Assembly (NCBI GenBank): GCA_020091685.1 | Contig: CM034607.1 | Span: 34,229,268 to 34,293,267, forward strand | DNA: 64,000 nucleotides | Source: Lutjanus erythropterus | Lineage: Eukaryota > Chordata > Actinopteri > Lutjaniformes > Lutjanidae | Direction of reading: 5' to 3' | Part shown: positions 1 to 64,000 of the stretch, piece after piece | How positions within the stretch are numbered: the stretch's first letter is position 1 | Layout of the letters: the number at the start of each line of letters is the position of its first letter | Position numbers and translations under genes: made by a program | The notes under the pieces: generated by a model | Databases searched by the model: none | Seen by the model: only the letters and a program-made list of their open reading frames with translations | Told to the model about the DNA's origin: nothing

Positions 1-500
1 ATTCAGAACAAGTCAGAGATGGAGACCGATTCATAAAGATTTTCTTTCGTTCTCCTCCTGATGCTTTCCATGGTTCTGATTCTCTGAATCTGAATGATGT
101 CTTTCAGCCATAAGTGATATATTTAGCTAAACTGAAAAATAAGAAGTCTGAAAGCTGAGACTAATTATGATTTATCAAGAAAAATTAACGTACAGAAATA
201 CAGTGCAAAGTTCCTTTGAGTCACCTGCGTGGAGTGAATCACCTCATAAAGGAAACTTTCACCCACAAGCACAAATCCACACACAGGATAGAATATAATA
301 TGACACTGAGTCATGTTTAACACCAAGTGTTTATGTGGTGCGTGCCTCTGCCTGCGGTCACACTCTGGTAGCAGAGAGGAGATTCCCTAATCTGGCTTGT
401 TGTTACAACAACAGGAGACGGGTGCAACAGATCTAAACACTAATACGACTTCCCTATTTTATGCAATAAAGGTTTTAACTAAAAATACAGAAAGTTTTTA

Positions 501-502
<2 letters not shown>

Positions 503-562
<60 letters not shown>

Positions 563-575
563 GTTGTTGTTGTTG
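503..575. repeat. (ATT)n then (TTG)n microsatellite
   Basis: About 20 uninterrupted ATT units followed by a short TTG run, seen directly. Confidence 0.97.
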
Positions 576-637
576 ATGACATAAAAGATAACAAACAATG
601 TGTGCCATTGTTTATGTAAGTAAGCGTGTACTAAGCA

Positions 638-763
638 GGATAATGTACAGTGAGCAGGTTGTTACTGTGAATAAACCCCTTCAGGATGATTGAAGACCCC
701 TCCACTTTGCTCATCTTGTCGGGGTTTATTTCACCATAACGACCTGTTCGCTGTACATTATCC
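638..763. repeat. Fold-back (inverted repeat) element
   Basis: Left arm from 638 (GGATAATGTACAGTGAGCAG, continuing to AATAAACCCC) is the near-perfect reverse complement of the right arm 721-763 (GGGGTTTATT to GTACATTATCC). Arms are about 43 bases and the loop about 40. It resembles a short palindromic MITE. Confidence 0.85.
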
Positions 764-969
764 CTCACGTATCACATGTCTTTGTTAAATCCTTGATTCT
801 CAGTTTTCTAAGGTCTCTGTTGCTATGGAAACAGTTCTGATCACAGACTCTGAAGGAGCAAAAAATTATTTTTTAATGCATAAAATCGTTCGAAAGAATG
901 TTGGATACAAAATGAATATTTTGTATCAAATTGTTGATTTTTTTGGTTGGTTATTAACAATGTAATAAG

Positions 970-1015
970 TGTGATAATGTACAGTGAGCAGTTCATTGTT
1001 GTGAAATAAATCCCT
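970..1015. repeat. Extra single arm of the fold-back family
   Basis: GTGATAATGTACAGTGAGCA, then TGTGAAATAAATCCC, repeats the left arm of the element at 638-763 without a partner arm. Confidence 0.75.
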
Positions 1016-3123
1016 TATTTGTTTTCAGCTCTCAGTGCTTTTCTAGCTTCTAACTGAATCTCTGTGGTCTGGAGTTTAGTTTCTTTCCTGCGTCGCTGTC
1101 GGCACCAGAAGGTATCTGCTTTACTTTACCGTTTCATCTTCACTTTCAGCTGTAGGAGTCGTATTAAGTTGCTTGCAATGAAAACCAAATACTTCCTGAT
1201 TTTGCTGCTTCATAATAAAAGCTTTTAGATAAAAACACAAAAGGGGGGGAGTTGTATTATGAGGAATATCTAATGAAATATTGTCATCTGTGACTACTGC
1301 TGTTTTCTACTCTTTCCCACTGCACTGTAAAAAGTCTTTCAATGGTATCGTACATTCTAAAAAATATATTTCTTCCAATAAATTCATTTCCTTATATTTG
1401 TGTGTTTTTTAAGTTACAAATAAGTCAAACGTGAATATTTCAGTAACTCATTTTTTGCTATGATGAAATTGATTTTAATGAACAGTTTAAAGGCTTATAT
1501 CAAAAGTAAAAGGTCATGACCACCAACATCCAACAGCAGAACGAGTCTTGGCATGTTTCTGCTCTCACTCGAAGTCAAACCGACACCAATGCATTTGTTC
1601 ACGGACTTGCAACGTCAATTTAATTAAGTGTCATTTAGTTGTTTTTGACAATGGTTAAACTCAATTTCTTTCCTGTTTCCTGTAGATTGACTGTATGCTA
1701 AAAAATTAAGTACAAATACATTTTATTGAGTTTACTCAACTCAGAATACCAAGATCACTAAAGTTACAAAAAGTGGTTGGAAAATGTTGCCTCAATTTTT
1801 TTTGAGTTACATCTAAGCAACAGTTTTTACAGTGTGACAAAAGACAAAAGCCAGATGTTTGTGGGTTTTTGGTTCAGTGTAAAGGGAAGCTGTAGCCATT
1901 AGCCATGAAACAAGTGGAAATCTAATCCATACGAGCACACGGTTCACTAGAATTTCTTTTTTTTTTTTGCTACCGACATGTTCAGATTGTTGTTCTAAAT
2001 GTTTAACAAAAAGGTCTATTTCTGTAGGAAATCCTTGCATGTTGTCGCCAAAGAGTAAGATCCTTTTTATTTGACCCAAAACTTGTCAAAGCCATTATAT
2101 CGACATAAAACACACTTTGTTCAGACCTATAAGAAACAAAATAAAACTCCCTGAAAACATCTTGGTTCATCTTTCAACAATCACCAAGTCTGGTTCGTTT
2201 GAAATAAACCTCTGTCTTTTTTTTTTTTTTTTTACTTAATTGCTTCAAAGTCATGAAATTTACAACCCATTAGTGAAAAATTCTGACTTATTGCACATGA
2301 CCACTGTAAAAAAAAAATGCAGCAAGTTTTCCCAAATCTCTCATATAAAATACTGAAGAACTACATGTGGGTGATTGATTTGGAAGGCAAGGACAAACAT
2401 ACTTTATCATTAAGGCTTGAAGGACTTGTTGAAATCTCACACACATTTGTATAGCAACAAATGTGAACAGTGTGGCCTCTAGTTGTGTCATAGTAATAAT
2501 TTGTCAAAAAGATTGATCGTCCAGACAGCCTAATGGGTTTGCTGAAAAACATTACAGACACATGCATTTGATTCAAACTATGATGAATAATTCCTCTGAT
2601 CAATCTGATAGTATGACCAGTATGACTCAGAGGGTGGTTTATGGAGAGATCACACAAATCCATCCTCTGTTCAAGGTCAGTTAATATCATGGACTCATGA
2701 CATTTCCCAGAAATGTATCTAATCATTATGGATGAGTAACACCAGGCAGACTAAGTTCATCCAGCTTTGTCTTTTTGGCAGGTTAAAAGTGGAAAGACAT
2801 CAGATGAGACACACTCTCGCAGTCTATATTTGTGGATTTGTGATTCTTGATCTCTTACGAAACAGATCTCTCAACCCAAAATAAGGAGTTCCACATCCAA
2901 CCAATCACAAGTCATCAGTGAGATCAACACCGCAAGATTCATTCAACCAAACAACAAAGAGAGAAGAACACGAATTCCCCTCCAAAGATTCCCCTCAGAA
3001 GGCGAGACCGCACAAGTTTCCTCCAGTCTGCAAACAAAGTGTGATGATGACATCTTAAACACGATCACTGTTGCACAACAGCATGTTTATAGTCTGCAGG
3101 GTACAGTCTTCAGTGGTCTGATT

Positions 3124-3394
3124 TAGGCTTGGATGGTATTATGGTATACCAGGGTATTAAGAAATCCAGACGGTGTGATTTTCAATACCATCATAAATAC
3201 AGATGACCAAAGTGGAGTGTGTGTGTGTGCACGTGTGTGTGCGTTATTTCCCAGCAGCGTGAATGGTGCTGCAATAACAAACAGCTCCGCCTACGTTGTG
3301 GGAGCATTAAGTACACCATTTTTTACAAAAATAATGCCTAATTAAATGTCAGGAGGGTATGAAGGTATGAAAAAATGGATACCACTCAAGCCTA
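3124..3394. mobile_element. Non-autonomous hAT-type MITE (271 bp)
   Basis: Termini TAGGCTTGGATGGTAT and (inverted) TAGGCTTGAGTGGTAT form terminal inverted repeats of about 16 bases with a two-base swap. They are flanked by 8-base direct repeats GTCTGATT / GTCTGATA. The 8-base target duplication is characteristic of hAT transposons. No transposase frame inside. Confidence 0.85.
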
Positions 3395-3732
3395 GTCTGA
3401 TATGACTAAAGAAATATATATCAAGACACATAAAGAAGAGATCAGTTCCCGTTTCTTTCTTCTGCATTTGACTGTTTTTATCTCATCAAAGGTCAGAACC
3501 GTCTGTGCAAACACTGTTCAGTTGTTCGTGTGCTCTTTACTCCTCCACTGCTGTGCGTGTCTGTGTGTACTCAACACCACATGCTGCCAACAAACGCAGG
3601 GCACTGGGAAATGAATTTTTGTTTCGCATGTCACAGATTCTTGGATTTCATTTCACACTTTGCTTACTCTTGCACAAGACCAGAAGGAATGCATACGTGA
3701 GTCACACTTCACACATCGATCAGAGGAAATTG

Positions 3733-3880
3733 GATAAAAAGTCAAAATTATAATATAAAGTCAAAATGATGAGATAAACAGTCAAAATTATGCAATAAAA
3801 CATCAAAGTGATGATAAAATGTCATAATTACAAAGTAAGTCATAATTTGATGTTTAAAAAGTTGAAATTACGACATTCAG
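3733..3880. repeat. Degenerate AT-rich tandem repeat
   Basis: Repeated units close to AAAGTCAAAATTATGAGATA with point changes. Confidence 0.7.
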
Positions 3881-6774
3881 AAAAGAAATCACGAAACAAA
3901 AACTCACAATGAGTCATCTCTGGCGGACAGTATCCAACAGAAAATAGAACAGACAATGAAGTTTCATGTTTCAAAATGTGTCACCTCTCTGGAAGTAGAC
4001 TTATGGTAGACTATAACCCGGTCGAGCCGATTTAAAACAACCACTTGACTAATAACTTCAGCCTCAATAAAATCTTTACAACTTTACTGCTGGCTAATGA
4101 TGGCCCTAAAGTGCAACCTTAAGCTAACTGAGAGTTGCCTCTTACAGTTTATCCTGCACATAACAATTTCAAGCACTTTATCCAAAATCCAAACACTTTT
4201 CAAACTAGGTTTTCCAGCACCTGTATGAGTCCTGTTCACTGTAGTTTATTTTGACTCGATCCAACACACCGTCCTGCTGCCCGAAGTTCTCACTAACCAA
4301 ATGTGGATTAATTTGCAGATAAAAATAGTCCCCAACAAATGTGCAAATGCTGTTTGATAAATCTAACAGCTGTTTTAGGAAATTACTAAAAAATGAAACT
4401 ATATATTTGTTGTTTTTATAGATTAACACCCACAGTAAGAAAAAATGGAAGGAATGAAGGATTTCCCAAATGCTGAAACCTTTCAGGTGATTTTCTCTGT
4501 CAACCAGGCATAAAGAAAATACCAAAACGATACTGATATTGTGCTGAAAAAAAAAGGCTTTTGTAAGGGCCAGTACCTACAAAAAGACAATTCAACATAA
4601 CATTCAATATAAATGACTCAACAGAGTTAAAGCAGCAGAGCGTGCGTATGGTGGCTGTTTAGGTTCAAATAATTAATCTTGTGGTGACACATTTACACTG
4701 TGAAGGCTTCTCTGGTAATGACTCTGCCTTAAAATAGAGCTACAGTTTAATCTCTACTGTGTACATATTTGCAGTGAGAGTAAACCATGTGCAGAATGTT
4801 TATCGTTGTGCAGCAGAAGCTCTTGCAGAGGCGCACGGACACTTGTGCAGAAAGAAACTGACGTCCTTACAGTTTTTACTTTCTATAAGCAACAGAAAAG
4901 ATCTCCGAATTCTCCTCTCTTCCTCTCGCCAAACTAAACGTCTGTAAACAATCGAGGACTAAATCTCACGACACCTCTGAGTCATGTCCAAGAAAGACAC
5001 AAAATGATTCTCCTCACCCATCTGAAGCATTTTGTACTCTTGATTCCATCTTTGTTTCAACTTGAAGTATATTTCAATTACGTTTTGGGAAATCGATCTA
5101 AATTTACAAATTGATTTATTCACACACTTTGATTAAAAAGTGGATTAAACGTGCATACAGTGGAGTACACTCAAAAGGACACTTAAATGGACAAATGATA
5201 TACGATTATTTTTATGATGATGAGTGAACAGGGTTCAGCTCCCTCTCAGTACAGACAGAGCCCGTGTATCGAGCTTGCAGTGAATTATTAGAAAAACGAA
5301 AAAAGAGCTTCTTTTTTTATTTTTACAAAAATGCAAAAACATCTAATAGAATCCAGAGAGGCTGGGTTAACCTCATAATTTTCATCGACATCAACATGAT
5401 TCTCATTGACGAGGTCTGTGCTTGATCCAATAATACGTCAATGAGCGCTTAAAATAAACGTCTTGATGTCTGGAACCTGTAAGAAAACCTTCTCTGACTC
5501 AATGGAACCACCTTAGTCGTCAGTGATTAACAGTCAGGCATCCGGTATTATATACGTCCTTTACATGCATCATCTTAAACTGACGTCCAAGGAGTCATAT
5601 GAACACATGACACATAAACCGATTTCCCCATGTTGTTTTGTCAGCATGAATAATGAATATGACAACTTTTGAAATCGGTCCAGTATCGGGCAAAAGCGCT
5701 GCTGCCGACTGATGAAAGACTGAGCTGCAGAGTAATTCCCCAACAAAGTTCATTCGTTTAAACTGAAGCAGCTGTTTTATCGCTCTTGCCAAAACTAAAC
5801 AACACAATTTAGAAGTAGTTAAGTAATTTTCTTTGCTGTAAAAAATACAAATCGTCTGTAATATTAAAATTCATGAAGCTGACACAACACAACACATGCG
5901 TACTGGAAAGCCCTCATTTAACCCCTCTGAACATACCGAGCCCCCCAGAAGAAAACAGGAGATTCTACAGTTTCTTTTGTGCAACTTCTCGGCATCCAGC
6001 TGATCCTGAACTGTGTGGTGGTTTTAAAATTAGCCTCAAAAACCACAACTGACCACAAAGACTGTAAACTTTTCATTCTGAATTTCAACAGCCTACCTGG
6101 GAACACCACAAACTGAAGTCAACCAGAGAAAAAAATGTCAAGTGATGTAGCAGAAATGACAGTCTGCGTAAGCAGGAGGAGTCAAACAAACAGGGAATTC
6201 CCCCAAGAGACGACAGTTCCTGTCCAGAGAGAAACCAAAAGTCAACGTCTACTTATTTGAACTTCAGTATGTAACTCAACTTCCGTATCTAGTGTACTTA
6301 TTTTAAAGGTGCCATTCTCTCTCAGGACACATTTTGTCAAATTCAGCAAATATTGCCTCACAGTCTGTTGTCCCCGTCTGTAAATGGGCCTGCACACAGT
6401 ACGAGGAGGAAGAGAAAGGGGAGCGAAAAGGACAGTAAATCATCTGAAGGATTACTGAGGGAGGATTTATTTGGCTCTCGAGTTCAAATATAAACAATCT
6501 TTGCCCAGAATCACATTCCCCACCTTTAACCCAAACCACAACCTTTTCCTAAATCTAAGCAAACACTTTTGTTGCCTAAACCAACCAAAGAAAAACAACC
6601 TTTTGACGTAGACAATGAAACCATGAAAATGAATTTGGACTGATAATTGTCCTATGTCCAAATCTCATAAAAAATGCCTGATTAAACTGCATTGAATGAC
6701 AAGAACAAGTTTCAAATGTGAACACACGACACACAAAATGCCCCCCAACGTAGACAGGAGGTTAATAAGTGGAA

Positions 6775-6965
6775 GGAGCCACAATGACGTCACCCAGTGG
6801 TTTGTGGACAGCCATTTTGAAGCCTCGAGTTCGGCATGACGTGGGCTGCCATCATGGTTTTTTGCACACCGAGCATGCTCAGCATCGACAAGAGCGTGGA
6901 GCTGGTGGGTAACATACTGCGAGGTGGGCGGTGCCTGTCCGGCAGAAATAATGGCAACCTGCCTG
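6775..6965. repeat. Dispersed repeat fragment
   Basis: CG-richer segment (GACGTCACCCAGTGGTTTGTGG, AGCCATTTTGAAGCCTCGAG) resembling a dispersed element common in teleosts. Recognised by memory of the motif, not by search. Confidence 0.4.
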
Positions 6966-7009
6966 GTCACGATCTGTCACTAAAACACGTTTCCGAAAAC
7001 ATTTTAAAC

Positions 7010-7150
7010 AAGAAATAAGTAAAGTGTAACCGAGTTCCTGAAAATTAGTTACCAGTTACAGTTCCTAGTTACTGCTCTCAGAAAGTAACTGAATTACTAA
7101 CAGAATTACTGCATTATAAAAGTAACTAGTTACTAGGAAAAAATACAATC
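7010..7150. repeat. AGTAACTAGTTACT-type dispersed repeat
   Basis: Dense overlapping AGTAACT/AGTTACT words (GTTACCAGTTACAG, AAGTAACTAGTTACTAG). Similar words recur near 57.05-57.25 kb. Confidence 0.5.
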
Positions 7151-8008
7151 TTTTGCTTCAATACCTGTATTGATGCACACATTATTCTAGTGCTGCTGAA
7201 GCACAGTGTGAGACAAAACAACTAAAGTTTCATGTTTCCATTGTAGCCTTTATCACTATGGTGAAAAGTAAATCATGGAACAATAAAACACAATAGATAT
7301 GTTTTAAAACTTTTGATAATGTTGGCACATTTGTTGTAGCCCCAACAGGCTTTCAAATCAAGTATTAGTATTAGTAAAACCTGCCAGGCTTAGCAATTTA
7401 GCTCATTTTAGCTAAATGATTCAGATCGTTTTACACATGGGCAGATCACCAACATGTATAAAACACATTTTGGGTCAACTTACCCAGGGATTCATCTTAC
7501 CCCACTCTCCCCTCTCTAAAAAATTCAAACCAGGTGGTGTTAGTAGCATCAAATTTAAACAGGTTATCGCAGTGTCCACCCACAGCATCTTCAATAATGA
7601 TGCATGACAGAACCTCATATGTGCTCCAGTCATGCAGAACAGTAGAACATCTAATATTCTCCATGAGGGGATGAAGGCTGGGAACAAATAAAGCCGACGG
7701 CGCTGACGAAGTGCAGACGAAGGTTATGCACTGTAACAAGCCAGGAATGACCAGAGTAGGAAAAACACAGCTCTCCATGTGCTTACAGAAAGGAGGGAGA
7801 GCACCACCTGACATGAATCACAAAACACTCAGTGCAGATTGAGGCCAGAAGAACTGAGACGTCCTACAGAGGAGACCGAGAGGCCGACATCGTTACTGCA
7901 TGCCAAACCAGAGGAAGGGAGATTCCCTCCTAAGACACTTCCAGTGTAAGAGATGGGAAAGAACCGCACTAAAAATACAGCGACTCTGGAAGATACCCAC
8001 CTCCATCA

Positions 8009-8041
8009 TTTACCTGAAGCCTCACAATGGCTTCAGGTAAA
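8009..8041. repeat. Perfect 13-bp stem hairpin
   Basis: TTTACCTGAAGCC, loop TCACAAT, GGCTTCAGGTAAA. Both arms contain a CAG|GTAAA-like splice donor word, one on each strand. Confidence 0.9.
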
Positions 8042-8371
8042 GTTTTGATTATTAATCAGTTAGTAAAACAGCTGCTGATTATTTTTCAGACTCATTAAGC
8101 TAAAATTTCATGTACAGTTGTACTACTGATTTAATAATTTGGATCATATGCTCATATGTTCTGTTTGTTAAAATCTTAATGTGTAAAGCAGCTGTCAGAT
8201 AAATGTGGAGCCATTAAAAAGTGCAAGATTTGTCCCTGAAAGTGTCATGAAATGGAAACGCTTGAGTAAATCTGTACTGTGTCACCTCTGTGTTATTCGA
8301 CAAGCACCCACTCTGAGCTGCAGTGACAGCTGGGACAGCGCTGCCCCCTGCTGGAGACTGTTTGAACTCAC

Positions 8372-8525
8372 ACTGCAGGTCTCACTGTTGTCCGGTCTGT
8401 GTGGCAGCAGGAAAGAGAAGACGCTGAGCGGCCCGTCACACTCCTCCACCGTCTGGTTCAGCTCCTGGCAGCTCGTCACCACCGTATAGTAGTGGGTGGG
8501 GACGGGTGGACCATCAGCCAAGAAC
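8372..8525 (-). CDS. enpp2: ENPP2 exon 24 (residues 746-797), last exon found
   Basis: Encodes [33 protein letters not shown] and SETCS. Acceptor GTCCAG, donor GTGAGT at 8371. Without splicing the frame would run about 30 more residues to a TGA at 8284-8282 with no resemblance to the family C-terminus, so splicing to a further exon is expected. Confidence 0.93.
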
Positions 8526-11500
8526 CTGGACAGAGGACGAGAGGTCAAACACAACAACAACAACAAAAAAAAAACACAATACATTTTAACATTAATTTGC
8601 TTTGCTAAATGTCACATTTACACTGGTTGTTTTGAATCCAGTGACATTACCCAACATTTGATGCACCTCCATGTAGTTTTTGGGACACAGCCTTTTCTGT
8701 TGCACACTATTTTTATTTTTAGGATTATGTTCATATGTTCAAAAACATTTATGCACTTAATGACCAGATAGACTCAAATAAGAAATAATCATTAAAGAAA
8801 TATTTCCCCGATGCACTTTTAGGGAGAAACGATGTCTCTAGTTTGTGGTTGTGAAGTTTGATGAGGCAGTGGAGTCATTTAAAAATGGTCTCACTGCAGT
8901 GAAACAGCTACTACAGGAACTAACATCATCACACACGAATACAGCTGAGCTCACTGAAACCACAAAGAGTCTCAGCTTTCCCCTCTGGCACAATTTATGA
9001 TATTTGATGCTGTTTCTGGACCCCAGCATGCAGTAGTATTTTAACAGAATTACACATTTGAATTCCATGAAAAAAAACCTGTTTTTCACAAATTTTGGGG
9101 CGTTATTTAACCAACTCCCTGACAAACTGACATGACATGGTTGGTACAAATGGATTCTTTAAGTCTCTAGGTTTTTTTTCTTCTAGTTTTGATATATGGC
9201 ATCCTCTAGCTTTAAAACTGAGCACATTACCGACACTTAAAGACAATAATGTCGGCTGCTGATGGGGACGTCCCAGCAGAGTTGAGGAAATCCACTGAAG
9301 GAGAAATATGTAAAACCCTAGGGTTCAAAAATGAGTACTACAGTCCAAAGAGTGAGTTTGAGGCACAGGTGGAATATTAAATAGGTTGAATCCCTATTTT
9401 ATATACGATGTTTGAAGCAGGTTGTATCTGCCCTCCTCTTTAGACTTGAAGCTCAGGCGGGTTGCCTGCAGGCTGCAGGACTTACTCTTTTATCTTCTCT
9501 GTGGTGTCTCGGAGGCCGTCGTAGTTGTTATCAAAAATGGGTCCGACGAGGACGTTGATGCCGTTGCTTTCCTCTGCATAACGCCTCAGCAGTGTCCCCT
9601 GCAGGTAACTCCAGATCCCTGCAGACAGAAGAAGAGATGAGAGGTGAGACGCAGCTATACAAAGAAGATACTGATAAATATCAGATGTAAGTCAGTGTCA
9701 TCGGCCTCGGATATGATGGATGCTCCTTCCTAAATCCGTATCCAACTTGGTACCCAAGTTTGAAGAAATTCCCTCAAGGCGATCTTGTTTTATCACCTTC
9801 ACAAGAGTGGGATGACCTGAAAATGTAATGCCTGTGACCGCAGCTGTCGCCGGCGTGCAAACATAAAAAAATGGGTTTTCAAAGGTTTTCAAAAATTCAC
9901 AAAAGGTGCAGCAGTTTTCAAGATCAGATGTGGACAAGTCATGCACCCACACACACAAACACACACATGCACAAGCAACTGCATGATTTTCTCCAGGGAT
10001 ACACCTGGTGGAGAAACTACCAAACGGCAGACCAGCAGCTCCTGTGCTCCATGAGGTAAAATTACAGATATTGCCAAAGGACTCTGATTGGTTTGGAGAG
10101 AGATATTCGGATTTTAGCTTCCCAGAAAAAGCTGTCTGACAGCGAGGTGATGAAGTGGTGAAAATATTCTAAATTAAGTGTACACTTCTCTGATAACTGA
10201 TATTGTTTTTTTAGGTGTCTAAAATATACATTTAGTTGCTGACCCTGTCCACAGCTGGTACTCCTGCTGCTTCTCCAAACTGGGTCCACATTAACCATCA
10301 TTTACTGTGAGGAACTACCTCAAACACACACACTTCAAATAATCCAAACTATCCCTTTAATTTCTAAATATGCAGTTAGCTGTGAAAAGTTACAGTAGTC
10401 CAGAGATCATAAAAATCTGTTGACCCTTCATCACCGCATCATCAATTGTACTCAGGCAGTAACAGACAGACTATTTTCATTATTGATTAATCTGTCTGTT
10501 TTGTCTAATCTATGGTGAAAAATGTTGATCAGAGTTTCCAGAAGCCCAAAGTGACATCTCAAATATCTTGTTTTGTCCAAAAGAAACCAGTTCACTGCCA
10601 TAAATGATTAAAGAAACCAGAAAATATTCACATTTAAGAAGCTGAAATCAGACAATATGGATATTTTTTCTTAAACAACTACTCAAAGTGATTAATTGAC
10701 TATAATAAAATTGTTGGTGATTACTTTAATAGTCAACTAATAATGTATTAATCTATTAATTGTTGCAGCTCTAAAATTCGGTACATGAGTAAATGTATTT
10801 AGATGCAAAACTGCACAGCAGCAGTATGATGAGTTTACTATCACAGACAGTGTTCACAGATGTTCTTACAGACAAAACTGTGCACTGATTAAAAAAACCT
10901 GCATGTTTTCATGATTTTATTTTTCTGCATGTGATTTCAATAAATAAAATAATTTGTAGCTCACTTTGAAAATAATCTCAAGGGTAAAAAATAACAAAAA
11001 TGTCTCCTCTCTAAATGATTCCCCTGACAAGTTATTTTTTTCTCGAATACAATAACTTTCCTTTAAAAGCTCTGCATAATAACGGCACATTGGTTTTCAA
11101 GCAATCCATTACATGAAATTCATTGATTAATTCCACTAATTGCTTTATGAGCATGGTTTTCTTTCACAGCAGAAAAGTGAAATGATCAAAATACATTTTA
11201 CTGGAGCTGTTAAACATCCTGAAATGGGCTGGAACATAAAACTGTCTTCATAATCTTTATTACTCATCAGTCAGAAGTACTCAGTCATAATGTGATGTGG
11301 GAAGTGAAGCTCATTCTGCATCCTCTCTGATCACAGAGAAAGTCATCGCAGCTGTTTCCCCTCACTCCTGATGTAACTGATCCACTTTACACCCTCAAGA
11401 AAGAAACCACTAAATCCGAGCTGACGAGAATGATGAATGACGCGTATCTGCATGAGACAGCGATTCAGAGACACAGTGCGTGTTTTGTCCTGATAAGTCC

Positions 11501-14275
11501 TCTCCCTCTGCAGAGACAATGGGTATCAGGCCGTCCTCGCTCAGACCTGACATCACTACGTTTCTGTCCTTTGTCTCATGTGATACGACTGGCGCACAGG
11601 AAGAGAGAAGGGACACACAAATCTGATGATGACAGGCAGCTGAATGACGCAGAAATAACTTACAATACTTAACAAAAGCGCTGCAGAAAATACGATTTTC
11701 TTTTTTTTAAATTCGGACGTCAGCAGCATTAATTCAGCTTGATTCATTGATTCAGTTGAGGTTTAGCTTGTCTTTTTCAGTCACAATCCACTGGGTTTAA
11801 TCTCCCCTGTACGACTTTTGGGTTTAACGTATTGTGCTTCTTACGTGCCACCTTTCCCCACAGTTTGTGGTTCGATCATTTGTATTCTGAGTGTAAGCGA
11901 GGCGAAGCGTGTGACTCACTCTTGAAGGCCGGGTACATGGGAACGATGTTGGTGATGAGCGAAGCGTCATATCTGGACTCTGAGGACGTCGCCAGCTCTG
12001 TCAACAAAATCACACAAACACAGACTCTTATTATTACATGTGTTGAGAAAAGATGAACAGAGAAAGAAAAGTGTTAGTCATGAAAACATGTCAGAGGGGT
12101 GGTGAGAGAAAGTCAAAGCTGTATTTTTGTTTGGTTGACCACTGCATAATCAACATAGTGACATCTGAATCACCATGACAGTTTCACAATATCTGGTTCT
12201 AACCTGTAAATCTTTCATAAAATGCATCACTCTTTTGTTGTGTTGCTCTCTATACTGTTACAGTAATTACTTTTACATATAAATGAACGTCCACATCAAT
12301 GAATGACGGCAGTGTTTGTGTAATTACTCTTACTACCAGAAGGTGGAGACAAAGGTTAGACACTGCAGGTTTTATACAATGATACATCCTGCTTAGTAGG
12401 TTCAAAAACCCATCACATTTTAATATAACCACCTGTTATTACTTCATAACTGCCGTACAGCCCTGGTTTCATGAGAAATCTGAACATATATTATAAAAAA
12501 AACTAAAATGTTTTTGTCTGATACAGTAGATCACTGATTATTAACAGTTAAGGCAGCAAAATTAACCCAAACTCCATCCAAACCTTTGCTAAAATAACTT
12601 CACTTTAAAGCAAAGACAGAATATAATCTGATATTAGTGCTGTGTCACCATGGCAACGATGACACAGGGTCCGGATTCAAGTCGTGTTGGACTCGTCCTC
12701 ATTTTGCCCAAAGATCAGTCTATTGCAGGTTAGACCGTTTCTCAAAGATAAATCCTGACTATCTATAAGCCGAAAAACTTACCTTAACTACCTTAACCTC
12801 AGGCTGACTCAGACTCAGGATCCATGTTACCGTGGTAACAATCAGTGCCACCAACTGATCAGTAGCAGCCAACAATAAAAAATAGGAAAACATGGCTGAT
12901 AATTTGCAGTTTGCTCACACTGTTTACAGGTTTACCTGGAGGGAAGAGGAAGCCGTAGGTGAGGTGGTTGTTTTGGCTGTAGATGGTGCAGCTCTGACTG
13001 TGATCAGCTGACACTCTGGGGTCGGCCCGGACACACGGGGGGGACACCTCCGGGACGGGAGTCATGTCCTCCTGAGACACAAAGACACCATTTTCATACA
13101 GAGTCTAATGTGACGGAGCTCAGACAATCTGCCGCTGTCCTCGTTAATCCTTCCTGCGTGAGGAGGTTGGATTAAGATGTCAGGTGAAAATCAAAAAACA
13201 GGGATGATGTGGATGAAAGAGAGGGAATAAAATTATACAGGAGAACACATGAAAGTAAAATTTAAAATAAATTTAAATGAGCTGCAACAGCAAACAAAAA
13301 CAAAATGTGTTTCTGGTGCCGTGTTCACACACATGCTTGCTGTGTTTGTGTGCAGGTGTTGACGTACGATGGTGTGTGTTTGTGTGTTTGTGTGTGTGTC
13401 TCATGTGTGAGCAGCTGCACCTCGTAAACCTGCAGCGTGTTCAGTAAACATCTGGGAAACGTGCGTTTAGCGTCAGACAGATGCAGTCTGTGTGTTTACT
13501 GCCGTGTGTCGGACATGTTTGCGTTTATGTTTGCATGTTTGCGGGGCTCCATCGTGTTCGGCCACGACACAAACATGACATCACCTGCTATAAACAGCTG
13601 TTGTGTGTTTTGTGTGTAATGAACATGGCCTGTGTCAGAAACACCCAGCTGGACCACATGAAGGACGGGGAGTCAGGAGCTGATGGAGTTCAGGGAAAGT
13701 CTGAAAACTGTCTGATGTTGTTGAAGCCAGCAGGAGAGAGTCTGCTGCACACTGTACATTCTGCATTTCATCTCTGTTCTTCAGAAATTTCTGGGCTCAC
13801 AGAGCAGCGTGCAAGAAGTTAAAATTACATTCCTCTGCTTATATTTGCAATGTATTTTACTTTATTTCAGTTCACTATTAAAAAAATCTGTTTTGGACAG
13901 AATTTCTCGTAGTAAGATTTTATTTTTATAGCGTCTGTTACAAAGCGCCGCACAGGATACAGATACAGAAAAACAATCAGCATACATCACAGATAGAAAC
14001 TGCACGTTCCCAGAACGTCCCTGCTGGTGTCAAGGACATCAGAACGTTCCTGGACTCTCATGATGTGGAATTCTTTGAATGTCAGAGGAACGTTATTCGT
14101 TCTACTTTCAGGGAACATTGGAACATGCTGAGAACCGTTCCAGATAGAAACTGTACATTCTAAGAACGTCCCTGCTGGTGTAAAGGACGCTGACATGTAA
14201 CGTTCCCAGAACATTCCCAGATGGTTACGATACGGAGTTGAGGGAAGGGGAAGGTTATTTGGTGGACTTTTACGG

Positions 14276-14324
<49 letters not shown>

Positions 14325-14471
14325 ACCTGTCGTGGCAGTGTGTATGCTGTCCACAGAGGCATGGCCAGCTCTTTGCTGTACCCACTGATGAACTCCACAT
14401 GATGAAGCAAACTGTACTGAGTGTCAAACATCACAGCTGGACGACCGAACGGGAGGTGGGTACTGTCTGCG

Positions 14472-14510
<39 letters not shown>

Positions 14511-17500
14511 GAAACAAATTTACTGCTGACAATTTTATTTTAACTTCATCCTGTTTTTTCATACTTTCTTTAGATTTGAATGTACTCTGGGTAGCTCTTT
14601 ATTTTAATAAAGTGTCGATCTTGACTGAATATATATTTATATTATATATATTTTGTTACAAAAACATAATAAACAAATAATGTTTCCAAGATGTCCCCTG
14701 TTGAGGGAGACTCAGCACTGAATTACAGTGATGTGTGCTGGATAATTATGGTTTAAAAATACCTGACAAAAAGATTTTCACATCTATTTCAGTGGATGCT
14801 TGCTGATTCGTTTGGAGTGTGGAATAATATGGACAAGCTGCTGCACACTTACAGCCCTTCTGGACAGTAATTTCTCTTTAAAAAGAGGCTGAAGTGAAGG
14901 AGAAACCTACTGTAAGTGTAGATTCCATCTGGTGCAGGACTGAAGGCTTCAACGACCTCCTCCACTTTGTTCTGTAACACAAAAACACACATGACGAGAT
15001 GCTTTTCTGCCCCTAATGGATGAACGATGCAGCTTAGTCAGTTTTGCTCCATGTCAGAAATGCTGTCCTCCTCTGACCTCGTCGTCGCAGCTGCAGCCCA
15101 GGTAGTGGGTCACCTTGGCGTCGGGCTCGGACGCCGGTGACGGCGCTGTCACCTCCTCCGGCATGGTGGGGTGGTACTGCGGCTCTTTCAGCATATCGTT
15201 CAAGCTGCCGTAAGTCCCGTTGTTCGGGGCCGGCTTCAACCCTAACAAGTCTGAGACAGGAAGAGAAGCAAAGAGACAGAGACAGGAGAGTCTGACTGTT
15301 TATTTAAAAAAATCATGTGTGTCTGAACACGTACACTCAAACAGGTTGTTTTACAGTTTGTCATGCAGATACAAAAAAGCTCTCTATAGCTCTTTTAACA
15401 CATTACACATGAAAATATGGTCTGTTTAATTACTAACCAATAAAATATAGTTTTTTTCTTATATTAAAGGGATAGATTCCATGAGGTACTTATCGAGTCA
15501 ATGTTTTATACCACCTTGAAAGCTAAGGTTCACCAGCAAAACATGTTTCAGACATGTATTCATTTCCGTGTACACAATATTTCGAATATTTTCACCACCA
15601 GACTGCCTTCACCAACAGGAAATTGCTGTCATGTAAGTCAAACCCCGTGCTCGCCAAACTAACCAAACTCCATTAGTGAAATCAGTAATTTTACCTCACA
15701 GAACACTGGAGATGCTGGTCTGCAGCTGCCATCATTGGTTAGTTTGTCCGTGCTACTGTGTGACTACGGTGAAGCCGAACAAACCTTTAACAACACCAAA
15801 GCAATACAATAAAATACACAAACTAACAAATCGAGGCAGAGGCAGACCAGCAACTCTCATGTTCTGTGAGGTAAAATGATTGTTTTAGTCAGTGGAGTCT
15901 GGTTGAGCTTAAGTGAGCTTCTGAAACTGCAGTTTCCTGTCAGAAAAGTCTGTCTGACAGAAAGGTAAAGTGATGAAAACATTCTAAATATAGGGTACGC
16001 TTAAACTGATATTGATTTTCTTATGTAATAAAGTAAGTTTTGCTCAGCTTCCTACACCTGTACTCCAACCTGAGGGTGTGTCGACCACCATCTACTCTAA
16101 ACTGACTATGGATAATACCTCATTCAACCACTCTTCAAATAATCCAAATCATCCCTTTAAAGACAAATAAAAATATTCTCACCACACATGACGTTGTATA
16201 ATTCTATATTTTCAAATTCTGGAACTCTTTTCTGGAACTTGAAGCTCGGTCCATGACCCATGAATATGGTCTGCATGCAGAAAATAAGACGCATTAAACA
16301 CAGACAATTACAGCTCTCTTCTAAAATCAATGAATAGCATCTGAATCACACCTACAGCTCTTAAAAAGTAGCTGAACAAAGTGGTTGCTACATGCAGATT
16401 GTATGTGATGTGTCAGAAGCAGTTAATTATGGTGTGATGATTATTAAAGTTAAATGTGTCTGTCTGTAATTTTTCTCAGGTTTAAACCTTCAGCAAGAAA
16501 GCTTCACAAAAAATGTTATCAGTTGGACTGGGTTAAAAGAAATTTGTATATTTTGGGGGTGAAGTTGGAGAATTCAATCTGAGAGTTTATCTTAAAGAGG
16601 CTCCTTTATCAGGCATCAGGTGCAATAACAGCATACATTAAAATATATATTATAATAAATAATAATAAATACAATATATCACATCACAGTCTGCATACAG
16701 GAGAAAAAAAAGAGGATAGAGATAAAATTAAAGAAAATTGTCATTTTTTTCAAATCCACAGTACCCTCATGCTGGTTATCTTGTTGTCAAAGCCGTGGTC
16801 ACCAAAGAAACCACAACGAGTCCTCAATTTCTCCGGCATTTTCCTGAAGCAAATACGAATAAATAATGTTTTTCAACAATCAAATGTTTCTGCACCCTTT
16901 AATAAAAAATAATTAAAAAGAAAGAAAACTTGAGAAAATGTGAGAACATATTGCAAAAGTGTGAAAAAAGTTTTGGAAAAAAACTCCCAAATCACTGAAA
17001 GCTTCCATGTCTGAAATATGACGTTTTCAGGTTTTTTATTTTTTAATGACAGTTTTTACTTTATTCCAATATGTCAGCAAGTTTCTATTTACCTCGAAGA
17101 GGAGCCAAAATCCTTCAACTCAACTCAAAACATGAACATTACTAGACATGCCTGACGTTAGAAAAATGATCAGAGGGCTCTTAAAATATGTCTGTTTGTA
17201 CAATTAGAGAACAAAATGCCACTTCGGTTTTTAATTTCACTAAGAAGAAGATCAAATAAATTTGGTTTAATCACATTTCTTAACAGGAAACAAAGAAGTC
17301 TATATTGGTTACTGTTCACTGTTTTTGTAAAGTCAATAAAACGTTGTCTTCTCTCATGAATTTAAAGTAAATTGTATCACTTCTTTATGCTAATTGAACT
17401 AATTTCTCAGGATTGATAAGATGATATCATCTTCAGCAGAACTGAATCAGTGAGTCACGGGTTACCTGGCGATGTGCCACTTCCTCTCCATCAGCAGGTG

Positions 17501-20500
17501 GACGTCCTCAATCCTGCGGTTGTTGGCGTAGTGAAGCCTCTTGGGTAAATGCTGCTTCAGGTACGGCTTGAAGTGCTGCGTCGCCATTTTACACTGAAAC
17601 AACAAACGCGAACGTGAACGACCGACGTCTGTTTCTCTCAGACGGACACAGGAAATACAGGACAGTTTGATCGATCACAGGAACAACAGTTTGTTTGTGG
17701 TTTCGTTGTCGTACTCACTGTGAGGTTTGCAACCACAACTTTTGGGTCATCTGGAGGAAACGAAAATATAATGTCAAATGAAACCTGTTGTATCATTTTT
17801 GTTTTCTTTTTGTTAAAACCAGTGTGTCTCTCTCTCACTCTCTCACTCTCTCTCTCCCTCTCGCTCTCTCGTCTTACATGTGGTGGATTTGGGGTCGCGG
17901 GGTCGTATTCTGCCCAGCGAGCCAGGGATCAGCATGATCTCGTCGATGTTGAGCGGGTAGTTGCTGAGAAACTCTGTCCGATCACAGTGGGCCTCCTCCA
18001 TACCTGAGAGACACGAGAGACACCTAAGGGTTCTGTTACTGTTATTAAAGGGTCAGTTCACTTAAAAGTAACACGTTATATTAAAAATAAACACATTTAT
18101 TCACCTTCCTCTCTGTTCATATTCACACATCTGTCTCTGCTGCTGAAAAAAACACTTTGTGCTCCTCAAAAGACTGAACAAATTAAAGAGTAATTCAGAT
18201 ATTTTTACACCTGGGCCCTGTTGTTACTTTTTTAGGTCTAACTGACTAAAAGTTGCAAAAACTTTTAACATGTTGGTTTGGTTAAAACCTGTCTGGCATT
18301 GTGCATGGTGATGTGAGGCTTGCATGCAGCTGATTGTCCATTAAAATGTGCAGTTCATGTGCTAATGTTGCTTCCAGAGGTGATTATTTTTACATGCTAT
18401 GTACTTCAGCCACAGAGGTTCACATTTCTTTTTAAATGCTGAACCTTAATAGCAAAATGCTTCAGCTGGCTGCACATTTCCATCTTTTCTAGTTCACTTT
18501 ATTTTGTCCCCTTTTTACCTTTTATTTTCTTCTGTTTATACTTGCTTGTGTGTCTTGAGATAGTTTGTGGTAAATGTTTAGTTTTTTTTTAGTCTGTGCA
18601 GATTGCTGGTTCTGTATATTTTTTCTGCGCGTCTCCTGCAGACCAACTACTGTCCTGTCTAGTTGTTGCAGATTGTGCATTTTCATTGTGCAAATTAAAT
18701 AAACTGAACCACTCTAGAATTTGTAGGAAAAAAAGCATGAGTTGAAAATATTTAGTGAAAATGTGAAGTTTTTCTCAGGGCTTTGCAGAGTGTGTGAGGA
18801 GGACCGTGAAGAGCAGAGGGACGGAGCTGCGGCTCGCCCACAGACAGCTGCTCCTCAGTTACAAGGTTCCAAGAGAGCTGAGCCGAAACTAAACGGTCAC
18901 ATGGAAACACTGCAGAGCACTGATTGGCTGTGCATCACAAACCCAACATTTTTAAATAGTTACCCTCTATAGCAACCACAGTTAGTGCCATACTTTTAGA
19001 TGGATTTTGTGCAGCTGTTAGTGTGGCTTTTCTCTGTAAGTCACCTGTGTACTCACCTACAAATAAGGTTGAACTGAAGATAGGAAATATAACTAAACAA
19101 AACGTCCAGAGGATTATCTGGTGGTCTCACCATGGTCTCCTACGATGATGACGTTGACGCAGCGATGCAGGTTCATCTGCTTCAGACCGTTCATCAGCTG
19201 ACCGATGATGTTATCGATCTCCCTCAGAGGGTTATCCAGCTACAGGCATGAGAAACAGGATAAGAAATAAATGAAAATTTGATGATGAAATGAAGCACGA
19301 CTCCCGCCTCAAACGACACCCTCAGACCTCACATACTCACCTCACTGCTCAGCGGCCCCAGTCGATGTCCGAAGGTGTCGGGCTGCTCTGAGTGGACGGC
19401 ATAAACATACGGCCTGAGGAGACACAACACACACAGTTTAATCAGGATATGTGTTTTAACAAATCCAACAGTTTAGCTCTCCATTGTTCACTCCACGCTA
19501 ACATTAATCAGATGAGATCTTTCAGCTTATCTTACTGTAGAGAAAAGGTTACATCTGTTGTTGCTGAATGTATTCACTGTTTAACCTTTTTGTAAACCCC
19601 AGGAAGATTAATTGGTCAGCCTCGGTTGTCTTTAATGTGCTTTATAAATAAGACTTGACTTAATAAACCTTAAAAATCAGTCAGGTGTGAAATCATTTTG
19701 ATGTCATCATGATGAGCAAACAAGGTAAGACTTGTGACTGAGCCTGTTGTTTCTGGTACTGAGCATCTCAAAGAACTGAGAAACCTGAAAACGTCTTAAA
19801 GTCGCTGCCTCGCTGCACTAAAACAACACTTATCAGCTCGTGACCCCTTCACTGACCCTGTATCTGCTCCGCACTAAAAACAGCCTTTATCTTCAAGACT
19901 TCACGAGACACTCACCAACCCACTGACTAAATATAAAACACACAGCACTTCTTTTATAAACCTGTGCAAGAGTGACACAAAAATCTGAGATCTTTGATTT
20001 ATGATGGAAGTTTTATTTCAAACTGTGTCTGCGTGTGTATTACCTCATCAACAATTAGAGAAAAGTGCACATGTTTTCAGTAAAAGTTGCATAAGATCAC
20101 AACTTGTTCATGCAGCTGCAAACACATCAGCACTCCACTGTCTCTTATCCTTACAAGCACAAGCAGTCGAGGGAAAAACAAGACCCTGACAGTTAAATAT
20201 GTACTGACATGGTACATCTGGGGAAAATTACATCAAGAAAACTTCTGTCAAGACTTTATTATCACACATCATCTGTTATAATATACTTCATCTTTATTTC
20301 ATTCAGTTGTCTCTCCTGTTCTGCGGTAACCAAGAGGAATAGTGGTCAACTGTGCAGTGCTGTAACTAATAACATTAATAATGGCTGCATTCAAGTCAGG
20401 TGGCCCAGTTCCAGGTTCCTGGTGTTGTGAATATTGTGTTGGCTCGCTGCCGCAGCTTATTGAGATGCTTCACTGAACCTGAGCCAACATTAATGTTATT

Positions 20501-23500
20501 AGTTCCACCTGTGCTTTTTCTACTACTGCAAGTCAAAGTTTCTGCCATGAGAATGACCCACGTTCACAAGAACCCAGTGAAAAAAGATCATAGAAGAAGA
20601 CATACTGTACCTCTCGTTATCAGGCAGATGCAGCCAGCGCAGGATGGTCAAAATCCTCCTCTCCAGAGGAATCACCCTGGAAACAAAACAGAGACAGACA
20701 GACAGAGTGGATTCACTGCATGATTCAAGGGGAAAAAGTGGGTGGTGATCTGTCTATAATGACATCTGCGTGCAACAAGTCCTCTGGAAAATCATTTAGA
20801 CCAAAGAATACCAGCCTCAGTCACCGTCAGTAAGAAAAAGGTCGGATGTTTTACTAACTTTTTTTTTTTGTGAATCAAACAATTTTTGCTCAGTGCTTCA
20901 ACAAGCCGGTGTTTCAGCCGCTTTGAGTCTTCAATGTCCTCTGTTGTGACTGACAGTGTACTGTGGGACTATTGTCCCTTCGTGTCTGTGTGTCATTGTC
21001 AGTCAGTCTCAGGATGTGACGAGCGCTCAGCCTCTCTCGCCATCGTGATCATTATGTCATCGATATTCAGATGTTTTCTGAAACTAATTCGTCTGTGCTG
21101 TCAAATAAAAATCTGAATCTGGCATCTGAACTCTAAATGGGAATATCATCCACTTTAAACAATGAATTTTACATATTTTGAGGGACAATCGCTTTTTAAA
21201 TGCCAATAATCAGCCACATTGTGTGATTTAAAGAACTCTTCTACTTTTTGACATTCAGATTTCACAAAACAGACAGACAGCAGATGCATAAGTGGACTGA
21301 AAACTGCAACATGCACACTGAGATTTCAGGTTTCATGAGATTTTGTGACACCGTTGTTAATAATCACCAATAACACAAGCGAGCAGGGTCTAAGATGACA
21401 GCTGCATCGGTCGCACATTTGAACTAATCAAAATTAAAACCAAAGAGCACTGTATGATTCATAAATAATGTAGTACTACATATTTATCCATACCTTCTAA
21501 ACCCCCCTTTATGCTCTTGACTCTGTCTTTAAGATTTTGTAAGTTACCAGTACGGTGGTGCGTTCAGTGTCTGAAGCTATTGAAAAATATTCCAGTACTA
21601 ACTTAAGTACCAAGGCCAGAAGAAAGTCCCTGCTTTCACTCCTTGTTCCTCAGCTGTGATCCAGATCTGTAAAACACATACAAAATTAATAAAATTAATA
21701 AAATTCAGCTTTTCATAACCCTTTTTTACACTGAATCAAGTGACAAGCATGACATGTAACACAACAGGTGTCTAATTTTCATACCTTTCATACAGAATGG
21801 TGAGGCAGAATAACATCACAACATCGTCGCCTTAAACAGGCATTATAAAAGGGGCTATAGGATGGGATATGAAGCCAGACTGTGAGCTTTGTGACTAAAA
21901 GTTTTAGTCGTGGCTAAAATCACCCGAACAGTGACATGTAGTAACCAGTGGAAGTAGAGTTTCTTTCACTTTGGTTTATAGCCTGTCAGTCTGAAATGAC
22001 TCCGGTCCAAACTCAAGCTGGTACGCAGAGTTTACTCACAGGCTGTCCGCCCCACCAGCGGTGGTTCAGTTTCTCTCTGGTCCGCAGGCTGAAGGTGGCG
22101 TTAAACACGGGGTCGTGCATGGTGTTTCCCACAATTCCGTGCGACTCTGGATACAGACCCTGCAGAGAAAGCAATGTCACTGAATCAGACCTGCAGCAGC
22201 GTCACAACATGAACAGACTGTAAGACCTTCTGAAACGTGTATTGACTCAGCCTGACACAGGAGTGCATATTAACAGTCCTGCTTTACTGTCTCTTCTGGT
22301 GTAACATGTTAAAGACATGAACCATCATTAACCAGGTCACTTACTGTGGCGAGGGTGTATAAATTTGGGAAGGTCTTTGATGGGTAGACGGGCCGCATGT
22401 AGGGTGCTGACGTCCCACACGCTCCTAAAACAGAACAAAAACACAACTTTTTCAACTCAAAAAAACACTAAAACAAGCAAAACCTGCAATTAGATGATTA
22501 TTTGCAATACAAGAGCTGTTCTAATATTCACACAGCTGGATCAGACAGATCAGAACTTTTAAAATCACAAAAACTGCATTTATTAAGTTAAAGTAAAGAC
22601 GTACTGAGTTTGTGTATGTTGGGGGTGACAGATTTGCCCTTCTTCAGGTAGGAGGCTCTGAACCCGTCGACAGACAGCATGATGAGGGGAGGACGGATGA
22701 AGCTGAACACAACACAGAGGAAAAAACGAAATTCACAAACTTTTCAGTCAAACGAAGGAAGGATAAATTATGAAAACAGCTTTGATCAGCCATTATCATA
22801 AGAAAACATTTTTGATTGCTGCAGTTATGTCACCAGTTCAATTAAAGCCTATTATAATGACAAAATCAGCAACAACACTGAGGCCATGCAGCTTTTCTGT
22901 GAGACTTGCAGGCCTGTCCCTCTGTGCACACTTTATCAACAAATTTATGGCATTTTCTTGTTATAAATTATCTTGTTATCACGATAAAACAAGCTTTTTT
23001 TTATCTTGAAATGACAAAAATATTAACTTCTGATTTCGATATAACAGCATTAATAAAAAATTTGCACACACAGACGTCAGTTTGAGACTCACCCTGCAGG
23101 ACATTCAGCAGTCTTGATCTCCTCACAGTCTCCTTGCACCCATGAAGTCTCACCTCACAAGGAAACAACAGCACAGAGTTTTTACTTCCTTCCATATACA
23201 TTATATATGTATAATGTCCTATAGAGAGGAAGTATCTCCTGATAGGTACCTGTGCAGAGTGACTTGTAGTTGGAGCAGCAGTCTCCTCTCTCCAGACAGT
23301 CCTCTGAGCAGTGGCAAGCGTGTTCGTCATTTCTCTCCTCCCCACAGCGATCCAGAGTGCACTCAAAACCTCCCTCTGACACACAACATATAGATATATA
23401 CAGGATGCATCAGTATTAATATCTGAAACATCTGAAAAACACCACAGTCTGTGACGACTTTGATCTCCACGCACCGATCATCTGTTAGAAATTATCTGAT

Positions 23501-26500
23501 CACAAGCAAAAGCAGCCCTTTTAAAGGAAACACTAACAAGTAGCTCATGTTTGTAGAATCCATGAGCTACGATCATCAGATTGTTTTGTTTTGGAAAACT
23601 TTGCTTAATGTTTTCAAGATGAAACTGCGATTACACTCTGTTCAACAGGCCACGGGCTAAATTAGCATCAGATGAAATTTAGCAGTCTGGCTAAAAGCTA
23701 CAGCAGAAAACACTTATCATGTTGTCTTCATGCAACCTTCTTTGTACTGGAGCTACTGTAGTACTGTGTGTACTATTCTTAATAAATTTAGTAGTAAAAA
23801 TGCAACTCTGCTTAGTGTTACTGATATTATCAAGAGTAGCAGCATCAGTACATCAGTACATGAGTGCATAAATAAACTTTCTTGACCATTTTTACTGCCA
23901 TTTCCTCATTATCTTATATTATCATGACAAGTGTTAAACACATGTAGGCAAATCTTAAATCTGCAGAATTTCATCCATAGTCATAGTTTTATTTATCTGG
24001 TGACCCAAATAAAATCTCCAGTGATCCACCTGTAGGTCACAAGCCACTCTTTGGGTATGACTGCACCAGAGGACCAAGTATGTATGAATCCGCTGCTGAA
24101 AGTAGAGCAACAAAGGCACTATTCTCCATCAGTGCTCAAAGTGAGCCCGTACTCACTGGTACACAGTAGTAGCACTCCTACATTTTACTCTTTGGTGTGC
24201 TGTGAATTTTTCTTGCAGACTCGTACTTCTCACAAACAGCCAGTGCTCTTTTTTTGTCCTTTTCATACAAAGTTCTCTGGGTGATTTAATAATAACCCTA
24301 CATAAACTGTTATTATGTGACCCTCACTGGTTCCCATCCTCTACTTTATCTAATTTCTACATCTGCATATGAATGCAGGATCTGAAGACAAATTTTAAAA
24401 TAGGAAGTTCTGGACAAGCAAGCTTTGATTGAATGCAGGTAAACAGTCTGTGTGAAGAGCAAAAGAGGCAGAGAGCACTTTCCAAAATACAGTATCAGAA
24501 ACCTTCAGCTAATGTCTGATGACTGACTTTTATATTCGCTTTTCAATATTTTATCACATGCAGATATCTGTTTGTCCTCCATCACAGCTCAAGATGCTCA
24601 TCAGACTGTAACAATGATCAGAAGAGAGGAGGTTTTGGCCCAGATATTTGTTATTCTGAGATCCACTGGATATACTGGAAGCCCAGTAACACTGGCTGCA
24701 GAGACTAAATAGCCGATGGGTTCTGAGATTGGCTTTTCTTGTCAAATCCTGCCCAACAAGTATGAACTGCAGGAGCAGCAAGCTAACATTAAATAGTCTG
24801 AGCGACATAAAGAAGGTGGTGATGAGGAGGTAATTATTTTATGTGACACAGTAAAAATAGAGAGAAGAGAAAGAATCCAGGGATTTCTCCATCCCGGCCT
24901 GATGGCTTCATTGCACAAAACACTAAAGCTTGTGCACAGAATCAGTTTTTTTTAGTAATGTTAAAGACATAACAAGATGAAAAACCACATAAAAGACGTA
25001 ACAAGTCAAAGAAGACATGATGAGAACAAAAACAACATTACAGATGTAACAAGATGAAAAACTAACAAGATGACAGACACGTAACAACGCTAAAAACTGC
25101 GTAAAGGAGGGATCAAGACAGGAGAGGGAGACTCGACCACGGAGAAAAGATGAGCGTCAGTCAGCTGAAACAAGACATAACAAGGTGAAAAAGAATATAA
25201 AAGACATAACAACAACAACACTAAAAACTAGGCAAAAGGTGTGAAAATACCGGAGGGGAGGACTCGACCACGGAGAAAAGGTGTCTTTTCCCTGAGCACT
25301 ACAACTAAAAGTCAGAGGTGTTTTGGGGTGAACTGTCCCTTTAAAATTACAGTGAAGTACTTAATAAAAAGAAACTATATATTTGTGAGGCTTTTTAAAG
25401 ATTTAAAACTTGTGTACGAGCCATTGGGCTCGAGTCTGAGAGTCACTAACAGGAGGTACGTCAGAAAGTATTGAGAGACGACTACCATACTGTTGGTTTT
25501 GATCTTTTCATGCTGACGAGAAAAATACGCTGCAGAATAATCTCAGCCTTGTCTTCGAAGATACAAGTAGGTACACACAGTACCCGCTTTCTCTCTGTCT
25601 ATTGATAATGTTAAACCACTGAACTGCAAAAACAACTAAATACACAAACTAGGTTCAAACCTAAAGCCAAACAGAAGGAATGAAATGGGATAAAAAGTTT
25701 GACAAAGTTTGACTGAATTGAAGTCATGGGGGAAAAGTGGCAGACTGGTTTTATTTAAGAGGTGCAGTCATTCTTGGTGGGAAAGCAAACAGGTATAAAA
25801 AATCCAGACGTCACAATTTTCCAAAAATCCTTTAAATCCTTCTTTGATCTGAACAAAAACTTAATCCCTGGCTTCTTGGCCAAAAGCCTGGTGCACCAAA
25901 GCCGTCTTTGTGATAACCTGCTAATCTATCAAACGGCCTCCCTGTCAGAGAATAACATGTTCCACAAGATAAAAACCAGGAGGAGTGTTTACGTCAGGGC
26001 GTCATCACACTGACCTGTTTTCAGGCAGTGCTCGTCGAAGTCGGAGCAGCAGCTGTAGTAGGTTTTACACAGATTGTCACACCTGCATCCTGGAGGTTTG
26101 GCCTCCTCCAGCTCAAAGCACCTCCCCTTGCAGGAGCCCGCTGAGCTGACCCACACTGAGTCGACTGGAGGGAGGAGAGGGCCACAGTGAGACACAACTG
26201 CTGCAAACACACTGCATTCATCTGCACAACTCAGACTCACACATAAACCAGATACAATACACCACTTTGTTCTTACTTGAAAAGAACTTTGATAACATCT
26301 TGAAAGGAGGATTCTGCAGGCAGCTTTGGTTTCTGTTCACTTCAATGCACAATGAACAAAACAAAGATTTAAATCTTTCTGTTTTATCAAGGTTTCCTTA
26401 GACCGGGCTGCCAAACAGTTATGTTTTCATTTAATGCATGAAACAACTTCACATGATCCTTTATTCCACATCCAGGTTTGCTTTTTGGTGGTCCTCTGGA

Positions 26501-29500
26501 TTGGATTTCTTTCAGATTTTCAGATTCAGTATCACAGAGGTTTCCTGCAACATACTATTAATTATGAGATGTCCGTAGATCCATAAATGCACCAAAATGG
26601 TTGCTGCTCACAAGTGTATTGTCACATGATGATAAAATATTAAAATAAAACAAATGTCACTGATTGTTCTACGTCTTTACTCAGGTTGCAGCATGTTAAC
26701 AGCGAAGGCAGGCTGTCAGGAAATCCAGTGGACTGTCTGCTTTTGAAAATGGTTAACAATAATGTCAAGTATAAAATAAAAACAGTCCTGAATCAAACAT
26801 GAAGGCTGATCTCACCTTTAGTGTGAACTGGCGGGTTGTCTCCAACCTCTGAAGGTCTACTGGCTTGAAAAACATAAGCTCTGCTGACATCAGAACCCCA
26901 CAGACAGAACACAACCACTACCTGCAACCAAGACCACAAAGCACACGTTACAAAAACATGCATTATGTTGGCTGAGCAGCGTTGGAATTTATTGTAAAAC
27001 ACTTCATACCACATTAGGCCTGCGTCAGTATTCCTGCACCAAACATTTCACATTGTTGGATTTTGTTAGGAATTTTGATTTATAGCTGTTTTCCATAGGA
27101 AGGAAGTCGTTTTCCATGCTGCTTTTGCGCCCTGGGAGCCTTGAGTTTTATGCACTCAGAGCATTTTTGCAGGTAGTTACCGTGATTTGAACTTGAGATT
27201 TCAGGGAGGTTGTTTTCACTCTTTCAAACTACACTAACTTCTGGTTTGAGTTAAGATAACATTAGCACACTTTCAACATCTCCCTGTGCAGGTTGCAAGC
27301 TGCTTGTGATTTCTCATCTTTCTTCGGGTGTCATGTAGCCACATGGATCTCACTTTCCCAAGCACTTTTTGAACAGAGATGTCAAAATTGTGCAATGAAG
27401 GCTCACCTCGACGCCGCCTGTGTTTTTACAAACAGCACAAGCACAAAGCCGCATCAGTGTGTCATTTAATACGGCGAGGCCGCTTTGCAGAATGAAAGAA
27501 AGCATGATATAACATAACAGTGCACCGGTCAACGAGTGACTCTGCTAGTCTGCTCTTTTCTAATCCCAGGTAGAACTGATTACCTCATGAGTTTATAACA
27601 TAAAGCTTCTGCCTCCGTACGTTTTATACAGACAGCAAGGAGAAAAAAACGCCGCCTTGCAGAGGCTGTGTAAAAGCGACCAGCACAGTGTTCAGAAACA
27701 GCCTCTCACCTTCCATCAGAGACAGACACAGTCTTCTTCATCTGTTCATTTTTCTCTTTTCTAAAAAGTGAACCACTTCTCGCTGTCCAAAATAAAAGCG
27801 GGTGTTGTCATGCTGTTCTAAAATCACTGTAAACTCTGGCCTCTTATTGTTTAATTAAATTGTTATTTATTGGCTCTACTAAAAGACATCTTGGTCCACT
27901 TTCCACTTATGGAGGTCAAAGGTCAGGCTCAGCAGCAGCTCTGGAACAAAAAGAGCCACAGGGCCCTATCTTACATCTGGCGCACAGCGGAGGGTACGGG
28001 TGAAGGAAGTGGCATTGCTATCTTACATCAGGCGCAGTTGTCATTTTCTCCATGTTTGCAAGATAGCAAATTATCTTGTGCCTTGTCTGTGCGGCCATGG
28101 AAGTTGTGGTCAGGTGCGTTTGGTATCTTGAGCACGGCTCATTAGAGTCGGAACCACCTGTGCCACAGACCTGTTAGACCAGCTGAGGCAGCTGTAGTGT
28201 CTGCGTGTTTATCAGGATCCAGAAAAACAAGGATTAACAATTATGATCTATAACGTACAAAATGAGCAAGATGTTATACCGTTAGATAACATGAGCATAA
28301 TTACGCTTCACTTCCCTTAAACTTCAGACGCACATTCTGATTCTGTTTCCTCTACCCACAGTAGTGTTAGCAGGAATCGCAGCCAACAACCTCGTCCAAA
28401 TAGCCACGAGTTTCCCTGCCGACGCTTTCACTCCAGGTGCACCACTTCTTAAAGGTGATGAGAGCTGACTGTCTGATTGGTTTATTGCATGTTACACCCA
28501 AAACACACCCATGAATTAATCAAGACACTTGCGCACAGATGATAAGGTGTTTCCCTGTAAATCCTTGTACACCTGTGGCGCAAGATGGCAAAGGTGGCGA
28601 GAGTCAGGGCCCTCTGTGTTTTGTTCAAGGACACTTAATGAGGATGCTAACCAAAATAAGGTCTGCAGAGATGGCTTTTTTGCCCTCAGTTGGAGTTTGT
28701 TTTCTTCTCCTCTGAGACACGTTCATGTTCACATCTCACCAAAGGGGTCAGAGGTCAACGTGCAGCCAGGAACGGCAACGCTGGAAAAGTTGAGTGTTGT
28801 GTGAAGAGACCAGGATCACCCTCTACAGATAAAGGTTCAGGTCTCACAAAATCTACACAACATGCTGCACAGACCTGATTAAGAGGTTCAGTCAGCTTGG
28901 ATCTTGAATCTAAACTGCTCTACAGAGACAAACCACAGGTGCTCAGCTTAAAAAACATGAGCAAGGTTCTGACGTCTTGTATGAAGTCAAAAAAGAATAG
29001 AAAAATCTTGATTTCCTAGAAAACAGTCACATGAGGAAGTTCATGATGAGAGCTTCACAAAATAATGCCCTCTTTATTTAATCATAAACCCTCAGATTCA
29101 ACCGCTGAATCGAAATCTCTCCTCAAATTTAAGGACACAAACAAAAAGAAAAGACAGATGATATCCGGCGAACAGTTGACCAACAGTCGGCTGCAGCTGA
29201 GCTCACACTGACTCCTGTTGACTTCAGTCCAGTCAGAGTTTGTCGCAGGTTAACTTGTACACTTTGCTCGCTTGTTGGACACATGACAGCTGGGCTGCAA
29301 CTTCTGGCTGTTTTAATCATTTATAGATTTGTTTTAGAGTCAGTCATTCAGATAATATCCCATGAGAAAATGTCCAAGCTTTGAATGGGATTATTGGAGT
29401 TTAAAAGCCAATTTACATTTATATAAAACAGAGAAATGCAGCAAATCATCATGTTTTAGAAGCTGTAAGCGGCAAATGTTTGACTTTTATTCTTGATAAA

Positions 29501-32307
29501 TGACTTAATCTATTAGTCCATTTGCAAAATAGTTAGCAATTAAATGAATACTTTTGTCTCGAACATAAAGAGGGACACATCATGCCTCTTCTGGGACGTC
29601 ACTGAGTCGAGGAGGAGTTTGACAGGAAGCAGTGACCTGCAAAATGACTCTGTGTTTGCAGTGTTGTTCAGCTCAGAGAGGGACACAGTTACAGCTCAGG
29701 TTAACTGAAATGGTGCAGATGTTTTCCTGCTGTTCACTTTTTTTAACTTGAACTAATATTCTTAAGAAACCTCCATGAAACCTGCCAAGGAGTCCTGGAG
29801 CTCCACTGAACACATCTGAGAATCAGAGCCAATGAATTAAGGAACCAGTGTCTATGGAAAAGTATATTTATTTCTTTTCCATTTTTCATGTGAAATACTG
29901 AATAGTTTTACCTTTTCAGGCGCTTAAACAAATTAAAATTAAACCACATGATCACAGCTCACAGACATTTCAGGGCTTGACTTTTTAAAGGGACACAAGG
30001 GTTTGGATCTAGTGATCTAAACGTCTCAGTGAGACACATCCTGACTTGAACAGTAATATGCAGAGTTTGCATTTTAACATCGACTCAGTGACATTCTTCA
30101 GATGTTTTATGTTATACAATATGGCACAATGCCACAGCTCATTGGACAATCAGCAGCTATTTGATTAAAATCAGCTGTGGTTTGTGACTGGCACTGCAAC
30201 GCTAATCGAACAATTGATTATTAATCAATTATTACAAAAACTGCAAACTATTTTGATAAGTTTGAGTATTTTCTTAAGAAAAAAATCTCTCTCTTAAATG
30301 TGGATAATCAATAAAATGATGCGTATGTGCTCCACATATTTGGACGTGTTTTACAGTTTTACAAGATTGTGACAGAACTGATTGTGAAAATAATCAGCAG
30401 ATTAATTGACGATAAAAATAATCGTTTGTTGCAGCTCTAGACGTCTGCGATTGAACATCAAGAATTTACCTATAAATGTATAATTTTCCTGATTCCACCT
30501 CAACAACTGTTCACTCCTTAAAACACACCCTCGTGCCGCGTCAGTGAGGACTGGGCTGTCCTCGTCTCTAAATCAAACACACCTACACTCAGTCTACCTC
30601 TGAGTAAAATCTGAGATTTCTGACTCAGATAATGATGTGATTATTTGCGATGTAGTTTGGATGTAGTCAAACTTTTTGGAAGTTGTTGTGAAGTGGCTAA
30701 TAGTTTAGTAAACTATAGTTTTTAATTGGTTTCTAAAACATTGGACATTATAAGAGATTTTTCATTATTAAGACATTTAGCTGACTGACCTAATTAATCA
30801 CAAATAGCAAACATGCCTTTGTGTCTTTCAGACAATTTTATTGTCAGTGATGATGTCAAACCCGTTCTCACAGTGTAAACAATAACCTACAGCTTTGCTT
30901 ACCTTTACCTCCCCCAGGTAAACAAATCTGTGTGTCACTGTTGACACTGAGCTGTTCCAGGGGATCATCATCATCATCATCATCACTAAAATCCTACATC
31001 TTGAGGTAAGGGTGTCACAATTTCAATATTGAATCGATAGATGAGCATTCAGTTTTAATAATCAAAATCAAAGCCTGAATTGACAGTTCAGTATTTGTGT
31101 CTGTCTTCTTGGACGACGACGCACAGCTGAACAGCTGTTAAATCACACGTGATACTATATGGATCATCTTTTAAAAGAAAAATTCAAAAGTGTATATCTG
31201 TTGAACTTCTAAAATCAAGACGTGGTAGTCCAACAATGGTGTAACCGTTAGTACAGTATAAAAAGATCATATCATGGATTTTGAAAAATCATGACACCCC
31301 TAGTGTGAGTATTCCAGTCATGAGTGGGTTTTCGTAGTATCTGGAGCGTGATAAATGTGTTGTGCATGTTTCCAAACTTATTGTCCAGGTTTCTGAAACT
31401 TGGATAACCTCCTGTTCCAACCTGGAGAAACCTGGAGTGCATTTAAAATGCATTAGTACTCCTGTTTTGGGCTTTTTCATATCCAGGTTAGGGCTGAACG
31501 ATTTTGAAGAAATATCTAATTGCAATTATTTTGACTGAAATTCCAATACCATATACTTCACAATATTAGAGGACAGGATAATGTTTGCATCGTTATTCTT
31601 ATTTTCATTGAAAAACACAATGATTATGGCATGTTATTTTTTACAGGGATTTGTTCTAAACAAACATGTTTTCTGAAGTTCAGAGAATGATGTGTTGGTC
31701 AGGACGCCTCTGCAGCACCACGATATTTAATTTCACATATTTCATACATACTCTGAGTATTGTTTGAGAAGAATACTTTGTACTTTTACTTAAGTCTCTT
31801 TCAATTGAGTAATATTTTAATAAGGTAACAGTACTTGTACTTGACAAATTTTCAGCACTGAACAAAGTGACTGAGAAACAGCTGCACACAGATGATCAGA
31901 AACATCCAGTATTCAGGGATATGAATAACCAGGTTTATCATGTTCCATGTGAACATCATATCCTGAATAAGATCCAAACCAGGACACTGATGTGCATGTA
32001 GACACACCAAGTCAGACCAAAATAACAACAGTCATAGCTGCTCCATAATTCATATTCCTCCTCAGAGTTATGTAATTTCCTCCCTCTTAAGGTAAAACTT
32101 CCAAATTTCAAGGCTCGCATTGATGTGAGTCAAAGTGCAGTTCTCTCACCCACAGGTCGATGCATCTATTCTGCAGGAGGGGGATGAGGAGGAGGGGGAG
32201 CTGGGAAACACTTCAGCCGTCCGAATGAACGCTAAAACAACGCGACACGAAGGGAAACACACGACAGAACCGTCACGGTCTTACCGTACCAAATTTCCCA
32301 GTCGCAT
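8372..32307 (-). CDS. enpp2: ENPP2 (autotaxin) gene, 24 of about 25 coding exons
   Basis: Secreted lysophospholipase D / nucleotide phosphodiesterase that converts lysophosphatidylcholine to lysophosphatidic acid outside the cell. Twenty-four exons, each with AG acceptor and GT donor, chain in phase to 797 codons. Order: signal peptide (1-~21), somatomedin-B 1 (~51-91), somatomedin-B 2 (~94-133), phosphodiesterase (~155-540) and nuclease-like domain (~565-797). By family knowledge the catalytic set is complete: Asp166, nucleophile Thr204 (KTFPN), Asp306, His310, Asp353, His354 and His466. The sequons Asn405 (NLT) and Asn516 (NGT) match known glycosylation sites. The motif HRPDN near the C-terminus is also conserved. 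The terminal exon is not located, so the coding sequence is incomplete at its 3' end. ENPP1/ENPP3 were considered, but the linker, lack of a type II membrane anchor and residue-level match favour ENPP2. The gene is divergent to the DEPTOR-like gene at 54.6 kb. Confidence 0.95.
9486..9618 (-). CDS. enpp2: ENPP2 exon 23 (residues 702-746)
   Basis: Encodes [20 protein letters not shown], then [20 protein letters not shown]. This is the EF-hand-like calcium loop region of the nuclease-like domain (D-N-Y-D-G-L). Acceptor CTGCAG, donor GTAAGT. Confidence 0.94.
10343..10360. mobile_element. Right end of the TTAAAGGGAT MITE family (copy near exon 23)
   Basis: CAAATAATCCAAACTATCCCTTTAA matches the right end of the complete element at 15464-16160. 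Body similarity extends left to about 10000 (AGACCAGCAGCTC, GAGGTAAAAT, AAAATATTCTAAAT). The left end was not found. Confidence 0.6.
10460..10775. repeat. TTGCAGCTCTA-terminated AT-rich dispersed repeat
   Basis: ATTGATTAATCTG ... ATTAATTGTTGCAGCTCTA. Related stretches occur at about 29340-29560, 30180-30440, 48830-48900, 55020-55300 and 57370-57670, one ending with the same TTGCAGCTCTA. Confidence 0.65.
11920..11997 (-). CDS. enpp2: ENPP2 exon 22 (residues 676-702)
   Basis: Encodes [20 protein letters not shown], then YPAFK, matching the [18 protein letters not shown] segment. Acceptor TGACAG, donor GTGAGT. Confidence 0.93.
12936..13071 (-). CDS. enpp2: ENPP2 exon 21 (residues 631-676)
   Basis: Encodes [20 protein letters not shown] and ends LTYGFLFPP, matching mammalian CVRPDVRV...MSYGFLFPP. 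Acceptor TCTCAG, donor GTAAAC. Confidence 0.93.
13992..14200. repeat. Two-unit tandem repeat rich in GTTCCCAGAACGT
   Basis: CAGATAGAAACTGCACGTTC ... GAACGTCCCTGCTGGTGT recurs about 150 bases later as CAGATAGAAACTGTACATTC ... GAACGTCCCTGCTGGTGT. In the intron downstream of ENPP2 exon 20. Confidence 0.8.
14278..14320. repeat. (GT)n microsatellite adjoining the exon 20 donor
   Basis: Pure GT run ending where the splice donor begins. It reads (CA)n in the ENPP2 transcript. Confidence 0.97.
14327..14466 (-). CDS. enpp2: ENPP2 exon 20 (residues 584-630): start of nuclease-like domain
   Basis: Encodes [28 protein letters not shown] and LPRQ. Acceptor TTCGCAG, donor GTACGC. The exon sits between two microsatellites: in the transcript a (UG)n tract abuts the acceptor and a (CA)n tract starts about six bases after the exon. 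Confidence 0.94.
14471..14509. repeat. (AC)n microsatellite adjoining the exon 20 acceptor
   Basis: Pure AC run within a few bases of the acceptor. It reads (UG)n in the transcript and occupies the place of the polypyrimidine tract. Confidence 0.97.
14911..14971 (-). CDS. enpp2: ENPP2 exon 19 (residues 564-584)
   Basis: Encodes [20 protein letters not shown]. Only moderately similar to the mammalian linker (NKLDELNKRLHTKG), as expected for this variable segment. Acceptor TTACAG, donor GTAGGT, phases fit. Confidence 0.85.
15078..15250 (-). CDS. enpp2: ENPP2 exon 18 (residues 506-563): end of catalytic domain and linker
   Basis: Encodes [18 protein letters not shown] and YHPTMPEEV, then a Ser/Pro/Ala-rich stretch and LGCSCDDE. 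Asn516 (NGT) corresponds to the conserved glycan that stabilises the catalytic-nuclease interface. Acceptor TCTCAG; the donor GTCAGA is suboptimal. GC is higher than in the neighbouring exons. Confidence 0.93.
15464..16160. mobile_element. Complete 697-bp MITE with TTAAAGGGAT termini
   Basis: Starts TTAAAGGGATAG and ends CATCCCTTTAA, giving 10-base terminal inverted repeats with TTAA at each outer edge, as in piggyBac-type elements. No transposase. It lies between exons 18 and 17. Related bodies lie at about 10000-10360 and 50300-50666. Confidence 0.65.
16183..16270 (-). CDS. enpp2: ENPP2 exon 17 (residues 477-506)
   Basis: Encodes [12 protein letters not shown] and [11 protein letters not shown], matching TVFVGYGSTFKY and [11 protein letters not shown]. 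Acceptor ATGCAG, donor GTGAGA. Confidence 0.94.
16765..16843 (-). CDS. enpp2: ENPP2 exon 16 (residues 450-476): last metal ligand
   Basis: Encodes [16 protein letters not shown]. His466 in GDHGFDNK is a zinc ligand. Acceptor CTTCAG, donor GTACTG. Confidence 0.93.
17466..17593 (-). CDS. enpp2: ENPP2 exon 15 (residues 408-450)
   Basis: Encodes [20 protein letters not shown], then [17 protein letters not shown], almost identical to mammalian autotaxin. Acceptor TTTCAG, donor GTAACC. Confidence 0.95.
17719..17750 (-). CDS. enpp2: ENPP2 exon 14, 32-base micro-exon (residues 397-407)
   Basis: Spliced reading [11 protein letters not shown] matches the mammalian YDPKAIIANLT, including the N-glycosylation sequon at Asn405. 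Acceptor CTCCAG, donor GTGAGT. Confidence 0.92.
17824..17870. repeat. (TC)n-rich tract beside the exon 13 donor
   Basis: CTCTCTCACTCTCTCACTCT and similar, reading as a purine (GA)n tract immediately after the donor in the transcript. Confidence 0.9.
17878..18003 (-). CDS. enpp2: ENPP2 exon 13 (residues 355-397)
   Basis: Encodes [20 protein letters not shown] and [17 protein letters not shown]. The donor GTAAGA is followed at once by a (GA)n-rich tract in the transcript. Acceptor TCTCAG. Confidence 0.95.
19131..19239 (-). CDS. enpp2: ENPP2 exon 12 (residues 319-355): metal-ligand exon
   Basis: Encodes [20 protein letters not shown] and ends in [11 protein letters not shown], where Asp353 and His354 are zinc ligands. 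Acceptor CTGTAG, donor GTGAGA. Confidence 0.95.
19341..19413 (-). CDS. enpp2: ENPP2 exon 11 (residues 294-318): metal-ligand exon
   Basis: Encodes [20 protein letters not shown]. Asp306 and His310 are zinc ligands (SEQPDxxGH). Acceptor CCTCAG, donor GTGAGT. Confidence 0.95.
20611..20676 (-). CDS. enpp2: ENPP2 exon 10 (residues 272-294)
   Basis: Encodes [19 protein letters not shown], matching the mammalian [19 protein letters not shown]. Acceptor TTCCAG, donor GTACAG. Confidence 0.93.
21611..21666 (-). CDS. enpp2: ENPP2 exon 9 (residues 254-272)
   Basis: Encodes [18 protein letters not shown]. Acceptor TTACAG, donor GTACTT. In mammals the intron after this exon carries the optional polybasic insert exon of the alpha isoform. 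No such exon was recognised in 20677-21610. Confidence 0.92.
22040..22159 (-). CDS. enpp2: ENPP2 exon 8 (residues 214-253)
   Basis: Encodes [20 protein letters not shown] and ends NHRWWGGQP, near identical to the mammalian phosphodiesterase core that lines the substrate pocket. Acceptor CTGCAG, donor GTGAGT. Confidence 0.95.
22345..22424 (-). CDS. enpp2: ENPP2 exon 7 (residues 187-213): nucleophile exon
   Basis: Encodes [19 protein letters not shown]. Thr204 of KTFPN corresponds to the catalytic threonine (Thr210 in mammals). Acceptor TTTTAG, donor GTAAGT. Confidence 0.95.
22605..22702 (-). CDS. enpp2: ENPP2 exon 6 (residues 154-187): start of phosphodiesterase domain
   Basis: Encodes [20 protein letters not shown]. 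Asp166 in SVDGF is the first zinc ligand. Acceptor TTCAG, donor GTACGT. Confidence 0.95.
23093..23153 (-). CDS. enpp2: ENPP2 exon 5 (residues 134-154): SMB2-to-catalytic-domain linker
   Basis: The small exon [20 protein letters not shown] fits the mammalian [20 protein letters not shown]. Acceptor TTGTGAG and donor GTGAGTC, phase-compatible on both sides. Confidence 0.9.
23250..23375 (-). CDS. enpp2: ENPP2 exon 4 (residues 92-134): somatomedin-B domain 2
   Basis: Acceptor GTCAG, donor GTACCT. Encodes [19 protein letters not shown] and [18 protein letters not shown], with eight cysteines in SMB spacing. Confidence 0.95.
24955..25285. repeat. Degenerate tandem repeat in ENPP2 intron 3
   Basis: Repeated words close to GACATAACAAGATGAAAAAC. 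A GACTCGACCACGGAGAAAAG word occurs twice, near 25131 and 25261. Confidence 0.7.
26015..26164 (-). CDS. enpp2: ENPP2 exon 3 (residues 42-92): somatomedin-B domain 1
   Basis: Acceptor CTCCAG, donor GTCAGT. Contains [27 protein letters not shown] and DEHCLKT. All eight cysteines of the SMB knot are present. SMB domains of autotaxin are known to bind integrins and help form the LPA channel. Confidence 0.95.
26816..26921 (-). CDS. enpp2: ENPP2 exon 2 (residues 7-42): hydrophobic core of signal peptide and N-terminal linker
   Basis: Acceptor TTGCAG, donor GTGAGA. Encodes [16 protein letters not shown], then a polar linker ending PPVHTK. The run of hydrophobic residues is the signal peptide core. 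The RIKR furin-type site seen in the mammalian N-terminus has no obvious equivalent. Confidence 0.75.
26922..32289 (-). other. ENPP2 intron 1 (about 5.4 kb)
   Basis: Bounded by donor GTACGG and acceptor TTGCAG. It contains dispersed repeats (27.96-28.61 kb element, TTGCAGCTCTA-family copies near 29.34-29.56 and 30.18-30.44 kb, an ATC run near 30.97 kb) and no recognised exon. Confidence 0.5.
27960..28613. mobile_element. Possible DNA-transposon remnant with GGGCCCT ends
   Basis: Begins GGGCCCTATCTTAC and ends GTCAGGGCCC, short inverted termini. The internal sequence (GGCGCACAGCG, AGCTGAGGCAGCTGTAGTGT) resembles a dispersed teleost element from memory. Confidence 0.45.
32290..32307 (-). CDS. 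enpp2: ENPP2 exon 1 coding part (residues 1-6, signal peptide start)
   Basis: Proposed start ATG at 32307-32305 (context ACCATGC, A at -3), encoding MRLGNL, then donor GTACGG at 32289-32284. It joins exon 2 in phase 0 to give [20 protein letters not shown], a credible cleavable signal peptide. A stronger-looking donor (GTAAGA) lies 5 bases downstream but would put a TAG at the start of exon 2. Upstream of the ATG (to about 32590) would be 5' UTR and promoter. The ATG choice is inferred, not proven. Confidence 0.55.
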
Positions 32308-32590
32308 GGTCCAAGCAGTGAATCCACTTCTGGCATTCCCTCTTAAAAAACCGAAAGCGCAAAAAATGTGGCCAACGTCCGACTGAGCGTCCCGTGTGCG
32401 CCTCTGCGGATCGATGGAGCAGCAGAGCGCAGGGGTTGTCCGCTTGTTTGCCTTTGCTTTGCCTCTGCCTCTCTCGGTCTGGGGCCAATAAGCATGAAGT
32501 AATGGTGACAGCTGCGCTCTGGTACAAGAGTGCGTCAGGTCGGGGTGACGCTCCGGAGTCCAACACAGTCAGCAGCTCTGAACTCATCAC
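32308..32590 (-). promoter_or_regulatory. Likely ENPP2 5' UTR and promoter region
   Basis: Lies just upstream of the proposed ATG. It is more GC- and CpG-rich than its surroundings (notably 32385-32570) and ends at a GA microsatellite (CT on the sense strand). No clear TATA box or transcription start could be fixed, so the boundaries are approximate. Confidence 0.35.
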
Positions 32591-32592
<2 letters not shown>

Positions 32593-32632
<40 letters not shown>

Positions 32633-32660
32633 GGAGAGAGAGAGAGAGGGAGAGAGGGAG
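32593..32660. repeat. (AG)n microsatellite at the left edge of duplicated block, copy 1
   Basis: AGAGAG runs interrupted by GGG. The same tract opens copy 2 at about 40004-40050. Confidence 0.97.
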
Positions 32661-32924
32661 GTATAGGCTATGGAGTGTAACCACTGAAAACACACATCAA
32701 AATCATCCATATGTTCCTGGCTGATGTTGGGGTTCAGGCTCAAACTGTACAGGCTACATGGGTAAGATACAGACACTACAGGACCTCTGAGGAAAAGGTT
32801 GTAGGGTTTCTGTTTAAAAAATGAAAAATCAGTCATTATCTACTCATCATGCTGACTGAAGGTCAGATTTACTTTTTAGTCCACAAACACTGCTGGAGTT
32901 TCTGGGAAAACAGCGATGCAGAAT

Positions 32925-33305
32925 CTCCCAAACAATGGAAGTGAATGGTGACCAGTTTCACAGAGCAAAACAAACAAACAAACAAACAAAAAAAAAAATC
33001 AAATGCTTCTACTGCTCATCTGGGGTCTAAAGCACCAACATGCTGCACTTGCCCACGGACACCATCACACCACACATCCAGCTCAGACAGTGTGCAAACA
33101 CCGTGAACATGGCTCTAAGCTAAGGATCTACAGTGAAGATTTATGTAGACATGAATGTAAATGGCGTCTTTCAAGTCAACTTGGCATGTCGGGGCTTTAG
33201 AAGACCTAGAGTTAAACCAGACAAAGCAGTATGGAGGCATTTTATCTTTTTATTCTGTTGTTTGAAAACTGTCACCATTCACTTCCGTTGTTTGGGAGAT
33301 TTTAA
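32925..33305. mobile_element. Inverted-repeat element inside copy 1
   Basis: Left arm AATCTCCCAAACAATGGAAG, then TGAATGGTGACCAG, is the reverse complement of right arm CACCATTCACTTCCGTTGTT, then TGGGAGATTT (33270-33303). Resembles a fold-back MITE; outer boundaries are uncertain. Confidence 0.7.
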
Positions 33306-36300
33306 TGAAGCATAAACAATGAATAGTACCACACTAACTGTAGAAATATTTGGCATGATGCATTATTATAGGTTACATGATTGCTGACTCCTTTGCAAAA
33401 TTACATTGATAGGCATGCGGTTGCTACTGAGTTTAGACCAGACCTGAACAAATGCAGCCCAATGAAAGTTTATGTTGTTCTTCTTCTACTTTTACTTTCA
33501 TTGCAACCTGTCTGCAGCATGCATGCATGGACATTGCCAACAAAATATTATTACAATTCAGAAAGATGACCAGTGGTAGAAGTGTTCTATATAGATTATA
33601 TAGAACAGATTTGGCCATTAGGATCTTATATCATTTGTGTCTGTACTCAGGTGAATGACTTCCCAGATCCACATCTGTGAAGCGGCCCTTCTTGTAAATA
33701 TGGATGCAGTTTCCCAACAAGAGACTTGTAGTAGGTTAGTGGAGCAGTCAGACAGAGATTGTTGACTTGTGTTTACATCAAAATTGTGACAGGAAGTTAA
33801 GAGACAAAAAAAAACAGACATATAAAAAATGCATATGACTGCATAATGTTGGCTCAAAATCACAATACACCACACTTCTGTGGGTGTGAACACCTGAAAG
33901 ATACCTGCAGCTGTGAGCTGAGCTGTGAAGACAAGTGACATTTCACTTTCCTCTGTAAACAAAGAGACAAAGACACCATGCTGTGAGCTCTCCTGTTGAA
34001 AGGTGTCTCTACAGCAGATAAATACCTCTCCAGCGCTCCTGCAAGACGCCTATCAGCCCTCATATTATGTTTGTGGTTTTGAAAGAATGAAAGCCGTAAC
34101 ATTCGCTTCTTTTCATAGCGCTGCTATCCAAACACATCAGGGCTTTTGAAGGCTCTGCTGTCTGACAGGCAGCACTCTGCCGGGAACATTTTGTTCATGG
34201 AGGGGAACAAATCTCTGAGCTTTGAAAGTGATCTGTACATCCATCACCTCGGGGAAACATCCTCATCTTACAAAGACCACACAGACATAAAGATTCACAT
34301 GTATGTGCACGCACACACGCGCAGAGGGCGGGCACATACGCCGAGCTTCACACGCATAAGATATTCAAAGACATGAACTGAAAGGAACAAAACATTTTGA
34401 AAGATCTGCGATGATTCACAGTTGTTTCTGAGGCCTGCTGAGCCATGTGTGTGTTTGTGTGTTGAGGGTGAATGACAAAGAACCAACGCTCAGACACACA
34501 CTCTGGCCTGAAGCAGATTACCTTCATAAGCCACAAAACAATCGATTGGCCGATGTCCCCATCACCTGAGGCCGTGATTAGCTGACTGATCCTGGCAGGA
34601 AGTCTGGCAACAGCGAGTTTCAGTGCACCTGGACTCAAACTATCAGCAGGTTGTGGACAGGTACGGTCAGCACCCATTCAACAACATCCACACCCTTAAG
34701 AAAAAAGCCTGAAAATCTTTGACCTTCTTTTCTCTATTTTTTTAAAGTGAATTTTAAGGATATTGTGAATAGAGTATTGTGTACTCTTGCAGCAGGTGTA
34801 ATACTGCTCGTTCTTGAGAATTGGGATGAAACCGTATTTTCACAGGGTTTTACTCTTCAATTATGCCGGAAAATATTTCTTGAAAGATTAAACTTCATTG
34901 ATTTTCACAGCATGGTCATAATGAGCAGCCACTTTATTTTTAAAGTTGCTCAGAGCTCTCTTAAAACAAAGATGATTGTAAGCACATACATTACAATATG
35001 AAGGTATTGTTAGTTCCCAGTTCTACATTTTTTTAGTTTTGTATTTCTAGTCTCCCTCCTCTGGGTAGCCAGGAATACGCTAGATAGTGTTTTTTGTCAC
35101 CCAAAAGCTATGTTTTGGCCAACAAAGCTATACCTACAGGCTAGGTGGTGATACACAGCAACATCAGAATCTGACTACTTAGGTAAACTGGGTAAATGTT
35201 GGCCTAGTCTCTAAAGAGACAAACCTTTTTGGAGCTGTAAGTATTCAGTTCTCAAGTCTTACACCAGCACTGCAGGCTTTTTCTTAGTCAGTATAGCAGC
35301 ACTGAGGAAGTTATTGCTTCAGTTGATGTAATTTACTAATGGCTAAACAAACACATGAAAAGTGGTGAATTTTCCCTTTAATTTTCAGATCCACTTTGTT
35401 TGAACCAATCCGACAGCTTCCAGTCAAGTTGCAGGACTGAACCACGACAAACTAACTAGGGTGGCGGACGGACGGTGCCAGTGTCCATCCTGATGGCTGA
35501 CAGTCATCGACTGCTGAGCTACATTGTGATTTACAATCCTTCTGTGTTTGAGGTAGTTTGTACCATCAGAACTGCTGTAGAACGATTTGTATTTTCACCA
35601 TCTGCCTTGAAAAAGCATAATAATGGTTCAAGTAAAGCTTCACGGTTGCAAGAGGTCACATTTTGTTGCTTTGTTACACTCTGTGTGATCAAAGCACTGA
35701 GAGATACAGCGCCTGAGGAAGAGCTTACACCGACGTTAAGCTGCTCCCTCAGTCACCTGCAGACCAGACTGACTTCACAGCAGCTGTAGTTAAAGTTAGG
35801 AAATCAGTTTTAGAAATAATAAAGCAACCATCTGATTGGTTGTTGGAATCATACAATACTTTCCCAAATGTAGTTTTATTGGTATATAGGACATCCTTCA
35901 TCCAGTGTCTGTGCACTTTCCAAGTTTCTCAAACCTGAGATGGTGCGACAGCGATTTACCACATGAGCTCACTGTGAAGAAGTCGGGTTGGCACCAAACT
36001 AACACATCTCAACACTGAATCACTCATCAGTGTCTCTGACAAAATCACAAAAACAGTGTGTGACTTGAAAGTCCTCTGTCAGCTCAACAAAAAGTGTGTA
36101 ATGTTCTGGTTAAATCTGAAAGAAGAAAAGCAGAAGCAGCCATGATGCAATAGTAACAGACAGACAGATGCTGAGTTATTAACCGTACTTAAATATAAGC
36201 AACTTTATGATGAATCAGCAACAGACAGAACTTACTTGGAATCTGAGATGGAGATTAAAGACAGTAAATAAACATGATGTGAGTGTGACAAATCTGTATG

Positions 36301-37939
36301 AACTGGATTCTCTGTCTCAAAAGAGGCAAGAAGGAAGAGAAGAAGAAGTTAGGTTGGAAGAATGATTTATTTTGTGCATGCAGCATTTTAGACATAAGAT
36401 TCCTGTTTATTTTCACATATAGACACTGTAACCAGGCAGCTCTCAAGCTTGAATTGACATGAAACTAATTCAAACACAACTGAAGTATTGGCACAAAATG
36501 TGTTGAAAATAAGTTTTAGTTCTCAGATAAAATGCAAAGCTTATAAACTGTGTGTAAAAACTGCATCCAGTGACATCATAGTGGAAGTCACTGATGTGGG
36601 AAGAGCTACAGGCTCTTCTAGTCTTTGCCTCATGGGGAGCAGCACCTAACGCTATATTCATGCTAACAAAGCAATAAGCTAGAGTCAGCAATCAGACTTA
36701 CCTCTTTTATACGGCTCTGCTCAAAACCTAGAGTGCATTACTAAATCCATGTTCAAGAGGGAAAGAAAGCGCTGCAGTTATCTTGACTGTGATTAGCCAA
36801 AGACGTGACATCTTTGCCAAAGGTATTTGGCGAAAAAGTTGCGAAACATGACAGCGACCAAACAGTCTTTGGTCTCACTCCAGTCTGTGGAAAATTGTGC
36901 TGGCCACTGGTTCCCGTGTCCTCTTTGGATCAACACATCTACACATGAATGACATGTTTTAATTTCTGCAAGTTTTGCAAAAATTGGCTAGTTTGTAGGA
37001 AAGTGTGCGATTAGGTTTAGGTACAAAATTACTTGGTAGATTTAGAAGAACAATGACAGTTTATGGTTACTAAGCAGCGACAATGTTGGCTCTCTGTGGG
37101 TTACTGCTGTGGGCGGTTGAGAAGCAAGAGTGAAGGTAAATCTGCTTTTAATCCCAAAGTATAAAAACAAACTGAGCTGTCTTGTAGCTTGTAAACAGGT
37201 CCGCGACTCCTCCATAGAGTCACCGCTGTAGGCAGGTTAAGAAGTAAAGTAAGATAAATCTGCATTTTAATCTAGTTTAAATAACAAACTCTGAGCTGTC
37301 CTGTGGCCAGTAAACAGGTCATAACTCCTCCGTGGGTGGCTGCTGAGCAGATTGAGAAGCAGGAGTGAAAGATAATCCGCTTTTAATCCCAAAGCTTAAA
37401 AACAAACTGTGAGCTCTCCAGTTTACCTATAATATTATTTTCTGGTGAGGACAGGTTGGAAAAGAGGCTGACTTGATGAAGCTAGAATCAACTTTTTATC
37501 AATTAAAAACCCACATTAATTGTATTTGGCCTCCTGGGGATGAAACTCCTTACCGTACTGACCTTTATGTGAAGGCCTGTTACGTGTTGACAAATGTGCT
37601 ACTAAGTTGCTTTTTATCAAGTCGACACAGATCAACCTCTCAGCGTCCCGTTCTAATGAATGTGTGTCCATTCTTCACTCTTCTTTTAGCTGGTGTTTGA
37701 GCTCAGGACACGTCGTCCTCCCATAAACTGTGGTCAGAGTGTCACACACACAACCTGATAAATGTGTGATTCTGCAGTGTTGGACCAGATGAGATGATCC
37801 AAGACTTTGCTGTATGCTCCTGCACAGAGTTTGAAGTTCAGAGTGGGACAGCACTCAAATACATCATGAATTCAGAACCATAATGTACTTTGGACAAAGT
37901 TAATATTTGCCCCACTATGCTCAAACACACACTCAACAC

Positions 37940-37954
37940 CACACACACACACTA

Positions 37955-37993
<39 letters not shown>
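37940..37993. repeat. (CA)n microsatellite, copy 1
   Basis: Interrupted CA run, counterpart of 45577-45672. Confidence 0.95.
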
Positions 37994-37994
<1 letters not shown>

Positions 37995-38285
37995 CACCAC
38001 TGCCTGTTCAATGTTCACATGTCCCAATTAACATACAGTAAATGTGCCACAGTGCAACATTTGTGTACATAGAGAGCATTTCTGGTTTCAGTATGAGATG
38101 GTTTGTTGTGATTTGTGTTTATGGAAAATATAGACACTCATCATTTTTATTATTATTACATATACATATTTATAATCTCTTATCTTAGATTTTTTTTTCC
38201 CTGTATATTTCTATTTCTGATGCTTACTTTTAATCATATTAGTTTTAATTTATTTCAGATTATCCTTGAAATATAGCCTGAAAAG

Positions 38286-38288
38286 AAA

Positions 38289-38330
<42 letters not shown>

Positions 38331-38332
38331 AG
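38286..38332. repeat. (GA)n microsatellite, copy 1
   Basis: GA run, counterpart of 45963-46038. Confidence 0.95.
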
Positions 38333-40349
38333 GTCAATCAGGAAAAGCACAAGCTGTTTATTTATTCATCACATTTCAAACTTAGAGAAGAATCAAAGTG
38401 GACAAGCAAATTAAATTAGATTTTAAATGTAACAATTAAGTTAAACAATATAAATACAGTTGAAAGACAGTTAATCAGACAGATTGTTGTGTACAGTGGT
38501 TGTTTTGACTCACTCTTGTCTCTGGTTCTTCTGAGGAACAGATTGGTAGCGTAACAGGACGTCAAACAGGTTGGAGATAAACGGTTTTAGGGAGGAAGAG
38601 TGGTATCTCTATGACTTCCAGTTTAATCTGTTTAACCCACAAAATTCAAACTTGTTAGATAAACATTTATCTCTGTACTTCCAGTGAACAATCAGTTGAT
38701 GACCTCATTCTTTCAAGACAGAAAGTACAGTTGTTTTGTTCCTCTTCCAGAAATGACATTGATATATTTTTCATTTTTGTAAGTATTGATATAATTTTCC
38801 AGGGTACAAAAGCTGTTTTTCTGCCTCAACTGACCTTTCCCCTGTTGGTAAACATAAGTACTAAGTTTCATCATACAATGCACTGACAATGTGTAAGACT
38901 AATAATCAGTGATGGATTGATCTCTGGATCATCATCTCTGTTACTCTGAACAGGTCATCATTGCATCATAAAAATAATAAAGCCTAATTTTGTTTCTGAA
39001 GATTTTGATTCAAGAAGTTATTTTATGCATGTAGCCCAAAATATTTTAGATTGGTGTAATTTTGCCTTTAGTTACTCCCACGCTGCTATCTATTTCATGT
39101 GCAGGGCTTTAGGCATGAAAGAGAAAGCTTCAGAAAAATGCTTACTGAAGAGCAAGAAGACAAAAGAAAAGAAGGCAGCAAGGTGAGGTGAGAAAGGTTG
39201 AACCTGAATGTGTTGGAAGCTTTTCTCCAGCAGAGAGCAGCATTATCTCTGCTACAGGAAACAGGAAGCGAGAGATAGAGCGAGGAAGAAACATATACAA
39301 GAGTTTATATTGTGGCTGAGTCAGTGATCTATTTAGATTCCTTCTGAAAGCCTACTTTTTTACATTGAGTCTTTCATGATTTTACCTGTTTTTATTTCTT
39401 TAAGTGTTTTATTTTCCTATTCCTGCCATTTTACTGGACCTTTGTTATCTGTTTTTATGTGACTTTAACTTTACATGTACTTGCAGCTATTCCACTTTCT
39501 TTTGATAATAGTAATAATAATCTTTGTTTATAGAGCACTTTTTCAAAATTAACTTTACAAAGTGCTTTTCAAAGGGCAGCAAATAAAACAAATATCCTCA
39601 ACATGAATCATAACATATCAATTTAAAACAACCCGATTCAGACTTTTGCAGAAAAATGCGCTAGTGTCTTCAGAAAAAAAAAAAAAAAAAAAACAGAAAA
39701 TGGATCATATGACTCAGTTTTGATCTCTCACACTGACTTCTTTCTGCCAAACAGATTTTAAAATGCTGTTGTTTGGTTTCATAAAAAGTGTGATTCTGGG
39801 TTTCTGACTAAAACTTTTTACATCAAGGACCCCTAAACTGACACAAAATTTTGTCCTGGGTTGTTTGATAAAACTTTCACTTAGATGTTTTGTTACAGAA
39901 AGCGTATAAACCCATGAAAATACTCTATGAAGGCCTCTTATAGATAGTCTGCACAGTCTTGCAGATTGTTCTGAACCAACAAACAGTAATATTGAGTAAT
40001 ATCAGAGAGAGAGAGGGAGAGAGGGAGAGAGAGAGAGAGAGAGAGAGAGGCACTCAGAGGGACGACAAGGGTTGTATAATGTGCAGAATATGGAAGTGTA
40101 ACCACTGAAAACACACATCAAAATCATCCATATGTTCCTGGCTGATGTTGGGGTTCAGGCTCAAACTGTACAGGCTACATGGAGTGAAGATACAGACACT
40201 ACAGGACCTCTGAGGAAAAGGTTGTAGAGGTTTCTGTTTAAAAAATGAAAAATCAGTCATTATCTACTCACCCTCATGCTGACTGAAGGTCAGATTTACT
40301 TTTTTTAGTCCACAAAACACTGCTGGAGTTTCACAGGAAAACAGCAATG

Positions 40350-40745
40350 CAGAATCTCCCAAACAATGGAAGTGAATGGTGACCAGTTTTCACAGAGCAA
40401 AACAAACAAACAAACAAAAAAAAAAAATCAAATGCTTCCATACTGCTCATCTGGGGTCCGAAAGCACCAACATGCTGCTCACTTGCACCCGCACACCGTC
40501 ACACCACACACATCCAGCTCAGACGGTGTGCAAACACACGTGAACATGGCTCTAAGCTAAGGATCTACAGTGAAGATTTATGTAAAGACATGGTGTAAAT
40601 GATGTCTTTCAAGTCAACTTGGCATGTCGGGGCTTTAGAAGACCTGGGTTAAACCAGACAAGCAGTATGGAGGCATTTTATCTTTTTATTCTGTTGTTTG
40701 AAAACTGGTCACCATTCACTTCCGTTGTTTGGGAGATTTTTAATA
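40350..40745. mobile_element. Inverted-repeat element inside copy 2
   Basis: Same arms as in copy 1: left arm at about 40350-40395 and right arm at about 40708-40742. Confidence 0.7.
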
Positions 40746-43700
40746 TGAAGCATAAACAATAGAATAGTACCCACACTAACTGTGAGAAATATTTCTGGCA
40801 TGATGCATTATTATGGGTTACATGATTGCCCTGACTCCTTTTGCAAAATTACATTGATAGACGTAAACGGTTGCTACTACTGAGTTTAGACCAGACCTGA
40901 ACAAAATGCAGCTCAAAAAGAAAGAAAGGTTTATGTTGTTCTTCTTCTACTTTTGCTGCTACTTTCATTGCAACCTGTCTGCAGCATGCATGCATGGACA
41001 TTGCCAACAAAATATTAGCCCACAATTCAGAAAGGTGACCAGTGGTAGAAGTGTTCTATATAGATTATATAGAACAGATTTGGCCATTATTAGGATCTTA
41101 TATCATTTGTGTCTGTACTCAGGTGAATGACTTCCCACATGATCCACATCTGGAAAGAAACGGCCCTTCTTATAAATATGGATGCAGTTTCCCAACTTTA
41201 AGAGACTTGTAGTAGGTTGAGTGAAGCAGTCAGGACAGAGATTGTTGACTTGTGTTTACTCAAAATTGTGACAGGAAGTTAAGAGACAAAAAAGGAACTG
41301 GAACATATAAAGAAATGCATGAGCTGCATAATGTTAGGCTCGAAATCACAAGATACACCACATTACTTCTGTGAGGTGATACAACACCTGAAAGATACCT
41401 GCAGCCCGCTGTGAGCTGAGCTGTGAGAGAGACAAGTGAACATTTCACTGTTTTCCTCTGTAAACAAAGAGACAAAGACACCATGCTGTGAGGAGAGCTC
41501 TCCTGTTGAAAGGTGTCTCTACAGCAGATAAATACCTCTGCCAGCGCTCCCTGCAAGACGCCTATCAGCCCTCATATTATGTTTGTGGTTTTGAAAGAAT
41601 ACCACAGAAAGCCGTAGCATTACGCTTCTTTTCATAGCGCTGCTATCCAAACACATCAGGGCTTTTTGAAAGGCTCTGCTGTCACTGACAGGCCGCACTC
41701 TGCCGGGAACATTTTGTTCATGGAGGGGGGAACAAATCTCTGAGCTTTGAAAGTGATCTGTACATCCATCACCTCGGGGGAAACATCCTCATCTTACAAA
41801 GACCACACACAGACATAAAGATTCACATATGTACGGGCACGCACACACGCAGAGGACGGGCCGCACGCGGAGCGCACACACGCAAAGATATTCAAAGACA
41901 TGAACTGAAAGGAACAAAACATTTTGAGAGATCTGAAACGATGATTCACACTTGTTTCTGAGGCCTGCTGAGCCGTGTGTGTTTGTGTGTGTTGAGGGGG
42001 AATGATAAAGAACCAACGCTCAGACACACACTCTGGCCCCTGGCGCAGATTACTTTCCATAAGCCACAAAACAATCCGATTGGCCGATGTGTCCCCATCA
42101 CCTGAGGCCGTGATTAGCTGACTGATCCTGGCAGGAAGTCTGGCAACAGCTTGAGTTTCAGTGCACCTGGACTCAAACTATCAGCAGGTTGTGGACAGGT
42201 ATGGTCCAGCACCCATTCAACAACATCCACACCCTTAAAGAAAAAAGCCTGAAAATCTTTGACCTTCTTTTTCTCTGTTTTTTTAAAGTGAATTTTAAGG
42301 ATATTGTGAATAGAGTATTGTGCTCTTGCAGCAGGTGCAGTATTTTATAGCACTCGTTCTTGAGAATTGGGATGAAACCGTATTTTCACAGGGTTTTTAC
42401 TCTTCAATTATGCCGGAAAATATTTCTTGAAAGATTAAACTTCATTGATTTTCACAGCATGGTCATAATGAGCAGCCACTTTATTTTTAAAAGTTGCTCA
42501 GAGCTCTCTTAAAACAAAGATGATTGTGATAGCACATACATTACAATATGAAGGTATTGTTAGTTCCCAGTTCTACACATTTTTTTAGTTTTGTATTTCT
42601 AGTCTCCTCCTCTGGGTAGCCAGGAGGACACGCTAGATGAGTGTTTTTGTCACCAAAAGCTATGTTTTGGCCAACAAAGCTATACCTACAGGCTAAGGTG
42701 GTGATACACAGCAACATCAGAATCTGACTCGCAGGTAAACTGGGTAAATGTTGGCCTTTAGTCTCTAAAGAGACAAACCTTTTTGGAGCTGTAAGTATTC
42801 AGTTCTCAAGTCTTACTGCCAGCACTGCAGAAAAAAAAACTTTCTTGGTCAGTATAGCAGCACTGAGGAAGTTATTGCTTCAGTTGATGTAATTTACAAT
42901 GAATTCTGGCTAGACACCCACATGAAAAGTGGTGAATTTTCCCTTTACTTTTTCAGATCCACTTTGTTTGAACCAATCCGACAGCTTCCAGTCAAGTTGC
43001 AGGACTGAACCACGACAAACTAACTAGGGTGGCGACGGACGGTGCCAGTGTCCATCCTGATGGCTGACAGTCATCGACTGCTGAGCTCTACATTGTGATT
43101 TAAAATCCTTCTGTGTTTGAGGTAGTTTGTACCATCAGAACTGCTGTAGAACGATTTGTATTTTTCACCATCTGCACTTGAAAAAGCATAATAATGGTTC
43201 AAGTAAAGCTTCTCACAGGTGCAAGAGGTCACATTTTGTTGCTTTGTTCACACTCTGTTGTGATCAAAGCACTGAGGGGATACGGCGCCTGAGGAAGAGC
43301 TTACACCGACGTTAAGCTGCTCCCTCAGTCACCTGCAGACCAGACTGACTTCACAGCAGCTGGGTTAAAGTTAGGGAAATCGGATTTTAGAAATAATAAA
43401 GCAACCATCTGATTGGTTGTTGGAATCAACATGTACTTTTTCCCAAATGTAGTTTTATTGGTGTATAGGACATCCTTCACCCAGTGTCTGTGCACTTTCC
43501 AAAGTTTTTCTCCAAACCTGAGATGGTGCGACAGCGATTTGACCACATGAGCTCACTGAAGAAGTCGGGTTCGGCACTCAAACTAACACATCTCCAACAC
43601 TGAATCACTCATCAGTGTCTCTGACAAAATCACAAAAACAGTGTGTGACTGAAAGTCCCTCTGTCAGCTCAACAAAAAGTGTGTAATGTTCTGGTTAAAT

Positions 43701-45576
43701 CTGAAAGAAGAAAAGCAGAAGCAGTCATGATGCAATAGTAACAGACAGACAGATGCTGAGTTATTAACCGTACTTAAATATAAGCAACTTTATGATGAAT
43801 CAGCAACAGACAGAACTTACTTGGAATCTGAGATGGAAGTTAAAGACAGTAAATAAAACATGATGTGGTCAGTGACAAGAAATCTGTATTCTGATTCTCT
43901 GTCTCAAAAAAGGGCAAGAAGGAAGAGAAGAAGAAGTTAGCAAAGTTGGAAGAATGATTTATTTTGTGCATGCAGCATTTTAGACATAAGATTCCTGTTT
44001 ATTTTTCATATAGACACTGTAACTTGAAGGCAGCTCTCAAAGCTTGAATTGACATGAAACTAATTCAAACACAACTGAAGTATTGGCACAAAATGTGTTG
44101 AAAATAAGTTTTAGTTCTCAGATAAAATGCAAAGCTTATAAAAAACTGTGTAAAAACTGCATCCAGTGACATCACAGTGAAGTCACTGATGTTAAGGAAG
44201 AGCTACAGGCTCTTCTAGTCTTTGCCTCATGGGGGCAGCACCTAACGCTATGTTCATGCTAACAAAGTAATAGTTAGAGTCAGCAAATCAGACTTACCTC
44301 TTTTTTATGGCTCTGCTCAAAACCTAGAGTGCATTGTACAAATCCATGTTCAAGAGGGAAAAGAAGACGCTGCAGTTATCTTGACTGTGATTAGCCAAAA
44401 GACTTGTGACATCTTGCCAAAGGTATTTTATTGTGAAAAAGGTTGCGACATGACAACAGCGACCAAACAGTCTTTGGTCTCACTCCAGTCTGTGGAAAAT
44501 TGTGCTGGCCACTGGTCCCCGTCACAACTCTTTGGATCAGCACATCTCACATGAATGACATGTTTTGATTCTGCAAGTTTTGCCAAAAATTGGCTAGTTT
44601 GTAGGAAAGTGTGCGATTAGGTTTAGGTACAAAAATTACTCGGGTAGATTTAGAAGAACAATGACAGTTTATGGTTACTGTAAAGAGCCGAGCAATGTTG
44701 GCTTCTCTGTGGGTTCCTGCTGCGGACGGGTTGAGAAGCAAGAGTGAAGGTAAATCTGCTTTTTAATCCCAAAAGTATAAAAAACAAACTGAGCTGTCTT
44801 GTAGCTTGTAAACAGGTCCGCGACTCCTCCATAGGTCACCGCTGTAGGCAGGTTAAGAAGTAAGAGTAAAGATAAATCTGCATTTTAATCCTAGAAGTTT
44901 AAATAACAAACTCTGAGCTGTCCTGTGGCCAGTAAACAGGTCCGCAATTCCTCCGTGGGTGGCTGCTGCAGACAGATTGAGAAGCAGGAGTGAAGATAAA
45001 TCCGCTTTTTAATCCCAAAAGCTTAAAAAACAAACTGTGAGCTCTCAGTTTACCTATAGGGCCATTTTTCTGGTGAGGACAGGTTGGAAAAGAGGCTGAC
45101 TTGATGAAGCTAGAATCAACTTTTTTATCAATTAAAAACCCACATTAATTGCTTTGTTGGCCTCCTGGGGGATGAACCCTCCTTACACACGTACTGACGT
45201 ACTGTAATAGGGCCTTATAAGGTCGTGTTGACAAATGTGCTACTAAAAAGTTGCTTTTTTACACATCAAGTCGACACAGATCAACCTCAGCGTCCCGTTT
45301 CTAATGAATGTGTGTCCATTCTTCACTCTTCTTTTAGCTGGTGTTTGAGCTCAGGACACGTCGTCCTCACCAGTAAACTGTGGTCAGAGTGTCACACACA
45401 CAACCTGATAAATGTGTGATTCTGCAGTGTTGGACCAGATGAGATGATCCAGACTTTACTGTATGCTCCTGCACAGAGTTTGAAGTTCAGAGTGGGACAG
45501 CACTCAAATACATCGTAATTCAGGAACCATAATGTACTTTGGACAAAGTTAATATTTGCCCCACTATGCTCAAACA

Positions 45577-45604
45577 CACACCCACACTCACACACACACA
45601 CTGA

Positions 45605-45672
<68 letters not shown>
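45577..45672. repeat. (CA)n microsatellite, copy 2
   Basis: Longer than the copy 1 counterpart. Confidence 0.97.
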
Positions 45673-45674
<2 letters not shown>

Positions 45675-45962
45675 CTGTTCCAATGTTCACATGTCCCAAT
45701 TAACATACAGTAAATGTGCCACACAGTGCAACATTTGTGTACATAGAGAGCATTTCTGGTTTTCAGTATGAGATGGTTTGTTGTGATTTGTGTTTTATGG
45801 AAAATATAGACACTCATCATTTTTATTATTATTACATATACATATTTATAATCTCTTATCTTAGATTTTTTTTTCCCTGTATATTTCTATTTCTGATGCT
45901 TACTTTTAATCATATTAGTTTTAATTTATTTCAGATTATCCTTGAAATATAGCCTGAAAAGA

Positions 45963-45972
45963 AAAGAGAGAA

Positions 45973-46038
<66 letters not shown>
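45963..46038. repeat. (GA)n microsatellite, copy 2
   Basis: Longer than the copy 1 counterpart, with single AAA interruptions. Confidence 0.97.
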
Positions 46039-46041
<3 letters not shown>

Positions 46042-49000
46042 AGGTCAATCAGGAAAAGCTGCTTTATTTATTTATTCATCACATTTCAAACTTAGAGAAG
46101 AATCAAAGTGGACAAGCAAAGAAAATTAAATTAGATTTTAAATGTCATTAAAAGTTATGAGCAATATAAATACAGTTGAAAGACAGTTAATCAGACAGAT
46201 TGTTGTGTGCCGTCATTGTTTTGACTCCTCTTGTCTCTGGTTCTTCACAGAGGGAACAGATTGGTGACGCCAACGCAGGACGTCAAACAGGTTGGAGATA
46301 AACGGTTTTAGGGAGGAAGGAGTGAATCCTGGTATCTCATGACTTCCAGTTTAATCTGTTTAACCCACAAAATTCAAAAACTTGTTAGATAAAACATTTA
46401 TCTCTGTACTTCCAGTGAACAATCAGTTGATGACCTCATTCTTTCAAAGACAGAAAGTACAGTTGTTTTGTTCCTCTTCCAGAAATGACATTGATATATT
46501 TTTTTCATTTTTTATTAAGTATTGATATAATTTTTTTCCAGGGTACAAAAAAGCTGTTTTTCTGCCTCAACACTGGCGCCCCCTGTTGGTAAACATAAGT
46601 ACTAAAGTTTCATCATACAATGCACTGACACAATGTGTAAGACTAATAATCAGTGATGGATTGATATCTGGATCACATCATCTCTGGGCCGCTCAGAACG
46701 GGTCATCATTGCATCATAAAAATAATAAAAGCCTAATTTTGTTTCTGAGGATTTTGATTCAAGAAGTTATTTTATGCATGTAGCCCAAAATATTTTAGAT
46801 TGGTGTAATTTTGCCTTTTAATTAACACTTTAATAACCACTGACTGACTATTTCATGTGTGGGGCTTTAGACATGAAAAGAGAGAAGCTAGAAAAATACT
46901 TACTGAAGAGCAAGAAGACAAAAAGAAAAAAGAAAAGGCAACAAGGTGAGGTGAGAAAGGTTTAACCTGAATGTGTTGGAAGCTTTTCTCCAGCAGAGGG
47001 CAGCATTATCTCTGCTACAGGAAACAGGAGGCGAGAGACGGAGAAATGAGGAGAAACATATACAAGAGTTTATGTTGGCTGAGTCAGTGATCTATTTTAA
47101 ATTCCTTCTGAAAACCTACTTTTATTGGAGAGTCTTTCATGATTTTACCTGTTTTTATTTCTTTAAGTGTTTTTATTTTCCTATTCCTGCCATTTTACAC
47201 TGAGTTATTTTGTTATCTGTTTTTATGTGACTTTCCAACTTTACTTGTGTACTTGCAGCTATTCAGCGCTACTTTGATAATAGTAATAATAATCTTTATT
47301 TATAGAGCACTTTTCAAAATTAACTTTACAAAGTGCTTTTCAAAGGGCAGCAAAATAAAACAAATATCCTCAACATGAATCATAACATATCAATTTAAAA
47401 ACAACCCGACCAGACAGCAGCTGATTCAGAACGATGCCGCTCGTGTCTTCAGAAAAACCAAAAAAAAAAAAAAACAGAAAATGGATCACGTGACTCCAGT
47501 TTTGAGGTCTTCACACTGACTTCTTTCTGCCAAAGAACAGATTTTAAAATGCTGTTGTTTGGTTCATAAAGTGTGATTCCTGTGGTTTCTGACTAAAACT
47601 TTTTCACATCAAGGACCCCTAAACTGACACAAATTTTGTCCCTGGGTTCCCCATCTGATAAAACTTTCACTTTTAGATGTTTTGTTACAGAAAGTGTATG
47701 AAACCCATGAAATAAATGGTCATATATTTATCATTGTCCTGCTCATGTTTGGAAACCAGGAGCAGCTCTACTTTTTAAATGCCATTATCTCCCGATCACA
47801 AGTTAATTTATTTTTTGTCCTACATCTTGTTTTCTCATGATACCAGGTTAATTATTTAATCATCTCAAAATAACAAAGCTTATTTTTTGTGATAATGCGT
47901 TAATTTATTTTGTTATCTTAAGTCAACAAAATTGTCATCTTTTTAGTCAAAATTAAACATGCAGCTTTTACTTTTTAATGCACCACATATCTGGAACAAA
48001 TTCCCATAAAACTGCAGATCTGCTGTAACTAATCTTATTTTTTATTTTCTTCATGCATTATATTTTTTACCCGATGCACTTTGATAATTCCTTATTATTG
48101 AAATGTTCTATATGAATAACCGTGCCTTGCCTGTATATGAATATCATCATTTTGCAGAAACTTGTAGTTCTATATGTTTGTGTACCCAGTTATGTGAGGA
48201 TCAAATTCATAATCTATGTGATCCTTCGTATGTGAGAACTTCAGCACTGTAAACCTGCGTGTGTAATAAACACACAGACTGAATCGATGGTTGAAGATAT
48301 AGACGTCATGTTGAAGGTTCTGTTAAACACACTCTGTATATTGATTGTGCTGTTCTCCGTCCTGCAGCCTGTGAGCTCATTGATCCACGAGATCAATAAG
48401 ATGCTGCGGCATTAGATCATCAATCTGCTGAGTTTATGAGAACAATGTTACATCATCAGTGATTATAATGTTGCAGCAGATCCTCAACATCTTTCATTTT
48501 AGTTAAAAGCAATTCTTCAGTTATCAAACTGAGCTTAAGATGCACTGTTTTGGAAATATTATGATATTATGACACTGAGGGAGCTAAAAAGAAAGTGAGA
48601 GTTTAGTGACTGACTCTGGATCAATCAGTTTATCCGTGTTATTGAATGATCACCATTAAACATTAGCATCAGTCCAATTACCTGCTGCTAGAGAAGAAAA
48701 ATCAACCAGGAAAAACACTCACTAATATGCATCGACTCTTTTAAATAATATAAACTATATGTGTAACATAAATAAATTTAAAAAATCCTTACACAACGGT
48801 ATTGTGACCACAGGCGAATGATAGAAAACTTGTTTATTGTCAAGGCAAATTAATCAAGTTGACAGATTAATCGATGATGAAAATAATCAGTAGTTGCAGC
48901 AAAACTCGTCACACACTGATGTTTAGTCTCCGCCCCTCGGCGACTCATACCAACGCCTTTTTAACATGTGGTTAACGTTGTGAAATGGTTGCAGTTTGGG

Positions 49001-51949
49001 AAAGTTTGGACCGTGTTTGGGGCTACAATAACTACACTGTCCCTGCTAACACACAGTGGTTGTAGGAATGAGGAATGAGACTTGTAAATTAGCAAAATAG
49101 TTTTTTGGTACCAACTCAAACAGTTGTCGTGCTCATATATTTGTGGGTCTTTTACACGAGACTTTTCTGGTCCTGGTCTGTTCAGCCAACAGACTGAACC
49201 AAAAACAACCTACAGACTCTTCACCTTTGACACAGTGACCCCAGAGCTGTGGAGCTCTCGTGATAACACGCCGCGTCACTTCATTTATCTGTTTATTTAC
49301 CTCTTAGAAGCAATTCAGCTCAATCAGGAGAAGCAGCTATAAACTGTTATAAACTGTATGACTTTATAACAGGCCAGGGCTCAGGTGAGACCATCCCATA
49401 AACTAAACGTTTTACTGTCGGTGGTTCATACCTTTCCTGCTTGGACTTGGGTTATTTTAATTGGACACCTCTGGTGCTCACATATTTTTGTTTCTCACAT
49501 ATATAAAACTTATAAACTATATAAATAGCTCATGTTTTCTTTTGTGTCAAGAGCAAAAAGCTGACCAAAGTCAGTGACCTACACAAACTGTCCTTCTGTG
49601 CAGCTATCCTGCATCACCTACTGCCAAAGCTCGGACGGTTCAAGAAACAGAGTGATGATCAAAGTGAAGAAGTGCAGCAGGTTGAGGTGTTTAATGGTTG
49701 GATAAATGTCAGCTATCAGTGACAGGATGTTCTACTGATTTTTTGCCAGTACAAGATGTACCAGTGGCAGACTCAGGCTGACTGAGGGAAAGAAAAAATA
49801 AAGACAAAAGGGCACCTGCAAAGAGAGTATGGAGCAATCGATGCTTATTTTCAGAAGAGCAGAAGAACAGTCTTCTGAACTAATGCTGATGTCAGCATAC
49901 TATCAGCAGAATGAGAGTCAGAAATACATATAAAACATTAGAGCACATAAATAGCTTGAAAACAATAATGCTGAAGATGGGGGATAAGCATGTTTAGATG
50001 TAAGGATTATAAATAAGAGTTTAGTATATTGCACACAGTATTAAACACATGAATTATTGCACAAATAACCATAATGTTAGACCAGTACTGCACATAGATA
50101 TAAATGACTTATGATTAATAAGTAAGATGCTTCTGACAGTGATGAAATAAATCCAGGTGTAACACTGATGTTAGAGGATTTATCTTCTGGTTGCCATGAC
50201 TACCTGTACAAAATTCATCATAATCCATCCAATAGTCATCAAGACATTTTGATCTGGACCGAAGGACCGGCACTGTGGAGACGTGCCTCTAGCATGGCTA
50301 AATATTATTTATCACATCAGTATTATTACTTTCTCTTGCTCCAGACTCCTTCGGCAAAATTAGTCATTACTGTTTTTATCAAAAGAGTCTAGAGGAAGAG
50401 CAATATGTAATATTCTCCTGTCAGAGAAGGCTTTCTGAAAGCACAGCAAACCAGAAAAAATATTCTAAATACAGCATACACTCAGGCTGATTGATTTTTT
50501 TTAGGTGTATTGATGAAGTTTTGCTGCTGATCCTGTCCACAGCAGTGCAGTGCTCAGCTTCCTACACCCAGTCTTCCTGGGGATGTGCCAAAAGCCGTCT
50601 ACTGTAGGTAATACACTGACCAGGGATAAGTATCTCATATAATCAGACTTCAAAATATCCCTTTAAATGGCAGATAACCTCGTGTGGGACAAAGTTACGC
50701 AGCTTGGTCCACAGTTTCTCTGTTAGCAGGATGTCTATCTATGACTTGTACAAAACTGAGTGAAAACAAAGAAGTGTATTTAAACCACCCTGGATTGATT
50801 TTTGTGTTTTTGCATCTTTGTCTCCCTGCGCTGTTATCTTCAGTTTAACAAGTCATGTTGGCTGCATGACTCTGACCCAGCAGCAGCACTGATTGATCGC
50901 TGATCAGCTGTGATCTAAACTGTCAGGAATGTTCCTCCTGCAAACAGAACAGAATGTGGGTTTATCAGTGGCGTGTTTACTCTGTCTGCAACATGTTGTT
51001 GTTGATGGCGATGTCGGCGGCATATTTCTTCATTGTTGTCATTCTCAGCCACGTTGTCCAAATGACTCAGCTGACAGGTTCAGACATGTTTAATAAGTGC
51101 TGGAGAAAGTCATTTTTCTGCATCAAGGTGCTGCACATCTGTTTCAATATATCTACATTAATTTAAAAATAAATGGACAAATAGACCTGTGGTTGCATTT
51201 TATTCAACACTCTTTTCTCATTTGAAAATAACCTTTGAAAGTAACCTCTCTGATAAAACATTATCTGAGGCTTTTAAAAAACGCAAGTCTGCGCCGTATC
51301 GACTGATGGAAATCTTTCGCCTTTGTCCTGACTGTCCTGTGTCCATCAGAGCAGAAATTATTTCTGTTTCCTTCGGCTGCAGCCTCCTACAGTCTGCATG
51401 GCAACCAGGCTGGAGCTCAGCTACATTTATAAACCGGAGAATTTACACGTCCACCTGGTTTTCAAACACTTTGTTTGCTCAGACTCTCTTTATATAAAAG
51501 CGTTTTCTGAAGTTGCTCAATGCAAGATTTTTATGGAGAAATCTGCCCTCTTATCAGTCGGAGTCACAAACTGTGGCCTGCAGAGACAGATGGAGCAAAA
51601 GGTTAAACACAGATATTATTGATATTATTCAGCCTCTCAGGAACACTCAGTTCTGATTCACATATTAAAAATAGAAACCACACATGCTCAAACACACGTC
51701 TCCTTGCCTTGGAAATGATGAGGAAACGATTTTGCAAGTTTGTGTGTGGAGTCAACCAGCAACCTGAAAGACTGCTTCCACTCAAGGTCTTTATTACGCA
51801 GTTTTTGCAGGCAGTTTCATTTAAATATTATTTCTGCTACGATGCACTGAAGCTCTCAGTGTTTCTTTTTTTTGTAGTGAGATGAGACAGAACAGGTTGA
51901 GAGAAGAGAAGACAGACATGAATACAATGAGTGACATGACAGACAGTAT

Positions 51950-52330
51950 AATACTTAGTGGACTTTGCCTCAGCGACATCACCCACTGTGAAGCTCAGTG
52001 TGGTGACTCTGGCCGCCGCCATCTTGGCAGTGCCTGACTCGGTTAACTAATCCAAAAAGAGCGAAGAGGCGGAGCTGAGGCGGCAGAATGAAGCGGCTAC
52101 CTATCAGCTAGCCACCTGCGACCTGCACCCAATTGTCATTCAGAGCCGGCGCAGCCTTAATTATGCATAAGTTCAAGCAATAACAGAATTTAAACAGGTG
52201 ATTTATATAAAAAGTCATCCCCCGTACAGTTATCATGAACAGCAAAAGTAACTATCCCAAATACAATGCAGGAATGTACTAGCAACATGCTGTGTTTTTT
52301 TTAAATTAGATATTGGGCCGCCTACCAAGT
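51950..52330. repeat. Probable dispersed repeat with a YY1-like CCGCCATCTTGG core
   Basis: Contains GGCCGCCGCCATCTTGG and CTTAATTATGCATAAGTTCA, a combination I recognise as recurrent in teleost intergenic DNA. The minus strand opens a frame MAAARVTTLSFTVGD with no recognised family. An orphan promoter is the alternative. Confidence 0.4.
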
Positions 52331-54289
52331 AAAAGTTTCCACCACTTTTTGGAGATGTTGTGATGACACTTTGTATCATCAGGATGTCGTCCCTAAGACA
52401 GGCTTGTTGCCAGAACGTCGCTGAAATATAATGCGTTAATATAATAAATAATAATCACAATAACTTTATTTATATAGTACCTTTAAAAACAGGGTTTACA
52501 CACAGTTTTGACAGCCCAAAGCAAAAAAGGAGGACAGGAGGGAACAAATTAAGCTAAAATTGAAGTAAAACTAAAACACAAGCAAAAGAAACTAAAACAT
52601 GGCAAAAATAAGACAGCAATAAAAGAGACAGAGACAGAAAAAAAAGAAAAACATTTCAATAAGAATAAATGAAAACAGAGGGAGGCAAATGCGGAGACAA
52701 TACACCCAAAAAAATAGTTTACCCAGAGATCTTTACTTGTATTTAATGACGTGTAATTTTCCATGTTATTTCATCACATAAGTTTAATGTAAAAGGCTGC
52801 ATTTAATACAATGTTTTTCTGTCATGTTGAATTAGTGTGAATAAATTAAATATCTCAAGTCAGATTTGATGAAGTTAATGCAAACTTTTGCATAAGGTGT
52901 GTTCAAGTGTGACGCACAGCCTCCTTATGTGATCTAGTAAATAAAGTTTATCTGATCAGTTTTATATTTCAGTTACATTTTACTGAAAAATATTGTTTCA
53001 TGTTTATTATAGCCAATAATCTCTTTTTTGAGTGTACATAGTGAGTATAAATAAAAGGAATGAAGATTAGAATATATTAAAAATAGACGACATCACACAA
53101 AAGCAAGTCTTGAAAATGTTGCAGTGTTGGAGGAAAGTTGCTGCAACATTTAAAGTGTAATGTTGCAGAAATGAATCAACGCCACAATCGCAGCGTCGCA
53201 GACACGTACTGTGTTTCAGGGACACACGGAAAATTGTCATGTTTAAGGAATGTTACCCCAATGTCATTATAGAAATTAAAGAAAACAACTTACAACTTCT
53301 TATATTGTAACATCTGAACAAAGTAGCAGCAACATAACTAATGGTAACATTTTAACTGTAATGTTGCAGTAACATTGTTACAGATGAAACATCACAATCA
53401 CAGTGTCGCAGGGACGCGCAGCGCTGTGACTGTTGGCCAGAGACCAAAACTATTTTTGGCACCAGGATGTTGATTTCTGCTGTAAAGTTTGACATTTTAA
53501 TATGGGGCTCTATGGGGGGAAGTGCTCATCTGAGGAATTACAGTTTTTGGAGGTTGGAGGTTGTTGCTTGGTTACCGTTGTATCAGAGAAGGTGCAGGGC
53601 GGTCTGTTGTGTGGGATTCCTGTTTGTGTGTAGTTGTTCGTGTGTATGCAAGTGTAGAGGAGAAACAGGGGGCAGCGGTGTTGGAAGATGGAAAAAATCT
53701 ATGAATAAGAAGAGAAAATAAAAAGGACCAAAGGAAGGAACAGAATATTTAAAATACTGTAAATGTAAAAAAAAAAAGCAAAAAAAAGCAAATAAAATAT
53801 GATATGATGTTTTATTTGTGTCTGTTGTTTAGTCTTTGTCATTCCTTTCTTAATTTTCCCTTTTCTTCCAAATATTTCTCATGGTTCGTGTCCCCTAACA
53901 CCCTCCAGACTTAATGGGAGAGAGCCTGTTCATGTATAGAAGCTCTCGATTTTGTTAAGCTTTTTGTAATTTCATGGAGTCTGTTTCCACTTATGCACAG
54001 CAAATTAAAACTATTTTTCTGTGTCATGCAGGAAAAATCACTGTTATAAAGTTTAAAGCCTATATCAAGTCAAACAAATGATTCTTTCCAGGAAAAACTT
54101 CACAGCAGCAGCTTCAGGAGCGACTGTGGAAACAAAAGGTGGTTCTTTTGTTTTAAAAAAGTTCTTTTGTCATGTCTTAAAAAATGTTCCTTTGATTGAT
54201 ATACACAACACAGGAGCTTTGAAACATTTGTTAATATTACTATATTATTTCAGAGAGGAATAATTCTGTGTGAAATTTGTCTCCTCCCC

Positions 54290-54322
54290 CACCTCCTCCT
54301 CCTCCTCCTCCTCCTCCTCCCT
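54290..54322. repeat. (CCT)n microsatellite
   Basis: Run of CCT units about 325 bases before the DEPTOR-like ATG. Confidence 0.95.
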
Positions 54323-54469
54323 CCTGCTGAGGGACAGTGTGTTTGTTCAAGGGTTTAATATTTAGCTCACACAGGTTTTTTTTTTTTTTTTCTGAGCGGA
54401 TGACTACCCTCGCTTTCAGATCTGTAAACACACACAGACAGATTTAACTGAGCGGCTGATCAAGAAAAC

Positions 54470-54645
54470 TTAAGCAGCTGACTCTCACCAAGCCTGTGCA
54501 GAGACTTCTTTAACTGTTACTGACTGAAGTTCTGACTGATCGGGTGTCCGTCCACGTGTCCATCTGTCTTCTTGTCTGTTTATATGAGCAGCTAAAGATC
54601 TTCCTCCTCTGGATTCACCCTCTTCTTCTGAGTGACTGATGAGAG
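54470..54645 (+). promoter_or_regulatory. Candidate promoter / 5' UTR of the DEPTOR-like gene
   Basis: Follows a (CCT)n tract and a poly-T run and contains a TTTATATGAG element near 54577, about 65 bases before the ATG. No transcription start can be fixed from sequence alone. Confidence 0.3.
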
Positions 54646-54664
54646 ATGGGACCTCGAACAGCAG
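54646..54664 (+). CDS. DEPTOR-like exon 1 (private start, residues 1-6)
   Basis: ATG GGA CCT CGA ACA GCA G, followed by a perfect donor GTAAGAA. The start has G at -3 and G at +4. Phase 1 is exactly what the next exon needs to restore the DEPTOR frame. An out-of-frame ATG with a weak context overlaps just upstream (54639). The first exon is inferred from phase and donor, not from homology. Confidence 0.6.
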
Positions 54665-57600
54665 GTAAGAACTGCTTCAGTTCACATCCTGAACTCTACA
54701 AATGTCTCAACATCACTGAGGTCAGGACTCCGAGTCTTTCTGTCCTCAACAAATATTCAAATATGTATGTGATTTGAAGGCACTACTCATTTGTTTGAAT
54801 CAAGAAACTGGGATCAGATTTTTATTGGTTAACTGACAGTTAACTTTAAACTTTAAATTAATTTATAAATGAAATATGGAGGTGAAGTCTCTCCTCTTCC
54901 AGTGGACCACCACCAGACCTTAATTTCAGGGTTTTGGGGGGGAGGGGGCGTTACTTTAAATGATACTTTAATGTAATCCAAATAACACAATATTAAAGTA
55001 GCTGATTATTTTCTGTTACTTTTGGATTAGCTCAAAATGATTAAATGATTAATTAATCCTGTCCAAGTCTTTCCTGTAATGATTATTTTTATTATTTATT
55101 AATCTGTTGATCATTTTCTCAATTAATTTATCTCCTGTTTGGTCCATAAAATGTCAGAAAATGATGAAAAAAGCCAAAGGTGAGGTCCTCAAATGTCTTG
55201 GCCACATTCAAGAATATTAAAAGATAATTAAAATGATTGATCAAGCTGGATGCAAGTTCATTTAATAGTCGATTAATAGTAGATTAATCATTGCAGCTTT
55301 ACAGTTTGCAACTTGCAATGACCTTTTTGTGACAAACATCAGATGTGTAATTCATGGCACCATTCAGAAGTGATAACAAAAAAAAAAAAAAACTAAATGG
55401 AACTCGTCCCACACAGCCAGTGTAAGCGAGCAGGTGCTGGCTGGTCACAGGAACATCTCAGGTGAAACATCAAACCTGAAGAAGCCACAAGCAAAACACA
55501 TTCTTCGCTCTTAATAAAGTCACAGTAAAGTCAGTTGAGTGTGTCGCCATCGTACGCATGTTTTCTGTGATCAGGTCCCACAGGGGACGGCAGAAGGTGA
55601 GGAACTTGACCTCTGCGTTAACTCCTGAAACGTGTGTGTGGACTGAACAAATCACTGCTGTTCATAATGAGGGACTTACTCAGTAAAAAAAATCCCTTCG
55701 AATAATATCATCTTTAAATTGATCATGTTTGACTTTAGTTCCATCTCTTTGTGATGATGACAGTCAGAAGTGTGAGAGTGTGAATGATTTTAATAATAAT
55801 GTCAGTGATGTATTATTATATATGTGTGGTGGAACGAATCACTGACTAACCACAGCCGAATGTTGTTCCAAAAAGTCAACTCTAAACTTCTGATTTGACA
55901 TTTCCTTTTACACTTCTATTGCATGAATAGAGAGCTTAAAGTGGCGTCTCAAATATTTCAGTCCTGGTTTGACCTTTTGACTGATGATAACAGCAAGTTC
56001 AGTTTAATGCTACAAATCCCAGAATCAAGGCAGCAAAGCAAACTGACATTTTAATGAAGAAGTCAGGTCATAATATCTTTTGCCTCTCTCTTTCCATCAT
56101 TCTGTGAGCAGCCATGATCTGACCTGATGCTGCACGCGGTAGGTCACAGTGAAAGGAGGAGGTTACCTCAGTGAGGAGCCTGTCACCTGCAGCTCCTCAT
56201 GTAACAGCTCACTGCTCCCTTACACCCCGACATCTTTCAAACTGATCTGCTGTCATAAAAAATGATGAAAATGGCCACCGTCTTGTATTGTAGATACTTT
56301 TTTTGATGAACAATAGCTGTAAGGTAAGGTACAGTAACCATGTCTACGAGAGGAAGCAATGAGTTAAATATTATCCTGAAGAGGAATTCTTGTTGCTGTG
56401 ATGAGACAAAGGTCTTGACACGTTTCATCAAACAGTTAACAAATGCACTTTATTATTTTATGATCATTTTATTATCTGGGTGTATGAGTTCTTCTTTTCT
56501 GAGTCACTGTGGTCATCCTGTCACAACATGACCCAATAAAAATGAGTGTCTAAAGAGAGAGAGAGATAAGATTCATGCACTGTGTCCACTGCATAAATAT
56601 AAATGGTTTTTCATTCAATATTTTCAAATTTGTAAATCTTTGCCACAGAAGTAAAAGAGCTCATGTAGACTGACTGTGAACAGATGAGATGAGCGCTCTG
56701 CAGTGATGTTATTGGCTGATACAGAACAGGATACAGGAAACATCAGCTGTTATCAAGACACATAGACCTGATTGTTGGAAGTTGATTTGAGGAAGTTAAA
56801 CACAAAACTGTGTCAGTTTTGATTAAGATGGGATTTTTTTCAGCTCTCTAAACATCTGACGTATTTCATTACCAATTAAATCTCTTAACCAAAGTTCTTC
56901 TCTTTGTTCTTAGTAAATTGTTAACACGGTTACTAGCTTTGTGTGTCGATGCTATCTTCTTTGATATTTCCTGATCAAACTGGTTTCATCAAAAACATAT
57001 ATGCCACCTCATTCACATTAAATACTTCAGGGACAAATAAGCAGTTACCAGAGATGGTAATAAGCAGAGAAGAGGAAGTAACTGATTACAAATACTCAAA
57101 TTACTAAAACTAACTATTACTAGCTAACTTTTATGAGCAGATTTTCAAGTCTGTATTTTTATTCATACTTCAGTATGCATTAGAAGATGTAATCTACTTA
57201 GATACCTTTAAAATCATAGTTGAATACTGAGTACAATTTTAATTAATATCCAAAACTCTCATCTGCATTTTAACAGCCAATCAGGTGATCTGATCACAAA
57301 CAATGACACCTGAAAACAAAAACACACAGACGAAAAACAAAACACTGCAGTGGATGTTTATGACTAATCACTGATTGATTAATTGCCATTAAGAATTTAA
57401 CCAATAAAAAATGTATTCATAGATATTTAATCAATAGTCATGGCAGTAACTGCACCTCATTTGAAATTATTTTGTCTGGTGGAACCGTTTGTTCAATGAG
57501 GAAAATTAAACTCAGACTTGGAATTAGAAAAGAAAAGACAAAAACAAAAACAGAAAAAAATGAAAATGAGGGAAAATGTGTTTTGCATCTTATAAATTAT

Positions 57601-58193
57601 TGATGATTAATCAGTTGTTAACATTTTCAACTATTGCTTCAGGAAAATGCACAAAATTTGCAGCTCTAGTTTGGAGAGGTGACTGTGACATCAACAGATA
57701 AAAGTAACTAATACTCTGAGTAGTTTTTATGACAAATACTTTATACTTTTACTTAAGCACATCAGCACTTTTACTTGTAATTGAGTAATATTTTAGCAGT
57801 ACAGCAGCAGGTGTACTTGAAATTTTCAGTACTCTTCATATATGTAGAAAAAGCATTTCAGTTCGCTAATCCACCTTGACATCTGAAAGTAACCCAACGA
57901 TGCTTTACTTGCCACAAGCAAATATTCCATGGTTTAAAAAAATTGGGAAACTTGTGCAAAATGTCTGTATGCTTCAGCTGCAGCTTTATAACATTTCACT
58001 GAAACACAGCTAACAAGGAGGTGCTGCTTCTTTCTGCAGCGCTGCAGAGTGAGTGATGACAAGAGCTGCTTTTCATTTCTCAGAAGCAGCTGTGGTGTTG
58101 ACATTTTCTTATGTTGAAATCAAATTTAATCATCTTATCCTCGATCATTTCTGTGTTTACACTGAAGAGGTAAAACCAGCTCCGTGGAGATTC

Positions 58194-58236
<43 letters not shown>

Positions 58237-61200
58237 TTAGGGCTGCATGATATGGCAAATAAAATCTTTCATTTAAACTGAAAAAAATGTTGACATGATG
58301 ATGATGATGTGACACTTGTTGAGTTCTGTACCAAACAAACATGGTTTTCTCACCTCTCTGCAGCACTACAGCCAAAAAGAAAACAATACAAATATAATTA
58401 AAAAAATATATATAACAAACAAACCTCAAAGCAAACAAACCGGAGTACTTCTTAATCTTCAGATCAATAGTAGAGTGTTTAAACCAGTCAGAGGGGCAGT
58501 GGACTCACATCTACCTGCCTCAGAGTAAAACAGGTGTTGGTCAGACCCTCCTAGCCAACTCTGTGGCCTCTGTGTCTTTTTTTTTAAATCTCTGATATTT
58601 AAGGAGGCGCCGGCTGTTATCACGGCCTGCTTGAACAGGAACAGAACTGCTGAGAAGTTGAATTGAGGAGGTCAAACTGGGTCAGTTTTGTTTCCAAGCT
58701 CTCCTCCTCATCACTTCTCTTCCCTCTCCATCAGTGGCTCCTTCCAAGGAGATGAAGGCGCTCGCAGGAGGAGGATGCGCAGGTCAGGGAGGAGCCCGGC
58801 TGAGGAGCAAGAGTGATGGCAGCAGATACAGCAGGAGAGGAGTCTGGGATCTACCCAACAACTCTTCCTCCTCCTCCTCACCAGTGCTCTCCAACCCCAA
58901 ATCAGGTAAAAAAACAAAAAAAAAATCTGTTCAGACTGAGGGAGCTAGTTAAAGGAGGAATCTGTGATATATTTACTGTAATGAATCAGGAAATAACAAT
59001 GAGATGTCATCAGATTATTGAAATACTCACTCACAGAGCTGCAGTGAAATTTCTGTTCTGGTTAGTAACTTGTGTTTTTGTTTGTTTGTTGTTTTTATTA
59101 TAGTTAGATCGTGTTTATGAGTTGGAAGAAATCATTAATCATCTTTTAGGAGGAGTAGATGTTTATTACAGTTGAATTAGGCAATATTTTAATGGAGTTT
59201 GGCAGGCAGTGAAACAGGCAGTGAGACAGGCAGTTTTCCTGCAGCCTGTCTGAGCTTCCTCAAGCCTGGGGAGGACAAGGTGGGAGAAAACATCTGACTG
59301 AAACCATAAATCACTTATTAAATGGGATTTTAACCTATTTAATAAACAACCCATATCTCCCATTAAACTGTCACTAGACAGTGCTGATCAAATATGGATG
59401 AAGACTTTGAATGCTCATTTTTGTGCACTGTTTAGATGTAATACAAGAAAGTTTGTGACCAGGCTGCCATTTTTTCCAGCTTGAAAACTGAAGTGCTAAA
59501 ACCAAGCACCAACTAATTTTAATCTTCACAACACAATGTTCGTTCTCTTCATATCTAATCAACGGTACGCCATAAAAAAGAACCAATAACAATTTGATTG
59601 AAAGGGAATCCCACAGACCCCGGTTTTCTCTGGTCATGTGACACAAATTTCAAAATTATTGTTTTCTTTCTGCTGCATAGACGGCACAGTTTTATGAAAA
59701 GACCATCCTCTTTAAGATGAGATCTTTTTGTTCAGATTTTAAAATAAAACAGTCTTTGAGTTATGTAGATTTGTGGTTGTTTAGGTAGAGAGATTGTAAA
59801 AACTTTTTTGTTCCATTTTCTGCCTGCTTTGTGATTTGCCATGGTCAAAATAAATAAATAGTGTATAGTATATTATTTTTGACATTTTTAATTTTGTTTC
59901 ATTTTCAGTCTTAAAGAGACCAGTGAGCACAGAGGAGCTGCAGAGACCAGGAGGACCATACATCAAGAAGTCATTTACAGTACGTTAACAACTGAGCTTC
60001 TTAGTTAACAGCCAACAGAGCAGGAAAAAAAACTTTTTATGAAGCTGAGAAGAGACATGAGACTGTAATTTAAACTTTATACAACCGGCCCAAATCAGCT
60101 CAACATCTCTGACTTAGTTTTGGTGTGAATTGCAGAGTTTTGGAGATTTCGTCCTTCTCTCCAATACAATGCAAGTAAATGTCACTAATTCTGTTGTGCT
60201 CAAAGCACCAAAGAATACTAGAATAGAACTAGAATAATAATAGGAACTACTTTCTTTCTACCGAACCACACCCAGCAGCCGTATGACCAGCAGAAGGAAA
60301 CACGTATCTGCTCGTGGACGAGAGGTGTGTCCTCATGACAGCGCGGGAAGTAAACATTGATGCCTTGTATGTGGTGATACCGCTGGCGGTTATAGTTCAA
60401 TAGAAAGAAAATAGTTCCAACATAAAACTGCAGGTAAGAAGAAAACTGTATTTTTAATTTTGGGGTGAACTGTCTCTTTAAGATACTCCCATACTGCTGT
60501 ACAAATGTTGTGGGTAAAAAAGTACTATATTGGCCTTTGAGATGTGGCAGAGTAGAAGTATAAAGTTTCATAAAATTAGTAAAAAGTAGGCTATAAGTGC
60601 CTTGAATTTGCACCTTTTTGCTCTTTTTCTTTTGCAAAATTGTATCACTATCACGTTCTATTTATTGTTTGCATTTAATTCACAGTTTTCTTTCTGGTGT
60701 CAGTAGAACAGGTGTACGGAAGGTCTCTCCCTCGTACCGTCTCTCCGACAGTTGAATCCTGTCTGACTGACGTCTCTGTGTGTTTCCAGATTGTCGGCGA
60801 TGCCGTGGGTTGGGGGTTTGTGGTGAGGGGGAACAGGCCGTGTCACATCCAGGCTGTGGAGCCCTGCGGTCCAGCTGCTGCTGCTGGGATGAAGGTAGGC
60901 ATCATCAGAAATGCAGTCAGCGAAAATGGTTATTCTACTGATATATCTGAAAGGAGTGAAAATATGTACAGAGGCTCCAGATTTTGTACACAGGAATGAG
61001 CTGAATTTGTCAGAGAAGTTGTTTTTTTCCACTAATTTCAATAGAGTATGTAGTGAGACATATAGTGGCCGATAGAGGAGCTGCAGATTAGTGATTTATT
61101 CATTTTTTAAGCAGAATATCCTGCATAATTTGAATCTAAAAGCAGCATATGAAACGGACCTCGTACACTGAAGTTTACCTGTGAATTTGTCTGTCACTCG

Positions 61201-61355
61201 CTCATTCATTTTCTTCTTACCTGCAGGTTTGTCAGTTTGTGGTTTCAGTCAACGGGATCAACGTTCTCAACCTGGACTACCGGACCGTCAGCCACCTGAT
61301 CCTAACGGGACCCAGAACCGTGGTGATGGAGGTGATGGAGGAGACGGAGCACTGA
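54646..61355 (+). CDS. DEPTOR-like gene encoding only linker and PDZ domain (five exons, 164 residues)
   Basis: DEPTOR binds and restrains mTOR; in mammals it has two DEP domains, a long linker and a PDZ domain (about 409 residues). Here exons 54646-54664, 58735-58905, 59909-59979, 60790-60894 and 61227-61355 chain in phase to 495 bases including the stop. The product is MGPRTA plus a Ser-rich linker (7-64), the pre-PDZ segment LKRPVSTEEL (65-87) and a PDZ domain (88-160) that reads IVGDAVGWGFVVRG, AGMKVCQFVVSVNG and VMEVMEETEH. PDZ and pre-PDZ are near identical to mammalian DEPTOR. No DEP exons were seen upstream, and the SSGYFS phosphodegron is not conserved. It could be an alternative-promoter isoform whose DEP exons I missed, or a truncated paralog. 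Confidence 0.85.
54665..58734 (+). other. DEPTOR-like intron 1 (about 4.1 kb)
   Basis: Bounded by GTAAGA and TCCATCAG. Contains AT-rich dispersed repeats and a (GT)n run at 58194-58234. No further exon recognised. Confidence 0.6.
58194..58234. repeat. (GT)n microsatellite
   Basis: Pure GT run in intron 1 of the DEPTOR-like gene. Confidence 0.97.
58735..58905 (+). CDS. DEPTOR-like exon 2 (residues 7-64): mTOR-binding linker
   Basis: Acceptor TCCATCAG, donor GTAAAA. Begins VAPSKEMK, equivalent to mammalian SVSPSKEIK, and ends SSPVLSNPKS, equivalent to SSPPVLCNPKS. The middle is diverged (SDGSRYSRRGVWDLPN), with a run of six serines. Confidence 0.88.
59909..59979 (+). CDS. DEPTOR-like exon 3 (residues 64-87): pre-PDZ segment
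   Basis: Acceptor TTTTCAG, donor GTACGT. Encodes LKRPVSTEELQRPGGPYIKK, matching mammalian LKRPVTSEELLTPGAPYARK. Confidence 0.92.
60790..60894 (+). CDS. DEPTOR-like exon 4 (residues 88-122): PDZ domain, first half
   Basis: Acceptor TTTCCAG, donor GTAGGC, exactly 35 codons. Encodes IVGDAVGWGFVVRG, PCHIQAVEP and GPAAAAGMK. It has the GWGF carboxylate-binding loop characteristic of the DEPTOR PDZ. Confidence 0.96.
61227..61355 (+). CDS. DEPTOR-like exon 5 (residues 123-164 and stop): PDZ domain, second half
   Basis: Acceptor CTGCAG. Encodes VCQFVVSVNGINVLNLDYRT, then HLILTGPRTVVMEVMEE and TEH before TGA at 61353. Same end as mammalian DEPTOR (VMEELEC) within a residue or two. Confidence 0.96.
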   Translation, partial: VCQFVVSVNGINVLNLDYRTVSHLILTGPRTVVMEVMEETEH

Positions 61356-62042
61356 GCGATGAAGGAAACGCTGATGGATGGACAGCACAGTGGAAGCTGA
61401 GAATGCCACGAGTTCAGGCTTTTATTGAACCGTTAATAATCTGAGGTTTTCAACACAGTAATGAAGCAGGACACAACCTTGTTAGGAAGTACATGGGGAA
61501 AAAATGTTTTTAAATTATTGTCGAGCTGATGGATGGCATTTGTTTTCAGATTTGCTGGCTGAATATTTAAGATCAACACTTGTGCAGAGTGGCAGCCGCG
61601 TCCTCTGAAAAACAAACTTGTTAAGTTTCGAATGACGTCATAAAGTCGCCCCCAAAGAATCAGCTTGAAATCCAACAGGAAAGGATTCTGAGAGGAGAAT
61701 CTGTCAATACTGTGAAGTCAAACAATGATTTTATTGTTTGTGATATTGAAGTGGTGCACTGGGATTTCTGTTTCCTGAGACGTGCAACACTGTGAAACAC
61801 ACAGCAGCAAAATATAGGAGCCGATGTTAAGATAAACACTGGATGAAATACAGGGCTGCCCAGACTAGTCTATTTGTAGACGCTGTTGCATGCTTGCGAT
61901 GTTAATTTAACTATTTAAATTTATATTTTTGGGGCACAAAGTTAGCTGCCTGTTAGAGGCTAACAGCAAAAGTGCTAATGATTCAGAATGTGTTGGAACA
62001 AGCAGCAGGAGACTGAGCATTTTGTTAATTCAACACAACAAA

Positions 62043-62246
62043 TCATCTCACGAAGTTACAAACTCGCTCCTCAACTGCTGTGTCTTCATCGTCCTCGGGG
62101 TCAGAGTCCTCTGTAACATTGCCGTATTTCACGTCATAAAACTGTCCTCCATCCGTGTCCGAGTTTCTGTCCCAGGCTAATGGGATCGCTGCAGTTAGCA
62201 GCAGTGCGCCGGTGACTACAGTGTCCGGTGTAATGAATAAATGAAA
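62043..62246 (-). other. Stop-free acidic frame without ATG, unknown (67 codons)
   Basis: The minus strand reads through 67 codons, with segments AIPLAWDRNSDTDGGQ and NVTEDSDPEDDEDTAVEE, ending in TGA. No family recognised and no ATG. Most likely a fragment carried in a dispersed repeat; an isolated exon cannot be excluded. Confidence 0.25.
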
Positions 62247-63235
62247 TCACGGACAACTAAGACTCACCACACCAACTATCGGTTTAGTCCACTAGCAGAG
62301 ATCTGCCCTGATGATACGTATCCAAACATAATGCACCAAAAAGCTTTCCACCTTCATGCCACATGTCTTTGTCAAGCTGAACCAGCAGCTGTAGCTCAGT
62401 TTCCATATGATTAATTCAAGGAAATTAGATACAATTGTTTGAAATTTTGCAAAAAAGATAAAAGAAAATGCACATTAGGCATGTTTCCATCAGCTGGTTT
62501 GGAGCGAATACACCACACTGCACAAAGCATAGTTTCATAAGAAGTTGGCGCTGGCTACGTGAATAAACAGAGTAGAAGAAGTACAGGTTGTGAAATGGAA
62601 CCAGTTGTTTGGCAACTGGCAATAAACTTAAAAGAAGAAGAAGAAAAAAGCCACTTGCCTACAACATACGAGAGAAAAACTGAGGGGTCTTCAGGATTGG
62701 TCTTCCTCTTTGTCTTCTTCGTCTTCTTCTTCCTCATCCTCCTCCCCTCCTAGAAACAGCTGATTAGTCATGTGACTTAATCTCTGCTATATTAAAACTT
62801 GTGTCTCCATCTCACGAGGCACATGAACTCTTATTCAAAAAACAGCAAAAACCACCTCAAGTGAGCATTAAAAAAAGCATCTTAATATAGATTTCTTTTA
62901 ATATAGCTCAATAAAGCCTCTTCCTTCTATTTATTCCAAGCAAACTTTATTTTAAACTTTATTTTAAATAAAGCACCAAATGCTTGTGGCAGAAAAGAGA
63001 GAAAACTTTCCTCCTTAAATGCTCATAGACACGGGAAGATGTACATATATTTATTTTTTAAAGTGTTTTGAGATACACCTGTGTTGCACTGTGTTGTCTT
63101 AGAAACCGACCCTGGAAGTAATTACACTCCGACAGTTGGTGTTTCCTTCACTGGGGCAGTTTGGACTTTTAACCCAACACACAAACACATCACCTGCAGG
63201 TATCACAGCTGCATTTAGACACACTCCTGCACACA

Positions 63236-63270
63236 CGCATACACACACGCACACACACACACACACACAC
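63236..63270. repeat. (CA)n microsatellite
   Basis: CA run just left of the CG-richer stretch at 63270-63380. Confidence 0.95.
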
Positions 63271-63274
63271 ATCC

Positions 63275-63380
63275 ACGACTGGAAACGCGCCCCTTCCTCG
63301 GCTGTGTTTACTTTTCCATCCACTCCCTCCCGACGTCTGATTCGTAGAAAGGAAGTGAGGAGTGTGAAGATGGCGTGAGG
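63275..63380 (+). promoter_or_regulatory. Possible TATA-less promoter / first exon of the next gene
   Basis: CG-richer than its surroundings, with an ETS-like GGAAGTGAGG at 63351 followed by a YY1-like AAGATGGCGTG at 63367 and a donor-like GAG|GTAGAT. This ETS plus YY1 arrangement is common at housekeeping promoters. The ATG in the motif is followed by TGA after one codon. No coding exon found before the window ends. Confidence 0.3.
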
Positions 63381-64000
63381 TAGATCAACAGCTTTCAGAG
63401 GAAGCAGCCTTCACCTGAAGTGCTTTGTTTTGAAGTCTCTCTTACTGCTTTATTTTTTATACCTTTGCACGGTATCTGTTTTTATTATGTCCTTTGTGTT
63501 CTTTTCTAAATCGATAAAACTGAAGTATTTGTCAGTGTTTTGCTACCTGCAGGGTGATTGTGGAGACTAAGTAAGTCTTTCTGCTCCTCCTGCATCTTTA
63601 ATGGTGTTTTTCATGGAAGCAGTTTGTAGGATTATGGTTGGATGTGCCTTTAAAATACCAGGTACTGAGGATTTTATTAAGAAACTAAATATTGCTATTA
63701 AAAATTGGTCTCACTTGTGCAATACAGAATTACAAGCAGAGAATATGCCATCAAAAGCTTATCACTGTCTAACAGGGATGTGCATGGTTAGTCAACTTAA
63801 CAATTACAAAAAGCTGCCCTCGCTAGTTGGCATCAGAAATATAGTCGTTTAAACAAATTATTGATCATTTATTCATGTGCAACAACACCAGTTAACTGTT
63901 TAAGATGATATGCAGCCCTTCACACGCTGCACTAATTCACATCTGGCCCGTAATCAGCAAAGTGGGACAGAGAAACTCCTGTCAGTATTTTGATCTTGAA

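Follow-up and report, generated by a model that had tools for sequence, protein, structure and literature searches.

In the consulted parts of PMC8439649, DEPTOR is anchored tightly on the FAT of mTOR by its PDZ, which is mildly activating without DEP contact; inhibition comes from the DEP contact, and full-length DEPTOR benefits from both. The DEP tandem binds the FAT and the FAT-kinase crevice, while the FRB is touched by the linker (PMC8439649 and PMC8439657, both in part) at four patches, comprising residues 228-232, 244-249, 261-264 and 280-285 (PMC8439657). The initial annotation of the locus described here had placed the PDZ/linker on the FAT region and the DEP tandem on the FRB region, where these papers place the linker instead. 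The Kd of the PDZ on activated mTORC1 is given as 0.6 uM and the IC50 of full-length DEPTOR as 30-50 nM (PMC8439649). Among the constructs in the consulted parts of PMC8439657, the PDZ and a short-linker PDZ (residues 305-409) were non-inhibitory and slightly activating, and the long-linker PDZ (228-409) was the minimal inhibitory unit; the same paper cites work in which overexpressed human PDZ alone was reported to inhibit cellular mTOR (Peterson 2009). Whether the isolated DEPTOR PDZ is an inhibitor or a mild activator of mTOR is thus answered differently by cellular and in vitro experiments, and a natural gene for little more than the PDZ would allow its effect to be tested in an animal. 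Human DEPTOR also occurs as an isoform that lacks the N-terminal DEP (PMC8439649, in part), and a beta-TrCP degron lies at DEPTOR residues 286-291 (PMC8933699, in part). A literature search on teleost, paralogous or duplicated DEPTOR, with subscription papers largely outside its scope, turned up no title describing a DEPTOR gene without DEPs.

A DEPTOR-like gene was located on the plus strand of a 64,000-nucleotide window of Lutjanus erythropterus (CM034607.1, here C17, positions 34229268-34293267, plus strand). At a probability of roughly 55%, the gene is read as a DEP-less DEPTOR paralog, most likely half of a pair left by the teleost whole-genome duplication, and its product would be a stable mTOR-FAT ligand competing with full-length DEPTOR. 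The features of the window are as follows; C5 denotes the contig carrying a complete DEPTOR gene in the same genome.

8360-26183, minus strand: exons of ENPP2 (autotaxin), the divergent neighbour, found by tblastn with human ENPP2
54646-54664, plus strand: candidate private first coding exon, with a strong Kozak ATG and the donor GTAAGA, phase 1
58735-58905, plus strand: linker exon, homolog of C5 DEPTOR exon 6, without the canonical degron and with an ATG in frame at 58753
59909-59979, plus strand: exon of the PDZ N-terminal extension (VLKRPVSTEELQRPGGPYIKKSFT), tblastn with human DEPTOR E 3e-6, and spliced chain
60790-60894, plus strand: PDZ exon A (IVGDAVGWGFVVRG...GMK), tblastn with human DEPTOR E 4e-17
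61227-61355, plus strand: PDZ exon B and stop codon (VCQFVVSVNG...MEETEH, stop), tblastn with human DEPTOR E 7e-17

When the five plus-strand exons were spliced, all were open, the four introns were all GT-AG, and the coding length was 495 bases, comprising 164 codons and the stop. The product consists of DEPTOR linker and PDZ. Its top PDB match was the DEPTOR chain 7owg_O (E 3e-58), with product residues 49-163 aligned to chain residues 294-408, and by this match it has a DEPTOR-type C-terminal PDZ; Pfam PDZ models matched it below their curated cut-offs (PDZ_6, E 3.7e-5). A coding scan of 58.7-61.3 kb gave the linker exon as its highest-scoring candidate. The acceptor phase of this exon equals that of exon 6 in the complete C5 gene, downstream of the C5 DEP exons, a comparison made within this genome. 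Splicing and the PDB match therefore confirmed the five-exon chain, splice sites, phases and 164-residue linker-plus-PDZ product proposed in the initial annotation.

DEP exons were sought by tblastn of human, C5 and C2 DEPTOR (C2 being the contig of a third DEPTOR-like gene) against 124 kb around the C17 gene, a stretch free of N, in which all DEP-region matches had E values of at least 3.8. Against the 64-kb window alone the lowest DEP-region E was 2.7, on the minus strand and with a stop inside. Across the genome (937.6 Mb, 444 contigs) the Pfam DEP family gave 22 matches, with none on C17. A genome search with human DEPTOR, run exon by exon with only the best candidates scored, found, on C5 and C2, exons for both the DEPs and the PDZ, and on C17 only PDZ-side exons; there were three DEPTOR-type PDZ sets (C5, C2, C17) and two DEP sets (C5, C2), and no third DEP set was among the 25 matches found over the 444 contigs. 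The human query matches the PDB alignment over residues 294-408. As a positive control, DEP exons were recovered on both C5 and C2 by the same searches. The two N-terminal DEP domains that characterize DEPTOR were thus not found at the C17 locus, nor was a DEP relic detected there at the protein or DNA level. The earlier statement that no DEP exons were seen between ENPP2 and 58.7 kb holds over the whole 124 kb, and the tblastn search for DEP domains proposed with it, against scaffold and genome, gave sets on C5 and C2 and none near the C17 gene.

With relaxed thresholds, the nine best candidates of the coding scan on the C5 gene included six of its seven internal exons, portions of its two terminal exons and one stray. 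Between 26.5 and 58.7 kb of the window the scan gave two non-DEPTOR strays, scoring 14.7 and 8.6, and no convincing candidate for upstream exons of another gene fused to the C17 gene. It is very improbable that DEP exons of the C17 gene exist and were missed, whether highly diverged, far off or lost in assembly. In favor of such exons, the 71-base exons of both the window gene and the C5 gene were overlooked by the scans, the genome search scored best candidates only, the higher stray outscores several true C5 exons, and the lower one is near the weakest recovered C5 exon (8.8); the higher stray nevertheless falls in a low-complexity ER-repeat frame, and the tblastn E values, the Pfam count for C17 and the lack of a third DEP set all argue against them.

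The initial annotation had left two origins side by side, a truncated ohnolog and an alternative-promoter isoform. Because no DEP exon was found nearby, the idea that the C17 locus holds a full-length gene with such an isoform was rejected; because, in addition, the genome holds a complete DEPTOR on C5 (nine exons, 395 residues, with DEPs and degron), the truncated ohnolog is favored. The third gene, on C2 (11724720-11728641, minus strand), is compact and more distant, encodes both DEPs and the PDZ in 395 residues, and is possibly an older duplicate. Over 103 PDZ residues, identity was 86 for C17 and C5, 84 for C17 and human, 89 for C5 and human, and 67 for C17 and C2, so that by raw identity the C5 PDZ is nearer to human (89/103) than to C17 (86/103). 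A four-protein PDZ tree (C5, C17, C2 and human) placed C5 and C17 together with modest support (bootstrap 75). Both C5 and C17 carry a set of ENPP2 matches, and C14 and C6 have ENPP2-like matches that are weaker or partial. Since ENPP2 is on both chromosomes and the PDZ tree groups the two genes, the DEP-less C17 gene is most likely a duplicate of the complete one on C5, with a pair from the teleost whole-genome duplication as the simplest reading of these sequences. The TAF2 matches (17/17) were confined to C5, which fits loss of one duplicate. On C5 the distance from ENPP2 to DEPTOR is 15 Mb, and synteny with C17 is incomplete.

Compared with complete C5 DEPTOR, the C17 gene is alike in its PDZ, its short-linker extension and the phases of its last four exons, but is without the DEP tandem, the first part of the long linker and the canonical degron. 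The C2 gene shares the DEPTOR exon order and the PDZ, but retains both DEPs. In the human isoform lacking the N-terminal DEP, DEP function is likewise reduced in a naturally occurring product, but one DEP is missing there, whereas neither was found in the C17 gene. The constructs 305-409 and 228-409, as given in the consulted parts of PMC8439657, also combine PDZ and linker without DEPs; the C17 product differs in coming from a genomic gene, in starting near human residue 264, between the two, and in carrying an insertion.

The C17 frame joins DEPTOR at that residue and carries a 10-residue insertion in the linker relative to human. As residues 228-263 of the long linker are absent, two of the FRB-contact patches and most of the third are lost; the fourth (280-285) has diverged. 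Human DEPTOR has SSGYFS as its degron and C5 has SSGYYS; in C17 the canonical form is absent, with a degenerate DGSRYS nearby. The degron loss and the C2 gene go beyond what the initial annotation contained. For the FAT-contact segments (taken from the consulted parts of PMC8439649 and PMC8439657), identity of C17 with human was 4/5 at 304-308, 5/5 at 338-342 and 4/5 at 358-362, and 12/17 over the extension 309-325. Judged by sequence, the mTOR FAT-contact residues thus appear mostly to have been kept. The linker has RLRSKSxG in common with 124-base repeats located at 37 and 45 kb, but its derivation from them was rejected, the matches (22-23 bases, E 0.29-0.77) being taken as chance.

The candidate first exon encodes M-G-P-R-T-A and the first base of the following codon, and its phase 1 suits the linker exon. 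It was the sole candidate running from an ATG to a strong phase-1 donor within 48.0-58.7 kb. In 200 dinucleotide shuffles, at least one donor-only candidate occurred in 45%, and in 10% when a strong Kozak was also required; as the true first exon it is therefore plausible but unproven, and not clearly above chance. If translation began within the linker exon, at its in-frame ATG (58753), nearly the same product would result, and from either start the predicted protein is PDZ-only, of about 150-164 residues. Another ATG, in weak context and out of frame, lies at 54639, 7 bases ahead of the candidate start codon. Descent of this exon from an ancestral exon 1 was not supported, C5 exon 1 ending in phase 2 and that of C17 in phase 1. 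Around the ATG the two genes have only GAGAGATGG in common, a score equalled by 36/500 shuffles; over 1.2 kb of their 5' regions the best local score was 32 (equalled by 1/100 shuffles), at positions that differ between the genes, and no significant collinear similarity of the first-exon region to the C5 5' region was found.

Over the PDZ, the NG86 method gave dN 0.091 and dS 1.45 between C17 and C5 (dN/dS about 0.06), and third-position GC of the PDZ was 0.66 against 0.39 for GC of the window. The dN and dS values, with the identity to C5, indicate that the C17 PDZ is under constraint, part of which may be inherited from a full-length past, the comparison resting on one genome. At the C17-C5 differing sites where one of the two agrees with human, C17 had 8 private changes and C5 had 3. 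This faster change, together with the rebuilt linker, a first exon that may be chance and a gene known here from genomic sequence alone, would suit a young decaying duplicate, with DEP exons recently deleted, promoter lost and PDZ exons not yet degraded. We consider such decay unlikely, in view of the open exons, the intact GT-AG introns, the low dN/dS, the third-position GC and the failure to detect a DEP relic at either level.

The preferred reading, a retained competitor of full-length DEPTOR, would operate as follows. The C17 protein would bind the mTOR FAT, in mTORC1 and mTORC2, through its PDZ; it would be unable to apply the DEP-dependent allosteric brake; with the canonical beta-TrCP degron absent, it would avoid mTOR/CK1-driven turnover; and it would hold the anchor site against full-length DEPTOR, so that mTOR would stay free of inhibition or be mildly activated. 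With the braking part and the disposal tag both gone, the C17 copy may weaken the brake and not apply it. The behavior of the published constructs and the missing majority of the linker FRB contacts lead to the prediction of a FAT-binding, non-inhibitory, longer-lived competitor; non-inhibition is only a prediction because more linker is kept than in 305-409, and 228-409 inhibits. The competitor idea in the initial annotation accordingly agrees with the consulted parts of PMC8439649 and PMC8439657 on FAT binding, lack of inhibition and mild activation, and is at odds with the PDZ inhibition reported from cells (Peterson 2009). Given 0.6 uM for the PDZ and 30-50 nM for the full-length protein, a PDZ-only competitor must be abundant. 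Degron loss might supply that abundance, and the affinity gap is a real weakness of the competitor model. Still more tentatively, the retained duplicate could serve as an anti-DEPTOR, lacking brake and disposal tag, that holds the FAT anchor and keeps mTORC1 and mTORC2 active against DEPTOR damping; if true, domain loss would have converted a kinase inhibitor into its own competitor.

An improbable alternative is that the PDZ-only protein is made but acts outside mTOR, for example through a free canonical PDZ groove that takes PREX2 or other ligands. In the mTOR complex this groove is left empty (PMC8439649, in part) and an interaction of PREX2 with the DEPTOR PDZ is cited in the consulted parts of PMC8439657, but the mTOR-contact segments are largely kept in C17, the unusual 304-308 extension included.

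In the neighborhood of the gene, the 3' end of ENPP2 runs past the lower edge of the window, and its last exon was found outside. A second, more divergent ENPP2-like exon set lies beyond it in the same orientation (C17 34141328-34188940, minus strand), which suggests a tandem ENPP2 copy. About 23 kb downstream of the C17 gene, an FN3-type exon resembling the COL14A1 N-terminus was matched at about 84716-84835 in window coordinates (plus strand; 40% over 40 residues, E 1.3e-5). In the interval from ENPP2 to the DEPTOR-like gene, a stretch of about 7.5 kb is duplicated in direct orientation (window 32674-47097), its copies near 32.7-39.3 and 40.1-47.1 kb, with the listed blocks mostly 86-100% alike and one at 60%.
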